Shown in pieces: positions 1 to 64,000 of a stretch of 64,000 nucleotides of DNA (positions within the stretch are counted from its first letter, which is position 1; each line of letters begins with the position of its first letter). The position numbers were made by a program, and so were the translations under genes. The notes beneath the pieces were generated by a model, which was not told the origin of the DNA, searched no databases, and saw only the letters and a program-made list of their open reading frames with translations. The stretch is from the NCBI RefSeq assembly GCF_030161095.1, contig NZ_BSPP01000007.1, positions 434,920 through 498,919 on the forward strand. Reading direction: 5' to 3'. This DNA comes from Cypionkella aquatica (lineage in GTDB: Bacteria > Pseudomonadota > Alphaproteobacteria > Rhodobacterales > Rhodobacteraceae).

Positions 1-362
1 CGAATCTGCGGATGCTGTTGGGCGGTGCGCCAATAAAGCTGCCCGGCAAGCATCGCCGCCGCCGACGCCGCCAGCACAACGCGGACCTCGCCGGTCAGAC
101 TGGTTGCGGCATTGACGGTTTCTTCGCGCACCTGTTCGACGTGACGAAACAGTGAAACCGCGCCGTCATACAGCCGCTGTCCGGCCTCTGTCAGCACCAC
201 ACCTTTGCGGGAGCGTTCAAACAGCTGCACGCCAAGCTCTTGTTCCAGCGTGCGAATATGGGCCGAGAACGCGGGCTGGGCCAGATGCACGATCCGTGCC
301 GCCGCCGAGATAGAGCCGCTTTGGCTGGCCGCGATGAAGTATTTCAGCTGATCGAGGCGCAT
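1..362 (-). CDS. LysR-family transcriptional regulator (partial, N-terminal part)
   Basis: The reading frame opens with ATG at 362 and runs off the left edge, so about the first 120 residues are visible and the effector-binding domain is mostly missing. The N-terminus (MRLDQLKYFIAASQSGSIS, then AARIVHLAQPAFSAHIRTLE) is the usual LysR winged helix-turn-helix, and the following LFERSRKGVVLTEAG matches the family's wing and linker. It is transcribed divergently from the URO-D/TTT operon that starts at 475, the usual layout for a LysR activator of a neighbouring catabolic operon. An inverted repeat at 371-387 in the shared intergenic space is a possible binding site. The inducer cannot be told. 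Confidence 0.85.
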   Translation of the reverse strand, partial: MRLDQLKYFIAASQSGSISAAARIVHLAQPAFSAHIRTLEQELGVQLFERSRKGVVLTEAGQRLYDGAVSLFRHVEQVREETVNAATSLTGEVRVVLAASAAAMLAGQLYWRTAQQHPQI

Positions 363-370
363 GGGTTTTC

Positions 371-387
371 TATCGTAGTTTGCGATA
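371..387. promoter_or_regulatory. Candidate LysR binding box
   Basis: The sequence TATCG-N7-CGATA is an interrupted palindrome located 9 bp upstream of the LysR start codon, between it and the divergent operon. LysR boxes are typically short interrupted palindromes of about this size. This is inferred from position and symmetry only. Confidence 0.4.
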
Positions 388-474
388 AGACATATCGTGA
401 AGTACTATTTTTCAGATAACAACCCCCTCGCTACAACCAAGTCACAGCCCTGTTACACGAGCGAAAGACTTCGG

Positions 475-1497
475 ATGCCCTATAGCGATGCGATCAAAAC
501 CGTCTTTGCCGACCGACTTGGAAAGGGGCCGCTGTTTTCGGTCTGGAGCCATTTTCCCGCGCTGGATATGGAAGCCGAGCGACTGGCCGAGGCGAGTGTC
601 GCCTTTCAGCGCGACTTCGATCTGGATTTTCTGAAGACCGCGCCAAATGGCATGTATGCGGTCGAGGATATGGGGGTGACGATTGATTTCTCAGAGGTTG
701 CTCGCGGTGGCGTGGCCCGTATCGTCGAAACGCCGTTCGAGCGCGCGCAGGATTGGGCGCGGCTGCCACAGGTTGACCCGCAAGCCGGGGCGTTGGGGCG
801 CGAGTTGCATGCACTGCGGCTAATGCGGGCAGAATTGCCCAAGCTGCCGATCATCTTCACGATTTTCAGCCCGATGACGATTGCCTCAAAGCTTAGCCGT
901 GGGGCGGTTCATCGTCAGATTGCTGAAAGGCAGGGGTTGGACGGGCTGCATGCGGCGCTGGAGCGGATCGCGATCAATGTGCGCGAATACGCCAAGGCCG
1001 CTATCGCGGCAGGGGCTGACGGCGTGTTCTTTGCGCATCAGGACAGCGGGCGCGATGTGCTGGGCTATGATGATTTTTGTGAATTTGTGGCTCCGTACGA
1101 TATCGAGGCTTTGGTGGGGGCGCAGCGGGGCCGCTTTAACATCCTGCATGCCCATGGCGCGCAGATCCGCTTTCGCGATATCCGCGATTATCCTGTGCAT
1201 GCGCTGAACTGGCACAATTGGGAGACCCGGCCCAGTGCTGCGGCGGCCATGATCAGCAGCAACAAATGCATCGTCGGCGGCATCGACCGCCGTGCGCTGA
1301 CCGGCAATGACGTGGATCTGGTCAAGGCGCAGATCCTGCAGACTTTGGACGAGGTGCAGGGGCTTGGCGGTGATTTGATCATCGCGCCCAGTTGTTCGAT
1401 CCGCGCCGGATTTTCCCGCGACACCCTGCGCGAGGTGCGCGACTTTGTCCGCGCTTTGCCAGAGTTCGCGCCAGATACTGCCGAAGCCGCAGCCTGA
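475..1497 (+). CDS. Uroporphyrinogen decarboxylase (URO-D)-fold family protein
   Basis: This 340-residue protein has the URO-D fold signature of the HemE/MtaA/CmuA superfamily, with a GADGVFFAHQDSG strand, an NILHAHG segment and a C-terminal IIAPSCSIRAGF segment. In corrinoid methyltransferases of this family the metal ligands are His-x-Cys and a later Cys; here the corresponding positions are H225 and H227 (HAHG) and C307, so it is an HxH...C variant and not a haem-synthesis HemE. The frame is open further upstream to 397, but ATG 475 gives a normal family N-terminus. It is the first gene of the operon with the TTT transporter, RidA, Cds1 and an opine-dehydrogenase-like protein, so a catabolic role such as methyl transfer from, or decarboxylation of, the imported substrate is inferred. 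The substrate is unknown. Confidence 0.75.
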   Translation: MPYSDAIKTVFADRLGKGPLFSVWSHFPALDMEAERLAEASVAFQRDFDLDFLKTAPNGMYAVEDMGVTIDFSEVARGGVARIVETPFERAQDWARLPQVDPQAGALGRELHALRLMRAELPKLPIIFTIFSPMTIASKLSRGAVHRQIAERQGLDGLHAALERIAINVREYAKAAIAAGADGVFFAHQDSGRDVLGYDDFCEFVAPYDIEALVGAQRGRFNILHAHGAQIRFRDIRDYPVHALNWHNWETRPSAAAAMISSNKCIVGGIDRRALTGNDVDLVKAQILQTLDEVQGLGGDLIIAPSCSIRAGFSRDTLREVRDFVRALPEFAPDTAEAAA

Positions 1498-1655
1498 ATG
1501 GGCGGGGTGCTGTCAAGACAGGTTTTTGCGGGCAGCGGCCGGATCGCGCGCCGTGACCCGCCTTTAGATGTCCGATACCGTGACACCAAAGATCACGAAT
1601 GGTGGTTAGGGCTGCCAGACCAAGAGATGATGAACCACAACAGAACGAGGATGAC

Positions 1656-2615
1656 ATGAAGCTTCCGAAACTTCTACTTGGGGCGGCGATGGCCGCACTG
1701 TTGGCACAGCCTGCGCTGGCCGAATATCCTGAAAAGCCCATCGAGCTGATCGTGGCCTTTGCGCCCGGCGGCGGCACCGATGTGGCGGCGCGCTCTGTCG
1801 CGATGTTCATGGAAAAATATCTGGGCAATGGTGCGTCGATCGCCGTGATCAACAAGCCGGGGGCCGGCGGTGAATTGGGCTGGACCGCGCTGTCGCAGGC
1901 CGCGCCGGATGGCTATACAATCGGCATGATCAACCCGCCGTCCTTTGTGGCGCTGACGGTCGAAGGCAAGGCGAAGTACAAGCTGCAAGACTTTCAGATG
2001 ATTGGCAATATTGTCCTCGATCCCGGTATTCTGGTGGTGGGCAAGGACAGCCAATACCAGACGCTTGACGCGCTGATGGCGGCGTCAAAGGCCGCACCTG
2101 GGGCGATTGTCGTCGGCACCTCGGGGGCGGCTGGGTCGTCGGAACATATCGGGATTTTGAACCTGAACCGCTCGGCGGGATCAAGCTTTACGCCTGCGTT
2201 CTTTGGCTCTACCGCGCCTGTGCGTCAGGCTTTGCTGGGTGGGCATATTCCCGCGGCGACGATGAACCTTTCCGAAGCGCTGCCGTTGATCCGCAGCGGT
2301 GATATCCGGCTGCTGGGCGTGATGTCGCTGGAGCGTTCGACCTATCTGCCCGATGCGCCGACCTTCAAAGAGCAGGGCTATGATCTGGTGGTGACGGCCT
2401 CGCGCGGGCTGGCGGCTCCGGCGGGCACCCCGCCCGAGATGGTCGAAAAGCTGCAAGCGGCGCTGAAGGCCGCGATGGCAGATCCAGAATATGTCAAGAC
2501 CGCCGAGGCTGCCGAGATCCCGCTGGCCTATCTGGACGGCACGGATTACCGCGCCTTGCTGGCCCGGATGGAAAGCGAACTGGCCGAGACCTGGAAGGTG
2601 ACGCCGTGGCGGTAA
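1656..2615 (+). CDS. tctC: Tripartite tricarboxylate transporter substrate-binding protein (TctC/Bug family)
   Basis: The 319-residue protein starts at ATG 1656 after an AACGAGGA ribosome binding site. It has a signal peptide of about 22 residues ending in QPALA, then the typical Bug-family start YPEKPIELIVAFAPGGGTDVAAR. It would bind a small carboxylate-containing ligand in the periplasm and hand it to TctAB at the inner membrane. The next gene (TctB) overlaps its stop codon, and TctA follows, so the importer is complete. Bug proteins bind many carboxylates and amino acids, so the ligand cannot be read from sequence. The co-transcribed RidA, Cds1-like and opine-dehydrogenase-like genes suggest an amino-acid or opine-like ligand. 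Confidence 0.92.
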   Translation: MKLPKLLLGAAMAALLAQPALAEYPEKPIELIVAFAPGGGTDVAARSVAMFMEKYLGNGASIAVINKPGAGGELGWTALSQAAPDGYTIGMINPPSFVALTVEGKAKYKLQDFQMIGNIVLDPGILVVGKDSQYQTLDALMAASKAAPGAIVVGTSGAAGSSEHIGILNLNRSAGSSFTPAFFGSTAPVRQALLGGHIPAATMNLSEALPLIRSGDIRLLGVMSLERSTYLPDAPTFKEQGYDLVVTASRGLAAPAGTPPEMVEKLQAALKAAMADPEYVKTAEAAEIPLAYLDGTDYRALLARMESELAETWKVTPWR

Positions 2616-3079
2616 ATTCATCTCCCACGCGCAAGCAGGGAGAGATCGGCTTCGCGGCGGTGCTATTGGCCGTCGCGGGGGCTGCCTTCCTGGGGGCAGG
2701 GGATTATCCCGGCGCAAGCGGCACCTATCCCCGCGTTTTCGCGATCTGCCTTGGCATCTGTGCGATGCTGGTTATCCTGCGCGCCGTGATGCAAAGCGCG
2801 CCCGGTGACGACGCGCCATTCTTCACCCATCTGGGTCGGTTTTTGCTCGGGTTTGGGGTGTTGGGGTTTTATATTCTGGCAATCGACACGATCGGCTATG
2901 TGATCCCGAGCCTGATCCTTGGCATCGCCTTGCCACTGGCGCTGCGCTTTCGTGACCTGCGCATGGCGGTTCTGGCCAGTTTTGCCACGATGGCCTTCAT
3001 TCTTGTGGTGTTTGTCGTGATCCTGAAGCGGCCGCTGCCTGCGGATGTGCTGGATCCTTTGTTGGGGATGCTGCGATGA
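2606..3079 (+). CDS. tctB: Tripartite tricarboxylate transporter small membrane subunit (TctB)
   Basis: This is a 157-residue integral membrane protein with about four hydrophobic segments (GFAAVLLAVAGAAFLG near residue 13, FLLGFGVLGFYILAI near residue 77, two more after residue 100), as expected of the small TTT subunit. The start is GTG 2606, inside the last codons of tctC, preceded by GGAAGG, which indicates translational coupling. Its stop codon overlaps the tctA start as ATGA (3076-3079). It works with TctA in the membrane as a secondary transporter. Confidence 0.88.
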   Translation: MAVNSSPTRKQGEIGFAAVLLAVAGAAFLGAGDYPGASGTYPRVFAICLGICAMLVILRAVMQSAPGDDAPFFTHLGRFLLGFGVLGFYILAIDTIGYVIPSLILGIALPLALRFRDLRMAVLASFATMAFILVVFVVILKRPLPADVLDPLLGMLR

Positions 3080-4572
3080 TGGATGCTTTGCTGAATGCGC
3101 TGCCGCATGCTTTCGCGCCTTCCAGTCTGCTGGCGGTGCTGATCGGCACGATTGCGGGGCTGCTGGTCGGGGCATTGCCGGGCCTGACCGTGACCACCGG
3201 ACTTGCGGTTCTGATTCCGCTGACCTTTGGCATGGACCCGTTGTTTGCGCTGGGCATGATGGCGGGAATGTACAACGGTGGCAGCTATGGGGGAGCGATC
3301 CCGGCCATTCTGTTGCGGGTGCCAGGGACGCCGGCCTCGGTCGCCACTTTGATGGACGGCTATGAAATGACCAAGCAGGGCAAGGCGGCCTATGCTTTAC
3401 AGGTTGCGGTGGTTTCTGGCGTGATCGGATCGGTGCTGTCGGCGCTGGCCCTGATCGGGCTTGCACCGCTGCTGGTCAAGCTGAGCCTGATGTTTGGCCC
3501 GGCCGAGTATTTCTGGGTCGCAATACTGGGGTTGGCGACGGTGGCCTCGCTGTTGGGGGATGATCTGCTCAAGGGGTTGATGGCGGCTTTCATTGGTCTT
3601 TTGATCGGCACCATGGGCACGGATCTGGCGACGGGCACCGAGCGCTACACCTTCGGGCGGCTGGAGTTTGCCGAGGGCATGGATATCGTGGTGCTTCTGA
3701 CCGCGCTTTTCGCCATCCCGCCGGTGATCCAGATGATCGAGACGGCAGGCCACAAAGGCATGTCAAAAGAGTTGCTCAATCTGCGCAAGCAGGGGTCGGT
3801 GTTGAAGGATTGGCGGCGCTTTTTGCCGATCTGGATGCGCTCGTCGGTGATCGGCATCATCATCGGCATCTTGCCCGGCGCGGGTGGTTCCATGAGCTGT
3901 TATCTGGCCTATAACGATGCCAAGCAACGCTCGAAGGATCCCGATAGCTTTGGCAAGGGCAATCCAGACGGTGTTGCGGCTTCGGAATGTGGCAATGGTG
4001 CAGATAATGCGGCCTCACTTATCCCAGCGCTTTCGCTGGGCATCCCTGGATCGGGGGTTGCGGCGGTGATCTTGGGCGGCCTTCTGGTGCATGGCCTGCG
4101 CCCCGGCCCGCAGCTTTTCACCGAGCATCCCGATGTCGTCTATGGCTTCATGCTGCAAATGCTGATCTCGGCGGTGCTGCTGTATTTTGTCGGCGGTCTG
4201 GCAGCGACGCGGATTTTTGGCCAGGTGCTGCGGCTGCCACATGTCGTGCTTGCGCCACTGATCCTGATGTTCGTGGCAATTGGGGTTTATGCGGTCAACA
4301 ATTCCACCTTTGATCTGTATCTGCTGCTGGGCATCGGCCTGATCGCCTATGTGATGGAGCGTCTTGACTATCCCAGCCCTCCGATCATTCTGGGGGTGAT
4401 TTTAGGGCCGATTGCCGAAGGGCAGCTGTCTTTGGCACTGACCATCTCGGGCGGGCATCCGTTGGCGCTGATCGCCTCGCCGATGTCGATGATCGTGGTG
4501 ACGCTGACTGTTTTGATCCTTGCCATGCCGATCTGGGGCATGTGGAAGAAGCGCAGCCGCGCGGCGGTTTGA
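3076..4572 (+). CDS. tctA: Tripartite tricarboxylate transporter large permease (TctA)
   Basis: The 498-residue protein has about 12 membrane segments and the characteristic TctA motifs: GLLVGALPGLTVTTGLAVL near residue 28, GMYNGGSYGGAIPAILLRVPG near residue 65 (shown here only in part), and a GILPGAGGSMSCYLAYND repeat of the first motif near residue 263. Length matches the family (about 500). It is the transporting subunit that takes ligand from TctC, driven by an ion gradient. It overlaps tctB by 4 nt. A hairpin lies between it and ridA (4626-4643), so the downstream enzymes may be expressed at a different level. Confidence 0.93.
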   Translation: MMDALLNALPHAFAPSSLLAVLIGTIAGLLVGALPGLTVTTGLAVLIPLTFGMDPLFALGMMAGMYNGGSYGGAIPAILLRVPGTPASVATLMDGYEMTKQGKAAYALQVAVVSGVIGSVLSALALIGLAPLLVKLSLMFGPAEYFWVAILGLATVASLLGDDLLKGLMAAFIGLLIGTMGTDLATGTERYTFGRLEFAEGMDIVVLLTALFAIPPVIQMIETAGHKGMSKELLNLRKQGSVLKDWRRFLPIWMRSSVIGIIIGILPGAGGSMSCYLAYNDAKQRSKDPDSFGKGNPDGVAASECGNGADNAASLIPALSLGIPGSGVAAVILGGLLVHGLRPGPQLFTEHPDVVYGFMLQMLISAVLLYFVGGLAATRIFGQVLRLPHVVLAPLILMFVAIGVYAVNNSTFDLYLLLGIGLIAYVMERLDYPSPPIILGVILGPIAEGQLSLALTISGGHPLALIASPMSMIVVTLTVLILAMPIWGMWKKRSRAAV

Positions 4573-4625
4573 TGCGCGGCATGATTTGCGGGCGCTTAAG
4601 ATATGCGGCACTTGCCCGCCTTTGC

Positions 4626-4643
4626 AGAAGCCTTCGGGCTTCT
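4626..4643 (+). promoter_or_regulatory. Intercistronic hairpin between tctA and ridA
   Basis: AGAAGCC-TTCG-GGCTTCT forms a perfect 7-bp stem with a UUCG tetraloop. No run of T follows, so it is more likely an mRNA-stability element or weak attenuator than a full terminator. The 100-bp gap holds nothing else recognisable. Confidence 0.5.
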
Positions 4644-4672
4644 GTGCCACCTACTGATCGAAAGAATATGCA

Positions 4673-5059
4673 ATGATCCCGGTTTCCACCTCTGCGGCAC
4701 CTGCAGCCATCGGCCCCTATTCGCAAGCAATCGCGGCTGGTGGGCTGCTGTTTGTTTCGGGGCAACTGCCGATTGATCCTGCGACGGGCGAATTTCCGTC
4801 GGCGGACGCTGTCGATCAGATGCGCCAATGCCTGCGCAATATCGCAGCGATTGCCGAGGCTGCGGGCGCTTCTTTGTCTGATGTGGTGAAAACCACGATT
4901 TATGTCACTGATCTGTCCCGCTTTGCCGAGATCAACGCCGGCTATGCCGAGGCGTTTGCCGCACCCTATCCGGCACGCGCGACGGTCGAGGTCGCGGCCT
5001 TGCCAAAAGGCGCTGCGGTTGAGGTCGATGCAATTCTGGCCCTGAAAGGAGCAGTCTGA
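4673..5059 (+). CDS. ridA: RidA-family 2-iminobutanoate/2-iminopropanoate deaminase
   Basis: This 128-residue protein matches RidA in length and motifs: [13 protein letters not shown] at the N-terminus, [14 protein letters not shown], and the C-terminal [22 protein letters not shown]102 and E117 fall at the positions of the catalytic arginine and glutamate (R105/E120 in the well-studied members), which supports deaminase activity. RidA hydrolyses reactive enamine/imine products of PLP enzymes, for example 2-aminoacrylate, to the keto acid and ammonia. The next gene, a PLP-dependent cysteine desulfhydrase-like protein, would release exactly that intermediate, and the two genes are coupled by an ATGA-type overlap at 5059. 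The role here is therefore probably dedicated detoxification of that enzyme's product. Confidence 0.92.
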
Positions 5060-6165
5060 TGCGGTTTGACGACTGTTTGAAGCAAAAGTTGCCGCTGGGA
5101 GATCATCCGGCGCGGGATTGGCGGCACCGGGCGATTGACCTGCTGATGGGGGATGCCCGCCGCTCGGCTGACACCCATCTGATCAAGCCGATGTTCAAAG
5201 GGCTGTCGGGCATCTCGCTGTATCTGAAAGATGAAAGCACGCATCCGACCGGCAGTCTGAAGCATCGCCTTGCGCGCTCGCTGTTCCTTTATGGCATCTG
5301 CAACGGCTGGATCGGTCCGCAAACCACGCTGGTCGAGGCCTCGTCCGGCTCGACCGCGGTGTCCGAGGCCTATTTTGCCCAGCTTCTGGGCCTGAAATTC
5401 ATTGCGGTGATGCCGCGCTCGACCAGCCCGCAAAAGGTGCAGGCGATTGCGCAATTCGGCGGGTCTTGCCATTTTGTCGATCATGCGGGGGCGGTTTACG
5501 GCGTGGCAGAGGAGTTGGCCGCGCAGACCGGCGGGCATTATCTGGATCAGTTCACCTTTGCCGAGCGCGCCACCGACTGGCGCGGCAACAATAACATCGC
5601 GCAGAGCATCTTTGACCAGATGCAGGCCGAGGCAGACCCCGTGCCCGATTGGGTGGTGATGAGTGCGGGCACCGGGGGCACTTCGGCCACCATCGGGCGC
5701 TTTATCCGCTATCGCAATCTGGCAACGCGGCTTTGCGTCGTTGATGTCGAGGGATCAGCGTTTTACGAGGCATGGGCGACGGGGCGGCGCGATATCACTG
5801 CCGAGGGCAGCAGGATCGAGGGAATTGGCCGCCCGCGCGTCGAGCCTTCGTTTGTGCCCGAAGTGATCGACCATATGATCCGGGTGCCTGATGCGGCCTC
5901 GATTGCTGCGGCAAGGGTGCTGTCCGAGCGGTTGTTTCGCCGGGTTGGCGGCTCTACCGGCACGAATTTCTTCGGCATGCTGATGATCGCGGCACAGATG
6001 GCGCGCGAGGGGCAAAGCGGTGCTTTGGTCACGCTGATCTGCGACAGCGGCGAGCGCTATGACGGCAGCTATTACAACGACGCCTGGCTTGCCGAGCGCG
6101 GCATCGACATCGCACCTTGGCGCGCCCGGATCGAGGCGTTTCTGGACTGCGATCAGGATTTGTAG
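5059..6165 (+). CDS. cds1: PLP-dependent L-cysteine desulfhydrase-like enzyme (Cds1 type)
   Basis: The 368-residue protein belongs to fold-type II PLP enzymes (cysteine synthase family), and its sequence follows the mycobacterial cysteine desulfhydrase Cds1 closely as I recall it: [30 protein letters not shown] with K68 as the likely PLP lysine, [30 protein letters not shown]-like (here AQSIF), [13 protein letters not shown]-like (here SAGTGGT) and [13 protein letters not shown]. Cds1 converts L-cysteine to H2S, ammonia and pyruvate. It overlaps ridA by one base and is followed after 4 bp by an opine-dehydrogenase-like gene. A beta-replacement or other beta-elimination substrate delivered by the TTT transporter is possible, so the substrate is left open. 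Confidence 0.85.
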
Positions 6166-6169
6166 CGGC

Positions 6170-7216
6170 ATGCCAAGGCGGGTTTTGATCCTTGGGGCAG
6201 GCGGCGTGGCGCGCGGCATGGCAGCGCTTTTGCACAGTCTGGGCCATGAGCCGATGCTGTGGTCGCCATCGGGGCAGGGCACGCGCGCGCTGGCCAGCCA
6301 GCCGCTGCAGGTGACAGGTGCGCTTGCGGGCACTTTGCGCGTCGCCATCGCCCAAGATCTGGCAACGGCGCTTGACTGGGCCGAGGTGGTGGTGCTGGCG
6401 ATGCCCGCCAATGGCCATCGCGCTGCCTTGGATGCTGTGCTTCCGCGTCTGCGCGCCGATCATACGATCATCATCTCGGCGCAACTGTCGCTGGGCGGGT
6501 TTTACGTGCATCAGGCCCTGACCGCGCGCGGGGTTTCGGCTTTGGTGATGGCTTGGGGCACGACGGTGGTTCTGGGTCGTGCGCTGGGCGCGGATGGCGT
6601 GCAGATCGGGGGCTTGCGCCGGCGAGTCGAAGTGGCGGCACTGCCAGTGGCGCGTGCGGATGAAGCCTTGGCGCTGTGCCAAACGCTTTTTGGCGACCGC
6701 TTTGCGAAAGCGCCGACGCTGCTGGCAATCGCCTTGGGCAACCTCAACCCGCCGGTTCATATGGCAAACGCATTGTGCAACTTGACCCGGATCGAGCGCG
6801 GCGAAGTCTGGGCGAATTATGATGGCATCACCCCAGCGGTGGCACGGCTGATCAAGGGGTTGGATGCGGAAAGGCTGGCGTTGGCTGCGGCTTTTGGTCT
6901 GAGCGTGCGCAGCGTCGAGCGTCATTTCCGCGAAACCTTCGCGCTGCCGGACGCGTTGTCGCTGGCGCAGATGGCAGCACGGATCCACGCTGACCGTGGC
7001 GGTCCGCCCGGTCCGACCGATCTTTCAACGCGCTTTATCACCGAAGATTTGCCGTTTGGCATTTTGGAGATCATCACGTTGGCCCAGCATGTGGGTCAGG
7101 TAACGCCGCTGCATACGGCTGGTTTTACGCTGTTTCAAAGCCTGTGTGGTCGGGATTTCTGTGCTGAAAATACCCTGCTTCCGGCGATAGACCTCGGTGC
7201 TGTTGTGGCGATGTGA
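6170..7216 (+). CDS. NAD(P)-dependent octopine/opine dehydrogenase-like protein
   Basis: The 348-residue protein begins at ATG 6170, four bases after the cds1 stop. It has an N-terminal Rossmann nucleotide site (VLILGAGGVARGMAALL) and a C-terminal all-helical domain typical of octopine/nopaline dehydrogenases, with NLNPPVHMANAL (H197 at the conserved His position) and YDGITPAVARLIKGLDAERLALA. Such enzymes reductively join an amino acid and a 2-keto acid, or run in reverse to split opines. Next to Cds1 and RidA, which together yield pyruvate, it could use pyruvate in synthesis or be the first step of opine breakdown. The specificity pocket cannot be read. It is the last gene of the operon; a hairpin lies at 7314-7338. 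Confidence 0.8.
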   Translation: MPRRVLILGAGGVARGMAALLHSLGHEPMLWSPSGQGTRALASQPLQVTGALAGTLRVAIAQDLATALDWAEVVVLAMPANGHRAALDAVLPRLRADHTIIISAQLSLGGFYVHQALTARGVSALVMAWGTTVVLGRALGADGVQIGGLRRRVEVAALPVARADEALALCQTLFGDRFAKAPTLLAIALGNLNPPVHMANALCNLTRIERGEVWANYDGITPAVARLIKGLDAERLALAAAFGLSVRSVERHFRETFALPDALSLAQMAARIHADRGGPPGPTDLSTRFITEDLPFGILEIITLAQHVGQVTPLHTAGFTLFQSLCGRDFCAENTLLPAIDLGAVVAM

Positions 7217-7313
7217 CCGAAGCACAGGGCTTTGGTTGCTGCAATCTTCGCAGAGGGGCTGGCAATCGAGACGCGACACAGCGATCAGGCTGCTGAACCG
7301 CGTTTGCAGGTTG

Positions 7314-7338
7314 GCACCGCGTGCAATCGCAGCGGTGC
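7314..7338. terminator. Hairpin between convergent genes
   Basis: GCACCGC and GCGGTGC form a perfect 7-bp stem with an 11-nt loop in the 131-bp gap between the converging opine-dehydrogenase-like gene and the SDR gene. There is no T-run, so a terminator role for one or both strands rests on position. Confidence 0.4.
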
Positions 7339-7347
7339 CTGCCTAAG

Positions 7348-8127
7348 CTATGCGACGGGCACTGTCCCGCCGTCGATGATATGTTCGGATCCGGTGATCG
7401 AGGCCGCGCGATCCGAGGCAAGAAACGCAATCAGATCAGCCACTTCTTCCGGGGCAGCGGGGCGCCCCAGCGGTATGCCGCCCAGCGAATCCATGATCAC
7501 CTGCACCGCTGCGTCATATCCAATACCAGCTTGGCTTGCGATGCGCAGGGCCAGACCGTTTTCGCCCGGCGCGGCGATCCATCCCGGAGAGACACGCACC
7601 ACCCGCACGCCTTTGGGTGAAACCTCTTTTGAGATGCTTTTGCTATAGGTGTTAAGCGCCGCTTTTGCCGCAGCATAGGCGGTTGTCGCCTCGGGCAACG
7701 GAAGGCGGCCTTGAATTGAGGTGACATGGATGACAACGCCGCGCCCCTGCGCGATCATCGCCGGGATCAAGGCGCGATCAAGCCTGACGGCGGGAAAGAA
7801 GTTGAGGTTCATCTCTTTCTCCCATTCGGCATCATCCAGCGCGGCATAGCCCCCCGATGGGGCGGAAGAACCGCCCAGCATGTTCACCAGAATATCAAGC
7901 CCGCCAAATGTGCGATCCACAGCATCAACGACGGTCTGAACCCCCGTCACAGTTGTAAGGTCGGCTTCGACGAAGGCCGCACCAGAGAAATCTGCGGGCT
8001 TTTTGCGGGCCGTGGTCAGCACCTCGGCACCCAGCGCCTGAAAAAGCGCGACGGTTGCCGCGCCTGCGCCCGAAGTGCCGCCGGTGATCAGGGCGCGACG
8101 CCCCTGCAATGTCAGAAACGGCGTCAT
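7348..8127 (-). CDS. Short-chain dehydrogenase/reductase (SDR)
   Basis: This 259-residue classical SDR has the cofactor motif TGGTSGAG near residue 16, the structural NMLGG segment in place of NNAG, a catalytic Ser in HVTSIQG and the YAAAK catalytic Tyr/Lys. The DLTTV acidic position after the second strand and ARKKP in the loop do not settle NAD versus NADP. Its start overlaps the stop of the SnoaL-like gene by 4 nt (8124-8127), so the two are co-transcribed and coupled. A LysR gene is divergent from this pair. The substrate is not recognisable. Confidence 0.9.
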
Positions 8128-8453
8128 ACGGTAATCTCCAGTTCAGCGATCTTGTCGTCGGCGAGGACGAAGATGTAACGCAGGTCAATCGGGCTGCCGG
8201 GGAAATCACCGACCGCGTGGCCATTCACTTGGGTCTTTCCGTTCTGCGTGGTGATCGAAAAGGGCGTCACTGCGTAGGTGTATTGCTGGCTTTCGTCTGC
8301 CATCCACGCACGAATGGCGTCATGGCCCGTGTGGGTCTTGCCCTTGTCCTTGACGCTGCCGCTTTCAGTGAAGGCGGCAGCGACAGCTTCTGGGTTGCCA
8401 TCGCGGTCAGCGGCGAAATAGGCCTCGATGCTTTTTGGTAGTGTGATCGCCAT
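8124..8453 (-). CDS. SnoaL-like / NTF2-fold small protein
   Basis: The 109-residue protein has the NTF2-fold pattern of nuclear-transport-factor-2-like proteins: [19 protein letters not shown] at the start, then [23 protein letters not shown] and a C-terminal strand [12 protein letters not shown]. Start ATG 8453 is preferred over 8465 because GGAG lies 6 nt upstream of it. The fold is used by ketosteroid isomerases, dehydratases and polyketide cyclases, but many members are only binding proteins. It is coupled to the downstream SDR and divergent from a LysR regulator, a common accessory cassette. The function is unknown. Confidence 0.8.
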
Positions 8454-8591
8454 CTTGATCTCCATCTTGGGTTTGCTTGCGTTGCCAGCGCTGCGTCGCG
8501 CTGGTCTGGGCCGACAAGGGACAAACTAGACCTAGACGCATACCGCGATAACTGGGATAAAAGGGGATGAAGAATTCCGATAAGAGGGATA

Positions 8592-9518
8592 ATGACCAGA
8601 GCCTTGTTCGCCGATCTGGATGCGGTTCTCAGCATAGCCCGGCACGGGTCTTTCCGGGCGGCAGCGCTTGAGCTTGGCATGTCGACCACCGCGCTGAGCA
8701 ACGCCATCGGCAAGCTTGAGCAGCGTTTGGGAGTTCGTCTTTTCAACCGCACGACCCGCAGTGTCGCGCTGAGCGATGCTGGACGCACATTTGTTGACCG
8801 GATCGGGCCCGCTGTGACCGATATCCACGATGCGATGCTGGCGGTGCAATCGCTTCAGGAAACGCCAACCGGCACTTTGCGCATCAACGCTTTTGCATCA
8901 GCGGCGCGCGAAGTGATGGCTCCGCTGGTCTGCACGTTTCTGCGGCAATATCCGCAAGTGCATATTGATCTGGTCACGGAAGGTAAGCTGGTCGATATCG
9001 TCGCGGGTGGGTTTGATCTGGGGTTGCGACCGGCTGACCTTGTGCCCAGCGATATGATCGCCCTGTCTCTTGGGTTGCCGCGCGAAAATGCTGTCGTCGC
9101 AGCGCCGGACTTTCTGCAAACACATGGCACACCCAGCGTTCCTGCCGATCTTTACCGCTATCGCTGTCTCCGCGCGCGCCTGCCGAACAACGCCTTGTTT
9201 CGCTGGCGATTTGAAAAGGATGGCGTGCCGGTGCAGATTGATGTGCAAGGCAGCCTCACGCTTGACGAAGCCAGCCTTGTGCGGATTGCGGCGCAGGAAG
9301 GCATGGGGCTTGGCTATGTGATGGAAGCGGATGTGCGCGATGACATCGCGGCCGGGCGGCTTGTGCGGGTGCTGGCGGATTGGACGCCGCGTCTGGCGCC
9401 ACTGGCGCTTTACTATCCGGGCAGGAAAAATCCTCCGGCGGCGTTCAAAGCGTTCCTTACCGCCGCCCGAGCGTTTGCGAACGCGCAGGTGTCAGCGGGG
9501 CCGGGTAGCGGCAGCTAA
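8592..9518 (+). CDS. LysR-family transcriptional regulator
   Basis: The 308-residue protein has a complete N-terminal winged helix ([20 protein letters not shown], then [20 protein letters not shown]) and a LysR substrate-binding domain from about residue 90 ([39 protein letters not shown]). It belongs to the subgroup often found beside SDRs. It is divergent from the SnoaL-SDR pair, with 138 bp between starts, and probably controls that pair. The intergenic stretch is rich in GATAA repeats near 8546-8590, but no single convincing LysR box was picked out. Confidence 0.93.
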
Positions 9519-9643
9519 ACACCTGTTGCGCATTGGTGCTTGGCTCAAACTTGGCGCGTTCGCGATAAGCCCGCCCAAGGTGATGGGCTGTGGTGGTGCA
9601 GATTTTCCAGACAGACCCACAGGGCTATGGCCGCGAACACGCG

Positions 9644-10627
9644 CTAGATGGCTGCCGCAAGTTCAAGCGCCGTGTCGCCGTCGATGATCAGGCCGCGCGC
9701 AACGCCGCTGGCCAGAAAGCCCTTCGATGCCTCTAGCTTAGAGCGGCCTGCGACAAGTGCGACGGTGCAGGTTTTGCGCAGGTCTTCAAATCCCAAGGCG
9801 ATGGTGCGCTGGTTCAGGGGATGCTGCACGGCGGCACCTTTGCCGTCAAAGAACAGCCCGTTGGTATCGCCCACCGCGCCCAACTCGCGCAGTTCTTCCA
9901 ACTCGCGCGCCGAAATCATGCCTTGGGTGCGCAGCAAAGAGCCTTCGCGCAATTCGCCTATGGAAATATAGGCCACGGTGGTCGCACGCGCGAGGCTCAG
10001 CGCCTGTTGCACAGATTGCTGCGACAGCAGAATTTCGCGCACCTCGGGCGTGTCGGCGATGAACGGCACTGGCAGGAAAAAGCCTTCGGCCCCGGTGGTG
10101 CGGGCGAAGGCGTGCAGCACCTCGAACGGGTTGTAGGCGAGGTTCGAGGTCAGCGAGCCCATCAGGCTGATGAACCGCGCGCCGGGGGCGGAAACCCCGG
10201 CCAGTTGCAGGGTCATTTGTTCCAGCGTGCGCCCCCAGCCGGTTCCCACCACCGCGCGCGGCGTTTCGGCAAGGTGGCGGCGCAGGTGGGTGGCGGCGGC
10301 GGTGCCCACGGCGCGGAAGGCAAAGCCCGACAGGATCGCTTCTGTCTCGCTGCGGTGGGCGTCTTTGCCCAAGGCGGGGGTGCAGATGCAGAAATCCAGA
10401 CCATAGTGCAAGCGAATCGCTTCCTCGACGGGCAGCAGGCCAACATTGGCGGGGTTGATCGAAATGCTGACCAAACCGGTGTCGCGGGCATCTGACAGCA
10501 GCTTGTTCACACGGGCACGGGTCAGACCCAACCGCTTGGCGGTGGCCTCTTGGTTCAGACCGCCAACATAATACAGCCAAGCCGCGCGGGCCATAAGGAT
10601 ATGATCTTCCTGAATTTCTCCGGCCAT
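9644..10627 (-). CDS. SorC/DeoR-type sugar-binding transcriptional regulator
   Basis: The 327-residue protein has an N-terminal helix-turn-helix (ARAAWLYYVGGLNQEATAKR, then LGLTRARVNKLLSDARDTGL) followed by a SorC-type sugar-phosphate sensor domain related to the DeoR sensor fold (RAVVGTGWGRTLEQM near residue 128, GDTNGLFFDGKG near residue 255). Start 10627 (MAGEIQEDH) is chosen because the frame upstream of it runs into the operator palindrome at 10665-10697. It is divergent from the sugar ABC importer, so it very likely represses the importer/dehydrogenase/kinase operon and responds to a phosphorylated sugar made by the FGGY kinase. Confidence 0.92.
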   Translation of the reverse strand: MAGEIQEDHILMARAAWLYYVGGLNQEATAKRLGLTRARVNKLLSDARDTGLVSISINPANVGLLPVEEAIRLHYGLDFCICTPALGKDAHRSETEAILSGFAFRAVGTAAATHLRRHLAETPRAVVGTGWGRTLEQMTLQLAGVSAPGARFISLMGSLTSNLAYNPFEVLHAFARTTGAEGFFLPVPFIADTPEVREILLSQQSVQQALSLARATTVAYISIGELREGSLLRTQGMISARELEELRELGAVGDTNGLFFDGKGAAVQHPLNQRTIALGFEDLRKTCTVALVAGRSKLEASKGFLASGVARGLIIDGDTALELAAAI

Positions 10628-10664
10628 CTTCACGCATACTCCTCGGCTGCATCCTGGGGCTATA

Positions 10665-10697
10665 ATTACAAATGTCATGATGCTTGACAATTGTAAT
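10665..10697. promoter_or_regulatory. Palindromic operator, probably for the SorC-type regulator
   Basis: Two 13-bp half sites, ATTACAAATGTCA and TGACAATTGTAAT, are inverted with a 7-bp spacer and agree at 12 of 13 positions. The site lies 38 bp upstream of the regulator start and 80 bp upstream of the binding-protein gene, in their shared intergenic region. It is AT-rich against a GC-rich background. Assignment to the SorC protein is inferred from position. Confidence 0.72.
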
Positions 10698-10777
10698 GAG
10701 TCGTTTCATTTTTAACCTGTCGGCAGAGGACCGACGGGGGATACCGCCAGCTCGCTGGCTCAGGGAGGACATAACAT

Positions 10778-11719
10778 ATGAAAAACCGGTTTGCCGGAAT
10801 GGTAGCGGCTTGCTCGATGCTGGCCTTGATGTCGGGATCGGCGCAGGCGTTGGAGCTGGCTTGGGTTCACGCCAATGCCGCCGCACAATCTGAATCGCGG
10901 GTGAAAGCAGGCTTTGATGCGTGGCTGCAAGAGTCGGGCAAGACCGACTGGAACGTAAGCCTGCTGGACAGCGGCGGCTCGGGCGAGGCGACGGCGTCGA
11001 ACATTCAGGATGCCGCCAGCCGTGGGGTTGATGCCATTGTGATCACCATGGCCGATCTGCGCGCCAGCCGGGCGGCTTTGGATGCGGCCAAGGCCGCGAA
11101 TATCCCGGTGTTCGCGGTGGACTCGGGCTATACCGAGGGCGTTCTCGTCGATATCACCACCAATAACTGGAAGATGTCGGCCGATGTGTCTGTCTATTTG
11201 CTGGATCAGATGGGCGGCAAGGGCAATCTGATTTTCCTGCGTATGGCCGAGCATCACGGCACCCGCAAGCGCGGCGATGTGATGGAAACCGTGCTGAAGG
11301 AATACCCCGATGTGAAGGTGCTGGCCGAGCATAACATCGACTACACCGCCTTCTTTGAAGATACCAACAAGACCATGGAAGATTACGTCGCGCGTTTTGG
11401 CGATGAAATCAATGCTGTCTGGGCGCCTTGGGATGAGCCGGCACAAGCTGCCGTCAACGTGCTGAACGCTGCTGGCTTGAAGAACGTCAAGGTGATCGGC
11501 ATTGACGGCCATCCGCAAGCCGTGGCCGAGGTCTGCAAGCCCGACAGCCAGATGATCGCAACCGTCAGCCAGCCGTTTGAAAAGATGGGGGCTCAGGTGG
11601 GCGAGTGGATTCAGGAAATCATCGTCGACAAGAAAAACCCCGATGACGTTCTGCCATCGAAAACCGTCTATATGGATGCGCCGCTGGTCACCAAGAAGAA
11701 CTGCAAAGACTTCATGTGA
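10778..11719 (+). CDS. Ribose-type sugar ABC transporter substrate-binding protein
   Basis: The 313-residue periplasmic protein has a 24-residue signal peptide (ending SGSAQA) and the fold of ribose/galactose-type binding proteins: LELAWVHANAAAQSESRVKAG, a SRGVDAIVITMADL hinge segment, NIPVFAVDSGY, and VKVIGIDGHPQAVAEV near the C-terminus. It would deliver a pentose, polyol or related sugar to the ATPase and permease encoded downstream. GGGAGG precedes the gene. A GC-rich hairpin right after the stop (11727-11751) may raise the level of its transcript relative to the rest of the operon. Confidence 0.92.
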   Translation: MKNRFAGMVAACSMLALMSGSAQALELAWVHANAAAQSESRVKAGFDAWLQESGKTDWNVSLLDSGGSGEATASNIQDAASRGVDAIVITMADLRASRAALDAAKAANIPVFAVDSGYTEGVLVDITTNNWKMSADVSVYLLDQMGGKGNLIFLRMAEHHGTRKRGDVMETVLKEYPDVKVLAEHNIDYTAFFEDTNKTMEDYVARFGDEINAVWAPWDEPAQAAVNVLNAAGLKNVKVIGIDGHPQAVAEVCKPDSQMIATVSQPFEKMGAQVGEWIQEIIVDKKNPDDVLPSKTVYMDAPLVTKKNCKDFM

Positions 11720-11726
11720 TCCATCT

Positions 11727-11751
11727 GCCGGGGTGGTTTGACCGCCCCGGC
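11727..11751 (+). promoter_or_regulatory. Intercistronic hairpin after the binding-protein gene
   Basis: GCCGGGG and CCCCGGC form a perfect 7-bp stem 7 nt after the stop codon, with an 11-nt loop and no T-run. Hairpins here are common in ABC operons, where they protect the binding-protein mRNA and damp the downstream genes. Confidence 0.55.
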
Positions 11752-11780
11752 CTTGCTTTCTGACTGGAAAGGAATGGCGC

Positions 11781-13286
11781 ATGGAAATCGTGCTTTCCGA
11801 TATCACGATGCAATTCCCCGGCACGCTAGCGCTGGATGGGGTGACGGCGGGCTTTCGCACCGATGAAGTGCATGGCCTGATCGGTGAAAATGGCGCGGGC
11901 AAATCCACGCTGGTGAACATCTTGGGCGGTAGTCTGCAACCCAGCGCAGGCACGGTGCAGATTGACGGGCGCGCGGTGCGTCTGGCCTCGCCGCATGATG
12001 CGTTGTTACAAGGTATCGCCCATGTCAGCCAAGAGGGCAGTCTGGTGCCGGGACTGAACGGGGCCGAGAATATCCTGCTGGGGGCTGAACCGCGAGTGGC
12101 GGGGGCGATGATCCGCACTGGCGCATTGAAGGCCGAGGCTGAAGCACTGGTGGCAAAATGGTTTCCGCAGGTCAGGATTGATCTGGCCCGCCCGGTCAGC
12201 GAATTGCCGATGGCCGACCGCAAGGTGATTGAGATTGTGCGGGCGTTGCGTGGCGCTGCCCGTATCGTCATTCTGGACGAGCCGACCGCCACGCTGCCCG
12301 CGCGCGAAAAGGAACAATTGTGGGGCATCATTCGCCAATTGCCGAAACAGGGCGTCGGCGTGGTGTTGATCAGCCATTTCCTATCTGAAATCAAAGCTTT
12401 GTCGGATCGCATCACGGTTTTGCGCGATGGCCGCCACATCCGCACCGATCCGTCTGCGTCGATGTCAGAGCATGACATGGTCGATATGATGCTGCGCCGA
12501 TCGGGCGGGGCGAACCTGCGGGGGGCGGCGGGTGCCGCTCAATCCACCGAGGTGGTGCTGGATGTCGCGGGGTGGAGCGTCGGTGCGATTGAGGTGCCGC
12601 AGTTCCGTCTGCATGCGGGTGAAATCGTCGGCCTGATCGGGTTGACCGGGGCCGGACATTTCGGCTTTGCGCGATCCTTGCACAATCCGGTGGGCGGGCG
12701 TTGCCGTGCGATGTCGGTGGCGGGCAAGCCCGTGCGACCCGGCTCGGTGTCGCAGATGCAGAAGGCGGGCATCGCTTTGGTGCCGGATCACCGTATGGAA
12801 TATGCGCTGATCGGCGAATGGAGCGTGCGCGAAAACCTTGCGATGGTGCATCCGTCGTTTGCGGGGATTGGCGGCGGCGTGCTGTCGATGCAGCGCGAAG
12901 AGGCCGAGGCGCAGCGGGTGATGAGGCTGCTCAACGTCAAGGCGCACAGCTCGGGTCAGTTGCTGAAAACCCTGTCGGGTGGCAACAAGCAGAAAATCTC
13001 TATCGGCAAATGGCTTTACGGCGCTGAAGGCCGCTACCGGGTGATGATCTTCATCGAGCCGACCGAAGGTGTTGATATTGGCGCCAAGGCTGAAATCTAT
13101 GCCGAGATGCGGCGGCTGGCGGCCTCGGGCGTGGGCATCATCATTGCCTCGTCCGACCTTCTGGAAATCGAATCCGTGGCGCATCGCGTCATCCCCTTTG
13201 CCAATCAACGGCCCGGCCCCGAAATCGCCCAGAGCGGCTTTTCGGAAAGCGCCTTTATCGCCGCCATTTCAGGAGTCGCAGCATGA
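11781..13286 (+). CDS. Sugar ABC transporter ATP-binding protein (RbsA type, two ATPase domains)
   Basis: The 501-residue protein has two tandem nucleotide-binding domains as in RbsA/XylG. Domain 1 has an intact Walker A (GENGAGKST) near residue 37 and Walker B (VILDEPTATLP); its signature is degenerate. Domain 2, from about residue 255, has a degenerate Walker A (GLTGAGHFGFARS), an intact signature LSGGNKQKISIGKWL, and a Walker B that reads IFIEPTEGVD, with I425 where Asp is expected. The weak second Walker A is normal in this family, but the missing Walker B Asp is not something I would expect. It powers import with the permease, whose gene overlaps its last 4 nt. Confidence 0.92.
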   Translation: MEIVLSDITMQFPGTLALDGVTAGFRTDEVHGLIGENGAGKSTLVNILGGSLQPSAGTVQIDGRAVRLASPHDALLQGIAHVSQEGSLVPGLNGAENILLGAEPRVAGAMIRTGALKAEAEALVAKWFPQVRIDLARPVSELPMADRKVIEIVRALRGAARIVILDEPTATLPAREKEQLWGIIRQLPKQGVGVVLISHFLSEIKALSDRITVLRDGRHIRTDPSASMSEHDMVDMMLRRSGGANLRGAAGAAQSTEVVLDVAGWSVGAIEVPQFRLHAGEIVGLIGLTGAGHFGFARSLHNPVGGRCRAMSVAGKPVRPGSVSQMQKAGIALVPDHRMEYALIGEWSVRENLAMVHPSFAGIGGGVLSMQREEAEAQRVMRLLNVKAHSSGQLLKTLSGGNKQKISIGKWLYGAEGRYRVMIFIEPTEGVDIGAKAEIYAEMRRLAASGVGIIIASSDLLEIESVAHRVIPFANQRPGPEIAQSGFSESAFIAAISGVAA

Positions 13287-14278
13287 GCGATCTGACCCCT
13301 TCGACCACCACCGTCAGCGCCCAAAGCCCGACGGGCTTTCTGCGCAAGGATCTGGTGCAACGCTACAGCACTTTGGTCGTGCTGGTGCTGATGTTTGCGG
13401 TCTTTACCGTGACGGTGGACAAATTCATGACGCCGCAGAACCTTTTGAACATCGCGCAGCAGATTTCGATGCTGACGATTGTGGGCGCTGGGCTGACCTT
13501 TGGCTTTGCCGCCAAAGAAATGGATCTTTCGGTCGGCTTCAGTGTCGGCCTTGCTGGCGTTCTGGTACCGTTGATGCTGGTGGCAGGAGTGTCCTTGCCG
13601 CTGGCCTTGCTGGGCGGTCTTGCCGCCGGGCTTGCGATTGGTGCGGTCAACGCGGCTTTGGTGACGCTGGTGGGTATTCCGTCGCTGATTGCGACGCTGG
13701 CGACAGGCTCGATCCTGTTCGGCATCAACTTTCTGATGACCGGGGGGCGCGCGATTTATGGCGGCTTGCCGGACACGTATCTGTGGCTGGGTCAAGGCCG
13801 GGTGGCTGGTATCCCGGTGCTGGCGTTCTTTATGCTGGCAGCGGTGGCCATCGCTTGGTTCGTGATGGAGCGGACGATCTTTGGTCGCTACATCTATGCG
13901 GTCGGTGGCAACCAGAAGGCGGCAGAGCTGTCGGGCGTCAAAGTGCGCCGTTACAAAGCCGCAGCGCTGGTTGTCTGCGCGGTGTTCGCGGTGATGGCAG
14001 GCACCCTGCTTGCGGCACGGCTTGGCTCGGGCCAGCCCAACGCGGGCGAGCGCTATCTGCTGGACGGTCTGGCCACCGTGTTCATCGGTATGACCATGCT
14101 GCGCCCCGGCACGGCCACCGTCTTGGGCACTTTCTTTGGCGCGTTGTTCATCGGGGTGATCAACAATGGCCTGAACCTGATGGGCATGGACACTTACATT
14201 CAGTCAATCGTGAAGGGTGTGATCATCCTTGTCGCGGTGGCTGTGGTGTCGCGCTCCACCAAATTGAACCTTCTGTAA
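13283..14278 (+). CDS. Sugar ABC transporter permease (RbsC type)
   Basis: The 331-residue membrane protein has about 9-10 hydrophobic helices and RbsC-family motifs: NIAQQISMLTIVGAGLTFGF near residue 53, KEMDLSVGFSVGLAGVL, GIPSLIATLATGSILFGI, TIFGRYIYAVGGNQKAAELSGV and ERYLLDGLATVFIGMTM. It forms the homodimeric channel of the importer. The start overlaps the ATPase stop by 4 nt and the E1 alpha gene follows after 12 bp, so import and breakdown of the substrate are encoded on one transcript. Confidence 0.94.
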   Translation: MSDLTPSTTTVSAQSPTGFLRKDLVQRYSTLVVLVLMFAVFTVTVDKFMTPQNLLNIAQQISMLTIVGAGLTFGFAAKEMDLSVGFSVGLAGVLVPLMLVAGVSLPLALLGGLAAGLAIGAVNAALVTLVGIPSLIATLATGSILFGINFLMTGGRAIYGGLPDTYLWLGQGRVAGIPVLAFFMLAAVAIAWFVMERTIFGRYIYAVGGNQKAAELSGVKVRRYKAAALVVCAVFAVMAGTLLAARLGSGQPNAGERYLLDGLATVFIGMTMLRPGTATVLGTFFGALFIGVINNGLNLMGMDTYIQSIVKGVIILVAVAVVSRSTKLNLL

Positions 14279-14290
14279 AGATCGGAGACG

Positions 14291-15343
14291 ATGATGAACC
14301 AGCCACAGGCTGTTCAGCGGGCCGACGCCAGTTCCAACACGGATCTGCCGCAGCTCTACCGGATGATGCGCCGCATCCGCACCTTTGAAGAACGTGTCGG
14401 CGAGCTGTTCGTGCGCGGCCAATCCGCAGGCTCGATGTTGCATCTGTCGATTGGCGAGGAAAGTGCGGCAGCGGGCGTCTGTGCGGCGATGCGCGAGGGC
14501 GATACCTTTACCACCCATCACCGTGGGCATGGCATCTTTCTGGCACGTGGCGCTGATCCAAACCGGATGATGGCCGAAATTGGCGGCAAAGAGGCGGGCT
14601 ACTGCCATGGCAAAGGCGGCTCGATGCACATTGCCGATATGGGGCTGGGGCATCTTGGGGCCAATGCGATTGTCGGCGGTGGTATCCCGGCGGTGGTCGG
14701 CGCTGGCCTTGCGGCACGGCACAAGAAATCGGGTGCGATCTCGGCTGCGTTCTTCGGCGATGGCGCGACGGGGCAGGGCATCCTCTATGAAAGCATGAAC
14801 ATGGCGGCGCTGTGGTCGCTGCCGTGCCTGTTTGTCTGCATCAACAACCAATACGGCATGGGCACGCGGATTGATCAGGCGACGGCCAACCCGCGCTTGC
14901 ATGAACGTGCGCAAGCCTTTGGTCTGACAGCGGAAACCGTCGACGGTCTGGATGTCGAGGCGGTGGCCGAGGCGGGGCGGCGTCTGGTCGATGGCGTGCG
15001 TGCCGGAAAGCCTGCGTTTTTGGTGATTGATTGCTACCGCTTTTATGGCCACGCCCGCAAAGACAAATCGCCCTACCGCGATCCTGTCGAGGAAGAAGTG
15101 GGCCGCGCCAAAGACCCGGTGGCCTTTGCCCGTGCTGCGCTGATTGACCGCAAGCTGCTGGCAGAGACTGCCTTGGACACGATGGATGCCGAAGTGGCCG
15201 CCGAGATGGATGCGACCATCGACTTTACCGTGGCGCAGCACGAGCCGCCGCTGTCGTCGATGTTCCGCGATGTCTACGCACCTGAAGAGCCTGAACCCGA
15301 ACCGGTGCGCACGCGCATCGACCGGATTCTGGCGCGCGCATAA
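14291..15343 (+). CDS. Thiamine-diphosphate-dependent dehydrogenase E1 alpha subunit (acetoin/pyruvate dehydrogenase type)
   Basis: The 350-residue protein has the E1 alpha architecture: RMMRRIRTFEERVGELF, THHRGHGIFLARGAD, GKGGSMHIADMGLGHLGANAIVGGG and the TPP/Mg motif FFGDGATGQG followed by NN. Within the E1 family, the GxCxGKGGSMHIAD-type region and the separate alpha/beta subunits resemble acetoin dehydrogenase AcoA. In that complex TPP attacks the ketone and the C-C bond to the neighbouring hydroxymethine is split, the acyl part going to lipoyl-E2 and CoA. The gene sits directly after a sugar ABC permease and before E1 beta and a lipoyl E2. ATG 14294 is an alternative start. Confidence 0.93.
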   Translation: MMNQPQAVQRADASSNTDLPQLYRMMRRIRTFEERVGELFVRGQSAGSMLHLSIGEESAAAGVCAAMREGDTFTTHHRGHGIFLARGADPNRMMAEIGGKEAGYCHGKGGSMHIADMGLGHLGANAIVGGGIPAVVGAGLAARHKKSGAISAAFFGDGATGQGILYESMNMAALWSLPCLFVCINNQYGMGTRIDQATANPRLHERAQAFGLTAETVDGLDVEAVAEAGRRLVDGVRAGKPAFLVIDCYRFYGHARKDKSPYRDPVEEEVGRAKDPVAFARAALIDRKLLAETALDTMDAEVAAEMDATIDFTVAQHEPPLSSMFRDVYAPEEPEPEPVRTRIDRILARA

Positions 15344-15353
15344 GGGGATAAAG

Positions 15354-16349
15354 ATGGCACTTCAGGAACTGACTTACCGCGACGCCTTGCGCAAAGCTCT
15401 GGCCGACGCCATGACCGAAAACCCCGATGTGGTGATCATCGGCGAAGAGGTCGGCCGCTATGGTGGCGCTTATGCCGTGACCAAAGACCTGATCAAGGAA
15501 TTTGGCCCAGAACGGGTGATCGACACGCCGATTTCCGAACCTGCTATCGTCGGGGCAGCGGTCGGCGCGGCTTTGGCGGGGCTCCGCCCGGTGGCCGAGC
15601 TGATGTATGTCGATTTCATCGGCATGACGATGGATCAGCTGGCCAACCAAGCCGCCAAGATCCGCTACATGTTTGGCGGCCAGATCGGCGTGCCGATGGT
15701 GTTGCGCACGCAGGGCGGCACAGGGCGCTCGGCAGGCGCGCAGCACAGCCAAAGCCTTGAGGCCTATGTGATGCACACCCCCGGCCTGCGGCTGGCGATG
15801 CCTGCGACGGTGGCGGATGCTTATCATCTGCTGCGCCAAGCGCTGACCAAGCCCGATCCGGTGGTGTTCATCGAGCATAAGGCGTTGTATACGCTGAAAG
15901 AAACCGTCGATCTGGATGCGCCGGTGCCGGAATGGGGCAAGGTGGCGGTGCGCCGTCAAGGCCGCGATCTGGTGATCGTCACCTATTCGCGTCAGGTGCA
16001 TTACGCGATGGAGGCCGCGAAACAGCTGGCAGCCCAGGGCATCGAGGCGACCGTGATAGATTTGCGCACTTTGAACCCGCTCGATTTTGACACCATCCGC
16101 ACCGAGGTCGAAAAGACTGGCCGCGCGATGGTGGTATCGGAAGGTGTCATGACAGCGGGCGTGGCTGCCGAACTTTCAGCCCGGATTTCCGAAGAGTGTT
16201 TTGATTTCCTTGAAGATCCGGTGATCCGGGTTGCGGGCGAAGATATTCCGATTTCGGTCTCGACCGTGCTGGAAACCGGCTCGGTGCCCGGCCCGCAACT
16301 GATCTTTGAGACTGCGATGAAGCTTATGGCTGGGCGGGTGGCGGCATGA
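15354..16349 (+). CDS. Thiamine-diphosphate-dependent dehydrogenase E1 beta subunit (acetoin/pyruvate dehydrogenase type)
   Basis: The 331-residue protein shows the E1 beta pattern: LTYRDALRKALADAM, VVIIGEEVGRYGGAYAVTK, VIDTPISEPAIVGAAVGAAL, VAELMYVDFIG, RTQGGTGRSAGAQHSQS and a C-terminal transketolase domain (VIVTYSRQVHYAMEAAKQL, EATVIDLRTLNPLD). It pairs with the upstream E1 alpha as an alpha2beta2 enzyme. Start ATG 15354 follows AAGGGGATAAAG. The stop overlaps the E2 start by 4 nt. It cannot be told from sequence alone whether the physiological substrate is acetoin, a 2-keto acid or a larger alpha-hydroxyketone. Confidence 0.94.
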   Translation: MALQELTYRDALRKALADAMTENPDVVIIGEEVGRYGGAYAVTKDLIKEFGPERVIDTPISEPAIVGAAVGAALAGLRPVAELMYVDFIGMTMDQLANQAAKIRYMFGGQIGVPMVLRTQGGTGRSAGAQHSQSLEAYVMHTPGLRLAMPATVADAYHLLRQALTKPDPVVFIEHKALYTLKETVDLDAPVPEWGKVAVRRQGRDLVIVTYSRQVHYAMEAAKQLAAQGIEATVIDLRTLNPLDFDTIRTEVEKTGRAMVVSEGVMTAGVAAELSARISEECFDFLEDPVIRVAGEDIPISVSTVLETGSVPGPQLIFETAMKLMAGRVAA

Positions 16350-17869
16350 TCGTGCAAACGCTCACCATGCCCCGGCTTGGCGAGACGATGGAAGAAGGCG
16401 TCATCGTCGGCTGGATGGTCGAACCGGGTAAGCCGTTCAAGCGCGGCGATCCGATACTGGAGCTGGAAACCGACAAGACGGTGGTGGAATTTCCGGCGCT
16501 GGGCGATGGCGTGCTGCAAGAAGTGCTGGTCGGCCCAGGTGATCGTGTTCCGGTCGGCACGCCGATTGCGCGCGCCACGCTTGGCAATACCGCCGAATGG
16601 GCGGATGCGGTTCAGACCGATGCTGCAGCTGCACCCGCGCCTGCCTCTGCCCCTGCGGCGGCCGGGCTGAATATCCTGACCATGCCGCGCTTGGGCGAGA
16701 CGATGGAAGAAGGCGTCGTCGTGCAATGGCTGGTCGCCGAAGGTGCGCTTTACGGTCGCGGCGATGCGATTCTAGAGATTGAAACCGACAAGACCGTGGC
16801 CGAAGTTCCAGCGCTGTATGAAGGGCGGGTGGTGCGGATTCTGGCCCAGCCGGGTGACCGCATCACTGTCGGGCTGCCGATTGCAGAGGTTGAGGGCCAA
16901 GTTGAGGCGGCAGAGATCGTGCCCGCGACGCCGGTTGCGGCTGTTGTGACGGCAGCTCTGCCTGCGACCGCTGCACCCAGTATCAGCACCAGCGATGCCC
17001 GATTGCGTGCGACCCCGCTTGCACGCAAGATCGCGCGGCAGAACAATGTGTCGCTGCACAATCTGCAAGGCACAGGGCGGCGGGGCCGGATCGAGCGTGC
17101 GGATGTCGAGCGCGCGGCTATGCCCGTTGTGGACGTTGATGTCGAAGGCAAGGGCGGGCGGTTGCATCTGCTGATCCACGGCTTTGCCGGTGATCGCTCG
17201 GCTTGGGCCACCACTGCTGCGGCTTTGCGGCGGGCAGGACATCGCACGGCGGTGTTTGATCTGCCGGGGCATGGCAGCAATGACGCGCAGGCCAGTGATC
17301 TGAACGCGCTGACCGATGCGGCAATGGCTGTGGCCAATGGCTTGCCGGGGCCGCTGGTGCTGGTCGGTCATTCGATGGGGGCAGCGGTTGCGGTTGCAGT
17401 TTCTGCACGGCTTGGGGCCAAGGTTTCGGGCGTGGTGCTGATCACACCTGCGGGCTGTGGTCCGCAGATCGGTGCCGAATTTGTGCATGGCATGGCGGCG
17501 GCCACCACGGCAGGAGAGGTCGGCCATCTGCTGCGCCTGCTCGGCCCGAAGGGTGGCGCTGTGTCGGACAGTGTTCTGGCGCAAATGGCGGCACAGACTG
17601 CGCGCGGGCGGCTGAAACCATTGGCAACGGCGCTGGCCTCGCCCGAGGGACGCCAGCGCATTGACCTGATCCGCATGCTAGAGGCTTTGCCCGAAGGCTT
17701 GCCGATCCGGGCCTTGTTCGGGCGCGATGATCCTATCGTTTCGGCGCGCGATGCGATGAACCTGCCCGCCCGCGTGGCGGTGCATTTCCTGCCAACCGGC
17801 CATATGCCGCAATGGGACGCCACCCGCGAAGTGGTCGAATTGATCCTGAAAGGAAGCCGGGATGAGTGA
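16346..17869 (+). CDS. acoC: E2-like fusion: two lipoyl domains, E3-binding domain and alpha/beta hydrolase (AcoC type)
   Basis: The 507-residue protein contains lipoyl domain 1 (about 3-78, ETDKT with K44), an Ala/Pro linker, lipoyl domain 2 (about 109-184, ETDKT with K149), a peripheral E3-binding domain (about 218-254, RATPLARKIARQNNVSL...GRRGRIERADV) and an alpha/beta-hydrolase domain (about 272-505) with GHSMG nucleophile S343, GRDDP acid D461 or D462, and GHMPQ H486. The usual 2-oxoacid-dehydrogenase acyltransferase catalytic domain is absent. This layout is that of the acetoin dehydrogenase E2 (AcoC), where the hydrolase-fold domain takes the acyltransferase place; two lipoyl domains instead of one is less usual. 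No E3 gene is nearby, so a shared cellular E3 is inferred. Confidence 0.9.
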   Translation: MIVQTLTMPRLGETMEEGVIVGWMVEPGKPFKRGDPILELETDKTVVEFPALGDGVLQEVLVGPGDRVPVGTPIARATLGNTAEWADAVQTDAAAAPAPASAPAAAGLNILTMPRLGETMEEGVVVQWLVAEGALYGRGDAILEIETDKTVAEVPALYEGRVVRILAQPGDRITVGLPIAEVEGQVEAAEIVPATPVAAVVTAALPATAAPSISTSDARLRATPLARKIARQNNVSLHNLQGTGRRGRIERADVERAAMPVVDVDVEGKGGRLHLLIHGFAGDRSAWATTAAALRRAGHRTAVFDLPGHGSNDAQASDLNALTDAAMAVANGLPGPLVLVGHSMGAAVAVAVSARLGAKVSGVVLITPAGCGPQIGAEFVHGMAAATTAGEVGHLLRLLGPKGGAVSDSVLAQMAAQTARGRLKPLATALASPEGRQRIDLIRMLEALPEGLPIRALFGRDDPIVSARDAMNLPARVAVHFLPTGHMPQWDATREVVELILKGSRDE

Positions 17870-18197
17870 CGCAAAATCAGCGCTTGCAGCCGCGAAAACC
17901 CGGCTGGGCGGTTTTGCCAAAGGCGCCCCGACGCTGATGCAATCCTTCGGGGGCATCAGCCGCGCGGCAACCACGCCGGGCCAGTTTTCAGCCGCGCAAA
18001 AGGAATTGGTGGCGGTGGCGATTGCGGTTGCCAAAGGCTGCGAGGATTGCATCCTGTATCATCTGGACGGCGCGCGCCGTCATGGTGCCGACGAGGCCGC
18101 GCTGATCGAGGCGTTGGAAATCGCGGTCGAAATGGGCGGTGGTCCGGCGGTTATGTATGGTGCCAAGGCGCTGGACGCTTGGCGCAACCTTGCCTGA
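17862..18197 (+). CDS. Carboxymuconolactone decarboxylase / AhpD-like protein
   Basis: This 111-residue all-helical protein has the AhpD-type redox motif C60-E-D-C63 with H67 (CEDCILYHLDGA) inside a CMD domain, preceded by SAAQKELVAVAIAVAKG. Intact CxxC and His suggest thiol peroxidase or disulfide reductase chemistry; in AhpD the partner is lipoylated E2, which is notable because the gene overlaps the lipoyl E2 gene by 8 nt. A role in reducing or protecting the lipoyl groups of the upstream complex is an inference. Confidence 0.85.
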   Translation: MSDAKSALAAAKTRLGGFAKGAPTLMQSFGGISRAATTPGQFSAAQKELVAVAIAVAKGCEDCILYHLDGARRHGADEAALIEALEIAVEMGGGPAVMYGAKALDAWRNLA

Positions 18198-18221
18198 GCG
18201 CAGTCAAAAGGGAGGAGTGCG

Positions 18222-19712
18222 ATGGCCTATTATCTGACCGCCGATGGCGGCACCGAAAGCCTGCGGGCGCGTATTTATGATCTGTCGGGCACCTGTCTGG
18301 GCCAACAGGCAGTGGCTTACCCTACAAAATTCGCTCCCGGCGCGCGGGCCGAGCAGAACCCCGAGGATTGGTGGACCGCACTGGTCACCGCAACCGCTGG
18401 GGCCGTGGCCGAGGCCGGGATTGACGCAGGCCAGATCGAGGCAATGTGTTTTGCCACCACCTGCTGCACCGTGGTCGCATTGGATGAACATGGCCGCGCG
18501 CTGCGTCCTGCGCTGATGTGGATGGATGTGCGCGCCCATGCCGAAGCTGATGCCGTTCTTGCGACGGGCGATGCGGCTTTGGCGATCAATGGCGCAGGGC
18601 AGGGGCCTGTCTCGGCTGAATGGATGATCCCCAAGGCGCTTTGGTTGAAACGTAATGAACCGGCGACCTTCGATGCCGCGCATACGATCTGCGAGTATCA
18701 GGATTTTCTGGTGCTGCGGTTGACTGGCGAGCGTTGCGCCAGCTTGGACAACGCGGGGCTGCGCTGGCATTACAGCAGCCGCAACGGCGGCTGGGCGCAT
18801 GGCATTTTGGCCAAGCTGGGCCTAGAGGCTTTGGCCGAAAAATGGCCGGCCCGCGTCGTGGCCCCGGGTGAGGTGGTCGGCACTCTGAGACCGCATGCAG
18901 CGCATGCTTTGGGTTTGAAGCAAAGCGTCAAGGTGGTGCAGGGCGGCGCGGATGCGCTGATCGGAATGATCGGTCTGGGCGTGGCCAAGCCCGGCCAATT
19001 GGCGCTGATCACCGGTTCATCGCATTTGCAGTTTGGCGTGACCGAAGCCCCCTTGCACGCGCCGGGGGTTTGGGGTGCCTATCCTGACATCGTCTATCCG
19101 GGGCGCTGGATCGTTGAAGGCGGCCAGACCTCGACCGGCTCAATCATCAACTGGCTGCGGCGGCTGACTGGTGGCACGCTGGATCTGGCCGAGATGAACC
19201 TGAAAGCCGAGGCGTTGGAACCCGGCTGCGACGGTTTGATCGTGCAGGACCATTTCCAAGGCAACCGCACGCCCTATACCGATCCGCTCAGCCGGGGGGC
19301 CATCGTTGGGCTGACGCTGGCGCACGAGCCGCAGCATATTTTTCGCGCCATCATGGAGGGCATCGGCTTTGGCACCCGTGCCATTCTCGATGCGTTCAAG
19401 GCAGGCGGTTATCATTCAACCGAAATCACCGTCGGCGGCGGGGCCACAGCCTCGCGGCTATGGATGCAGATTCACGCCGATACGGCAGGACTGCCGGTGC
19501 GCATCCCCGCCAGCGCCGATGCGCCCTCGACGGGATCTGCGGTATTGGCGGCGCATGGGGCGGGGCGGTTTGCCACGATCGACGACGGTATCGCCGCGAT
19601 GGTGCGCCCCGGCAGCAGCATTGATCCGCGCCCGCGCGAGGTCGCGCTATATGATGAGATTTACCAGCATTACAAGGCGCTTTATCCGGCGCTGAAAGGT
19701 GCGCTGACATGA
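18222..19712 (+). CDS. FGGY-family carbohydrate kinase
   Basis: The 496-residue protein has the two-domain FGGY kinase layout: an N-terminal phosphate loop LTADGGTESLRARIYD (a variant of the usual DxGT), MCFATTCCTVVALDEHG, PALMWMDVRAHAEAD, and in the C-terminal domain GGADALIGMIGLG, ITGSSHLQFGVTE and VGGGATASRLWMQIHADTAGLPV with the ATP-binding adenosine motif. It phosphorylates a ketose or polyol; it resembles the ribulokinase/YpCarbK-like branch more than glycerol kinase. GGGAGG lies upstream. The product is a likely ligand of the SorC-type regulator. The following SDR overlaps its stop by 4 nt. Confidence 0.93.
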   Translation: MAYYLTADGGTESLRARIYDLSGTCLGQQAVAYPTKFAPGARAEQNPEDWWTALVTATAGAVAEAGIDAGQIEAMCFATTCCTVVALDEHGRALRPALMWMDVRAHAEADAVLATGDAALAINGAGQGPVSAEWMIPKALWLKRNEPATFDAAHTICEYQDFLVLRLTGERCASLDNAGLRWHYSSRNGGWAHGILAKLGLEALAEKWPARVVAPGEVVGTLRPHAAHALGLKQSVKVVQGGADALIGMIGLGVAKPGQLALITGSSHLQFGVTEAPLHAPGVWGAYPDIVYPGRWIVEGGQTSTGSIINWLRRLTGGTLDLAEMNLKAEALEPGCDGLIVQDHFQGNRTPYTDPLSRGAIVGLTLAHEPQHIFRAIMEGIGFGTRAILDAFKAGGYHSTEITVGGGATASRLWMQIHADTAGLPVRIPASADAPSTGSAVLAAHGAGRFATIDDGIAAMVRPGSSIDPRPREVALYDEIYQHYKALYPALKGALT

Positions 19713-20458
19713 TACGCGAGTTTGATCTGACCGGGCGTCTGGCGGTAGTGACGGGCGGTGCCGCAGGCATTGGCCGCGCCATATCCGAGGTGCTGGCCGA
19801 AGCTGGCGCCCGGGTGGTAGTGGCCGACCGCGACAGTGCAGCGGCGAAGGCGGCAGCGCAGGCTTTGGGCGGCCATGCTTTGGCGCTGGATGTGACCGAT
19901 CCCGACGCCTGCGAAACTGCAGCGCTTGCTTTGGCGGCGGAACATGGCCCGGCGGCAATTCTGGTGAACAATGCAGGCATCGTTCAGAACGCGCCCGCGC
20001 TGGATGTGACGATTGCCGATTGGCGGCGGGTGATTGATGTCAACCTGCACGGCGTTTTTCACACTGCGCGGGCGTTTGGGAGGCATATGGTGGCGGCAGG
20101 CGCGGGCAGCGTGGTCAACATCAGCTCGATCTGCGGCGAGGTGACGGTGCATCCACAACCGCAGGTCGCCTATAACGCGGCCAAGGCCGGGGTGAACCTG
20201 TTGACCAAATCTCTGGCGGTGGAATGGGCGGGCCGGGTGCGCGTCAACGCCATAGCGCCGGGCTATACTGCAACGGAACTGACCTTGCTGGGGCGATCAA
20301 AGCCCGAATGGTTCAACACATGGCTTGCCGGTATTCCAATGGGCCGTCTGGCTGATCCGCGCGAAATCGCGTTGGCAGTGGCGTTTCTGGCTTCGGACGC
20401 GGCGAGCTATATCACCGGCACGGTGCTGACGGTGGACGGTGGGTATACGGCAATTTGA
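19709..20458 (+). CDS. Short-chain dehydrogenase/reductase (polyol/sugar dehydrogenase-like)
   Basis: The 249-residue classical SDR has VVTGGAAGIGRAISEVLAEAG near residue 13 (given here in part: TGGAAGIGRAI), an acidic D after the second strand (VVVADRD) indicating NAD preference, NNAG near residue 87, NISSICG with the catalytic Ser, YNAAKAG with Tyr/Lys, and the PGYTATELT loop. It is coupled to the FGGY kinase by an ATGA overlap, so oxidation of a polyol to the ketose that the kinase then phosphorylates is a reasonable inference. The exact substrate is not known. Confidence 0.92.
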   Translation: MIREFDLTGRLAVVTGGAAGIGRAISEVLAEAGARVVVADRDSAAAKAAAQALGGHALALDVTDPDACETAALALAAEHGPAAILVNNAGIVQNAPALDVTIADWRRVIDVNLHGVFHTARAFGRHMVAAGAGSVVNISSICGEVTVHPQPQVAYNAAKAGVNLLTKSLAVEWAGRVRVNAIAPGYTATELTLLGRSKPEWFNTWLAGIPMGRLADPREIALAVAFLASDAASYITGTVLTVDGGYTAI

Positions 20459-20469
20459 CGGGGGGAAAC

Positions 20470-21225
20470 ATGAGCGGAAACGGACGTATCGCGCTGGTCA
20501 CTGGCGCAAGCCGCGGCATCGGCAAGGCAATTGCATTGGGGCTGGCCACACGCGGCTTTGATCTGGTGTTGAACGATATCGCAGCGCAGGCCGCAACACT
20601 GCAGGAAACAGCGGCTGAGGCGCGCACGCATGGCGGGCGCGTGATCGCTTTGCATGCCGATGTCTCGAACAAGGCGCAGGTTCAGGCGATGGTTGCGGAT
20701 GCGGTGGCGCAGATGGGCACCATTCACGCCGTGGTCAACAATGCGGGCATCCTGCGGGCCTCGGATGTCGAAAACTGCCCCGAGGATTATTGGGACAGCG
20801 TGATGGCGATCAATGCCAAGGGCACGTTCCTTGTGGTGCAGGCGGTTTTGCCGATCATGAAGGCGCAAAGCTATGGCCGGATCTGCAATATCTCGTCCAT
20901 CGGTGGCAAACATGGCGCGCCCGAGCAGGCACATTACTCGGCCTCAAAGGCGGCCGTGATGGGGTTCACGCGGGTGCTCGCGCAAGAAGTCGGGCCTTTG
21001 GGCATCACCGCGAACTGCATCTGCCCCGGCATCATCCTGACCGATATGGGGCGGGTCAATCTGGAAGATGCGGCGATCCGCGATGCGTGGAAAGCCAAGA
21101 CTGCAATGGCCCGCATTGGCGCACCCGAAGATGTGGCGGGCCCGGTGGCGTTTTTCTGCTCAGACGACAGCGCGTTTGTGACCGGCCAGACGCTGAACGT
21201 CGATGGCGGGATTGTGCTGTCGTGA
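20470..21225 (+). CDS. Short-chain dehydrogenase/reductase (FabG-like)
   Basis: This 251-residue SDR starts at ATG 20470 after a strong GGGGGAAAC site; an in-frame ATG at 20455 would add five residues overlapping the previous stop. Motifs are VTGASRGIGKAIALGLA, NDIAA after the second strand, NNAGILRASD, NISSIGG, HYSASKAAV and PGIILTDMG. It ends with the conserved VTGQTLNVDGGI. It is the last gene of the sugar operon; a strong hairpin follows at 21234-21267. It may oxidise a second hydroxyl of the same substrate. Confidence 0.92.
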   Translation: MSGNGRIALVTGASRGIGKAIALGLATRGFDLVLNDIAAQAATLQETAAEARTHGGRVIALHADVSNKAQVQAMVADAVAQMGTIHAVVNNAGILRASDVENCPEDYWDSVMAINAKGTFLVVQAVLPIMKAQSYGRICNISSIGGKHGAPEQAHYSASKAAVMGFTRVLAQEVGPLGITANCICPGIILTDMGRVNLEDAAIRDAWKAKTAMARIGAPEDVAGPVAFFCSDDSAFVTGQTLNVDGGIVLS

Positions 21226-21606
21226 TAACAGGCGGTTCTGCGCAGCCGCATCTCGCTGCGTAGAACCGTCGCAAGCCCACATCTGCACGCAGGCTGAGCG
21301 TGATCAGCCCTGTGAAAGCGTGGCGCGCCGCCAGAAAGAGCGCGCACGCTGCTTCCGCGCCAAGATTTTGCAGCGTTGGTCGCACCAAGTTTTGCGATCT
21401 TGCGTGACATGATGTGCTGCACCAGCCGCTAAACGACCAAGGTTTTTCTAACACGCATATTGATGCGTCCGCTTGGGCGACAAGGCTGGTCTGGTGGGTC
21501 GCAAAAGGCTTCGCGGACGCCCGAAACACGACCCACAGAGCTGTCTAACTTTTGGCGTGGCTATTCACGGGTTTTTTTCATAGCACTGCATCAACGCGAT
21601 GGCGCT
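21226..21606. other. 381-bp intergenic region
   Basis: Apart from the hairpin at 21234-21267 no gene is supported. Open frames on the minus strand exist but lack family motifs. The composition stays GC-rich up to about 21440 and becomes more AT-rich just before the flavoprotein gene, where its promoter would lie. Confidence 0.5.
21234..21267 (+). terminator. Hairpin after the sugar operon
   Basis: Two 13-nt arms starting GGTTCTGCGC and ending TAGAACC pair with a single G-T position, with an 8-nt loop, 8 nt after the last SDR stop codon. No T-run follows; a terminator role is inferred from position. Confidence 0.5.
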
Positions 21607-23292
21607 ATGTCAGTCATGGCCCAAGAGTATTTGCAGCAGGCAGCCCGAATGACAGACCTTTCCGCCTTTGGCCCCGACTTTCCCTTTGCATACGACCGGT
21701 GGTTGACCCATTCCGCAGGTCTGGGCCAAATTCCCGCAAACCGCCACGGAGAAAGCGTTGCCATCATTGGCGCGGGGGCGGCGGGCGTCACGGCTGGGCA
21801 CGAACTGATGAAGCTGGGCTTGCGCCCGATCCTGTATGAATCGGGCAAATTCGGTGGCCGCCTGCGTTCCGAGATATTTGAAAGCACCGAGGACGTTATC
21901 GCCGAGCTGGGCGGGATGCGCTTTCCGGTTTCTTCTAAAGCCTTTTATCACTACGTCGATCTCGTCGGCTGCGAAAGTGCGCCCTTTCCCAATCCACTGA
22001 CCGAGGCCGCAGGCTCTACCGTCATTGATCTGGAGGGGGAAACGCTGTTCGCCCGCACGCTTGCAGATCTGCCAGAACTCTACCGCGAGGTCGCGCAGGC
22101 CTATGATGCGGCGCTGCAAGAGGGCGCGCGCTTTTCCGATCTGCAAGCCGCGATGAAGGCAAAGGATGCCAAGCGGGTCAAGGAAATCTGGGATCCGCTG
22201 GTGGCGGCTTGGGACGAGCGGACCTTCTATGATTTCATCACCTCTTCCAAATCCTTTGGGGCGCTGTCGTTTCGCCACCGTGAGGTCTTTGGTCAGGTTG
22301 GTTTTGGCACTGGCGGCTGGGACAGCGATTTTCCGAATTCGATGCTGGAAATCCTGCGCGTCAATCTCTGCGGGCTGGACGACAATCAGCGCTACATCAA
22401 GGGCGGGGTCGAGACGGTTTTGCAACGGCTGTGGCGGCAATCCGCCGCGTGCGCTCATTGGCCTGACAGCACAACGCTGGCCGGGCTGAACGGTGGGGCG
22501 ACCCGGGCGCGCGCGGTCAAGATCGCCCGTGATGCTTCGGGTGCGATTGCTGTGACCGATTGCTGGGGGCGCAAGGATCTATACGAAGCTGTGCTGGTGA
22601 CCTGTCAAAGCCACCTGCTGACCACCTCGATCGAGACGGACGAGGCCCTGTTCGCGCAGCCGTTGTGGATGGCGCTTGACCGCACGCGATATATGCAAGC
22701 GGCCAAGACCTTCGTCATGGTGGATCGCCCGTTCTGGAACGACATAAACCCCGCGACCGGTCGCCCGCTTTTGTCGATGACGCTGACCGACCGCATCACG
22801 CGCGGCACCTATTTCTTCGACAACGGCCCCGACAGGCCCGCCGTGATCTGCCTATCCTACAGCTGGATGACGGATGCGCTGAAGGTGCTGCCGCATGGTG
22901 CGGAAAAGCGGGTCGAGTTGGCGCTTTCGGCGCTTGGCCAGACCTATCCAAACGTCGACATCGCCAGCCATATCCGCGGCAATCCGATCTGCGTCAGTTG
23001 GGAGGCGGACGAGAATTTCTTGGGCGCGTTCAAGGGCGCGCTGCCCGGCCATTACCGCTACAATCACCGCATGTATGGGCATTTCATCCAAGATGACCTT
23101 CCAGTGCAGCAACGCGGCATCTTCCTTGCTGGCGATGGTATCAGTTGGACGCCGGCGTGGGTCGAGGGCGCAGTACAGACGGCGCTGAATGCTGTCTGGG
23201 GGATCATGCACCATTTTGGCGGCACTTCTTCGGCAGAAAACCGTGGCCCCGGCGATGTCTATGCAGATCTGGGCCCCATTTCACTGGATTAA
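21607..23292 (+). CDS. Flavin-dependent amine oxidase / tryptophan 2-monooxygenase-like protein
   Basis: The 561-residue protein has an FAD dinucleotide-binding motif (VAIIGAGAAGVTAGHEL) and the downstream ESGKFGGRLRSE and ELGGMRFP segments of the flavin monoamine oxidase family; the closest pattern is tryptophan 2-monooxygenase (IaaM) and related L-amino acid oxidases, including the C-terminal GIFLAGDGISWTPAWVEGAVQTALNA region that contacts FAD (quoted in part: LAGDGISWTPAWVEGA). Such enzymes turn an L-amino acid into an amide with CO2 release or into a keto acid. No indoleacetamide hydrolase was seen beside it. The frame is open up to 21460; 21607 or 21616 gives a normal N-terminus. Two SDRs and a broken GntR gene follow. 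Confidence 0.85.
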   Translation: MSVMAQEYLQQAARMTDLSAFGPDFPFAYDRWLTHSAGLGQIPANRHGESVAIIGAGAAGVTAGHELMKLGLRPILYESGKFGGRLRSEIFESTEDVIAELGGMRFPVSSKAFYHYVDLVGCESAPFPNPLTEAAGSTVIDLEGETLFARTLADLPELYREVAQAYDAALQEGARFSDLQAAMKAKDAKRVKEIWDPLVAAWDERTFYDFITSSKSFGALSFRHREVFGQVGFGTGGWDSDFPNSMLEILRVNLCGLDDNQRYIKGGVETVLQRLWRQSAACAHWPDSTTLAGLNGGATRARAVKIARDASGAIAVTDCWGRKDLYEAVLVTCQSHLLTTSIETDEALFAQPLWMALDRTRYMQAAKTFVMVDRPFWNDINPATGRPLLSMTLTDRITRGTYFFDNGPDRPAVICLSYSWMTDALKVLPHGAEKRVELALSALGQTYPNVDIASHIRGNPICVSWEADENFLGAFKGALPGHYRYNHRMYGHFIQDDLPVQQRGIFLAGDGISWTPAWVEGAVQTALNAVWGIMHHFGGTSSAENRGPGDVYADLGPISLD

Positions 23293-23379
23293 GGTCAGGG
23301 CTTCGGTAACCGGCTCCATGCTGTCAAAGACGTTGCCAGCGGGCATGGTGATCATTGAGACCAGCAAAGGATCTGACGG

Positions 23380-24159
23380 ATGAATGAACAAGACAAGCGG
23401 CCTGTTGCTTTGATCGCAGGCGGGGCTGGCGGCATGGGGCGTGCGATCTGCGCGACATTTGCACGGCAGGGCTATCGGGTGGCGATCGCGGATCTGGCCT
23501 CAACCGCGCTTGATCAAGCTGTTCTTGGGCTTGGCACTGACAGCCAGAGTGCGCTTGCGGTGTCGCTCAATCTGCGGCAGCCGGGGTCTTGTGAAGGTGC
23601 GGTCTCGCAAGTGATCGCTTGGGCGGGCAGGGTGGATGTGTTGGTCAATGCTGCAGGTGTCTGGCGCGAAGGCGATGCGGCCAGCGTGACAGAAGCCGAT
23701 TGGGATCTGGTGATGGATGTGAACCTGAAGGGCGCGTTCTTTCTGATCCAAGCGGTTTTGCCGCATCTGCAAGCGGGCGCGTCTATTGTTAACATTGCCT
23801 CGGATGCGGGCTTGGTTGGCAATGCGGGTGCGGCACTTTATTGCGCCTCGAAAGGTGGGCTGGTGCTGTTGACAAAAGCGCTTGCGCTGGAACTGGCACC
23901 GCGGCAAATCCGGGTGAACGCAGTCTGTCCCGGCGATGTGGCAACGCCGATGATCGAATTTCAGGCCCAACAATACGGCATGGGCGATCCTGACGGCTAC
24001 AAGCGCAGATTGCTCGCGCATTATCCGCAGGGTGCAGCGGCGCGGTTCCTTACAGCCGAGGAGGTGGCACAGTTTGTGGCATATCTTTGTGCGCCGGAAG
24101 CGGCCCCTATCACGGGTGCAGCGCTGTCGATGGATTTTGGCGTCACGGCGGGGTATTGA
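23380..24159 (+). CDS. Short-chain dehydrogenase/reductase
   Basis: The 259-residue SDR has a slightly unusual cofactor motif IAGGAGGMGRAI, the D of VAIADLAST indicating NAD, VNAAGVW in place of NNAG, NIASDAG with Ser, YCASKGG with Tyr/Lys, and PGDVATPMI. AAAGGA lies upstream of ATG 23380. It ends with ITGAALSMDFG. It lies 87 bp after the flavoprotein gene and directly abuts the next SDR, so the three probably form one unit. Substrate unknown. Confidence 0.9.
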   Translation: MNEQDKRPVALIAGGAGGMGRAICATFARQGYRVAIADLASTALDQAVLGLGTDSQSALAVSLNLRQPGSCEGAVSQVIAWAGRVDVLVNAAGVWREGDAASVTEADWDLVMDVNLKGAFFLIQAVLPHLQAGASIVNIASDAGLVGNAGAALYCASKGGLVLLTKALALELAPRQIRVNAVCPGDVATPMIEFQAQQYGMGDPDGYKRRLLAHYPQGAAARFLTAEEVAQFVAYLCAPEAAPITGAALSMDFGVTAGY

Positions 24160-24162
24160 GTG

Positions 24163-24918
24163 ATGTCTGCGGATCTGATGACAGCAGTGATCACCGGGGC
24201 TGGGGCTTTGGACGGCATCGGGATGGCTTGCGCGCGTGGATTTGCCGCCGAGGGCTTTGAGGTGCATCTGGTGGCAACCAGCGACAGAATCCTTGATCGC
24301 GCGGCTGAATTGCGGACCGAGGGATACCGCGCCACCGGGCATCTCTGTGACTTGACCGATGGCGCAGCGGTGTTGCGGCTGCGCCAAGCCACCGGGCCTG
24401 CAACGGTTCTGGTGAACAACGCCGGAATGGGCAGTCAAGGCCAGCCAGCTTTGCAGCGATTGTTCGTCGATCTTGCGGAGGCAGACTGGGATCGCGGCAT
24501 TTCCGTTACCCTCAAGACGGCCTTCCTTGCCACCCGCGCCTATCTGCCCGATATGATCACTGCTGGCTATGGCCGTGTGGTGAACGTGGCTTCTGTGACC
24601 GGCCCCTGTGTGACCAATCCGGGCGAAAGCGCCTATTCAGCGGCGAAGGCGGGCATGGTTGGGCTGACAAAGGCTTTGGCGCTGGAGGCGGGGCCTTATG
24701 GGGTGACGGTCAATGCGGTGGCGCCCGGATGGATCGAAACCGGAGCTTCCACCGATGACGAGCGGCGGGCGGCAACGGCGACGCCCTGCGGTCGCGCGGG
24801 TCGACCCGATGAAGTTGCAGCGGCGGTGGTATTTCTGGCATCGGCCAAGGCGAGCTACATCAATGGTGCCATGCTGGTGGTCGATGGCGGCAACATCCTG
24901 CAAGAGCGCAAGGCCTGA
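24163..24918 (+). CDS. Short-chain dehydrogenase/reductase
   Basis: This 251-residue SDR starts at ATG 24163 (a GTG at 24160 is also possible), 3 bp after the previous stop. It has ITGAGALDGIGMACARGF, a modified glycine motif with an insertion relative to TGxxxGIG, then NNAGMGSQG, NVASVTG, YSAAKAGM and APGWIETGAS. It ends with INGAMLVVDGGN. Together with the preceding SDR and the flavoprotein it suggests stepwise oxidation of an amine- or amino-acid-derived compound. Substrate unknown. Confidence 0.9.
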   Translation: MSADLMTAVITGAGALDGIGMACARGFAAEGFEVHLVATSDRILDRAAELRTEGYRATGHLCDLTDGAAVLRLRQATGPATVLVNNAGMGSQGQPALQRLFVDLAEADWDRGISVTLKTAFLATRAYLPDMITAGYGRVVNVASVTGPCVTNPGESAYSAAKAGMVGLTKALALEAGPYGVTVNAVAPGWIETGASTDDERRAATATPCGRAGRPDEVAAAVVFLASAKASYINGAMLVVDGGNILQERKA

Positions 24919-25059
24919 ACGGTGCTGGTGCATATTTTCTAGGCATAGAGGCTGATTTCGCGAGGCGGCAATCGGTTCGGTCGGCCAGTGCGCTTGCCGG
25001 GGGCTTCTGGGCCGTTGTAAGATAACTGACAAAGATGCAGCAATCGAGGTAAGGGTGCG

Positions 25060-25401
25060 ATGCTGACGACCAAACCGCTGCGGTCAAAGAAAAAGATGGC
25101 CGAACAGGTCCGCGATGCGGTCAGCGACTATATCCGCGAACACGGGCTGAAAGCCGGCGATCGCATCCCTACCGAGGCAGAGTTGTGTGCGGCGTTTGGC
25201 CTGTCGCGTCCTTCTGTGCGTGAGGCATTGCGGCTTTTGGAACAGGAACGGCTTGTCGTCACCGTGCATGGGCGCGGGCGTTTTGTTACGGCGGTTGCGG
25301 CCTTGAATGTGGCGCGTCCGATTTCGGTGTTTGAAAGCATCACCAAGATGTTGGCGGCACTGGGCTATGCGGCCAACACGTTGTTGCTGGCCCCCCGATA
25401 G
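25060..25401 (+). pseudogene. GntR-family regulator, truncated after the DNA-binding domain
   Basis: The frame encodes 113 residues: a clean GntR winged helix (KKKMAEQVRDAVSDYIREHG, LKAGDRIPTEAELCAAFGLS, RPSVREALRLLEQERLVVTV, HGRGRFVTA) and the start of a UTRA-like effector domain (ISVFESITKMLAALGYAANT), which then ends at TAG. GntR regulators are about 230-260 residues, so the effector domain is lost. The break coincides with the start of antisense ABC ATPase sequence at about 25375-25380, so a rearrangement cut the gene. A GAGG site precedes ATG 25060. A DNA-binding stub could still be made. Confidence 0.8.
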
Positions 25402-25776
25402 CTGGGCTGGGTATTTCATGGCATGTTCCGGGATGCGCACTTTCAAGAGGTAATGCATCGCCCGGTCGCGCGCCTCTGGCGCAGACAAGCCGCGCACCAA
25501 GCGCAAAGGCAGGGCGCAATTTTCCAACACGGTCAGATGCGGAAAAAAGTTGAACTGCTGGAACACCGTACCGACCTTGCGGCGGATCTTCTCAACCACC
25601 TGCTGATCATGGTTCAGCGTGATGCCCGCCACGTTGATCCCCCCATGCTGGAAGCCTTCCAAGGCGTTGATCGTGCGGATCAGCGTCGATTTACCCGATC
25701 CAGAGCGGCCGCAAATTACCAGCCGCTCGCCCTGCGCGATTGTGAGGTTTATCTCATGCAACACTTGCAGGCTGCC
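25375..25776 (-). pseudogene. Fragment of an amino-acid ABC transporter ATP-binding gene (both ends missing)
   Basis: On the minus strand the sequence encodes GSLQVLHEINLTIAQGERLV, then GRSGSGKSTLIRTINALEG (Walker A), QHGGINVAGITLNHD, VGTVFQQFNFFPHLTVLENC (Q-loop) and LSGGQQQRV (signature), and then changes into antisense of the GntR gene exactly where IARAL should follow. Upstream, the frame meets a stop at 25789-25791 instead of the usual 15-20 leading residues. About 134 of about 240 residues remain; Walker B and the H-loop are gone. The pattern is that of polar amino-acid importers (GlnQ/AapP type). It cannot work as an ATPase. Confidence 0.85.
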
Positions 25777-26289
25777 CGAGCGAGTTTGCTACCCTCTGAT
25801 AATCACTTAGAGAATACCAAGATAATCCACAAAGAAGCCTTGAGAATTTGACGCTGCGAAGTCGCAGCTTCCGAGTCAGAGCGCAGCACGTTTGCAACAT
25901 GACTATCCCGCAGACTGCGAAGCGGACTGGCCTGCAAGGTCGGCGAAGCCGGGTGGCCATGCAAGTTCGCAGCGCACCGTGCCCGCGGACCTTTTCACAC
26001 GCGGCGACGTAATAGGGGGGCGTGGAAAGGCCGTGCGGGGTTTGACCGCTATATGCCTCGTGCCATTGGCGCGCTGTAGGGGCCGCTTTTGTGGGCTTGG
26101 ATAACCTTGCAGGCAGGCAACGCGAACGACAAGGGTTTGCTATTGTTTCCGCAAAGTGCGAACCGCAAATCTAACCACATACTACGAACCGAAAATTCAC
26201 GGATCGAGCTTACTTTACATTTAGACTGTGGGAAAAGTTTTCCAAATCTCCGCCTAAATATCTGACATTTCAGATAAAGGCGGATGATT
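25777..26289. other. 513-bp stretch without a supported gene
   Basis: No open frame with family motifs was found on either strand. Between about 25850 and 26100 the sequence is GC-rich and could be decayed coding sequence; from about 26150 it becomes AT-rich (runs such as ACCGAAAATTCAC and TTACTTTACATTTAG). It ends with a hairpin at 26249-26284 next to tRNA-Asn. The combination of gene remnants and a neighbouring tRNA 3' end suggests a decaying insertion region. Confidence 0.5.
26249..26284 (-). terminator. Hairpin just downstream of tRNA-Asn
   Basis: TCCGCCT/AGGCGGA and ATCTGA/TCAGAT form a two-part stem with a 4-nt loop and a small internal bulge. In the tRNA's direction it begins 6 nt after the CCA end. 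There is no clear T-run; a transcription stop or processing role is inferred. Confidence 0.5.
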
Positions 26290-26364
26290 TGGCTCCGGCG
26301 GTAGGGATCGAACCTACGGCCAAGCGATTAACAGTCGCTTGCTCTACCGCTGAGCTACGCCGGA
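26290..26364 (-). tRNA. tRNA-Asn (GTT)
   Basis: Reading the minus strand gives a 75-nt cloverleaf with encoded CCA: acceptor TCCGGCG pairing with CGCCGGA, D-arm GCTCAGCGGTAGAGC, anticodon stem AGCGA/TCGCT around loop CTGTTAA (anticodon GTT, Asn), and T-arm GTAGGTTCGATCCCTAC. The discriminator base is G. Its 3' end points to the gene remnants on the left, the side where integrating elements usually insert. Confidence 0.97.
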
Positions 26365-26434
26365 ACACGAGGGGTCTATAGCAAGGGTGTTTGGGGGCGG
26401 CAAGGGGGGTGCGTGAAGAAAAATGCAGCTTGGC

Positions 26435-27319
26435 TCAGATCAGGTGAAAAAATGCGTCTGGGGCGATAGTCTGGGGGGTGGTCACAAGTTTTCTTTCATG
26501 CAGATCAATAAGATGCGCAAGAATGTTGCGCGCGGCAGCGCCCAGCAACGCGGGCGGCGTATCGGTATAGAGCTGGGCCGCAAGCCCATCGGGGCAGGCG
26601 GGGGCTTTGGCAAGGGCGGCAAGAATGGCTGCTTCGCGGGCGCGGCGATGGCGTGTCAGTTCCAACAGCCGCGCGGCGGGGTCGACGATGATCTCGCCAT
26701 GGCCGGGGTAGAAATGCTGCCAGTCACGGGCGGCCAGTTTCGCCAACGATTCCATATACTGCCCCATATCGCCATCGGGCGGCGAGATCAGGCTGCTTGA
26801 CCAGCCCATCACATGATCGCCGCTGAATAACGTCTCAGCCAGTGCAAAGCACAGATGCGCGCCCATGTGGCCGGGGGTGTGGATCGCCTCGATTTGCAAG
26901 CCGGCAAGCTGCAGGATCTCGCCATCCTTCACCGCCACGTCGGGAATGAAATCGGCATCAACGCCCTCGCCGCCACCGGTCAGCCCGGCGTCAACCAGCC
27001 TTTGCATCGGCATGCTGCGCCCGGCATCGGCTGCACCAAAGCCATAGCTGCGTGCGCCGGTTGCCGCCTGCAGCGCGGGCAGACCTGCCGAGTGATCCAG
27101 ATGCGGATGGCTGAGAAGAACTGCTCGCAAGGGCGCATTGCCCAGAACAACCAGCAGGCCGGCCAGATGATCGGGCAGGGCAGGGCCGGGGTCGATCAGC
27201 ACCGCGCCATCTGGACCAAGCAGGACATAGCTGTTGGTGCCGCTGCCTGTCATCGGGCTGGGGTTTCCCGCGCGCAGCCGCCACACACCGCCCGCGATCT
27301 GTTCTGCGCCCATTTGCAT
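26435..27319 (-). CDS. MBL-fold metallo-hydrolase (LACTB2-like)
   Basis: The 294-residue protein has the metallo-beta-lactamase fold: N-terminal strand with GSGTNSYVLLG and VLIDPGP, the metal motif HPHLDH (in LLSHPHLDHSAG), TPGHMGAHLCF, FSGDHVMGWS and FYPGHGEII, followed by a helical C-terminal extension (AREAAILAAL, AAARNILAHLIDLHERKLV) typical of LACTB2/RNase-type MBL hydrolases. Start ATG 27319 follows GGAAGG by 5 nt; ATG 27313 is also possible. It is divergent from the EnvZ-like kinase gene with only 43 bp between starts. Exact substrate unknown. Confidence 0.9.
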   Translation of the reverse strand: MQMGAEQIAGGVWRLRAGNPSPMTGSGTNSYVLLGPDGAVLIDPGPALPDHLAGLLVVLGNAPLRAVLLSHPHLDHSAGLPALQAATGARSYGFGAADAGRSMPMQRLVDAGLTGGGEGVDADFIPDVAVKDGEILQLAGLQIEAIHTPGHMGAHLCFALAETLFSGDHVMGWSSSLISPPDGDMGQYMESLAKLAARDWQHFYPGHGEIIVDPAARLLELTRHRRAREAAILAALAKAPACPDGLAAQLYTDTPPALLGAAARNILAHLIDLHERKLVTTPQTIAPDAFFHLI

Positions 27320-27362
27320 GCTGGCCTTCCCATCTTGCTGCGGCCCGGCTAATCTTGCGCCT

Positions 27363-28703
27363 ATGCAGCGCCGCCTCAAGCCCTTTCTGCCCCGCAGCCT
27401 GTTTGGCCGTGCAGCCCTTATTCTGGTGCTGCCCGTTGTGGTGGTGCAACTGATCGTGTCGATCGCCTTCATTCAGCGGCATTTCGACGGCGTCACCCGG
27501 CAGATGACTGGCGGCGTCACGATCGAGCTGCGCTATCTGCGCGCGCGCATGGAGGCGGTGTCCGATGCCGGTCAGGCGCAGGCAGTGGCCTATGATCTGG
27601 CGCGCGGCTTGGATCTGGGTCTGACCTTCCCGCTGGCCGAAGCTGACATTAGGCAAACCGACAGCCGGGAATGGTTCGATTATGCCGGGCGCGCCATCAC
27701 CGCGACACTGTACGAGCGGCTTTCTGGCGTGCGCGCGGTGGATCTGACCAGCAATCCCTTGGTGGTACAGGTCTATATGAACACCAACAAGGGCCCGTTG
27801 CGCATTGAGATCAAACGATCGCGCCTGTCTGCCAGCAACCCGCATCAATTGCTGGTCTGGATGGTGTTCACCTCGGCCTTGATGACCTTCATCGCCTATA
27901 TTTTCCTGCGCAACCAACTCAGCCCGATCACCCGCCTCGCCCGTGCCGCCGAAGCGTTCGGCAAGGGCCAGACCATGCCCTACAGCCCGCGTGGCGCAAC
28001 CGAAGTTCGCGCGGCGGGCAACGCGTTTTTGAACATGCGCGCCCGGATCGAGCGTCAGATCGAATCGCGCACCCAGATGCTGTCGGGCGTCAGCCACGAT
28101 CTGCGCACGCCGCTCACCCGGTTGAAACTTGGCCTTTCGTTCCTGCCCGAAGATGACGACACCCGTGCCTTGCAGCAAGACGTCGCGGATATGGAGCGTT
28201 TGGTGGATGAGTTTTTGTCCTTCGCGCGCGGCGATGCGATGGAGGAACCCGAATCTGTCAATCTGACCGCGCTGATGCACCATATTGTCGAGAACGCCCG
28301 CCGCATGGGCCAGCCGGTGACACTTGCTCCCGATAGTTCCCAACCCGGTGACGCACTGGAAACCGCCAAGCTGCGGCCGCAGGCGATCACCCGCGCCTTG
28401 GAAAACCTGATCGGCAATGCCGTGCGCCATGCGGCACAGGTCGAGGTCAGCCTGCAACGCTCGGACCGGGTATTGCGCTTTATCGTTGAAGACGACGGCC
28501 CCGGTATCGCCAAAGACCGCCGCGATGAGGCACTGGAGCCGTTCAAGCGGCTTGACCCAGCCCGCAACCCCAACAAAGGCGGCGGCGTGGGTTTGGGGCT
28601 GTCGATTGCCTCGGACATTGCCCGCAGCCATGGCGGCGCGTTGCGCTTGGGCGAAAGCGAACGCTTGGGCGGTTTGCGCGCAGAAATCAGCGTCGCGCGC
28701 TAA
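27363..28703 (+). CDS. EnvZ-like sensor histidine kinase
   Basis: The 446-residue protein has a first membrane helix (LILVLPVVVVQLIVSIAF, about 17-34), a periplasmic domain of about 130 residues with an FDGVTRQM start, a second helix (LLVWMVFTSALMTFIAYIF, about 162-180), a HAMP segment (LARAAEAFGKGQ), a dimerisation domain with phospho-acceptor H245 in SHDLRTPLTRLKL, and an ATPase domain with N box ALENLIGNAVRHA, G1 EDDGPGIAKD and G2 GGVGLGLSI. In Rhodobacterales this type usually pairs with an OmpR-like regulator; none is adjacent here. The upstream frame is open, but 27363 gives the normal N-terminus. Confidence 0.92.
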   Translation: MQRRLKPFLPRSLFGRAALILVLPVVVVQLIVSIAFIQRHFDGVTRQMTGGVTIELRYLRARMEAVSDAGQAQAVAYDLARGLDLGLTFPLAEADIRQTDSREWFDYAGRAITATLYERLSGVRAVDLTSNPLVVQVYMNTNKGPLRIEIKRSRLSASNPHQLLVWMVFTSALMTFIAYIFLRNQLSPITRLARAAEAFGKGQTMPYSPRGATEVRAAGNAFLNMRARIERQIESRTQMLSGVSHDLRTPLTRLKLGLSFLPEDDDTRALQQDVADMERLVDEFLSFARGDAMEEPESVNLTALMHHIVENARRMGQPVTLAPDSSQPGDALETAKLRPQAITRALENLIGNAVRHAAQVEVSLQRSDRVLRFIVEDDGPGIAKDRRDEALEPFKRLDPARNPNKGGGVGLGLSIASDIARSHGGALRLGESERLGGLRAEISVAR

Positions 28704-29015
28704 GCAACCGCCCCATTCCGGCGCAAACGATCTGCTGCCGCCCCGTTGAAACCCGGCTTGCGCTGCCCTATCTGCCAAGCGCGGCCAGAAACGGACAGGC
28801 ACGCGCAGAAACGGGCGACAGCAGCGCATCCAGAGCCGCCGCCGCCCTCGCGTATCCGCCAAATTTTCAGCACAGCTTTGCTAAAGATCACCACTATCCC
28901 GCGCCGATTGTTTCAATGCGCCCGCCCGCCCTTGCACCCCCCGGCGCGCAACACTAAGACTCTGGAAAGCATCAGGCGATTACACAAGTTCCACGGACCA
29001 ACAGGCAGGTTTTTC

Positions 29016-29645
29016 ATGCGCGATCCAGTTGACCACTATATGAATACTCTTGTGCCGATGGTGGTCGAACAGACCAGCCGCGGCGAACGCGCCTACGACA
29101 TTTTCAGCCGTATGCTGAAAGAGCGCATCATTTTCCTTGCAGGCCCAGTGCATGACGGGATGTCGTCGCTGATCTGCGCCCAGCTTCTGTTCCTTGAGGC
29201 CGAGAACCCCTCCAAGGAAATTTCTATGTATATCAACAGCCCCGGCGGCGTTGTCACCTCGGGCCTGTCGATTTACGACACGATGCAATACATCCGCCCC
29301 AAGGTTTCGACCCTGGTGATCGGTCAAGCCGCCTCGATGGGCTCGCTGCTGCTGACGGCTGGCGAAAAGGGCATGCGCTTCTCGCTTCCGAACTCCCGCG
29401 TGATGGTGCACCAACCTTCTGGCGGGTATCAGGGGCAGGCGACCGACATCATGATTCACGCGCGTGAGACCGAAAAGCTCAAGCGCCGCTTGAACGAGAT
29501 TTACGAAAAGCACACCGGCAACAGCTACGAAGCCGTGGAAGCCGCGCTAGAGCGTGACAATTTCAAATCCGCCGAAGAAGCCAAGGAATGGGGCCTCATC
29601 GACGAGATTCTCGAAAGCCGTGGCAAGGTAGACGAAGTAAAGTAA
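29016..29645 (+). CDS. clpP: ATP-dependent Clp protease proteolytic subunit ClpP
   Basis: The 209-residue protein is a standard ClpP with catalytic triad S107 ([11 protein letters not shown]), H132 (NSRVMVHQP) and D181 (LERDNF), plus the handle region [10 protein letters not shown]. It forms the tetradecameric proteolytic chamber that works with ClpX encoded 135 bp downstream (and ClpA elsewhere). Start ATG 29016 is chosen because the longer upstream frame has no ClpP-like sequence. The N-terminus [20 protein letters not shown] is typical of alphaproteobacterial ClpP. Confidence 0.98.
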
Positions 29646-29780
29646 GCCCGTCGCCCCCGGCCAAAACCGGGGGCAATTTCGACCCGCCCGCATCGGGTGG
29701 CACTTTCGCATTGTGGAGGTTTGGGCCTTGGCCTACACTTCCCTGACATACCCTCCAAGAACGCAGGGCAGAGGATACTC

Positions 29781-31046
29781 ATGGCGAACAATTCCGGCAG
29801 CGACAGCAAGAACACGCTCTATTGTTCCTTCTGCGGCAAAAGCCAGCACGAGGTGCGCAAGCTGATCGCCGGCCCGACCGTTTTCATCTGTGATGAATGT
29901 GTCGAGCTGTGCATGGACATCATCCGCGAAGAAACCAAGACCACCGGGCTGAAAACCACCGATGGCGTGCCAACGCCGCGTGATATCTGCAAGGTGCTGG
30001 ATGATTACGTCATCGGCCAGATCCACGCCAAGCGCGTGCTGTCGGTCGCGGTGCACAACCACTACAAGCGTCTGAACCACGCCAGCAAAACCGACATTGA
30101 ACTGTCGAAATCCAACATCCTGCTGATTGGCCCGACGGGTTGCGGCAAGACGCTGCTGGCGCAGACCTTGGCCCGTATTCTCGACGTGCCATTCACCATG
30201 GCCGATGCGACGACGCTGACCGAGGCTGGCTATGTCGGCGAAGATGTTGAAAACATCATCCTGAAATTGCTGCAAGCGTCCGAATATAACGTCGAACGCG
30301 CACAGCGCGGCATCGTCTATATCGACGAGGTCGACAAGATCACCCGCAAGTCTGACAACCCCTCGATCACCCGCGACGTGTCGGGCGAAGGCGTGCAGCA
30401 GGCTTTGCTGAAGATCATGGAAGGCACCGTTGCATCGGTTCCGCCGCAAGGTGGCCGCAAGCATCCGCAGCAGGAATTCCTGCAAGTCGACACCACCAAC
30501 ATCCTGTTCATCTGCGGCGGGGCGTTCTCGGGGCTTGAGAAGATCATCGCGCAACGCGGCAAAGGCTCGGCTATCGGCTTTGGTGCTGCGGTGAAAGACC
30601 CGGAAGAACGTGGTGCTGGCGAGTTGTTCCAAGAGTTGGAGCCGGAAGATCTGCTGAAATTCGGTCTGATCCCGGAGTTTGTCGGCCGTCTGCCGGTGAT
30701 TGCCACTCTGACCGATCTCGACGAATCCGCGTTGATCACAATTTTGACCGAGCCGAAGAACGCTTTGGTCAAGCAATACCAGCGCCTGTTCGACATCGAA
30801 GGCACCAAGCTGACTTTCACGCCCGACGCTTTGACCGCCATCGCCAAACGCGCGATCAAGCGCAAAACCGGCGCGCGCGGCTTGCGCTCGATCATGGAAG
30901 GTATCTTGCTGAACACCATGTTCGAACTGCCCGGCATGGACGACGTTGAAGAAGTCGTGGTCAACGAAGAGGCCGTCAACAACGGTGCGGCCCCCTTGTT
31001 GGTCCACACTGAAGCCAAGAAAAAAGAGCCTGCGACTGCGGGCTAA
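29781..31046 (+). CDS. clpX: ATP-dependent Clp protease ATP-binding subunit ClpX
   Basis: The 421-residue protein has the N-terminal zinc-binding domain ([11 protein letters not shown]...CDECVELC), Walker [13 protein letters not shown], Walker [10 protein letters not shown], sensor/arginine-finger region [12 protein letters not shown], and the ClpP-contact IGF loop ([10 protein letters not shown]). Length matches ClpX (about 420). It unfolds tagged proteins and feeds them to ClpP. Start ATG 29781 follows GAGGATACTC. An intrinsic terminator follows at 31099. Confidence 0.98.
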
Positions 31047-31060
31047 ACCAAAGCCACGCC

Positions 31061-31082
31061 GCCCCGGACTTGATCCGGGGCC
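31061..31082. repeat. REP-like palindrome, copy 1
   Basis: CCCCGGA-CTTGA-TCCGGGG flanked by G and CC. Its pattern recurs in the pairs at 31417-31477 and 35317-35389. It lies between the clpX stop and the clpX terminator. It looks like a dispersed intergenic palindrome of the kind found in many copies in Rhodobacteraceae genomes. Confidence 0.75.
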
Positions 31083-31098
31083 TCTTGCAAGACCAGAA

Positions 31099-31132
31099 AG
31101 CCCCGGCCAAGTGTCGGGGCTTTTGCTTTTTT
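31099..31132 (+). terminator. Intrinsic terminator after clpX
   Basis: AGCCCCG and CGGGGCT form a perfect 7-bp GC-rich stem with a 9-nt loop, followed by TTTGCTTTTTT. It lies 53 bp after the clpX stop codon and is a convincing Rho-independent terminator. Confidence 0.85.
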
Positions 31133-31542
31133 GACTGGATGAACAGGCACAACGGGGCTCGTCTTTGCCCGATTTGTCCGGCGACAAATCGGGCCGCGCC
31201 TGCGTGCCCGTAGGCAGGCGCGTTGCCGCGCCCGCCCAGTCAGGCGCGCCCCGATTTTGAGAGCGACTGCTTGCTGCCCTGCTCCACTTGCTCCACGGCG
31301 TTCCGCCTTATGAGCAACTCACTGAAGAACTCTGCCCCGCAGAGTTTTTGCCCGGTTCGCGGGCAACCCTGAAACCAAGCGCAGAATGTGCGGTGTAATC
31401 CCCGCCACACTCCGCCGCCCCGGACTTGATCCGGGGCCTTAGGCGACCACCAAGAGGCCCCGGATCAAGTCCGGGGCGCCGTGGAGATGAAACCCGGCCT
31501 TTCCCCATTGCAAGCCCTCCCGATCTGCCCAATCATTGCCCC
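31133..31542. other. Hairpin-rich intergenic region
   Basis: No gene is supported in this stretch. It holds a perfect hairpin at 31168-31193 (CCCGATTTGTC/GACAAATCGGG, tetraloop CGGC), a GC-rich hairpin near 31200-31222, a hairpin at 31328-31346 (AACTCTGC/GCAGAGTT) directly followed by a second one (TTGCCCG/CGGGCAA), and the REP-like pair at 31417-31477. The AACTCT...AGAGTT hairpin followed by TGCCCGG recurs at 55155-55183. Confidence 0.6.
31417..31477. repeat. REP-like palindromes, inverted pair (copies 2 and 3)
   Basis: Copy 2 (31417-31438) and copy 3 (31456-31477) carry the same palindrome as 31061-31082 in opposite flank orientation, separated by 17 bp, so the whole unit can fold into one long hairpin. 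Paired inverted copies are the usual form of REP/BIME elements. Confidence 0.75.
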
Positions 31543-33288
31543 ATGAACCGCGCTGATCTCCTCCCCGAACCCGATCTGCCAAACGGCGCTGACCTTCTGG
31601 CCGAGGGCCGCGCGCTCGCAAGCCTCTGGCAAACCGGCCCCTCGGCCTTTCTGACCCATTACGACACCGCCTCTGAACTCGAATACAAACGGCAGGCGAT
31701 GGCGCAGGGCCGGGTGATGCAGCACGCGCAGATCGGTTACCGCGACCCCACTAAAAGCATCCGTGCCTACCACGATATCTGGGCCGCCTGCGATGCGGCA
31801 GGCATGCGGCTGGATCGCTATGGCCTCTGCCTCGATTGGTCGATGGCCTTACCCCGCGCCATCCGCGCCCGCGCCCAACGCGGCACGGGCATGATTCTGC
31901 CCACCATCGAGGATTTCATAACCCTCGCCAACGCCGCCCCCGTCGCCGCCCATTTCGGCGATTTCGTGCTGGGCTTTCCCGCCGCCTTGGAAAACACCCA
32001 AGCCGCCCTGACCGCAGGGGCGACCGCCATCGGCAACCTTGGCCAGTATTTCACCTTCCGCGTCCCCGGCCATGACGACGATATCGCGGCGACCAAAGCC
32101 ACCGTCACAGCCCTCGGCCTGATCGCCGCCCAATCCCGCCCCGTGATGATCCATTCCAACATTGACGATGGCTTTGCCGCGCAATTCACCGATCTTGCCA
32201 ACGCCTTGGGGATGATTCTGGTCGAGCGTGACATCGCCGCCCTGATCGGCGCCCCGATCGGCCACGCCTTTGGCCACCATTTCAGCGATCCACTCGCCCG
32301 CCTTGCCTTCCAACAGGCGCTTGCTGCCGAAGGCGCCGCCCCCGGTACGATGATCTACGGCAACACAACTTCCTATCGCGGCACGCCTGCGCAAAACTGG
32401 GCGGCGCTTTCCGCCTATCTGATGGTCGATGCCTTGGGCCAACAACGCGCCCCATCGGGTCACGCCATCAACCCGGTCCCCCTCACCGAAAACCAACGCA
32501 TCCCCGAGGTCGACGAGGTCATCGAGGCGCAATTGTTCGCAGGTCGCCTGATCGAGATGGCGGGCAGCTGGCAGTCGATGATCGACCCCGCGGCCGTCGG
32601 CAGCCTAAGCCAAACCCTGCGCCACGGCGCGCATGTCTTCCGCAAAAACCTCTGGGCGGGGTTGACCGAGGCTGGCATCGACACCAGCGATGCCTTTGAA
32701 TGTTTGCTAGCCCTGCGCCGCATGGGCGGGCGTCGTATCGAGGCCAGCTATGGCGCGGGCAAACTTGATCCGCGTGCGATGGGGGGCCGCACCCCCATCG
32801 TGCCCGCCACCATACTGTCCGAAATCGCCCATATGGCTGCAGCGGCCCTTGGTCCCAACCCTCCCAGCCTGCCCGATTTGAACATCCTCGTCGCCACATC
32901 CGACGTGCATGAACACGGCAAAATGCTGCTGGAAGAGATGCTGAACCAACTCGGCGCAACGGCCATCGACGGTGGCACCTCGACGGATCCCGACCGCATC
33001 ATCGCGCAAACCATCGCAACCTCCCCTGACGCCATCGCCATTTCCACCTACAACGGCGTCGCACTCAGCTATTACCAAGCCCTGCGCGCGGGCCTTGACC
33101 GCCACGGCCTGACCACCCCCATCCTGATCGGCGGCCGCCTGAACCAGATCCCCGAAGGCTCCAACACCTCGCTGCCGCAAGACGTCGGTGACCAGCTTGC
33201 CGCCGAAGGCGCGCTGGTCTGCCGCGATGCCGCCGAACTTGTGCCGAACTTGCAGCAGATTGCAGCCCGTCGCCTGCGTGCCCCCTAG
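31543..33288 (+). CDS. Cobalamin-binding protein with mutase-like N-terminal domain
   Basis: The 581-residue protein has a C-terminal B12-binding domain (about 440-575) with the DxHxxG motif D454-V-H456-E-H-G459 and the following IDGGTSTDPDRI and PILIGG segments, indicating base-off/His-on cobalamin binding. The N-terminal about 400 residues (MQHAQIGYRDPTKSIRAYHD, LILGFPAAL-like GFPAALENTQAALTAGATAI, GNLGQYFTFR) look like a TIM barrel similar in style to methylaspartate (glutamate) mutase large subunits, but I cannot place it in a characterised family. Start ATG 31543 is chosen because the upstream frame runs through the REP repeats. It stands alone between clpX and the complex I subunit gene. 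The reaction is unknown. Confidence 0.75.
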   Translation: MNRADLLPEPDLPNGADLLAEGRALASLWQTGPSAFLTHYDTASELEYKRQAMAQGRVMQHAQIGYRDPTKSIRAYHDIWAACDAAGMRLDRYGLCLDWSMALPRAIRARAQRGTGMILPTIEDFITLANAAPVAAHFGDFVLGFPAALENTQAALTAGATAIGNLGQYFTFRVPGHDDDIAATKATVTALGLIAAQSRPVMIHSNIDDGFAAQFTDLANALGMILVERDIAALIGAPIGHAFGHHFSDPLARLAFQQALAAEGAAPGTMIYGNTTSYRGTPAQNWAALSAYLMVDALGQQRAPSGHAINPVPLTENQRIPEVDEVIEAQLFAGRLIEMAGSWQSMIDPAAVGSLSQTLRHGAHVFRKNLWAGLTEAGIDTSDAFECLLALRRMGGRRIEASYGAGKLDPRAMGGRTPIVPATILSEIAHMAAAALGPNPPSLPDLNILVATSDVHEHGKMLLEEMLNQLGATAIDGGTSTDPDRIIAQTIATSPDAIAISTYNGVALSYYQALRAGLDRHGLTTPILIGGRLNQIPEGSNTSLPQDVGDQLAAEGALVCRDAAELVPNLQQIAARRLRAP

Positions 33289-33339
33289 ACCTTGCCGCGC
33301 CTTTCGGCCATATCACAACAAACCCCTGCGGAGGCTTCC

Positions 33340-33714
33340 ATGTATTTCCTCAAGCGACTGCTGACCTGGTGGAACAGCCAAACCCTTGGCACCCAGATCT
33401 ATACCGCCCGCAAGGGTCAAAAGGTTGGCGAGGATGAGCAGGGCAATATCTATTACCAAACCGCCGACACCAAGCGCCGCTGGGTGATCTACAACGGCGA
33501 ATCCGAAGCGTCACGGGTTTCCCCCGATTGGCACGGCTGGCTGCATTTCACCTGGGATCAACCGCCGACCAAAGCTCCGCTGAAACATAAACCGTGGGAG
33601 CAGCCGCATCAGGAAAACCTGACCGGCACCGCCGCCGCCTATGCGCCGCCCGGCTCGATCCGCGCCACCGCCCCAGCCAAGCGCAGCGATTATGAGGCGT
33701 GGCAGCCCGAATGA
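33340..33714 (+). CDS. NDUFA12-like complex I accessory subunit
   Basis: The 124-residue protein matches the NDUFA12/B17.2 family: [58 protein letters not shown]. This is one of the few supernumerary NADH:ubiquinone oxidoreductase subunits shared by alphaproteobacteria and mitochondria. It associates with the peripheral arm of complex I. Start ATG 33340 follows GGAGGC. The mlaD gene follows after 16 bp. Its presence supports the alphaproteobacterial assignment. Confidence 0.93.
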
Positions 33715-33730
33715 TCTGCGAGCAGCAATA

Positions 33731-34207
33731 ATGTCCGAAAATCGCGCAGAAATACTGGCCGGAGCCGCCGTGCTTGCAGCCGCTATAGGCTTTCTGGTCT
33801 ATGCCACCGGTGGCTCTGGCCTGTCCGCCGCCGCTGGCACTTATCCATTGAAAGCCTCATTCCGTTCGGTCGATGGCATCACGCCGGGATCAGACGTTCG
33901 CCTTGCGGGCGTCAAAGTCGGCAGTATCACTGCGCTGACGCTGAACCCCGAGACGTTCTTTGCCGATGCCAGCATTGCCATTGACAGCAAGATTCAATTG
34001 CCGACTGATACCGCCATTCTGATCTCATCCGAAGGCCTGCTTGGCGGAAATTTTGTCGAGCTGGTGCCGGGCGGTGCGCCCGATATTCTGGCCCCGGGCG
34101 ACGAGATTGAAGACACCCAAGGCTCGGTCAGCCTGATTTCACTGCTGATGAAATTCGTCTCGGGCGGATCGTCGGGCGACAAACCCGCAGCCCCGGCCAC
34201 GCCATGA
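33731..34207 (+). CDS. mlaD: Outer membrane lipid asymmetry protein MlaD (MCE domain)
   Basis: The 158-residue protein has one N-terminal membrane anchor (ILAGAAVLAAAIGFLVYA, about 8-25) and a single MCE domain (YPLKASFRSVDGITPGSDVRLAGVKVG, given here in part as FRSVDGITPGSDVRLAGVKVG; then SSEGLLGGNFVELVPGG). It forms the hexameric periplasmic ring that carries phospholipid between the membranes with an MlaFEB ABC complex, which is not in this window. Its stop overlaps the next gene start by 4 nt. Confidence 0.93.
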   Translation: MSENRAEILAGAAVLAAAIGFLVYATGGSGLSAAAGTYPLKASFRSVDGITPGSDVRLAGVKVGSITALTLNPETFFADASIAIDSKIQLPTDTAILISSEGLLGGNFVELVPGGAPDILAPGDEIEDTQGSVSLISLLMKFVSGGSSGDKPAAPATP

Positions 34208-34650
34208 AACGGCTGGCGATGTGCCTTATGCTGCTGGCCAACACCGCCGCAGCGCAGGATGTCGCCGATGCGCCGGGGGCCAAGCTGCGCTTGCTGGATA
34301 AGCTGACTGGCAAAGTCACCGATCTTGATCTGTCCAGCGGCCAATCTGAAACCGTTGGCCGTCTGACCGTGCAAATGGACGCGTGCCGTTACGACCCTGA
34401 AAACCCCGCCGCCGAGGCGTTTGCGCATCTGACCATTCTGGATGCGATGCTGCCCGATCCGGTGTTCAACGGCTGGATGACGGCCTCCAGCCCGGCCCTG
34501 TCGGCGTTGGACAATGCCCGTTACGATGTTTGGGTGCTGCGTTGCGATGTGCCCGATGTGGTGCTGCCCGATGTGGGCGAGCCGCCCGAGGACACCCCGG
34601 GTGAGGGTCAGCCCGCCGAGGAAGATACCACCGATGATGGCAACGGCTGA
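34204..34650 (+). CDS. DUF2155-family exported protein
   Basis: The 148-residue protein has a signal peptide (MKRLAMCLMLLANTAAAQ, cleavage about residue 17) and the DUF2155 core: GAKLRLLDKLTGKVTDLDL, GRLTVQMDACRYDPENPAAE, AHLTILDA, PVFNGWMTASSPALSALDNARYDVWVLRC (quoted in part). The C-terminal tail is acidic and Pro/Glu-rich. It is coupled to mlaD by a 4-nt overlap, a usual pairing in Rhodobacteraceae. Its last 43 bp overlap the end of aat on the other strand. The function is not established; a periplasmic or envelope role is inferred from the signal and neighbours. Confidence 0.88.
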   Translation: MKRLAMCLMLLANTAAAQDVADAPGAKLRLLDKLTGKVTDLDLSSGQSETVGRLTVQMDACRYDPENPAAEAFAHLTILDAMLPDPVFNGWMTASSPALSALDNARYDVWVLRCDVPDVVLPDVGEPPEDTPGEGQPAEEDTTDDGNG

Positions 34651-35243
34651 TACCCCACAGGGCTAAAGCTGGCGTCGCCTTGGTGTGCCAGTGCCAAGCG
34701 GCGTTGATATTCGGCGCGCGGAATTTCCACAGCGCCAAGTGATGCCAGATGATCGGTCAGAAACTGCGTGTCAAACAACTGGAACCCGCCCGCCCGCAGC
34801 CGATGCAAAAGATAGGCAAGGGCGGTTTTTGACGCATTGGTTTGCCGCGAAAACATGCTTTCGCCAAAGAAAGCCGCGCCCAGCGTGACACCATACACCC
34901 CGCCGATCAGCGCCTCGCCTTCCCAGACCTCAAGGCTATGCGCGTGCCCCATCTGGTGCAATGCGGTATAAAGCGCCGTGATCTCGGCATTGATCCAGGT
35001 TTCCGCCCGATCCGCACAGCCTGCGACCACCTCGGAAAATGCTTCATTGACGCTCACCCGATAGCTCGCCGTCAGGATATGCTTGGCCAAGCTGCGCGAG
35101 ATATGAAACCCATCCAGCGGAAACACCCCGCGCCGCTTGGGATCAACCCAGTGGATTTCGGGATTGTCGCGGCTTTCGGCCATCGGGAAAATCCCCAAGC
35201 CATAAGCCCGCAGCAAAATCTCGGGGGTTAAACTTTGGTTCAT
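34608..35243 (-). CDS. aat: Leucyl/phenylalanyl-tRNA-protein transferase
   Basis: The 211-residue protein matches Aat: LLRAYGLGIFPMAESRDNPEIHWVDP (in part: YGLGIFPMAESR), PKRRGVFPLDGFHISRSL, TWINAEITALYTALHQMGHAHS, GVYGVTLGAAFFGESMFSR and FDTQFLTDHLASLGAVEI. It attaches Leu or Phe to N-terminal Arg/Lys, making substrates for ClpAP in the N-end rule pathway. Start ATG 35243 has AAAGGTGG upstream. It is convergent with, and overlaps by 43 bp, the DUF2155 gene. Confidence 0.96.
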   Translation of the reverse strand: MNQSLTPEILLRAYGLGIFPMAESRDNPEIHWVDPKRRGVFPLDGFHISRSLAKHILTASYRVSVNEAFSEVVAGCADRAETWINAEITALYTALHQMGHAHSLEVWEGEALIGGVYGVTLGAAFFGESMFSRQTNASKTALAYLLHRLRAGGFQLFDTQFLTDHLASLGAVEIPRAEYQRRLALAHQGDASFSPVGYQPLPSSVVSSSAG

Positions 35244-35316
35244 AGGGCCACCTTTATCTCTCGCCCTGTCAAGCAAACAACCCGCCCGGAATCAAGGCGC
35301 TTTAGCGCCGCCTTCC

Positions 35317-35389
35317 CAAGCCGCCCCGGACTTGATCCGGGGCCTCTCCTCAGCCCAAGAGGCCCCGGATCAAGTCCGGGGCGGCTTGG
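35317..35389. repeat. REP-like palindromes, inverted pair (copies 4 and 5)
   Basis: Two copies of the palindrome seen at 31061 (CCCCGGA/TCCGGGG core) lie head to head with matching outer flanks (CCAAGCCG and CGGCTTGG), making one inverted repeat of about 30-bp arms and a short loop. It is in the gap upstream of aat. Confidence 0.8.
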
Positions 35390-35523
35390 CATTTGTGACG
35401 CACAGCGCGCCCATCCGGCGATCATGCACTGCCCTAAGACCGCGCCCAATCGTTAAAAATTCCTTAAAGCCGCACAGTCAAGCCATTGATTAAACGCAAT
35501 AAAAAATGGTCCCGAGTTGGGAC
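35390..35523. other. Rest of the aat-accC gap
   Basis: Together with the REP pair and the accC terminator this makes up the 316-bp gene-free gap. The part at 35440-35510 is AT-rich and contains the likely aat upstream sequence on the other side of the REP pair; no gene or clear promoter was identified. Confidence 0.4.
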
Positions 35524-35555
35524 CAAAGAAAAGGGGCGCCCGAAAGCGCCCCTTT
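35524..35555 (-). terminator. Intrinsic terminator after accC
   Basis: On the minus strand AAAGGGGCGC-TTTC-GGGCGCCCCTTT forms a strong stem followed by TTCTTT, 5 bp after the accC stop codon. A second small hairpin (TGGTCCC/GGGACCA) follows at 35506-35524. Confidence 0.8.
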
Positions 35556-35559
35556 GATC

Positions 35560-36909
<1,350 letters not shown>

Positions 36910-36913
36910 CGGC

Positions 36914-37405
36914 TTACTCGATGATCATCAGCGGCGCGCCGTATTCGACAGAATTGCCGTCGGCGACAAGGATACGCTTCACTGTGCCAGCCTTTTGCGC
37001 CGGGATGTGGTTCATGGTTTTCATCGCCTCGATGATCAGAACGGTCTGACCCTCGGTTACAACCGAACCTACGCTGACAAAGGCCGCCGCACCGGGTTCA
37101 GCCGAAAGATAGGCCGTGCCGACCATTGGCGAGGTCAATGCGCCCGGATGCTGCGCCGGGTCTTCATGCGCCACCGCAGCAGCAGCAGGTGCTGCAGCAC
37201 CAGCAACTGGCGCGGGCGCGTATTGCACCGCGGGTGCCGCTGCCGCGACTTGCACGATGTTGGCCTGCTTGACGACGCGCACTTCAAGGCTGTCATCCTC
37301 GCCGTATTCGCGTTTCACCGAAAGCTCGGTCAACTCGTTCTTGTTCAAAAGTTCGGCAAGGGCCGAGATAAACGCAACGTCTGCGTCGGAAGATTGTTTG
37401 CTCAT
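36914..37405 (-). CDS. accB: Acetyl-CoA carboxylase, biotin carboxyl carrier protein
   Basis: The 163-residue protein has an N-terminal helical part ([19 protein letters not shown]), an Ala/Pro-rich flexible linker (about residues 54-80) and a C-terminal biotinyl domain with biotin-acceptor K128 in EAMKTMNHI. Start ATG 37405 ([10 protein letters not shown]) follows AAAGAGGAC; the longer frame has no BCCP-like sequence. It is the first gene of the accB-accC operon. Confidence 0.97.
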
Positions 37406-37640
37406 GCCGTCCTCTTTTGGTCTTCTGGCGTCATTGCTGCGCGCTGGATGGGCCATATCCGCGCCTTGATCGGACACATATACATAAGCCAGCGCCTAGA
37501 AAAAAGGCCCAAGATTGGCTGCGGCTGGTTGAGGCGTAAAAAACTGCCCCCGGCAGGGTCGAGATAAAATTTACCATTTGATAAAAAAATAAAGCTGTGC
37601 CAGCCTGATTCTAACAACTTAGCCAAAGGGAGGCCCTGCC

Positions 37641-38945
37641 TTGTCCAATAGCCCGTTGACCCCCGGTGTGGTGGCCGCCCGACTGCCAGCCGGTGCCTAT
37701 GCTGACAACTTTTCCGACGTGCAGCCGGTGTTTGATCGGCACGAGGCGCGGGTGGCAGCGGATCGCTGTTATTTCTGCCATGATGCGCCTTGCATGACGG
37801 CTTGCCCAACTTCGATCGACATTCCTCTGTTCATCCGCCAGATCGCCACGGGCACGCCGGATGCGGCGGCCAAGACGATCTTTGCCCAGAACATCCTTGG
37901 TGGCATGTGCGCGCGGGTCTGTCCAACCGAGCAGCTGTGCGAAGAGGTCTGCGTGCGCGAAGTGGCCGAAGGCAAGCCGGTGGAAATCGGTCGCCTGCAA
38001 CGCTTTGCCACCGATACGCTGATGGGCAAGGGCGTGCATCCGTTCACGCGGGCGGCGGCTACGGGCAAAAAGGTGGCGGTGGTGGGCGCAGGGCCTGCCG
38101 GTCTGGCCTGCGCGCATCGACTGGCGTTGAAGGGGCATGAGGTCACGGTATTTGAACGCCGCGCCAAGCCCGGAGGTTTGAACGAATACGGCATTGCCAC
38201 CTACAAAACGCCCGAGAATTTTGCCGCGCGCGAGGTGGAATGGTTGCTGAAAATCGGCGGTATCACGGTGAAAACCGGGGTCGAATTGGGCCGCGATGTG
38301 ACGTTGGATCAGTTGCAGGCGGAGTATGACGCGGTGTTTCTGGGAGTTGGTCTGGCCGGGGTGAACGCGCTGCGCGCAAGCGGTGAAGATCTGGCAGGCG
38401 TGCGCAATGCCGTTGATTTCATTGCTGAACTGCGCCAGTCCGACAAACCTGCGGTCGCGGTGGGCCGCGATGTGGTGGTGATCGGCGGCGGCATGACGGC
38501 TGTGGATGCCGCCGTGCAATCGAAGCTGCTTGGCGCGAATTCGGTCACGATGGTCTATCGGCGCGGCAAGGACAAGATGAGCGCATCCGAGTATGAGCAG
38601 GACCATGCCACGCAAAGCGGCGTGCGGATCATCTATGGTGCGGCGCCGGTCAAGGTGCTGGGCACTTCGGCGGTCGAAGGCGTCGAGTTTGCCTATACTC
38701 ACGACGGCCCGAATGGGCTTGAGATGGGCGAGACCTTTACCCTGAAGGCCGATCAGGTGTTCAAGGCGATTGGCCAGACGCTGACCGCGGCCCCGATTGC
38801 CAAAGATGGCGCTAAACTGGTGAAACAGCAGGGCAAGATCTGGGCTGGCGGTGATTGTGCGGCTGGCGGTGAAGATCTGACGGTAACTGCGGTGGCCGAG
38901 GGTCGCGATGCGGCGGAAGCCATTCATGCAAGCTTGATGGCGTAA
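37641..38945 (+). CDS. preT: NAD-dependent dihydropyrimidine dehydrogenase subunit PreT
   Basis: The 434-residue protein is the FAD/NAD(P)-binding, Fe-S subunit: cysteine clusters CYFCHDAPCMTACPTSIDIP and CARVCPTEQLCEEVCVRE, FAD motif VAVVGAGPAGLACAHRLAL and NAD(P) motif VVVIGGGMTAVDAA. With PreA it reduces uracil and thymine to dihydropyrimidines, the first step of reductive pyrimidine breakdown. The start is TTG 37641: it has a strong AAAGGGAGG site 8 nt upstream, and no in-frame ATG or GTG fits the N-terminus. preA follows after 10 bp. Confidence 0.94.
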   Translation: MSNSPLTPGVVAARLPAGAYADNFSDVQPVFDRHEARVAADRCYFCHDAPCMTACPTSIDIPLFIRQIATGTPDAAAKTIFAQNILGGMCARVCPTEQLCEEVCVREVAEGKPVEIGRLQRFATDTLMGKGVHPFTRAAATGKKVAVVGAGPAGLACAHRLALKGHEVTVFERRAKPGGLNEYGIATYKTPENFAAREVEWLLKIGGITVKTGVELGRDVTLDQLQAEYDAVFLGVGLAGVNALRASGEDLAGVRNAVDFIAELRQSDKPAVAVGRDVVVIGGGMTAVDAAVQSKLLGANSVTMVYRRGKDKMSASEYEQDHATQSGVRIIYGAAPVKVLGTSAVEGVEFAYTHDGPNGLEMGETFTLKADQVFKAIGQTLTAAPIAKDGAKLVKQQGKIWAGGDCAAGGEDLTVTAVAEGRDAAEAIHASLMA

Positions 38946-38955
38946 GGGGAACATC

Positions 38956-40257
38956 ATGGCAAATCTGACAACCAATTTCATCGGCATCAAATCCCCCAAC
39001 CCTTTCTGGCTGGCTTCGGCCCCGCCGACCGACAAAGAGGTCAACGTGCGCCGCGCCTTTGAAGCAGGCTGGGGCGGCGTGGTCTGGAAAACTCTGGGTG
39101 CGGAAGGCCCGCCTGTCGTCAACGTCAACGGCCCGCGCTATGGCGCGATTTACGGCGCAGATCGGCGTTTGCTGGGGCTGAACAACATCGAGTTGATCAC
39201 CGACCGCCCGTTGGAGGTGAACCTGCGTGAGATCAAATCGGTTAAGCGCGATTACAAAGACCGCGCGATGATCATCAGCCTGATGGTGCCGTGTGACGAG
39301 GATTCGTGGCGCGACATCCTCGGCCATCTGGAAGATACCGAGGCCGACGGGGTCGAGCTGAACTTCGGCTGCCCGCATGGCATGGCCGAGCGCGGCATGG
39401 GCGGCGCTGTGGGCCAAGTGCCGGAATATATCGAGATGGTGACGCGCTGGTGCAAGAAGCACACCCGGATGCCAGTGATCGTCAAGCTGACGCCGAACAT
39501 CACCGACATCCGCAAACCCGCCGAGGCTGCCAAGCGTGGCGGGGCCGATGCGGTTTCCCTGATCAACACCATTAACTCGATCACTTCGGTCAACCTCGAC
39601 AGCTTTGCGCCGGAACCCACCATTGACGGCAAAGGCACCCACGGCGGCTATTGCGGCCCGGCAGTCAAGCCGATTGCGTTGAACATGGTGGCCGAGATTG
39701 CGCGAAGCCGAGAAACCCACGGCCTGCCGATTTCGGGCATCGGCGGTATCACCACTTGGCGTGATGCGGCGGAATTCATGGCCCTTGGTGCGGGCAATGT
39801 GCAGGTTTGCACGGCGGCGATGACCTATGGCTTCAAGATCGTGCAGGAAATGATCTCGGGTCTGTCGGAATATATGGACGAAAAAGGCATGACCAATACG
39901 TCCGAGCTGGTTGGCCGCGCTGTTCCGAATGTCACCGATTGGCAATTCCTGAACCTGAACTATGTGACGAAAGCCCATATCAGCCAAGATGATTGCATCA
40001 AATGCGGTCGCTGCTATGCGGCTTGCGAAGACACCAGCCACCAAGCGATTGCGATGAGCCCGGATCGCACCTTTACCGTGAAGGACGACGAATGTGTCGC
40101 CTGCAACCTGTGCGTCAACGTCTGCCCGGTGGAAAACTGCATCACCATGATTGAACTGCCGAAAGGTGCCGTTGATGAACGCACGGGCCGCCCGGTCACC
40201 GGCTATGCCAACTGGACCAGCCACCCCAACAATCCCACGGCAACAGCCGCCGAATAG
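38956..40257 (+). CDS. preA: NAD-dependent dihydropyrimidine dehydrogenase subunit PreA
   Basis: The 433-residue protein has an FMN-binding dihydroorotate-dehydrogenase-like barrel (LTTNFIGIKSPNPFWLASAPP, VELNFGCPHGM, VKLTPNITDI, GIGGITTW, the substrate loop with the CGPAVKPIAL cysteine region) and a C-terminal 2[4Fe-4S] ferredoxin domain (CIKCGRCYAACEDTSHQAI, CVACNLCVNVCPVENC). It reduces the pyrimidine ring with electrons from PreT. It forms a two-gene operon with preT. Confidence 0.97.
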   Translation: MANLTTNFIGIKSPNPFWLASAPPTDKEVNVRRAFEAGWGGVVWKTLGAEGPPVVNVNGPRYGAIYGADRRLLGLNNIELITDRPLEVNLREIKSVKRDYKDRAMIISLMVPCDEDSWRDILGHLEDTEADGVELNFGCPHGMAERGMGGAVGQVPEYIEMVTRWCKKHTRMPVIVKLTPNITDIRKPAEAAKRGGADAVSLINTINSITSVNLDSFAPEPTIDGKGTHGGYCGPAVKPIALNMVAEIARSRETHGLPISGIGGITTWRDAAEFMALGAGNVQVCTAAMTYGFKIVQEMISGLSEYMDEKGMTNTSELVGRAVPNVTDWQFLNLNYVTKAHISQDDCIKCGRCYAACEDTSHQAIAMSPDRTFTVKDDECVACNLCVNVCPVENCITMIELPKGAVDERTGRPVTGYANWTSHPNNPTATAAE

Positions 40258-40286
40258 CGATCTGCCATAGGCGGCTGGGCCAGACT

Positions 40287-40934
40287 TTAGCTGCGCTTGT
40301 CGAGGGCCGTGGCATCATCCGCCACGGGCTTGGCTTGCGGTGCAGGCGGTGCTGCTTCGGGCGGCTCCGCCGGTGGCTCTGGACGCAGGGCCGAGATGTC
40401 ACGCTCGTCCTGATAGGCGCGTTCGGCTTGATCAGACAGCAAGTGCGCGGGTGCAGGCGTTGTTTCGGCTTCGATCGGTTGGGCGGGCGGCTGTACTGTC
40501 AGCTCAGCGGGTGCGTCTGGTGGTGGGGCAACTGCTTTCGGCGTGGCTGAAGGTTCTGGCTCTGCTTGCGGCAGATCGTCCAGTAGCACGGCTCCGTCAT
40601 TGAAATAGGGGATGCCATCAAGGCTGATGCCGTCCACCTCACGCATCCGCGGGATCAGAGAGGTGTCAGCATCCGACGCCCGCACCACCTCGGCCAAGCT
40701 GGCATGCACCGGCAACAAGCCCTTGAAAATAGCCTCACTGGCTGCGGGCGCTTGCACCGGGCGCAGCACAGCTTCGGCTGGCAGTTCAGCCGCGCCGCTG
40801 ATCTGCGCGGCGTCTTGCAGCGCCGCGCCGTGGTTGCCGATCTCGGACGCGGGCAGCTGCCGGGTCAAGGGCTTTTGGGTCAGCGATTGGAATTGCGGCG
40901 CTGAGGGTGCCGCAAGTGACGAGATCAGTCCCAT
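40287..40934 (-). CDS. Hypothetical Pro/Ala-rich protein
   Basis: The 215-residue protein (MGLISSLAAPSAPQFQSLTQ onward) has a short conserved-looking middle (LAEVVRASDADTSLIPRMREVDGI, quoted in part) and a long low-complexity Pro/Ala/Glu C-terminal half (about 130-215). Start ATG 40934 has AGGTGTAAGG just upstream; the frame continues to 41042 but without support. It has no signal peptide or clear membrane helix. It converges on preA and is divergent from the LLM flavoprotein gene. Not recognised. Confidence 0.6.
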   Translation of the reverse strand: MGLISSLAAPSAPQFQSLTQKPLTRQLPASEIGNHGAALQDAAQISGAAELPAEAVLRPVQAPAASEAIFKGLLPVHASLAEVVRASDADTSLIPRMREVDGISLDGIPYFNDGAVLLDDLPQAEPEPSATPKAVAPPPDAPAELTVQPPAQPIEAETTPAPAHLLSDQAERAYQDERDISALRPEPPAEPPEAAPPAPQAKPVADDATALDKRS

Positions 40935-41182
40935 CCTTACACCTTTTGCAACAGTCGCCCCCGGTGCCAGCATAGCAAAAATCCAAAGCATGCGGCAGCG
41001 TAAAGCCCCGCGCTTTTGAGGCAGTTGCCACGATTTCGCCATAATGCAGCCGACACGGCCACGGATTTTGCATGCAAGCGCAGATAAACTGCGGCGCTGA
41101 TCTTCCCTTTTGGAAAACTAAACCCAACTGTATAGATACTCGCCTGCGCCCGCCGCAGCGCCCCCTTTGCACAAAGTATCCC

Positions 41183-42163
41183 ATGCAATATTCCATGCTC
41201 GATCTGTCGCCCGTGCCCGAGGGCCTTACTGTCGCCGACGCCTTGGCCAACACGCTTGACCTTGCGCGCCATGCCGAGACATGGGGCTATCACCGCTATT
41301 GGTTGGCCGAACATCACAACATGCCGGGGATCGCATCCGCCGCGACCTCTATCGTGATTGGCCATGTGGCAGCTGGCACCAAAACCATCCGGGTGGGGGC
41401 AGGGGGCATCATGCTGCCAAACCACGCGCCTTTGGTGATTGCCGAGCAATTCGGCACCCTTGCGACGCTGTTTCCTGGCCGGATTGATCTGGGCCTCGGC
41501 CGAGCGCCCGGCACCGATCAGGGCACCGCGCGCGCCCTGCGGCGCAATATGCAAGCCTCGGATCAGTTCCCCGAAGATGTGCTGGAGCTGATCAATTATC
41601 TTGATGCGCCTCACCCCGACGCCCGTATTCGCGCGGTGCCGGGCGAGGGGACGGAAGTGCCGGTCTGGATTTTGGGCTCAAGCATCTATGGCGCGCAGTT
41701 GGCGGCCTATCTGGGGTTGCCCTATGCTTTCGCCAGTCACTTTGCCCCGGCAATGCTGGCCGATGCACTCGCAACTTACCGTGCCACATTCCGCCCGTCG
41801 CAATTGCTGGAGAAGCCATATTTCATGCTGCTGGCGGGGGTGTCTGCGGCGGAGACCGACGCCGAGGCGGAATACCTGCGTTCTTCGCAAGTGTTGGCGT
41901 TTTCGCGGCTGCGCACCGGGCGGCCCGGCAAGCTGCCACGCCCTGTGCATGATTTGTCAGAAGTCTCGGCCCAGATGCGCGCCGAGGTCGAACATGCGCT
42001 GTCTTGCGCAGCGGTCGGATCTCCTGCGACCCTGCGCGGGCAGTTGGCGCAGTTGCTCGAAACCTATGCCCCGGATGAAATCATGTTGACCGGGATGATC
42101 CATGACCACCAAGCCCGCCTGCGGTCATTCGAGATTGCCGCTGAAGTTATGCGCGGGCTGTAA
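41183..42163 (+). CDS. LLM-class flavin-dependent oxidoreductase
   Basis: The 326-residue protein is a bacterial-luciferase-like flavoprotein of the group-1 MsnO8/YhbW type: [60 protein letters not shown] (in part), [45 protein letters not shown] (in part). It would use reduced FMN and O2 or act as an F420/FMN oxidoreductase. Start ATG 41183 fits the family; the longer frame does not. The substrate is unknown, and a link to the surrounding pyrimidine genes is only positional. Confidence 0.9.
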
Positions 42164-42220
42164 GGGCAGGGGCTTTGTAAATGCAACGGGGGTGCGGGTG
42201 GAGGTAACCCCCCGCTTGCT

Positions 42221-44146
42221 TCAGATGGCCAGTTGCTGGCCCAATTCCACCACCCGGTTCGACGGCAGGCAGTAGAACGCGGTCGCATCTGATGCGGATT
42301 TCGTCATAGAGATGAACACGCGCTCTTGCCAGAACGGCAAGCCATGGTTGCGGGCTGATCGGAATGTGCGCCGGTTCAAGAAGAACGAAGTCGTCATGAT
42401 GTCGAATTTCTCGCCCCTGCGCCGCGCCAAAGCCAAGGCGCGCGGCACATTCGGGGTTTCCATATAGCCAAACATCAGCCGCACCCGCAGGAAATTATCC
42501 GACAACCGCTCCAGCGTGATGCGGTTTTCGTCATTGACCTTTGGCGTCGTCGCCACCCCAACCGTGACGATAAAGTTCTGGCTGTGCAAAACCCGGTTGT
42601 GCTTGAGATTATGCAGCAACGCCGAGGGCGCGGTATCGGGGTCTTGGGTCAGGAACACGGCGGTTCCGGGCACTTCGATCGGATGCGATTTCTCCAACAT
42701 CTTGATCAGCTTGGGCAATGCCACCGCAGAATCGTGGGCTTTGCGTTGCACGTGCGCGGTGCCGCGCACCCATGTCCAGATCAGGAAACAAGAGGTCGCC
42801 GCCATGATCACTGGCACATAGCCGCCATCGGGCAGTTTGACGAGGTTTGCACCAAGGAACATCAGTTCGATGATGAAAATGGGCAGCAGAACCGCCACCA
42901 CGCTCCAGATCGGCCATTTCCACGCCTTGAAGAACACGATGAACGCAAGGATCGTGGTGATCACCATATCGCCGGTCACGGCGATGCCGTAGGCCGAGGC
43001 AAGGTTTGACGATGATCCAAATGCCACCACAAGGCACAAAACCCCGACCATCAGGATCAGGTTGACCTTGGGCATGTAGATCTGGCCCAGTTGAGTCTCG
43101 GATGTGTGGCGGATTTCAAAGCGCGGCAGCAGGCCCATTTGCACGGCTTGGTGCATCATCGAAAATGCTCCGGAAATCACCGCTTGGCTGGCGATGATGG
43201 TTGCAGCCACCGACAGCAGCACCAAGGGCAGTAGCAATGCGGGCGGTGCCATCAGGAAGAACGGGTTCTCGAAGGTCTCGGGATGCGCCAAAACCAACGC
43301 ACCTTGGCCAAGATAGGACAGTGTCAGGGCCGGGAACACCAGAAACGCCCAAGCCAGCCGGATCGGTTTGCGGCCAAAATGGCCCATATCGGCATAGAGC
43401 GCCTCACCACCGGTGACGGCCAGAAACACCGACCCCAGCACGAAGAATGAAGCCTTGCCGTTGGTGACCAGGAAATCCCCCGCATAGGCGGGATTAAACG
43501 CGTGCAGGATGCTGAGATCGTCGCTCAGATGGTAAATCCCCATCACCGCCATCACCACGAACCATGCCACCATGATTGGGCCGAACAGAATCGCCACCCG
43601 TTCGGTGCCTTGGCTTTGGAACAAGAACAGCCCCAGAATGATCAGCAAAGTCAGCGGCAACACGAACGGCCCCAACGAGGGCGCCACAAGATCCAGACCT
43701 TCAACCGCCGATAGCACCGACATTGCGGGCGTGATCATCGCATCGCCAAAGAACAGCGAGATCCCCACCACGCCAATTGCCAGCAACCAGCCCGGGCGCT
43801 TGTTCAGCGCGCGCTGCACCAAGGCCACCAAAGACAGGGTGCCGCCTTCGCCCTTGTTGTCAGCGCGCATGATCAGCGTGACATATTTCAGCGACACAAT
43901 CAGGATCAGGGTCCAGATCAGCAGCGAGATCACCCCGATCACATCATCGCGAGACAGCCCGTCATAGCTGGCGGCATGCAGCGATTCCCGCATAGCGTAC
44001 AGCGGACTGGTGCCGATATCGCCATAGACGACGCCGATGCAGCCGAGCACCAATTTACCCATGTTCTGAGTATGTTGATGCTCTGGGTGCGGGGGGACGG
44101 GCGTCGGGTTGGCAGCCCGATCGGTGGTTTCGTTTGCTGGGTTCAT
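42221..44146 (-). CDS. kup: Kup-family potassium transporter
   Basis: The 641-residue protein has about 12 membrane segments in its first 450 residues and the Kup/HAK/KT signature: GVVYGDIGTSPLYAMRE, LLIWTLILIVSLKYVTLIMRADNKGEGGTLSL (in part), GDAMITPAMSVLSAVEGL, VTGGEALYADMGHFGRKPI and PHVPRALALARRRG-like NVPRALALARRRG in the cytoplasmic domain. It imports K+ by H+ symport. It is a single gene, convergent with the LLM gene; a weak GC-rich hairpin lies between them near 42193-42214. Confidence 0.96.
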   Translation of the reverse strand: MNPANETTDRAANPTPVPPHPEHQHTQNMGKLVLGCIGVVYGDIGTSPLYAMRESLHAASYDGLSRDDVIGVISLLIWTLILIVSLKYVTLIMRADNKGEGGTLSLVALVQRALNKRPGWLLAIGVVGISLFFGDAMITPAMSVLSAVEGLDLVAPSLGPFVLPLTLLIILGLFLFQSQGTERVAILFGPIMVAWFVVMAVMGIYHLSDDLSILHAFNPAYAGDFLVTNGKASFFVLGSVFLAVTGGEALYADMGHFGRKPIRLAWAFLVFPALTLSYLGQGALVLAHPETFENPFFLMAPPALLLPLVLLSVAATIIASQAVISGAFSMMHQAVQMGLLPRFEIRHTSETQLGQIYMPKVNLILMVGVLCLVVAFGSSSNLASAYGIAVTGDMVITTILAFIVFFKAWKWPIWSVVAVLLPIFIIELMFLGANLVKLPDGGYVPVIMAATSCFLIWTWVRGTAHVQRKAHDSAVALPKLIKMLEKSHPIEVPGTAVFLTQDPDTAPSALLHNLKHNRVLHSQNFIVTVGVATTPKVNDENRITLERLSDNFLRVRLMFGYMETPNVPRALALARRRGEKFDIMTTSFFLNRRTFRSARNHGLPFWQERVFISMTKSASDATAFYCLPSNRVVELGQQLAI

Positions 44147-44252
44147 GACCTTCGATCGGAAACTCTTGCAGAGTTGCTGACTATACTGGCTTCGCGCAAA
44201 GGTCCAGCACTAGACGCGTGACGTGGGGTCGCAGCGACGATTGCGGGGCTGA

Positions 44253-44894
44253 TCATTGCTGCGCGGATATCTGTGGGCTTGGGGTCAGCAGTTTGACAAA
44301 CAGCGTTTGTAAAAAAGCGCCAGCTTCGGCGAAGGGGTCATGTTCTGGGCCGAGCACCGCGCGCACCTGCACATCGAAATCGGCATAATGCTGGGTCATT
44401 GCCCAGATTGAAAAGATCAGATGCACCGGCGGCAGTTGGGCGATGCGGCCCTGATCCATCCACATCTGCAACACTGCTGCCTTTTCATCGACAAGGGTTT
44501 TCAGATCGCCCTCGATCACCTCGCGCATCCGCGGCGCACCTTGCAGCATTTCATTGGCGAACAGCCGGCTTTCGCGGGGGAAATCGCGCGACAATTCCAG
44601 CTTGCGGTGAACATAGGCCATGATCTCGGCCACTGGGTCGCCCTCGGGATTCATCGCATGCAACGGGTCAAGCCAATTGCGCAAAAGCTGGTTCAGCAGG
44701 GCGGCATGCACTGCCTCTTTCGAGGGGAAATAATACAGCAGATTGGGCTTCGACAGCCCGGCCCCCTCCGCAATCATATCCAGCGTCGCGCCGCGAAAGC
44801 CGTGCTGCGAGAACACATCCAGTGCCGCATCCAGAATTGTGGTCGAGTTGCGCGCCTGAATTCGGGTTCTTGGTTTGGTCATTGCATGCGCCAT
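44253..44894 (-). CDS. RutR/YcdC-like TetR-family regulator (copy 1)
   Basis: The 213-residue protein has a TetR DNA-binding domain (ILDAALDVFSQHGFRGATLDMIAEGAG, with LSKPNLLYYFPSKEAVH) and a C-terminal domain of the RutR/YcdC type (LSRDFPRESRLFANEMLQGAPRM, HLIFSIWAMTQHYADFDVQV, quoted in part). Start ATG 44894 has AAGGTG 7 nt upstream. RutR proteins bind uracil or thymine and repress pyrimidine genes. It is divergent from a cupin gene. A second protein of identical length and layout is encoded at 45932-46573. Confidence 0.88.
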   Translation of the reverse strand: MAHAMTKPRTRIQARNSTTILDAALDVFSQHGFRGATLDMIAEGAGLSKPNLLYYFPSKEAVHAALLNQLLRNWLDPLHAMNPEGDPVAEIMAYVHRKLELSRDFPRESRLFANEMLQGAPRMREVIEGDLKTLVDEKAAVLQMWMDQGRIAQLPPVHLIFSIWAMTQHYADFDVQVRAVLGPEHDPFAEAGAFLQTLFVKLLTPSPQISAQQ

Positions 44895-45064
44895 CTTTTG
44901 CACCTTGGGGGGCAAGGGTGACGTAATATCGGGCAGGAAGTAAACCCCATTCGACCATCTGCCCTGTACGGTTCGCCCCCAAATCCCCCGCATTTTTGCG
45001 CCTTGACCCAAGGCCCGCAAGCCTTAGCCTTGCCACACGCCCGAACCGCCAACAGGAACGCCAT

Positions 45065-45349
45065 ATGCACCAAAGCTGCACCGCCACTCAGTTGATCGAC
45101 GACGACCGCGTGCGCGTAACGCGGTTTGATTTCGCCCCCGGCGCGCAGACCGGCTGGCACCGCCACAGCATGGATTATGTGATCACCGCCGTTACCGATT
45201 GCCATATGCTGCTGGAAGAGCCCGGTGGCGGCACGCGTCAGGTGCTGGTGCCAGCGGGCACCGCCTACCGTCGCGTCGAAGGGATCGAGCATAACGTGAT
45301 CAACGACGGCGATCAGGTGATGAGCTTTGTCGAGGTCGAGCTGAAATAA
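45065..45349 (+). CDS. Small cupin-domain protein
   Basis: The 94-residue protein is a single cupin barrel: RVRVTRFDFAPGAQTGWHRH carries motif 1 with the metal-ligand GWHRH, and LVPAGTAYRRVEGIEHNVINDGD carries motif 2 with the later His. It would bind one metal and act as a small enzyme or sensor. It converges with the UPF0303 gene, with only 3 bp between stops, and diverges from a RutR-like regulator. The substrate is unknown; a role in pyrimidine-derived metabolites is only suggested by position. Confidence 0.85.
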   Translation: MHQSCTATQLIDDDRVRVTRFDFAPGAQTGWHRHSMDYVITAVTDCHMLLEEPGGGTRQVLVPAGTAYRRVEGIEHNVINDGDQVMSFVEVELK

Positions 45350-45352
45350 GCC

Positions 45353-45805
45353 TCACCCTGCCAGAAAAGCTTGCATGGCTGCCACCACCAGTGCGTGATC
45401 TTCAGCCTGCGGCAGACCCGAGACTGTGGCGCAAGCCACAACGCCGACACCAGCGACTTTGATCGGCACAGCGCCGCCGTTGTCGGCATAATCGGCCTCG
45501 GCCAGACCGTTGCGCGACAGCAGATGGCCTGCCTCGCGGTTGCGGGCACCGACAAGGAAAGACGGCAGCTGAAACAGCAGCGCCGTATTGCTTTTGCGCT
45601 TGATCCACAGATCATTCAGCGGTGCCGATCCCGGCAACGCCGCATGAAAATAGACCCGGTCTGGTGTGCGAATGTTGATCACCACCGGGGCGGTACCCGC
45701 CAACGCGATCAGCTGTGCGCCCAAAGCCTGCGCCTCGGCCTCGGCAAACCGCGGGAAGGTCAGAGCGGCATATTCGGCTTCAAGGCTGGCGCAGGTGGGT
45801 GTCAT
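45353..45805 (-). CDS. UPF0303 / heme-degrading-domain family protein
   Basis: The 150-residue protein follows the UPF0303 pattern (related to GlcG/HbpS): ALGAQLIALAGTAPVVINIRT, FHAALPGSAPLNDLWIKRKS, LSRNGLAEADYADNGGAVPI and VGVVACATVSGLPQAEDHALV. In this family some members bind haem or cobalamin-like ligands, but most have no known activity. It lies downstream of RutR-like copy 2 on no shared transcript that can be proved; both are on the minus strand with 126 bp between them. Confidence 0.85.
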   Translation of the reverse strand: MTPTCASLEAEYAALTFPRFAEAEAQALGAQLIALAGTAPVVINIRTPDRVYFHAALPGSAPLNDLWIKRKSNTALLFQLPSFLVGARNREAGHLLSRNGLAEADYADNGGAVPIKVAGVGVVACATVSGLPQAEDHALVVAAMQAFLAG

Positions 45806-45931
45806 GTCAGGCTCCGGTCAGATCAGGGTAAGATACGGCAACTTCTGCAACGCAGGGCGCTGTGTCAATCGCATGCGCGATGGCGCTGGAATTTGCATCA
45901 CGCAGTCCGCTGTCTCATGCAGCGCTTTGCC

Positions 45932-46573
45932 TCATGCAGCGCCAATCCCGCGCAGGATCATCGCCTTGACGCTGTCCTTCGCCTCGGCCCATTGCCGATC
46001 AGTCAGCGGGCCGCCGTTCAGAGTCTCAATCTGATGGCCGAAGTCAGCATAATGCTGGGTAGCCGCCCACAGCATATACAGCAGATGATCGGGATTCACC
46101 GCAGCCATCTGCCCCGCGTCAATCCAACCTTGGATCAGCGCCACCCGGCCTGCCGTCCAATCGCGCAACGTGGTTTCCAGATAATCCTGAATGACCGGCG
46201 CGCCATGCATCACTTCCGATGCCCAGACCTTCGAGCCATCAGGATGCCTGCGCGAAATCTCCATCTTGGCGTCAATATAAGCGCCGATGCCCTCAACCGG
46301 GCCGGGGGCGTTGTCCATGCTTTCCGCCGCATGCAGCCAGATATCGAAGATGTTCGACACCACCTTGCGGTACAGTTCTTCCTTGGTGGTGAAGTAATAA
46401 TGCAGGTTGGCCTTAGGCAACCCCGCCACATCGGCGATCAGTTGCATCGTAGCCCCACCGAATCCGGCCTCGGCAAAGACTTTCTCGGCTGCCTGTAAAA
46501 TCAGCTGTTCGTTCTGTTGGCGGATCTCATTGCGCCGGATTGGACGCAATGGCTCGGGGGCGGGCTGGGGCAT
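45932..46573 (-). CDS. rutR: RutR-like TetR-family regulator (copy 2), probable repressor of the pyrimidine operon
   Basis: The 213-residue protein has a TetR helix-turn-helix (ILQAAEKVFAEAGFGGATMQ, IADVAGLPKANLHYYFTTKE) and a RutR-type C-terminal domain (EISRRHPDGSKVWASEVMHG, HLLYMLWAATQHYADFGHQI). Start ATG 46573 is supported by GAAGG 8 nt upstream and because the longer frame to 46636 would run through the operators at 46596-46644. It is divergent from the beta-ureidopropionase gene; the two operators between them match the known RutR site, so control of the operon and of itself is likely. Confidence 0.9.
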   Translation of the reverse strand: MPQPAPEPLRPIRRNEIRQQNEQLILQAAEKVFAEAGFGGATMQLIADVAGLPKANLHYYFTTKEELYRKVVSNIFDIWLHAAESMDNAPGPVEGIGAYIDAKMEISRRHPDGSKVWASEVMHGAPVIQDYLETTLRDWTAGRVALIQGWIDAGQMAAVNPDHLLYMLWAATQHYADFGHQIETLNGGPLTDRQWAEAKDSVKAMILRGIGAA

Positions 46574-46595
46574 GCGTTTAGCCTTCAGATTTTCG

Positions 46596-46611
46596 TTGAC
46601 CGCTTGGTCAG
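46596..46611. promoter_or_regulatory. RutR-type operator, site 1
   Basis: TTGACCGCTTGGTCAG fits the established RutR consensus TTGACCANNTGGTCAA at 14 of 16 positions counting the two free ones. It lies 23 bp upstream of the copy-2 regulator start, in the promoter region shared with the pyrimidine operon. Confidence 0.8.
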
Positions 46612-46628
46612 GTTCTATAGCCTGATAG

Positions 46629-46644
46629 CTGACCATACGGTCAG
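46629..46644. promoter_or_regulatory. RutR-type operator, site 2
   Basis: CTGACCATACGGTCAG is a perfect-armed palindrome (CTGACC/GGTCAG, central ATAC) with the same GACC...GGTC core as site 1. The two sites are 33 bp apart centre to centre, about three helical turns, allowing cooperative binding on one DNA face. It is 55 bp upstream of the beta-ureidopropionase start. Confidence 0.78.
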
Positions 46645-46698
46645 GAAAAGATTCGCAGCAAGCGCGATCTGGGGCAACGTCCCCGCAGGGAGTTCACG

Positions 46699-47946
46699 AT
46701 GACAATAGGCGCAAATCAGCGGATCAATGCAGCACGCCTGTGGGACAGCCTTGATGCGATGGCGCAGATCGGCCCCGGCGTGGCAGGCGGCAACAACCGC
46801 CAGACCCTGACCGATGCCGACAGCGCGGGCCGCCATTTGTTCGCCGATTGGTGCAAGGCTGCTGGAATGACGATGGGCGTTGACACCATGGGCAACATGT
46901 TCGCCACCCGCGCAGGCACCGATCCTGACGCTTTGCCTGTCTATATGGGGTCGCATCTCGACACGCAGCCCACCGGCGGCCGCTATGACGGCGTGCTCGG
47001 CGTGCTTGGGGCGTTAGAAGTGGTGCGCAGCCTGAACGACATGAACATCCAGACCCGCCACCCGATTGTGGTCACGAACTGGACCAACGAAGAAGGCGCA
47101 CGCTTCGCCCCTGCCATGCTGGCCTCGGGCGTGTTTGCAGGCCTTCATACACAAGATTATGCCTATAACCGCACCGATATGGACGGCCTGCGCTTCGGCG
47201 ATGAACTCGCCCGCATTGGCTGGGTCGGCGATGAAATCGTCGGTGCCCGCAAAATGCACGCCATGCTGGAGCTCCACATCGAGCAGGGACCGATCTTGGA
47301 GGCCGAGGGCAAGGAAATTGGCGTCGTGACCCACGGCCAAGGCCTGTGGTGGCTGGAAATCACCCTGACCGGCCGCGACGCCCATACTGGCTCGACGCCA
47401 ATGGCGATGCGGGTGAACGCAGGCCTCGGGATGGCGCGGATCACCGAGCGCGTGCATCAGATCGCCATGGGTCATCAACCGGGGGCAGTGGGGGCTGTGG
47501 GGCAGGTCAAGGTCTTCCCCAATTCCCGCAACGTGATCCCCGGCAAAGTGATCTTCACCGTCGATATCCGTTCCCCCGATCAAACCAAACTCGACCTGAT
47601 GCGCGGCGAAGTCGAACGCGCAGCCCATGCAGTTGCTGCCGAGCTGGGCCTAGGCTGCTCGATTGAGGCGGTCGGCCATTTCGACCCCGTCACCTTCGAT
47701 GCAAACTTGGTGAACATCGTCCGCCAAAGCGCTGAAAAGCTGGGCTATTCCCATATGGACATCATCTCTGGCGCAGGCCACGACGCCTGCTGGATCAACC
47801 GCGTCGCCCCAACAGTGATGGTAATGTGTCCCTGTGTCGGAGGCTTGAGCCACAACGAGGCCGAAGAGATTTCCCCGGAATGGGCAGCAGCAGGGACGGA
47901 TGTTCTGCTGCACGCCGTGCTGGAAGTGGCGGGGGTGGTGGGGTGA
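46699..47946 (+). CDS. Zn-dependent N-carbamoyl-amino-acid hydrolase, probably beta-ureidopropionase
   Basis: The 415-residue protein belongs to the M20-like amidase family of N-carbamoylases and allantoate amidohydrolases: YMGSHLDTQPTGGRYDGVLG with metal-ligand His/Asp, TNWTNEEGARFAPAMLASG with the EE pair, ELHIEQGPILEAEGKEIGVV, GRDAHTGSTPM and the C-terminal SGAGHDACWINRVAPTVM. With dihydropyrimidinase and PreTA in the locus, the likely step is N-carbamoyl-beta-alanine to beta-alanine, CO2 and ammonia. It is the first gene of a long operon behind two RutR-type operators. The next gene starts with GTG inside its stop codon. Confidence 0.92.
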   Translation: MTIGANQRINAARLWDSLDAMAQIGPGVAGGNNRQTLTDADSAGRHLFADWCKAAGMTMGVDTMGNMFATRAGTDPDALPVYMGSHLDTQPTGGRYDGVLGVLGALEVVRSLNDMNIQTRHPIVVTNWTNEEGARFAPAMLASGVFAGLHTQDYAYNRTDMDGLRFGDELARIGWVGDEIVGARKMHAMLELHIEQGPILEAEGKEIGVVTHGQGLWWLEITLTGRDAHTGSTPMAMRVNAGLGMARITERVHQIAMGHQPGAVGAVGQVKVFPNSRNVIPGKVIFTVDIRSPDQTKLDLMRGEVERAAHAVAAELGLGCSIEAVGHFDPVTFDANLVNIVRQSAEKLGYSHMDIISGAGHDACWINRVAPTVMVMCPCVGGLSHNEAEEISPEWAAAGTDVLLHAVLEVAGVVG

Positions 47947-48695
47947 GTGCCGCCGAAGATCGCAAGTTGCGTGAGGAATACATTGCATTCGAGAAGTCGA
48001 TGCGCATTTTTATGATGACCGTCGCAAAACGCATTGGATGGAAAAAGAATGGCAATTGCCTTTATTTGCAGTCAGGGCGTCTTTTCTTTGCTGCGCATCA
48101 GGTGCCTTTTCGTGATCAGCAAGGTGTACTGAAACTGAAAATGCTCGCGTCAGTCAAGCCTATGAAGCTAGATGACCTGCTATGGGACGTCCTGGACATC
48201 CCCGAGCACAATCGGACGCCGGTATCGTTGCGTGCGACATCTAGCTTTTGTTGTGGCGGTCTACCAATTGCCGCGTTTGTAGGGGATATTGATGATGTCG
48301 ACAGTCTAATCGATTTTCTGCAATCAGCACTTCTCCAAGCTAGAGATTTGTTGGCCAGCCAAGATTTTTCAGATCTCTGTATAGGAGTGTTTGCTAATCC
48401 AGACAGTCATTCTGTCTACCCGCGTGGCGATTATTTATGGATTACATATGTTGTGGCCTTGCTTGCCGAAGACCATTTTGAAATAGCGGAGCGGGTTCTT
48501 GAGAGCTTCGACAAGAATCGCTGGGGCCTGATCGGCTCATTTTATCAAAGTGATCTACTAAGCACACCAGAGGGGAAAACTCCCACTCAATACACTTTCT
48601 CAGAAATGGTTCGAAATTACATTCGCGTCAGACCTTCCAACATTCCAAAGGTCGGACGACAACGAAGCGCTTATTCCCCTAAGACTCTATTTTGA
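47943..48695 (+). CDS. Hypothetical AT-richer protein inside the pyrimidine operon
   Basis: The 250-residue protein starts at GTG 47943, overlapping the previous stop as GTGA. It is mostly alpha/beta soluble sequence with no signal or membrane segment; an early AKRIGWKKNGNCLYL stretch followed by FFAAHQVPF weakly recalls DUF4304-like proteins, which is not enough to assign it. Codon use differs from its neighbours (frequent TTA, CTA, AGA, ATA, TTT), so it is probably a recent acquisition. Dihydropyrimidinase follows after 20 bp. A link to pyrimidine breakdown is only positional. Confidence 0.72.
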   Translation: MSAAEDRKLREEYIAFEKSMRIFMMTVAKRIGWKKNGNCLYLQSGRLFFAAHQVPFRDQQGVLKLKMLASVKPMKLDDLLWDVLDIPEHNRTPVSLRATSSFCCGGLPIAAFVGDIDDVDSLIDFLQSALLQARDLLASQDFSDLCIGVFANPDSHSVYPRGDYLWITYVVALLAEDHFEIAERVLESFDKNRWGLIGSFYQSDLLSTPEGKTPTQYTFSEMVRNYIRVRPSNIPKVGRQRSAYSPKTLF

Positions 48696-48715
48696 GTAAT
48701 CAAGAGGTATCACCC

Positions 48716-50167
48716 ATGACCACAGTGATCAAAAACGGCACCATCGTTACCGCTGATCTGACCTACAAGGCCGATGTGCTGATCGACCAAGGCAAGATCA
48801 CCCAGATCGGCATAGGCCTCAAAGGCGATCGCACCGTCGACGCCACGGGCTGCTTCGTCATGCCCGGCGGGATTGATCCGCACACGCATCTCGAAATGCC
48901 GTTCATGGGCACCTATTCGGCGGATGATTTTGAATCCGGCACGCGGGCGGCGCTTGCGGGCGGTACCACAATGGTCGTCGATTTCGTCCTTCCGGGGCAG
49001 GGGCAGGGGCTGATGGATGCCGCCCAGATGTGGCACAACAAATCAGGCCGCGCCAATTGCGACTATTCCTATCACATGGCGATCACCTGGTGGGGGCAGA
49101 AGGTGTGGGAGGATATGGAATTGTCGGTCAAGGCCGGCATGACCAGCTTCAAGCATTTCATGGCCTACAAAGGCGCGTTGATGGTCAATGATGATGAATT
49201 GTATCAATCCTTCAAACGGGTTGGCGATCTCGGTGGCCTTGCCATGGTCCATGCCGAAAACGGCGATGTGGTGGCGGAACTGACCGCCAAACTGCTGGCC
49301 GAGGGCAACACCGGCCCCGAAGCTCACGCCTATTCCCGCCCGCCGCAGGTGGAAGGTGAGGCCACCAACCGCGCCATTATGATCGCCGATATGGCAGGCG
49401 TGCCGCTTTATGTCGTGCATACCTCGTGCGAGGATGCCCACGAAGCCATCCGCCGCGCCCGCATGCAGGGCAAACGGGTCTGGGGCGAACCCCTGATCCA
49501 GCACCTGACGCTGGACGACAGCGAATACCAGAACCCAGATTGGGACCACGCCGCCCGCCGGGTGATGTCGCCGCCCTTCCGCAACAAACTGCATCAGGAT
49601 AGCCTGTGGGCGGGCCTGCAATCGGGGTCTTTGTCGGTGGTGGCGACCGACCATTGCGCCTTCACCACCGAACAAAAACGTTACGGAGTCGGCAACTTCG
49701 CCAAGATCCCCAACGGCACCGGCGGGCTGGAGGACCGGATGCCGATGCTCTGGACGCATGGCGTTGGCATGGGGCGCCTGACGATGAACGAATTCGTCGC
49801 CGTCACCTCGACCAACATCGCCAAAATCCTGAACTGCTACCCGCAAAAAGGCGCTGTTCTGGTCGGCGCCGATGCCGATCTGGTGGTCTGGGATCCTGAA
49901 AAATCGAAAACCATCGGCGCCGCCAGTCAGCAATCCGCCATTGATTACAACGTGTTCGAGGGCAAAGTCGTCAAAGGCCTGCCGCGCTACACCCTGTCGC
50001 GCGGCGTGGTCTCGGTCGATGATGGCGAGATCAAAACCCGTGAAGGCCATGGCAAATTCATCGCCCGCGACCCCCGCCCCGCCGTCAACCGCGCCCTGAG
50101 TGCGTGGAAAGACCTGACCGCACCGCGGCCCGTGGCACGCTCGGGTATTCCGGCGACGGGGGTGTGA
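48716..50167 (+). CDS. Dihydropyrimidinase (D-hydantoinase)
   Basis: The 483-residue protein is a cyclic amidohydrolase: metal motif GGIDPHTHLEMPFMG, the carboxylated-lysine region GMTSFKHFMAYKG, VHAENGD, YVVHTSCEDA, and ATDHCAFTTEQK, all as in dihydropyrimidinases. It opens dihydrouracil to N-carbamoyl-beta-alanine, the second step of the reductive pathway. Start ATG 48716 has AAGAGG 7 nt upstream; the TTG at 48692 is less likely. Composition returns to the typical GC-rich pattern here. The stop overlaps the next start by one base. Confidence 0.95.
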   Translation: MTTVIKNGTIVTADLTYKADVLIDQGKITQIGIGLKGDRTVDATGCFVMPGGIDPHTHLEMPFMGTYSADDFESGTRAALAGGTTMVVDFVLPGQGQGLMDAAQMWHNKSGRANCDYSYHMAITWWGQKVWEDMELSVKAGMTSFKHFMAYKGALMVNDDELYQSFKRVGDLGGLAMVHAENGDVVAELTAKLLAEGNTGPEAHAYSRPPQVEGEATNRAIMIADMAGVPLYVVHTSCEDAHEAIRRARMQGKRVWGEPLIQHLTLDDSEYQNPDWDHAARRVMSPPFRNKLHQDSLWAGLQSGSLSVVATDHCAFTTEQKRYGVGNFAKIPNGTGGLEDRMPMLWTHGVGMGRLTMNEFVAVTSTNIAKILNCYPQKGAVLVGADADLVVWDPEKSKTIGAASQQSAIDYNVFEGKVVKGLPRYTLSRGVVSVDDGEIKTREGHGKFIARDPRPAVNRALSAWKDLTAPRPVARSGIPATGV

Positions 50168-50613
50168 TGCAAAGGGCACTCCCGATTGCGATGGCCTATC
50201 TGGCGACGGCTGCACTAATGCCCTTGCTTCTGCTCGGGGCAAGAATGTTCTGGTTTATTCCCACCCCGGAGCGCATAGGTTTTGTGTCCATACCGCAACT
50301 CTATTTTGCGATAGCCCTTATTGCCGCGATAATTTCGCTTCCTGGCTTCGCATTGGTCCGAGTTACCTTGTGGCGCATAAGTGCGAGATCGGTTTTCGCA
50401 TTTGCGATAGGCGGTGCATTCGCCGGAATCCTTTCGGGCGTTATAGTTTGCTTGCCCGACCACCTTTGGGTTTTGTGGCGTTATAATTTGATCACAATGG
50501 CCGCAACTATTGGTGGATTGGGTGGAGTTATTTATTGTCAGATCGAAAGGGCGCTTATCAATGCCAGCATGTCAGCAAGCAATTCTTTGAATTCAGGAGC
50601 GAACGGCAAGTGA
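50167..50613 (+). CDS. Hypothetical integral membrane protein, AT-richer
   Basis: The 148-residue protein has four hydrophobic segments (about 5-25, 40-62, 78-100 and 108-130) and a short polar C-terminal tail. It starts at ATG 50167 on the last base of the dihydropyrimidinase stop. As with the gene at 47943, its base composition is lower in GC than its neighbours. It lies between dihydropyrimidinase and an ABC ATPase, whose GTG start overlaps its stop. Not recognised. Confidence 0.65.
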   Translation: MQRALPIAMAYLATAALMPLLLLGARMFWFIPTPERIGFVSIPQLYFAIALIAAIISLPGFALVRVTLWRISARSVFAFAIGGAFAGILSGVIVCLPDHLWVLWRYNLITMAATIGGLGGVIYCQIERALINASMSASNSLNSGANGK

Positions 50614-51404
50614 AAGACACTGTGGCCAACTCCCCCGTCATCGAAGCCCGCAACCTGCAACTGGTTTTCCAGACCAATGACGGGCCGGTGCAGGCGCTGA
50701 AGGATGTGAATCTCACCATCAACAAGGGCGATTTCGTTTCCTTCATCGGCCCAAGTGGCTGTGGCAAAACGACTTTCCTGCGCGCGATTGCTGCGCTGGA
50801 GACGCCCACTGGGGGCACGCTGACTGTTAACGGCCTGACCCCGGATGAGGCGCGGCGCAAGCGCGCTTATGGCTATGTGTTTCAGGCGGCGGGGCTTTAT
50901 CCGTGGCGCACTATTGCTGGGAATATCAAGCTTCCTCTTGAAATCATTGGGTTTTCCAAGGCGGAACAGGCAAGCCGGGTGGAGCGGGTGCTGGAGCTGG
51001 TTGAACTCAAAGGCTTTGGCAAGAAATTCCCTTGGCAGCTTTCGGGGGGCATGCAGCAGCGCGCCAGTATCGCCCGCGCCCTCGCCTTTGATGCCGACAT
51101 CCTGCTGATGGACGAACCCTTTGGTGCGCTGGATGAGATCGTGCGCGACCGGTTGAACGAAGAGGTGCTGAAGCTTTGGGCGCGCACCGGCAAAACCATT
51201 GGTTTTGTTACACATTCTATCCCCGAGGCGGTGTATCTGTCGACCAAGATCGTGGTGATGTCACCGCGCCCCGGTCGGATTACTGATGTAATTGACAGCC
51301 CTTTGCCGAAGGAGAGACCATTGGATATCCGCGATTCCAAGGAATTCATCGAGATTGCGCACCGGGTGCGCGAGGGTCTGCGGGCGGGTCATTCCGATGA
51401 ATAG
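50610..51404 (+). CDS. ABC transporter ATP-binding protein (nitrate/taurine/pyrimidine type)
   Basis: The 264-residue protein has Walker A GPSGCGKTTF, Q-loop YVFQAAGLYPW, signature LSGGMQQRASIARAL, Walker B LLMDEPFGALD and H-loop VTHSIPEA, the pattern of TauB/SsuB/ThiZ-type ATPases. Start GTG 50610 overlaps the previous stop as GTGA, with AGGAGCG upstream; the longer frame has no ABC sequence. With two permeases and an NMT1/THI5-like binding protein downstream it forms an importer, probably for a pyrimidine. Confidence 0.93.
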   Translation: MKDTVANSPVIEARNLQLVFQTNDGPVQALKDVNLTINKGDFVSFIGPSGCGKTTFLRAIAALETPTGGTLTVNGLTPDEARRKRAYGYVFQAAGLYPWRTIAGNIKLPLEIIGFSKAEQASRVERVLELVELKGFGKKFPWQLSGGMQQRASIARALAFDADILLMDEPFGALDEIVRDRLNEEVLKLWARTGKTIGFVTHSIPEAVYLSTKIVVMSPRPGRITDVIDSPLPKERPLDIRDSKEFIEIAHRVREGLRAGHSDE

Positions 51405-51444
51405 ACCGCATTTGTTACCCAAAGATGAACGATATGGAAACCGT

Positions 51445-51978
51445 ATGGGAAAGGGCCATATAGGGGCCTTACGCGTGATCGCGCTGGCGCTGCTGCTGGC
51501 GCTTGCATCGCCCGTCGCGGCAGAGACCGAAGTTGACGCCTATGGTCTGGGTTCTCATCCGCCAAAGCCCGAACATTGGGCCAAGATCGACGACGATCTG
51601 TCGATCCGTGCGCGGGTGGTGCATGACGCATCGGGCGCGCTGGCCGATGTGGTGCCGCGCCGCGAAGTCTTGCGGCTTGAGCTTGCGTTTTTCGCGCGCG
51701 AAGGTGCCGCCGACCGTGACGTTTCACTGCATTGCAAGGTGCATTTTGTTGATGCCACGGCCGAAAGCTCTGACTTTGTGAAGGATGTGCCTTGCTACAA
51801 GGGGCGTTTGCTGGATGCGGAAGGCACGTTTCAACCGCTGGACCTTGATCTGAGGTTTCGCCCCGTGGCCAGCGACCCTGCGGGCACCAGTGCGGTGATG
51901 GTGCGCGTCAATGACAGCGTGGTCAAAGATGGCGTGACGCTCTGGGCGACCTATGACTGGCAGGGGGGCAAAAGATGA
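51445..51978 (+). CDS. Secreted protein of unknown function
   Basis: From ATG 51445 the 177-residue protein has a signal peptide (GALRVIALALLLALASPVAA) and a mature domain beginning ETEVDAYGLGSHPPKPEHW, rich in beta-strand-like segments with two cysteines (HCKVHF, VPCYKG) that could form a disulfide. ATG 51397, overlapping the ATPase stop, is an alternative start. It lies inside the ABC operon and its stop overlaps the SMR gene as ATGA. Not recognised; a periplasmic accessory role in uptake is an inference. Confidence 0.7.
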   Translation: MGKGHIGALRVIALALLLALASPVAAETEVDAYGLGSHPPKPEHWAKIDDDLSIRARVVHDASGALADVVPRREVLRLELAFFAREGAADRDVSLHCKVHFVDATAESSDFVKDVPCYKGRLLDAEGTFQPLDLDLRFRPVASDPAGTSAVMVRVNDSVVKDGVTLWATYDWQGGKR

Positions 51979-52307
51979 GCCTTGTGACGCTGGCGTGGCT
52001 GGCCGCCTCGACCGCCGTGTTTGTCGCGGCGAACGGCGTGCTGAAGACCTATGCGCAGCAGGGCGGTATTTGGGTGCTGGCCGGGGCGCTGGCTTTGTTC
52101 TGTCTGGGCAATACGCTGATGGTGCAGGTGATGCGCGGCAACGGCCTTGGCGTGGCGATTGCCTTGTCGGTGGTGTTTCAACTGGTGGCGATCACGGCGA
52201 TGGCGATGGTGGTGTTTGGCGAAAAGCCCAGTCCGTTGCAATTGGCCGGGATGGCTTTGGGCGTGGTCGCCGTGTTGATGATCGCATGGCCGGGGGGGCA
52301 GGCATGA
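51975..52307 (+). CDS. SMR/EmrE-like small membrane transporter
   Basis: The 110-residue protein has four hydrophobic helices and the small-multidrug-resistance/DMT pattern: AWLAASTAVFVAANGVLKTYAQQGG, then VMRGNGLGVAIALSVVFQLVAITAMAMVVFGEKPSPLQLAGM (quoted only in part here: VVFGEKPSPLQLAGMALG). The usual membrane Glu14 is not at its normal place, so classic drug/proton antiport is doubtful. It is joined to both neighbours by 4-nt overlaps, so it is a fixed part of this operon. It might export a product such as beta-alanine or an amine; this is speculation. Confidence 0.78.
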   Translation: MSLVTLAWLAASTAVFVAANGVLKTYAQQGGIWVLAGALALFCLGNTLMVQVMRGNGLGVAIALSVVFQLVAITAMAMVVFGEKPSPLQLAGMALGVVAVLMIAWPGGQA

Positions 52308-53164
52308 GGCGCGCGGCCCCGATCCTGACTGTCCTTCTGATCATCGTCGCGGTCTGGTACGCGGCGGCGATCTGGATGAACGCGCCTTGGGCCTATGATC
52401 AGGCGGCGCGTGCAGAGCAGGCGGCCCCAACATTGCTGCAACTGCCCGGGCTGACGCTGGATCAGGACCGCCCGGTGTTGCCAAGCCCGCATCAGGTGTT
52501 CTCGGAATTGGTCAAATCCACGCTTGGCCTTGCGCCAAGTTCTAAGAAATCGCTGGTCTATCACGCTTGGGTGACGATTTCCGGCACTCTGCTGGGCTTT
52601 GCGATGGGCACGACGTTGGGCGTCTTGCTGGCAGTTGGCATCGTTTACAACCGCGCGATGGAGATGAGCGTTTTGCCTTGGGCGATTGCCAGCCAGATGG
52701 TGCCGATCATCGCATTGGCGCCGATGCTGGCGGTGGTGATGAACGCGGTGGGGGCGACGCCACTGATGACCAAGGCGGTGATCTCGGCTTACCTCTCATT
52801 CTTCCCGGTGGTGGTGGGCATGGTGAAAGGCCTGCGCAGCCCGGATGCGATGCAGCTTGATCTGCTGCAAACCTATGCCACCCCCGGCAGTGCTGTGTTC
52901 TGGAAACTGCGGCTGCCGTCCTCGATGCCCTACTTCTTTGCAAGCGTGAAGGTGGCGATTGCCGCAAGCCTTGTCGGCGCGATTGTGGCCGAGTTGAACC
53001 AGCAAGCCGGGCTTGGCGCGCGGCTGTTGCAGGGGTCTTATTACGGCCAGACCACGCAAATCTGGGCGGCTTTGTTCCTGTCGGCGATCTTGGCGGCGGT
53101 GCTGGTGATGTTGGCCGGGCGGATTGAGGGGCGTGTGCTGAAGAGGATGGGGATGGCACGATGA
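52304..53164 (+). CDS. ABC transporter permease 1
   Basis: The 286-residue protein has about six membrane helices and a BPD_transp_1 domain of the TauC/SsuC/ThiX type, with the EAA-like cytoplasmic loop LLQTYATPGSAVFWKLRLPSSMPYFF (in part: AVFWKLRLPSSMPYFF) that contacts the ATPase. The extra N-terminal helix and periplasmic segment (about residues 5-80) are usual for this branch. Start ATG 52304 overlaps the previous stop by 4 nt. Confidence 0.92.
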   Translation: MRRAAPILTVLLIIVAVWYAAAIWMNAPWAYDQAARAEQAAPTLLQLPGLTLDQDRPVLPSPHQVFSELVKSTLGLAPSSKKSLVYHAWVTISGTLLGFAMGTTLGVLLAVGIVYNRAMEMSVLPWAIASQMVPIIALAPMLAVVMNAVGATPLMTKAVISAYLSFFPVVVGMVKGLRSPDAMQLDLLQTYATPGSAVFWKLRLPSSMPYFFASVKVAIAASLVGAIVAELNQQAGLGARLLQGSYYGQTTQIWAALFLSAILAAVLVMLAGRIEGRVLKRMGMAR

Positions 53165-54012
53165 GCTGGATTGTGGACCCAAGGTTGTGGTGTTTGCTGG
53201 CGTTCTGGGTTGGCACTTGGTTGCTGAATTCCGAACTCTCGAAGGCGCGCGCGTCTTGGGTGCGCTATGCGGTGCCATTGGTGTTCGGTGTGGCGGTGCT
53301 GGTGCTGTGGCAGGCAGGGGTGACGGCTTACGGCGTCAACAAGATCATCCTGCCACCGCCGAGTGATGTGATCGCGCGGATCGGAACCAGCGGGCCGACG
53401 CTTTGGGCCGATGTGGTGCAAACCTTCTTCAAGGGCGCTTTGTCGGGCTATGCGATTGGCTGCGCGGCGGCGATCCTGACCGCCGTGGCCATCGACCGCT
53501 CGCCGTTCCTGCAAGCGGGGTTGTTGCCGGTGGGGAATTTTGTTGCAGCCCTGCCGATTGTTGGCATCGCGCCTATTCTGGTGATGTGGTTCGGCTTTGA
53601 CTGGCAATCGAAGGCGGCGGTCGTGGTGGTGATGGTGTTCTTTCCGGTGCTGGTGAACACGATTGCGGGGCTTGCGGCCAGTGACACCATGCAGCGCGAT
53701 CTGATGGCGACCTATTCGGCCAGCTACTGGCAGACGCTGTTCAAGCTGCGCCTGCCTGCCGCGATGCCGTTTATCTTCAACGGGCTGAAAATTGCGACAA
53801 CTCTGGCGCTGATCGGCGCGATTGTTGCTGAATTTTTCGGCAGCCCTATCGTGGGCATGGGATTCCGCATCGTGGCCGAGGTTGGGCGCTCGAATCCCGA
53901 CATGGTTTGGGCCGAGATTGCGGTGGCGGCTTTGGCGGGATCGGCGTTCTATGGGCTGGTCGCGCTGATCGAGAAACGGGTGACGTTCTGGCATCCGTCA
54001 CAACGAAACTGA
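53161..54012 (+). CDS. ABC transporter permease 2
   Basis: The 283-residue protein is a second permease of the same family, with about seven hydrophobic segments, KIILPPPSDVIARI near residue 60 and the EAA-like loop ATYSASYWQTLFKLRLPAAMPFIF (in part: WQTLFKLRLPAAMPFIF). The two permeases probably form a heterodimer. It overlaps permease 1 by 4 nt. Its stop codon lies inside the first unit of a 15-bp tandem repeat (54005-54034). Confidence 0.92.
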   Translation: MSWIVDPRLWCLLAFWVGTWLLNSELSKARASWVRYAVPLVFGVAVLVLWQAGVTAYGVNKIILPPPSDVIARIGTSGPTLWADVVQTFFKGALSGYAIGCAAAILTAVAIDRSPFLQAGLLPVGNFVAALPIVGIAPILVMWFGFDWQSKAAVVVVMVFFPVLVNTIAGLAASDTMQRDLMATYSASYWQTLFKLRLPAAMPFIFNGLKIATTLALIGAIVAEFFGSPIVGMGFRIVAEVGRSNPDMVWAEIAVAALAGSAFYGLVALIEKRVTFWHPSQRN

Positions 54013-54034
54013 GACTTGCGAAACTGAGACTTGC
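54005..54034 (+). repeat. 15-bp tandem duplication at the permease 2 stop codon
   Basis: GAAACTGAGACTTGC occurs twice in direct tandem, followed by a third partial GAAAC. The first unit contains the TGA stop of permease 2. It looks like a recent slippage duplication in the 66-bp spacer before the binding-protein gene. Confidence 0.9.
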
Positions 54035-54078
54035 GAAACCAAAACGCCCAAAACCGGGCATCAACTTGGAGGTTGAGA

Positions 54079-55059
54079 ATGAAAAAGCTACTGACATCGG
54101 CGCTGTTTCTGGCATTTGCCGGCAGCGCACAGGCAGCCGATGATGTGACGCTGCAACTGAAATGGGTCACCCAAGGCCAGTTCGCGGGCTACTACGTCGC
54201 TGCCGCGAAAGGGTTTTACGAGGAAGAGGGCCTGAACGTCACCATTCTGCCGGGTGGCCCGGATGTAGCCCCAACCCAAGTCATCGCGGGCGGTGGCGCG
54301 GATGTGGTGATCGACTGGATGCCCTCGGCCCTCGCTGCGCGCGAAAAGGGTCTGGCGCTGGTCAATATCGCGCAACCGTTCAAATCCTCGGGCATGATGC
54401 TGACGTGCCTGAAGGAATCTGGCGTCGCGACCCCTGCGGATTTCCCCGATAAAACCTTGGGCGTCTGGTTTGGTGGCAACGAATATCCGTTCCTGAACTG
54501 GATGAACAAGCTGGCGCTGAAAACCGATGGCTCGGCAGGCGGTGTGACTGTTTTGAAGCAGGGCTTCAACGTCGATCCACTGCTGCAAAAGCAGGCGGCT
54601 TGCATATCGACCATGACCTATAACGAATATTGGCAGGTGATTGATGCCGGTGTGAAGCCGGAAGATCTGGTGACCTTCAAATATGAAGACGAAGGTGTGG
54701 CGACGCTGGAAGACGGGCTTTACGTCATGGAAGACAAGCTGGCTGACCCGGCGTTTGAAGACAAAATGGTGCGCTTCGTGCGCGCCTCGATGAAGGGCTG
54801 GAAATACGCCGAAGCCAATGGCGATGAGGCAGCCCAGATCGTGATCGACAATGACGCGACGGGTGCGCAAACCATCGAGCATCAAAAGCGCATGGTGGCC
54901 GAGATTGGCAAGCTGACCGCTGGCAGCAATGGCGCGCTGGACGAGGCCGATTACAAGCGCACAGTGGCGGCGCTGATGTCGGGTGGTTCTGATCCGGTGA
55001 TCACCAAGGAACCCACCGGCGCTTGGACGCATGTGGTGACGGACAAGGCGCTGCAATAA
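54079..55059 (+). CDS. NMT1/THI5-like ABC substrate-binding protein, probably pyrimidine-related
   Basis: The 326-residue protein has a signal peptide (MKKLLTSALFLAFAGSAQAA) and the THI5/NMT1 binding-protein core: VTLQLKWVTQGQFAGYYVAA, GFYEEEGLNVTILPGGPDVAP (in part), GADVVIDWMPSALAAREKG, FKSSGMMLTCL. In this family ligands are hydroxymethylpyrimidine-type and other heterocycles, and the FAGYYVA motif is typical. With the surrounding pyrimidine enzymes it most likely binds a pyrimidine or dihydropyrimidine for uptake. AACTTGGAGG precedes the gene and an intrinsic terminator follows. Confidence 0.92.
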   Translation: MKKLLTSALFLAFAGSAQAADDVTLQLKWVTQGQFAGYYVAAAKGFYEEEGLNVTILPGGPDVAPTQVIAGGGADVVIDWMPSALAAREKGLALVNIAQPFKSSGMMLTCLKESGVATPADFPDKTLGVWFGGNEYPFLNWMNKLALKTDGSAGGVTVLKQGFNVDPLLQKQAACISTMTYNEYWQVIDAGVKPEDLVTFKYEDEGVATLEDGLYVMEDKLADPAFEDKMVRFVRASMKGWKYAEANGDEAAQIVIDNDATGAQTIEHQKRMVAEIGKLTAGSNGALDEADYKRTVAALMSGGSDPVITKEPTGAWTHVVTDKALQ

Positions 55060-55080
55060 GCTTTTGCGGGTTTGAGTAAG

Positions 55081-55117
55081 ACGGGCGCGGGGGAAACCTC
55101 GCGCCCGTTTTGGTTTT
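55081..55117 (+). terminator. Intrinsic terminator of the pyrimidine/ABC operon
   Basis: ACGGGCGCG and CGCGCCCGT form a perfect 9-bp stem with a 10-nt loop, followed by TTTTGGTTTTG, 21 bp after the binding-protein stop codon. Confidence 0.88.
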
Positions 55118-55154
55118 GTCCAGAGTGCACACCGCATTTGGCTGATCGGGGAAA

Positions 55155-55179
55155 GCAAACTCTCCGGCGGAGAGTTTGC
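55155..55179. repeat. Intergenic hairpin related to the one at 31328
   Basis: GCAAACTCTCC and GGAGAGTTTGC form a perfect 11-bp stem with a GGC loop, followed by CCGG. The core AACTCT...AGAGTT plus TGCCCGG, and a GAAACC-AGCGCA stretch about 90 bp further on, recur in the same order at 31328-31382. Confidence 0.6.
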
Positions 55180-55351
55180 CCGGCCACGCAAGAGCGTTTG
55201 TTGAGACCGCTTCAAGCACCCCTGACAGAGGGCAGGCGCTGCCCGGAGGCGTGGGCCTGCGGGGGCAGGCTGAAACCGAGCGCACCGCCATCGCGCCGTT
55301 GTAAACTTTTCCATTTCCTGTAAATCTTGCGCCAGCATCAGGAGTTACGCC

Positions 55352-56587
55352 ATGCCGATCTCTGCCCTGACCGGAAGCCGCCTGCGAGAGCGGCGCGTGG
55401 CGTTGGGGCTGCGGCAGGCAGATCTGGCCGAGACCGTGGGAATTTCGGCGTCTTATCTGAACCTGATTGAACACAACCGCCGCCGCATTGGCGATGCGCT
55501 GCTTGCGCGGCTGGCGCAGGCTTTGGGGCAACCTGTGGAGGCGTTTCAAGAGGGCATCGCGGCGGCGGTTCTGGATGATCTGCGTGCGGCGGCAGGGCGG
55601 TTGCCGGGGGCCGAGATCGACCGATCCGAGGATTTTGCCGGGCGTTTTCCGGGCTGGGCCGCCACGGTGATTGGGCTGCATCAGCGCGTGGCGGGGCTGG
55701 AGCGGGCCTTGGAGGCGATGAGTGACCGCATGAGCCAAGACCCGCATCTGTCTGCCAGTCTGCACGAAGTGCTGTCGGCGGTGGCCTCGGTGCGATCAAC
55801 CGCGGCGATTTTGGCGGAAACGCAGGATATCGAGCCGGAATGGCAGGCGCGGTTTTTGGGCAATCTGCAGGATGACAGCAAGCGGCTCGCCTTGGGGGCC
55901 GAGGCTTTGGTGCGCTATCTCGATACGGCGGGGCAGGCGGAAGAGCAGGGTCTGGCCTCGCCACAAGAAGAGTTGGAGGCTTGGCTGGCCAGCACCGATT
56001 GGCAGGGGGCGGACACGCGGGGGCTGGTTTCAGCGGCGGCGCGGCACATGGCGGATCAGTGGCGCGCGCAGGCGGCGCGCGATCTGGCGGCCTATCCTGC
56101 GGCGGGGTTTGCGGCTGTGGTGGCCGAAAGTGGCAGCGATCCGGTGGCTGTGGCTGCGCGGTTTGGCGGCGATGTCTTGGCAGCATTCCGGCGGATCGCT
56201 TTGCAGCCGGGGCTGCAGGCGGGGCTGGTGGTCTGCGACGCTTCGGGGACACTGACCTTTCGCAAGCCGCTGGCGGGCTTTGGCTTGCCGCGCTTTGGTG
56301 CCGCTTGCCCGCTGTGGCCCCTGTTTGCAGCACTTTCACGCCCCATGACTCCGATTGAAATGGTGGTCGAGACCGCAGGCCCGGTGCCTGCGCGGTTTCG
56401 GGTGCGCGCCTTCTGTCAGCCGCGGTTTCCGCAAGGATCGCGCGGGCCGGAATTGCGCGAGGCGGCGATGTTGATTTTGCCCGAGCAGGGCCGGGCGGGC
56501 GAGGCTTTGCCGATTGGGTCAACCTGCCGGATTTGTCAGCGCCATGCCTGTGCGGCACGGCGCGAGCCTTCGATCTTGCAGGGCTGA
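55352..56587 (+). CDS. HTH (XRE) regulator with kinase-like middle segment and ScfR-type C-terminus
   Basis: The 411-residue protein has an N-terminal XRE helix-turn-helix (GSRLRERRVALGLRQADLAE, TVGISASYLNLIEHNRRRIG), a middle helical segment resembling a histidine-kinase dimerisation domain (about 128-190, LHEVLSAVASVRSTAAIL where a His would be followed by acidic residues, then LGNLQDDSKRLALGAEALVRYL), and a C-terminal DUF2083/short-chain fatty-acyl regulator-like part ending CRICQRHACAARREPSIL. The C-terminal Cys/His cluster could bind metal. It lies just upstream of a response regulator and a transporter-kinase gene. The ligand is unknown. Confidence 0.85.
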   Translation: MPISALTGSRLRERRVALGLRQADLAETVGISASYLNLIEHNRRRIGDALLARLAQALGQPVEAFQEGIAAAVLDDLRAAAGRLPGAEIDRSEDFAGRFPGWAATVIGLHQRVAGLERALEAMSDRMSQDPHLSASLHEVLSAVASVRSTAAILAETQDIEPEWQARFLGNLQDDSKRLALGAEALVRYLDTAGQAEEQGLASPQEELEAWLASTDWQGADTRGLVSAAARHMADQWRAQAARDLAAYPAAGFAAVVAESGSDPVAVAARFGGDVLAAFRRIALQPGLQAGLVVCDASGTLTFRKPLAGFGLPRFGAACPLWPLFAALSRPMTPIEMVVETAGPVPARFRVRAFCQPRFPQGSRGPELREAAMLILPEQGRAGEALPIGSTCRICQRHACAARREPSILQG

Positions 56588-56718
56588 GAAAGCGGGCAGG
56601 TGGTGGGGCAGGCGGGCGGAGCCTCCGGCGGGGATATTTGGGCCAATGTGAAATGGCAAAGGCTTGGCTTTTGACAGCGGCGGGGTTTGTGGGGATAGTC
56701 GGGGTCGGGGGAGCAATC

Positions 56719-57084
56719 ATGCGTCAGGTTTTGCTGGTGGAGGATGAGGCCAATATTGCCGAGGCGCTGCGGTTTATTCTGTCGCGCGATGGCTGGGCGG
56801 TCTCGGTCTTGGCGGATGGAGCGCGGGCTTTGGCCGAGGTGGCGCGGCTGCGGCCTGATCTGGTGATTTTGGATTCGATGTTGCCGGGGATGTCGGGGCT
56901 GGAGATTTTGACGGCTTTGCGCGCCGACCCGGATCATGCGGGCCTGCCGATCCTGATGTTGACCGCCAAGGGCCAGTTGCGCGACCGCGAGGCCGCCGAG
57001 CGGGCGGGCGTGTCGGCCTTTATGAGCAAGCCGTTTGACAATTCAGAAATCCGCGCCTTGGTGCGGGATTTGTTGGGGGCGTGA
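56719..57084 (+). CDS. Single-domain response regulator
   Basis: The 121-residue protein is a bare receiver domain: acidic pair E8-D9, phospho-acceptor D52 (LVILDSMLPGMSG), LTAKG with the conserved Thr and SKPFD with the conserved Lys. There is no output domain. Start ATG 56719 follows GGGGGAGCAATC. The next gene starts on the last base of its stop, and the transporter-histidine kinase is two genes on, so it is a likely phosphorylation partner of that kinase. Confidence 0.93.
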   Translation: MRQVLLVEDEANIAEALRFILSRDGWAVSVLADGARALAEVARLRPDLVILDSMLPGMSGLEILTALRADPDHAGLPILMLTAKGQLRDREAAERAGVSAFMSKPFDNSEIRALVRDLLGA

Positions 57085-57416
57085 TGCGGGGCCCGCGCGC
57101 GCCTTTGTTTCTGGCTCGGGCAGTGTATCGGCAGCGACGCTGGCGGGATGCGGCGCGGCTGTTGCCGATCTTTGGGTTGTTCCTGTTGCTGTTGCCGCTG
57201 CTGTGGGGGGAAGGCTCGGGCGCTGGTTCTGGTTCTGTCGCGGTGGCAAGCGCGGGGGATGCAGGTTCAGGGGGTGCGGGTGTCGCGGCCAAGTCCAATT
57301 CGGGGCAGGTTGCCGTGTATCTGTTCGGGGTCTGGGCGCTGTTGATCGGGCTTGCGGCCTATGTAGCCCCCGCCTTGGCCGAGCCCGAGGCCGATGCACC
57401 CGCCGAGGATGTCTGA
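57084..57416 (+). CDS. Small two-helix membrane protein, possible partner of the SSF kinase
   Basis: The 110-residue protein has two hydrophobic segments (RLLPIFGLFLLLLPLLW, about 26-42, and VAVYLFGVWALLIGLAAYVA, about 74-93) separated by a Gly/Ser/Ala-rich loop, and an acidic C-terminal tail. It is fused by one-base overlaps to the response regulator before it and the SSF-kinase after it. The size and layout recall small subunits of solute:sodium symporters (DUF4212-like), which suggests a partner of the transporter-kinase. That is an inference from layout. Confidence 0.75.
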   Translation: MRGPRAPLFLARAVYRQRRWRDAARLLPIFGLFLLLLPLLWGEGSGAGSGSVAVASAGDAGSGGAGVAAKSNSGQVAVYLFGVWALLIGLAAYVAPALAEPEADAPAEDV

Positions 57417-60139
57417 TGCCATTCAATGTCTTGGTGCTGACCTCTCTGGCCTATGTGGCGTTTTTGTTCGTGGTGGCCTTTGTGGTCGAGCGGCGGGCGA
57501 TGCGCGGCGAGATGCGGTTTTTACGCTCGCCGGTGGTGTATACCTTGTCTTTGTCGATCTATTGCACGGCTTGGACGTTTTACGGCGCGGTGGGGTCTGC
57601 GGCGCGGACGGGAGTGGAGTTTCTGACCATCTATCTGGGCCCGACCTTGGTGTTTGTCGGCTGGTGGTGGGTGCTGCGCAAGCTGGTGCGGATCGGGCGC
57701 AGGCAAAGGGTGACCTCGATCGCCGATCTGATTTCAAGCCGCTATGGCAAATCGAACCTGCTTGGCGTGTTGGTGACGGTGATCGCGGTGGTGGCGGCGA
57801 CGCCCTATATCGCGCTGCAGTTGCAATCTGTGACACTGTCGTTCGGGGCCTTTGCGGCAAGCGATCCGCAGGCTTGGGCGATGCCGGGGCGCGACGCTAC
57901 GGCGATCTGGGTGGCGGCGGGCTTGGCTTTGTTCACCATCCTGTTTGGCACCCGCAACCTTGACGCCAAAGAGCAGCATCACGGCATCGTCATGGCCATC
58001 GCGGTTGAGGCGGTGGTCAAGCTGGTGGCGCTGCTGGCGGTGGGGATTTTCGTGGTCTGGGGCTTGGGCGGCGGCCCATCGGCGATGATCGCGCGCATCG
58101 AGGCGCATGTCGATCCCCAGTGGGCGATGCAGCCGGGGCGTTGGGCGGGGCTGATTTTTCTGTCGGCGGCGGCGGTGATCACTTTGCCGCGGATGTTTCA
58201 GGTTTTGGTGGTCGAGAATGTCGATGAGGCGCATCTGTCGCGGGCCTCGTGGGCGTTTCCGGCCTATCTGTTCGCGATGAGCCTGTTCATCCTGCCCATC
58301 GCCGTGATCGGGCTGGAGCGGATGCCAGCAGGCGCAAACCCCGACATGCTGGTGCTGACCTTGCCGCTGCACGAGGGGCAGGGCGGTCTTGCGCTGCTGG
58401 CGTTCTTGGGCGGGTTTTCCTCGGCGACCTCGATGGTGATTGTGGAAACCATCGCGCTGGCCACGATGGTGTCGAACCATATCCTGATGCCCGCTTGGCT
58501 GTGGCTGCGCCCGCAAGCGGCTGTGTCGGGCAATCTGCGTGGGGCAATTTTGCTGGCGCGGCGGCTGTCGATCATCATGGTGCTGGCCTTGGGGCTGGCG
58601 TATTTCCGGCTGTCTGGCGGATCAGGCGCACTGGCGGCGATTGGCCAGATTGCCTTTGCGGGCATGGCGCAGGTGTTGCCCGCCTTGCTCGGTGCGATAT
58701 TCTGGCGTGGCGGCAGCAAGCTGGGGGCGCTGTTGGGCCTGTCGATTGGCTTTGTCACTTGGGGCTACACGCTGTTTTTGCCGTCGTTCGGGGCGGGGGC
58801 GCTGATTTCGGCTGATCTGCTGCAAAACGGGCTGTTCGGGCTGGCATGGTTGCGTCCGCAGGCGCTGTTTGGCACCGGGGCGATGGATCCGCTGATCCAT
58901 TCGATCTTCTGGTCGCTGGCTCTGAATGTGGCGGGCTATCTGATCGGATCGCTGCTGTCTTTCCCCGATCCGGTCGAGCGGATACAGGGTGCCGCTTTCG
59001 TCAATGCCTTTGACGACGAATTGCAGGCCGAGCGCGTCGGCTGGACCCATGGTCAGGCCGAGCCCGAGGCGTTGCTTAACATGGCGCAGCGGATTTTGGG
59101 CGAAGAAGCCGCGATCTCGTTCTTTGAGGCCGAAGCAGGCGCGCAGGGCAAGGCCGGGTTTCTGCCAGACCTCACGCCGCGCTTTCTGGCGGGGCTGGAG
59201 CGGAATTTGGCAGGCTCGGTGGGCGCGGCCACCGCGCATGCGATGATCAGCCAGTTGTTTGGCCGCGCCACTGTGACGGTCGAGGATCTGATGGCAGTTG
59301 CCACCGAAGCCGCGCAGATCATGGAATATTCGGCGCGGCTGGAAAGTCAGCAATCCGAACTTTCCCGCTCGGCCCGGCAACTGCGCGAAGTCAATGAAAA
59401 GCTGACCCAGCTTTCGGTGCAAAAGGATGCGTTTCTCAGCCAGATCAGCCACGAATTGCGCACGCCGATGACGTCGATCCGGGCGTTCTCCGAGATTTTG
59501 GCCGAGGGCGATCTGCCAGCGGTGCGGGTGGCGGAATATGGCCAGATCATCCATGCCGAAGCCAAGCGGCTCACCCGGTTGCTGGATGATCTGCTCGATT
59601 TGTCGGTGCTGGAAAATGGCGCGGTGCATCTGGATCTGGCGCTGTCGCATCTGGGGCAGATGATCGACCGGGCTTTGGCCGCAGCCAGCCAAACCCGGCC
59701 CGAGCGGAATTTTGACATTCAGCGCGACTACGCGTCAGAGGAAATTCATCTGCGCACAGATGCTGACCGTCTGGTGCAGGTGTTGATCAATCTGATCTCG
59801 AACAGCCGCAAATATTGCGATGCGCAAGCACCCGTGTTGCGCATTGCGGTGCGGCAAAAGGGGGGGCGGGTGGTGGTCGATTTCATCGACAATGGTGCAG
59901 GCATCGCCAAGGACAAGCAGGGGCTGATCTTTGAGAAATTCGCCCGGCTCAGCGATGATGGCCGCGCGGGCGGCGCAGGTTTGGGGTTGGCGATCTGCCG
60001 CGAGATCATGGGCAATCTGGGCGGCACGGTCAGCTATCTGCCGGGGCAAAAGGGCGCGGCCTTTCGGGTGAGTTTACCGCTGCGGATTGAAAAACCACAG
60101 GAAAGGCCAATGGAAAAGCCGCAAGAAAGGCCGCAGTAA
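57416..60139 (+). CDS. CbrA-like hybrid: SSF transporter domain fused to a histidine kinase
   Basis: The 907-residue protein has about 13 membrane helices in residues 1-500 forming a sodium/solute symporter (SSF) domain (YTLSLSIYCTAWTFYGAVG, SIADLISSRYGKSNLLG, GGFSSATSMVIVETIALATM in part), then a linker, a coiled segment (SARQLREVNEKLTQLSVQKD), a dimerisation domain with H679 (SHELRTPMTSIRAF) and an ATPase domain with N box LINLISNSRKYC, DNGAGIAKDKQ and GGAGLGLAICREI. Such fusions (CbrA type) sense or carry an amino acid or organic acid. The bare response regulator two genes upstream is the probable target. Confidence 0.93.
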   Translation: MPFNVLVLTSLAYVAFLFVVAFVVERRAMRGEMRFLRSPVVYTLSLSIYCTAWTFYGAVGSAARTGVEFLTIYLGPTLVFVGWWWVLRKLVRIGRRQRVTSIADLISSRYGKSNLLGVLVTVIAVVAATPYIALQLQSVTLSFGAFAASDPQAWAMPGRDATAIWVAAGLALFTILFGTRNLDAKEQHHGIVMAIAVEAVVKLVALLAVGIFVVWGLGGGPSAMIARIEAHVDPQWAMQPGRWAGLIFLSAAAVITLPRMFQVLVVENVDEAHLSRASWAFPAYLFAMSLFILPIAVIGLERMPAGANPDMLVLTLPLHEGQGGLALLAFLGGFSSATSMVIVETIALATMVSNHILMPAWLWLRPQAAVSGNLRGAILLARRLSIIMVLALGLAYFRLSGGSGALAAIGQIAFAGMAQVLPALLGAIFWRGGSKLGALLGLSIGFVTWGYTLFLPSFGAGALISADLLQNGLFGLAWLRPQALFGTGAMDPLIHSIFWSLALNVAGYLIGSLLSFPDPVERIQGAAFVNAFDDELQAERVGWTHGQAEPEALLNMAQRILGEEAAISFFEAEAGAQGKAGFLPDLTPRFLAGLERNLAGSVGAATAHAMISQLFGRATVTVEDLMAVATEAAQIMEYSARLESQQSELSRSARQLREVNEKLTQLSVQKDAFLSQISHELRTPMTSIRAFSEILAEGDLPAVRVAEYGQIIHAEAKRLTRLLDDLLDLSVLENGAVHLDLALSHLGQMIDRALAAASQTRPERNFDIQRDYASEEIHLRTDADRLVQVLINLISNSRKYCDAQAPVLRIAVRQKGGRVVVDFIDNGAGIAKDKQGLIFEKFARLSDDGRAGGAGLGLAICREIMGNLGGTVSYLPGQKGAAFRVSLPLRIEKPQERPMEKPQERPQ

Positions 60140-60217
60140 AAACCTGTCTGCTGTAAACGCTTTGTTAGCTTCGGGGCGGCTATCGTTGCCGCAGGGCGGT
60201 CCGGTCAGGGGAACGAA

Positions 60218-61192
60218 GTGGCAGAAGCACAGCAAGACGGCATCATTCGGCGCAAAATCGCTGCCAGTCAGGCGTTGATGGCAGAAGGCAGCCCCGGCGC
60301 GGATCGCGGTTGGCGCATTGCCCTTGCGCGGGCGGCGCGCGACATGCTGGCCCTGCCGCTTGAAGTGACATCGCTGGCCCTGCACCGCAGATCACTGGCC
60401 GAGGTGTTGGAACTGCCGCCGCCGCAGGCGCTGATTGCGGTGTTGCAGGGCCCTGCCGAAGGTCTGGGATTGCTGGTTTTGTCGCCGCCAGCGCTGGCGG
60501 CGATGATCGAAGCGCAGACTTTGGGCAAGGTTTCGGGGCTGGCGCTGGCGGCACGCAAACCCACCCGCACCGATGCGGCTATGGTCGCCCCTACGCTGGA
60601 TGCCGCCTTGGACGGGTTAGAGCAATCCTTGGCGCAAGAGGCAGATTTGCAATGGGCGGGCGGCTTTCGCTATGCCAGCTTTCTGGATGACCCGCGCCCG
60701 CTTGGGCTGGTGCTGGAAGACATCGACTACCGGGTGATGACGGCAGAGCTGTCCTTGGGCTTGGGCGCGCGCCAAGGCAGTGTGCTGCTGGTGCTGCCAG
60801 CAGAAGGCAAGGGCGCGCGGCCCATGCAGGCGCTGCCGGGGCCACCGGACGCGGCGCAGGCGGGGCTTGCCTTTGCGCAGGCCTTGGGCGCGCAGATCGA
60901 GCAGACCTCTTGTGTTTTGGATGCGGTGGTGGCGCGGGTTTCGCTGCCGTTGGCTCAGGTGCTGGGCTTGCAGATCGGCGAGGTGATCGGCCTGCCGCGC
61001 GCCTCGATCGAGCGGGTGAAGTTTGAAACCATGGACGGGCTGCCCTTGGCCGAGGGTCGTCTGGGCCAAAATCGCGGCATGCGGGCGATCCGTCTGAACG
61101 CAGGCGCGCCGCGTGCCGTGGCGACTGACCCCGATGCTGAAAGCTCCACCGCACTGGCAGCTTTGCCCGAACCGATGCGCCAGACTGCATAA
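60218..61192 (+). CDS. FliM-like (SpoA) flagellar motor switch protein
   Basis: The 324-residue protein starts at GTG 60218 with AGGGGAAC upstream; ATG 60278 is the next option. It has an N-terminal IIRRKIAASQAL, a central domain with LSPPALAAMIEAQTLGKV and PTRTDAAMVAPTLDAALDGLE, and a C-terminal SpoA-like beta domain (VVARVSLPLAQVLGLQIGEV, IERVKFETMDGLPLAEGRLG, quoted separately). This pattern is that of FliM/FliN C-ring proteins. It stands apart from other flagellar genes in the window, so whether it is the main FliM cannot be decided. The frame ends 24 residues after the SpoA part. Confidence 0.78.
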   Translation: MAEAQQDGIIRRKIAASQALMAEGSPGADRGWRIALARAARDMLALPLEVTSLALHRRSLAEVLELPPPQALIAVLQGPAEGLGLLVLSPPALAAMIEAQTLGKVSGLALAARKPTRTDAAMVAPTLDAALDGLEQSLAQEADLQWAGGFRYASFLDDPRPLGLVLEDIDYRVMTAELSLGLGARQGSVLLVLPAEGKGARPMQALPGPPDAAQAGLAFAQALGAQIEQTSCVLDAVVARVSLPLAQVLGLQIGEVIGLPRASIERVKFETMDGLPLAEGRLGQNRGMRAIRLNAGAPRAVATDPDAESSTALAALPEPMRQTA

Positions 61193-61344
61193 GGCTGCGC
61201 AGCCAGACCGCATATGCTGGGCGGTTTGCCACATACCGATTTTCGCACGGAGATTCTGCACGGGGTTTGAAAACTCCGGCCTTCGCCAGAGGTTAAAAAA
61301 GTCTGAACAGCGTCGCGTAAGCCATTGATCTGTCACAAAGCCAG

Positions 61345-61368
61345 CCGCTGTCCACGCGTGGACAGCGG
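61345..61368. repeat. Perfect 24-bp palindrome
   Basis: CCGCTGTCCACG and its exact reverse complement are adjacent, with no spacer. It lies 8 bp downstream of the sulfurtransferase-fusion stop (minus strand) and 153 bp after the FliM-like stop. It may act as a bidirectional terminator stem (no clear T-run) or as a protein site. Confidence 0.7.
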
Positions 61369-61375
61369 AGATAGA

Positions 61376-62251
61376 TCAGCGCTTTTGTGCCGCCAACGCA
61401 TCAATCTGGCCGCGCAAAGGCTCCAGATTGTAGCCAAATTTGGCCGGGGTGGCGATCAGATCATCGGTGGGCTTCTCGCCCGCGTTCATCATCGCCCAAA
61501 CCACCGAACAGCGGTTTCCGCTGGCACAATAGGCAAACACCGGCCCGGTCGCATTGGCCATCACCTCGGCCTGCATGCGGATGTTTTCCATCGTCATAGC
61601 GCCGCCAATCACCGGGTTTGCGATGAAGGTCAGCCCCAAAGCCTCGGCCGCGGCTTGCATGACCGGGGTGTGCAGATCGGCGGGGATCTCGCCATCAGGG
61701 CGGTTGTCGATCACCGTGGTAAAGCCAGCCGCCTTGATGGCGGGCAGATCAGACGGGTCGATCTGCGGCGACACGGCATAGGTCGGGGTCAGGGCGCGAA
61801 TGTCCATTTTGCTCCTCGGGCTGGGGCGTGCGGCGTCAAGACGGCGGCGCAGGCTGGGTGCCACGATCATACCGACCAGCATCGCCAATAGAAAGGCCAG
61901 ACCGCCACTGCCGCCAAAGCTGATCGAGGCCAGCGCCGGACCGGGGCATAGCCCGGCCAAGGCCCAGCCCATCCCGAACAAAACCGAACCAAGCACCAGA
62001 TTGCGATCAATCCCGCGCGTCGCTGGCCCAGGCAACGCAAGGTCGAGGTAAGAGCGGTCCAGTTTCGATGCCACCCGCCAAGCCGCAGCCATCGGCAGGA
62101 TCGCGCCGCCCATGACAAAGGCCAAGGTCGGATCCCAAGCGCCGAACAGATCCAGAAAGCCCTGAACTTTCAGCGTGTCGGTCATCCCAGACAGCCGCAA
62201 GCCCGCGCCAAACAACCCACCCGCAAGCAGGGCATACCCATAGCGGCGCAT
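61376..62251 (-). CDS. Fusion: YeeE/PmpB-like sulfur transporter half and DUF442 (TIGR01244-type) sulfurtransferase/phosphatase domain
   Basis: The 291-residue protein has a membrane part (about 1-140: YALLAGGLFGAGLRLSGMTD, GSVLFGMGWALAGLCPGPAL with the conserved Cys/Pro) of the DUF6691/YeeE family, then a soluble domain (about 149-291: ALTPTYAVSPQIDPSDLPAI, AGFTTVIDNRPDGEIP, catalytic FAYCASGNRC with C242). In the known Blh proteins the DUF442 domain is fused to an MBL domain; here it is attached to the transporter. An internal ATG (61807, M149) has AGGAG 5 nt upstream, so the soluble domain may also be made alone. Start 62251 overlaps the stop of the preceding gene. Confidence 0.88.
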   Translation of the reverse strand: MRRYGYALLAGGLFGAGLRLSGMTDTLKVQGFLDLFGAWDPTLAFVMGGAILPMAAAWRVASKLDRSYLDLALPGPATRGIDRNLVLGSVLFGMGWALAGLCPGPALASISFGGSGGLAFLLAMLVGMIVAPSLRRRLDAARPSPRSKMDIRALTPTYAVSPQIDPSDLPAIKAAGFTTVIDNRPDGEIPADLHTPVMQAAAEALGLTFIANPVIGGAMTMENIRMQAEVMANATGPVFAYCASGNRCSVVWAMMNAGEKPTDDLIATPAKFGYNLEPLRGQIDALAAQKR

Positions 62252-62670
62252 CAGATCACCCCAAACAACTGACGCAGCAGCGCCATCGTCAGCGCGCCTG
62301 CCCCGACATAGACCAGCGTGGCGACAATGCCGCGCCATGACAGCCGCGAGATGCCACAAACTCCATGCCCCGAGGTGCAACCATTGGCCAGCCGGGTGCC
62401 GATGCCGACCAGAAGCCCCGCAAGCACGATGACAAACCAGTTCGAGGTCAGATGAGTCTCGCCGCCGATCAGCAGCGACAGAAGATAAGGCACGCCGATC
62501 AACCCGGCCAGAAACGTCAGACGCTCGGCCCAATTGCCCCAGCCAGAGCCATCGACCAAACCGCCAATGATGCCCGAGGCCCCCATCACCCGGCCATTAT
62601 ATAGCAGGAAGACCGCCCCTGCGCTGCCAATCATCAGCCCGCCCGCAAGGCCCCAAAACCAATCCATCAT
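62251..62670 (-). CDS. YeeE/PmpA-like sulfur transporter half
   Basis: The 139-residue membrane protein has about four hydrophobic segments and YeeE/YedE-type motifs: [30 protein letters not shown] (in part: [20 protein letters not shown]), [23 protein letters not shown] with the conserved Cys residues. Together with the next gene product it makes a PmpA/PmpB-type pair that moves sulfur compounds such as thiosulfate or persulfide. It lies 15 bp downstream of the MBL gene and its stop overlaps the fusion gene start. Confidence 0.93.
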
Positions 62671-62685
62671 CGCCGTGCTCCTGCC

Positions 62686-63549
62686 TTACAAACCATTCAG
62701 CGGCACTTTCAGATAGGACAGGCCGTTGTCCTCTGGCGCTGGCATCTGACCCGCGCGCATGTTGATCTGCAGCGACGGCACGATCAGCCGCGGCATCGCG
62801 AGGCTGGCATCGCGGGTCTCGCGCAGGGCGACAAAATCGCTGCGGCTGCGGCCGGCACCAATGTGGACGTTCAGGGCTTTTTGATCGCCGACAGTGGATT
62901 CCCACGCAAACTCTGTGCGACCCGGCGCTTTGTAATCATGGCAGACAAAGATGCGCGTGGCATCGGGCAGCGCCACGATTCGCTGCACGGAATCGAACAT
63001 CACCGCCGCCGAACCGCCGGGGAAATCGCAGCGCGCGGTGCCGAAATCTGGCATGAACAAGGTGTCGCCTACAAAGGCTGCATCCCCCGCCACATAGGTC
63101 AGGCAAGCCGGGGTATGGCCGGGCGTGTGCATCACATCGACGCGCAGCTGGCCGATCATCAGGCTGTCGCCTTCGGCAAACAGGCGGTCGAACTGGCTGC
63201 CGTCGCGGGCAAAGCTTGTGCCCTCATTGAACACTTTGCCGAAGGTTTCCTGCACCACGGTGATGCGGTCGCCAATGCCGATCTGCCCACCCAAAGCCTG
63301 TTGGATATAGGGCGCGGCAGAGAGGTGGTCGGCATGGACATGGGTTTCCAAAACCCATTGCAGATCAAGCTCTTGCGCGCGGATATAGGCAATCACCGTA
63401 TCTGCCGACCGGGTATCGGTGCGCCCTGACGCATAATCAAAATCCAGCACGGAATCGATCACAGCACAGGCGCGGCCGTTGGGCTCGCGCAGAAGATAGG
63501 TGATGGTGTTGGTGGCTTCATCGAAAAAAGCATGAACGGCGGGGTGCAT
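62686..63549 (-). CDS. MBL-fold persulfide dioxygenase-like hydrolase (Blh/ETHE1 type)
   Basis: The 287-residue protein has the ETHE1/Blh pattern: FFDEATNTITYLLREP, AVIDSVLDFDYASGRTDTRS, WVLETHVHADHLSAAPYIQ with the HVHADH metal motif, MHTPGHTPACLTYVAGDAAFVGDTLFMPDFGTARCDFPGG (in part: TPGHTPACLTYV, GDTLFMPDFGTARCDFPGG) and FVCHDYKAPGR. Such enzymes oxidise glutathione persulfide to sulfite in sulfide detoxification. Start ATG 63549 follows GGAGACC. It is the first gene of a three-gene sulfur module. Confidence 0.93.
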   Translation of the reverse strand: MHPAVHAFFDEATNTITYLLREPNGRACAVIDSVLDFDYASGRTDTRSADTVIAYIRAQELDLQWVLETHVHADHLSAAPYIQQALGGQIGIGDRITVVQETFGKVFNEGTSFARDGSQFDRLFAEGDSLMIGQLRVDVMHTPGHTPACLTYVAGDAAFVGDTLFMPDFGTARCDFPGGSAAVMFDSVQRIVALPDATRIFVCHDYKAPGRTEFAWESTVGDQKALNVHIGAGRSRSDFVALRETRDASLAMPRLIVPSLQINMRAGQMPAPEDNGLSYLKVPLNGL

Positions 63550-63838
63550 GGCGGTCTCCTGCGGCGTTGTAAAGAGGGTAAGCCTTGGCTGGGGGATGTG
63601 CAATCTGGGAATGTTTTGCAGCAAGGCGACCTGCGGGGTGCGGGCTTGATCTGTGTCAACGACAAGGGCGGGGGGATGAGGGCAGCATCCGTGCGACAAA
63701 TATAGAGGGGGATGATTGGCATGTGTGCGATGCATGTAGCGTTTGATGGTGACGCGGCTTGGCCGGATCTGGGGCGAGGGCTTGAACAAGGCCCTGCGCT
63801 GCGGCGGTTGCTGGCAGAAATGCAGGCCTTGTGGGCGA
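63550..63838. other. Intergenic region upstream of the sulfur module
   Basis: No gene with support is seen here. An open frame on the plus strand (63712-63942) has no recognisable motif and lacks a convincing ribosome site. The promoter of the MBL operon should lie here; no BigR/ArsR-type inverted repeat was recognised with confidence. Confidence 0.4.
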
Positions 63839-64000
63839 TCATGCCGGGGCAGATAGCGCCATCGCAGCACGCCAATGTGCAGGCGCGGCCTTGCTGTGGC
63901 GGCGCAACTCCGCAAAGCGCTGCATTGCGGGATTGCCATTGACGCGCTGCCGCCGCTTAATGGACCCGAGGCTATCGGTGGAGCGTTGGAATGGATGGCA
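63839..64000 (-). CDS. C-terminal end of an unidentified protein (partial)
   Basis: On the minus strand an open frame enters from the right edge and ends at TGA 63839-63841; its last 53 residues are basic and helical-looking (STDSLGSIKRRQRVNGNPAM, ELRRHSKAAPAHWRAA). It lies upstream of the MBL gene in the same direction. It could also be chance; I do not recognise the family. Confidence 0.35.
   Translation of the reverse strand, partial: CHPFQRSTDSLGSIKRRQRVNGNPAMQRFAELRRHSKAAPAHWRAAMALSAPA

What the first reader, a model, noticed from the sequence alone, without database searches (positions are those of the whole stretch)
10627..21225. A sugar importer and FGGY kinase joined to an acetoin-type cleaving complex: possible catabolic route for a deoxy-ketose
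Seen: one divergent locus encodes a SorC regulator, ribose-type ABC importer, E1 alpha, E1 beta, AcoC-type E2, AhpD-like protein, FGGY kinase and two SDRs, with tight spacing or overlaps. Known: AcoAB/C cleaves acetoin, an alpha-hydroxy methyl ketone, to acetyl-CoA and an aldehyde; FGGY kinases such as xylulokinase can phosphorylate 1-deoxyketoses. Inference: a 1-deoxyketose (or the matching deoxy-polyol after SDR oxidation) has the same CH3-CO-CHOH unit, so kinase plus this complex could split the phosphorylated sugar into acetyl-CoA and a triose phosphate, in effect a catabolic reverse of DXP synthase. Alternatives are plain acetoin use or a different branched or oxidised sugar.
Basis: partly seen in the sequence, partly recalled or inferred. 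Interest (0 to 1): 0.78.

Follow-up and report, generated by a model that had tools for sequence, protein, structure and literature searches.

The report
Sugar kinase with acetoin-type cleaving complex
A bacterial sugar-uptake operon carries a kinase that is usually inherited together with its own branch of an acetoin-type cleaving enzyme complex, so the cell may phosphorylate an imported deoxy-sugar and split it into acetyl-CoA and a three-carbon phosphate, a reaction that resembles the first step of isoprenoid synthesis run backwards; the actual substrate has not been shown.

Summary
The operon is real, gene for gene. The kinase-complex link is not accidental. At the cut-offs used, kinase and this E1 branch occur in the same 10 of 295 sampled genomes of the host's family. 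In 80 named loci found with the kinase, E1 lies within 6 kb in 62. The 23 kinase-linked E1s placed in a tree, one each beta-proteobacterial, verrucomicrobial, Deinococcus-group and delta-proteobacterial, form one clade with the window's, apart from acetoin- and pyruvate-type E1s. The importer varies; SDR2 and a ketose-3-epimerase-like gene never occur together. A SorC operator is found in 31 of 45 regions. E1 beta has a tyrosine aligned with Tyr392 of the DXP-synthase GAP pocket in 61 of 61. A parallel plasmid cassette joins acetoin-type E1/E2 to a DXP-reductoisomerase-like gene (adjacent in 32 of 46 such records). I favour cleavage of a 1-deoxyketose phosphate, most likely DXP, to acetyl-CoA and triose phosphate. 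Substrate and activity are inferred.

The parts
9644..10627 (-). SorC-family sugar-binding regulator, divergent; start taken as ATG at 10627 because the upstream TTG start (10690) would overlap the inverted repeat
   Evidence: Pfam Sugar-bind 171 bits; NCBIfam DeoR 154 (cut-off 420) and LsrR 98 bits (cut-off 486)
10665..10697 (.). Inverted repeat ATTACAAATGTCA-7 nt-TGACAATTGTAAT, probable SorC operator; contains a TTGACA hexamer
   Evidence: 13-nt arms, 92% complementary; relaxed pattern, written, in 31 of 45 SorC intergenic regions incl. the window, 0.0 expected from mononucleotide shuffles, one occurrence on the + strand of the window
10778..11719 (+). Periplasmic sugar-binding protein (CUT2/ribose type)
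   Evidence: Pfam Peripla_BP_4 119 bits; no NCBIfam equivalog above cut-off
11781..13286 (+). Double ABC ATPase of sugar importer
   Evidence: Pfam ABC_tran, two stretches
13283..14278 (+). Importer permease
   Evidence: Pfam BPD_transp_2 128 bits
14291..15343 (+). ThDP-dependent E1 alpha, kinase-linked clade; HHRGH motif; loop GHARKDKSPYR
   Evidence: Pfam E1_dh 218 bits; TIGR03182 314 bits, below cut-off 394; tree and residues
15354..16349 (+). ThDP-dependent E1 beta; Tyr85 aligned with the DXP-synthase Tyr of YSTF (E. coli Y392)
   Evidence: Pfam Transket_pyr and Transketolase_C; dxs model TIGR00204 69.5 bits over residues 43-280; hhalign
16346..17869 (+). AcoC-type E2: two lipoyl domains, E3-binding domain, alpha/beta hydrolase-fold acyltransferase (GHSMG)
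17862..18197 (+). AhpD-like carboxymuconolactone decarboxylase-family protein with CxxC; perhaps redox partner of lipoyl-E2 (inferred)
   Evidence: Pfam CMD 68 bits; AhpD core domain 44.9 bits, cut-off 27.8; CxxC in 33 of 33 AhpD hits in the loci
18222..19712 (+). FGGY sugar kinase, nearest xylulokinase by model but below its cut-off
   Evidence: FGGY_N/_C; XylB 300 bits vs cut-off 380
19709..20458 (+). SDR oxidoreductase 1
   Evidence: adh_short_C2 218 bits
20455..21225 (+). SDR oxidoreductase 2
   Evidence: adh_short_C2 225 bits

Best explanation
It is a catabolic operon for an imported deoxy-ketose or deoxy-polyol. The SBP/ABC imports it. The two SDRs oxidise it or, as an oxidation-reduction pair, invert one hydroxyl, the step that other loci may do with a ketose 3-epimerase. 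The FGGY kinase phosphorylates the terminal hydroxyl. The dedicated E1 alpha/beta then attacks the 2-keto group of the CH3-CO-CHOH- end with ThDP and splits the C2-C3 bond, releasing an aldehyde phosphate. The acetyl group passes via lipoyl-E2 to CoA, and a housekeeping E3 re-oxidises E2. [quoted passage not shown] SHOWN: gene content, inherited linkage, distinct E1 clade, acetoin-type motif, conserved operator-like repeat. INFERRED: substrate, order of steps, E3 supply, AhpD role, operator function.
For: Same 10 of 295 genomes for kinase and E1. E1 within 6 kb of the kinase in 62 of 80 loci, on the kinase's strand in all 62. One E1 clade, 100% bootstrap. HRGH or HRSH in 61 of 61 kinase-linked and HRGH in 6 of 6 DRL-linked E1 alphas and in both acetoin-type references; YR in the PDH- and BCKDH-type ones. 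E1 beta Tyr85 in 61 of 61; Phe in 6 of 6 DRL-linked; Phe 10 and Thr 3 of 13 others; aligned with Tyr of the DXS YSTF motif, and E. coli DXS Y392 belongs to the GAP-binding pocket (PMC11019550, passages). Basic residues at E1 alpha 256 in 61/61 kinase-linked and 6/6 DRL-linked, and at 259 in 61/61 and 5/6; in the 13 others mostly Glu/Met/Val at 256 and Pro/Ala at 259. AcoC-type E2 above the NCBIfam cut-off. Parallel DRL-E1-E2 cassettes, with DXR-II residues G121/T229/H250/R320 in 6 of 6 E1-linked DRLs, against 0 of 26 DLO-like proteins with the T229/H250 pair. One plasmid with DRL, E1/E2/E3 and FGGY (Priestia). Ketose-3-epimerase-like gene in 12 of 62 loci.
Against: No substrate evidence for any protein. 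Kinase-linked and DRL-linked E1s are not shown to be sisters (bootstrap 47), so the DXP argument does not transfer automatically. The DRL-linked E1 betas themselves have Phe, not Tyr, at the DXS-like position. The FGGY in the Priestia cassette is only 41% identical and its E1s group with the DRL clade. In the sequence alignment the DXS arginines taken as R420 and R478 face Thr119 and Ile173 or Lys176; the nearby Arg118 and Lys176 are common to most E1 betas shown and so not special. HRGH also occurs in 5 compared E1s outside the two acetoin-type references, including acyl-CoA-linked ones. No transporter, SDR or epimerase is universal in the neighbourhoods. 8 loci with full flanks lack E1. DhaK-like and MtnA/MtnK genes in some relatives point to more than one substrate. 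A host with its own DXS and DXR could already use DXP for isoprenoids.
Confidence: 0.45

Rival explanations
1. The kinase product is an ordinary (1-hydroxy) ketose phosphate such as a pentulose 5-phosphate, and the complex acts like an oxidative transketolase that makes glycolyl-CoA and an aldose phosphate.
For: FGGY is nearest xylulokinase. Ketose-3-epimerase-like and DhaK/DhaL genes occur in part of the relatives. The E1 alpha pocket region differs from acetoin- and pyruvate-type E1s (one-residue insertion, Ser48 in 59 of 61, and Met49).
Against: E2 is of the acetyl-transferring AcoC family. E1 shares the HRGH motif of acetoin-type E1s. No glycolyl-CoA or glycolate enzyme was recognised among the 11 operon proteins scanned with Pfam.
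Confidence: 0.15
2. AI-2-like route: the operon is a functional analogue of lsr (SorC regulator, CUT2 importer, FGGY kinase, acetyl-CoA-forming cleavage) acting on phospho-DPD or a reduced form of it.
For: Same architecture as recalled for lsr (LsrR SorC, LsrACDB, LsrK FGGY, LsrF making acetyl-CoA + DHAP). Weak LsrR (98 bits) and LsrK (161 bits) matches.
Against: Both matches are far below the curated cut-offs (486, 528) and weaker than DeoR and XylB. No LsrF or LsrG match among the operon proteins scanned (lists cut at 25 rows for three proteins).
Confidence: 0.1
3. Dedicated pyruvate dehydrogenase paralogue: the sugar route ends in pyruvate and the complex is an ordinary PDH under local control.
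For: Annotation pipelines call the beta subunits pyruvate dehydrogenase; E1 beta passes a PDH E1-beta subfamily model (352 vs 321 bits).
Against: E1 alpha fails the PDH equivalogs (314 vs 393.85; 195 vs 411.35), has HRGH not YR and lies apart from the sequence taken as the host's PDH. The genome has other E1_dh genes, the best-scoring pair taken as PDH. No pyruvate-forming enzyme was recognised in the operon.
Confidence: 0.1
4. Plain acetoin or 2,3-butanediol catabolism, with SDRs as butanediol dehydrogenases and the kinase a bystander.
For: AcoC-type E2; SDRs score on butanediol-dehydrogenase models, but generically and below cut-off.
Against: E1 far from the Acinetobacter L163 operon, which is annotated with acetoin reductase, and its Klebsiella relative L123. 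The kinase is co-inherited in 10 of 10 genomes. A sugar regulator and importer are present.
Confidence: 0.05
5. 5-Deoxypentose salvage: the operon handles 5-deoxyribose-type sugars from 5'-deoxynucleosides, by a route different from the known DHAP shunt.
For: In L086 the frames of SorC, epimerase-like, MtnK and MtnA overlap in one run divergent from FGGY-E1-E2; L072 has MtnA-, MtnK-, aldolase-SDR- and RbsD/FucU-like genes beside the cassette.
Against: Only 2 of 62 E1-bearing loci have MtnA near the kinase. The DHAP shunt (PMC6079011 and PMC12632272, abstract starts in the listing) already degrades these sugars to DHAP and an aldehyde. The window operon has none of these genes.
Confidence: 0.1

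Closest known systems
Acetoin dehydrogenase complex (AcoA/AcoB/AcoC); references here: Acinetobacter L163, annotated with acetoin reductase, and Klebsiella L123, taken as the aco operon from recall
   Same: E1 alpha/beta fold, HRGH motif, acyl-transferring lipoyl E2 and the chemistry proposed
   Different: Separate E1 clade; linked to sugar importer, SorC regulator and FGGY kinase; no E3 or acetoin reductase in the operon; E1 alpha pocket and loop residues differ
DXP synthase (DXS)
   Same: Same carbon skeleton logic in reverse; E1 beta aligns with the DXS C-terminal half including the catalytic Glu region and Tyr of YSTF
   Different: Two-subunit E1 coupled to lipoyl-E2/CoA; proposed to be catabolic; no Arg at the aligned R420/R478 columns
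lsr operon for autoinducer-2
   Same: SorC regulator, CUT2 importer, FGGY kinase, proposed acetyl-CoA + triose phosphate output (lsr facts recalled)
   Different: LsrR/LsrK models not met; ThDP/lipoyl cleavage instead of an LsrF-type thiolase
DXR-II (DRL), alternative DXP reductoisomerase; PMC3847144 (passages)
   Same: The E1-linked DRLs carry its diagnostic residues
   Different: Here next to E1-E2 and PTS/ABC importers on plasmids, so probably catabolic; the window operon itself has no DRL
DHAP shunt for 5-deoxypentoses, PMC6079011 (abstract start only)
   Same: Phosphorylation, isomerisation, then C-C cleavage of a deoxypentose phosphate
   Different: Aldol cleavage, no ThDP or CoA

Membership tests
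Acetoin dehydrogenase complex | AcoC-type E2 above curated cut-off | tested here: met
   PRK14875 370.9 vs 307 bits
Acetoin dehydrogenase complex | E1 groups with E1 of acetoin-type operons | tested here: not met
   Kinase-linked E1s form their own clade (100%); L123 and L163 elsewhere
Acetoin dehydrogenase complex | HRGH motif in E1 alpha (a marker derived here, not from literature) | tested here: met
   HHRGH 60 and HHRSH 1 of 61; HRGH in 7 of 13 others, both acetoin-type references among them; YR in the other 6
Acetoin dehydrogenase complex | Activity on acetoin | not testable with these tools
   needs enzyme assay
Pyruvate dehydrogenase E1 | E1 alpha above TIGR03182 or TIGR03181 cut-off | tested here: not met
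   314 vs 393.85; 195 vs 411.35
Pyruvate dehydrogenase E1 | E1 beta above the subfamily model PRK09212 | tested here: met
   352.3 vs 321; the equivalog PRK11892 is not met (338.7 vs 454)
Xylulokinase (XylB) | TIGR01312 cut-off | tested here: not met
   300.2 vs 380.25
lsr / AI-2 system | LsrR and LsrK models | tested here: not met
   98 vs 486; 161.1 vs 528
lsr / AI-2 system | LsrF/LsrG present in the operon | tested here: not met
   no such match among the operon proteins scanned, in the rows shown
DXR-II (for the parallel cassette, not the window) | Residues G121, T229, H250, R320 (positions from PMC3847144, placed by the alignment) | tested here: met
   6 of 6 E1-linked DRLs and 4 of 4 other DXR-II-like ones (L112, L115, L124, L125); 26 DLO-like proteins as contrast: T229 and H250 in 0, G121 in 25, R320 in 3; L138 and L144 left out for a stop in the read stretch
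DXR-II (for the parallel cassette, not the window) | MEP-forming activity | not testable with these tools
   needs enzyme assay
DXP synthase-like substrate pocket in E1 beta | Tyr392, Arg420, Arg478 equivalents | tested here: inconclusive
   Tyr present in 61 of 61; no Arg at the other two aligned columns; which DXS Arg is R478 was placed from recall; no structural superposition done

The most novel reading that the evidence does not exclude
[quoted passage not shown] Methylerythritol-type compounds (via PTS, PfkB or FGGY kinase plus a DXR-II-like enzyme) and 1-deoxyketoses (via the window's FGGY kinase) converge on DXP, which dedicated acetoin-type E1/E2 complexes split into acetyl-CoA and glyceraldehyde 3-phosphate. 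Plant methylerythritol and perhaps 2-methyltetrols from isoprene oxidation (both recalled) would be natural inputs.
Probability: 0.33. Interest if true: 0.87.

Novelty: new variant of a known kind. Interest (0 to 1): 0.64.

Why it matters
DXP is taught as a biosynthetic intermediate. A kinase and a CoA-acetylating complex that consume it, or a close 1-deoxyketose phosphate, would open a carbon route from methylerythritol-type compounds to central metabolism. It would give a function to a clade of genes annotated as pyruvate dehydrogenase that is spread over several phyla, and explain DXR-II-like genes on rhizobial plasmids. It also makes a clear, cheap enzyme test possible.

Tried and rejected
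Literature: ten searches. Judged from titles and abstract starts of the rows listed, none describes a kinase-linked acetoin-type complex or catabolism of DXP or methylerythritol. Some lists were cut (15 of 36; 20 of 403; 10 of 37), and only open-licence PMC papers are held. PMC3847144 and PMC11019550 were seen as passages only; in PMC3847144 the words catabolism, acetoin and pyruvate dehydrogenase have 0 occurrences.

DRL in Alphaproteobacteria at large (78 of 337 genomes): none of the 30 best loci has an E1 in the about 1.5 kb fetched either side of the domain. 28 of the 30 are 32-38% to the queries. All 26 of these that were aligned lack T229 and H250, so they are of the DLO-like type. The two DXR-II-like ones (L124, L125) have no E1 beside them. 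The E1 link therefore belongs to a subset seen mainly on rhizobial plasmids.

Sisterhood of kinase-linked and DRL-linked E1: not supported (47). A class-wide sample gave only 3 of 385 genomes with an E1 beta at E<=1e-95, the host included, too few to use. No near match of 14291-19712 in E. coli genomes. The flavin amine oxidase at 21604-23289 is not counted as part: no homologue in the 62 E1-bearing loci.

The GHSxG motif appeared in 31 of 62 E2 frames and HxxxDG in 4; Pfam on eight E2s shows alpha/beta-hydrolase in four and the classical acyltransferase in four. Structure prediction was not used, because substrate specificity would not follow from it.

Full report
OBSERVATION. SorC (9644-10627, minus) diverges from SBP, ATPase, permease, E1 alpha, E1 beta, E2, AhpD-like, FGGY kinase, SDR, SDR (10778-21225, plus). 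E2 has two lipoyl domains, an E3-binding domain and an alpha/beta-hydrolase domain, and passes the NCBIfam AcoC model (370.9 vs 307 bits). Nine of the eleven operon proteins were scanned on NCBIfam (not ATPase and permease). In the rows shown (25 at most for E2 and the two SDRs) no other one reaches an equivalog cut-off, so the names xylulokinase, ribose binder and PDH E1 alpha are not met. E1 beta passes a PDH E1-beta subfamily model (352 vs 321).

LINKAGE. A kinase search of 295 genomes from the host's family found 10 with a match at E<=1e-120. An E1 beta search of 295 genomes found 10 at E<=1e-100, and they are the same ten handles. The random-overlap value is 8e-19, which ignores shared ancestry. 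In nine of ten the two genes lie within about 3 kb on one contig; in G108 they are on two contigs. E1 lies within 6 kb in 62 of 80, on the kinase's strand in all 62. Of the 18 without E1, 10 have under 6 kb on at least one side. Eight have full flanks and no E1: L046 (74% identity), L076 (65%) and six at 52-55%. For kinases of 60% identity or more, E1 is present in 52 of 58; below 60%, in 10 of 22. So the link weakens with distance, and distant kinases have other partners.

MODULES. Among the 62 loci: SBP of the window type (>60% identity) 31, SDR2 29, AhpD 31, ketose-3-epimerase-like 12, DhaK-like 8 (in L047 some 6 kb away beside a second set of sugar genes), aldo-keto reductase 5, SorC 52, E2 60. 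No locus has both SDR2 and the epimerase-like gene, or the window-type SBP and the epimerase-like gene. Reading: kinase + E1 + E2 is the core, and importer and front-end enzymes are exchanged. That the two SDRs do the epimerase's job is inference. The epimerase-like protein of L060 scores 152 bits on the psicose-epimerase model, below its cut-off of 300.

REGULATION. A 13-nt inverted repeat at 10665-10697 fits ACAAATGT-N8-TTGACA followed by a TTGT-like end. A relaxed pattern, written after inspecting, is present in 31 of 45 SorC-to-first-gene regions, with 0.0 expected from mononucleotide shuffles, and once on the + strand of the 64-kb window. By first gene: the window, 26 of 32 SBP-first regions, 4 of 6 E1-alpha-first regions (L060, L063, L067, L104) and 0 of 6 kinase-first regions. 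So in several lineages the repeat directly precedes the complex, with no importer between.

THE E1 CLADE. A maximum-likelihood tree of joined E1 alpha + beta, 43 taxa, puts all 23 kinase-linked relatives entered (22 of the 62 loci, and L024) plus the window in one clade. They come from Alphaproteobacteria, Caballeronia, a Verrucomicrobiota MAG, a Thermus/Deinococcus-group MAG and a Deltaproteobacteria MAG. The stem is long (0.67) with 100% support. The acetoin-type references (Klebsiella, Acinetobacter) and the host's presumed PDH are elsewhere. The DRL-linked E1s, with the C. difficile one, form another 100% clade; its sisterhood with the kinase-linked clade is unresolved (47). The Priestia E1s, though a distant FGGY gene lies on the same plasmid, fall in the DRL clade. 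Group-specific positions (61 kinase-linked, 6 DRL-linked, 13 others, among them the C. difficile one): E1 beta Tyr85 61/61 (Phe 6/6; Phe 10 and Thr 3), Gln120 and Arg125 61/61; E1 alpha His76 61/61, Arg256 and Lys259 61/61, with K/R at 256 in 6/6 and R at 259 in 5/6 of the DRL-linked. hhalign to the host's own DXS (probability 97) aligns Tyr85 with the Tyr of YSTF. PMC11019550 (passages) lists E. coli Y392 with R420 and R478 as the GAP-binding pocket. No arginine stands in the other two aligned columns, so this support is partial. E1 alpha has HRGH (60 of 61; HRSH once) as in 7 of the 13 others, both acetoin-type references included, against YR in the PDH, BCKDH and acsA-linked ones.

A PARALLEL CASSETTE. 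A Priestia plasmid carries E1-E2-E3, two SorC-type genes, a SAF-domain protein and a distant FGGY kinase. The SAF-domain protein is DRL_cat, PF21135, 233 bits, a relative of the solved structure 3UPL. In PLSDB plasmids, 46 records hold a DRL like that of S. meliloti Rm41 (E<=1e-80) and 46 hold its E1 alpha. Comparing the two lists, 33 records hold both: in 32 the genes are adjacent and in Priestia about 8.3 kb apart. The 13 DRL records without such an E1 are Phyllobacterium 5, Pararhizobium 1, Listeria 3, Ligilactobacillus 3 and Enterococcus 1. Of the 13 E1 alpha records without such a DRL, 12 are C. difficile and one is a Rhizobium. Most of the 32 are rhizobia and relatives, so they are not independent events. 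Neighbours include PTS-glucitol, ABC importers, PfkB kinase, lpdA or lipA. The E1-linked DRLs carry the four DXR-II residues (6 of 6), as do four other DXR-II-like ones. T229 and H250 are absent in 26 of 26 DLO-like proteins, while G121 does not discriminate. PMC3847144 (passages) reports that tested DLO proteins failed to complement a DXR mutant. This is the strongest hint that acetoin-type E1/E2 complexes can have DXP as substrate. It concerns another clade, not the window's.

E3 AND AhpD. The operon lacks E3, and two E3 genes above cut-off lie elsewhere in the genome. AhpD overlaps E2 by 8 bp and has CxxC (33 of 33 hits). By analogy with the M. tuberculosis AhpD-DlaT pair (recalled) it may exchange electrons with lipoyl-E2.

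CONCLUSION. The link between kinase and complex is firm for close relatives, the acetoin-type chemistry is well supported by family and motif, and the 1-deoxyketose-phosphate (DXP) substrate is the best single candidate but unproven. I did not find such a system in print within the searches listed in Tried and rejected.

Noticed in passing
L113, L114, L116, L117, L122, L109: Plasmid cassettes DRL(DXR-II-like)-E1alpha-E1beta-E2 with PTS-glucitol, ABC or PfkB neighbours: a candidate catabolic reverse MEP route, arguably a better finding than the window itself.
   Followed up: partly
L118: Clostridioides difficile plasmid operon SorC-E1alpha-E1beta-E2-lpdA followed by PTS genes; its E1 belongs to the DRL-linked clade although no DRL is on the fetched stretch.
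   Followed up: no
L086:3363-7440: Frames of SorC, ketose-3-epimerase-like, MtnK and MtnA overlap in one run, divergent from FGGY-E1-E2: links 5-deoxypentose salvage genes to the cassette.
   Followed up: partly
L095, L114, L109, L123 versus window, L054, L084, L098, L116: E2 catalytic domain is swapped between the classical acyltransferase type and the alpha/beta-hydrolase (AcoC) type beside related E1s.
   Followed up: no
L046:9617-11509: A close kinase (74%) with AhpD but no E1 or E2 within 10 kb either side, a counter-example to the linkage.
   Followed up: no
L106:10308-11626: In S. meliloti Ak57 the E2 region is annotated as two separate genes.
   Followed up: no
window 46699-55059: M20 peptidase-family hydrolase, amidohydrolase and an ABC importer with NMT1-type binding protein (Pfam); they look like reductive pyrimidine breakdown, which is my inference.
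   Followed up: no
G000:C7:692312-694483 and G000:C14:13467-15638: E1 genes with identical scores on two contigs, a duplication or an assembly artefact.
   Followed up: no
G000:C4:319353 and C19:39749: Host genome has two DXS genes above cut-off and one DXR.
   Followed up: no
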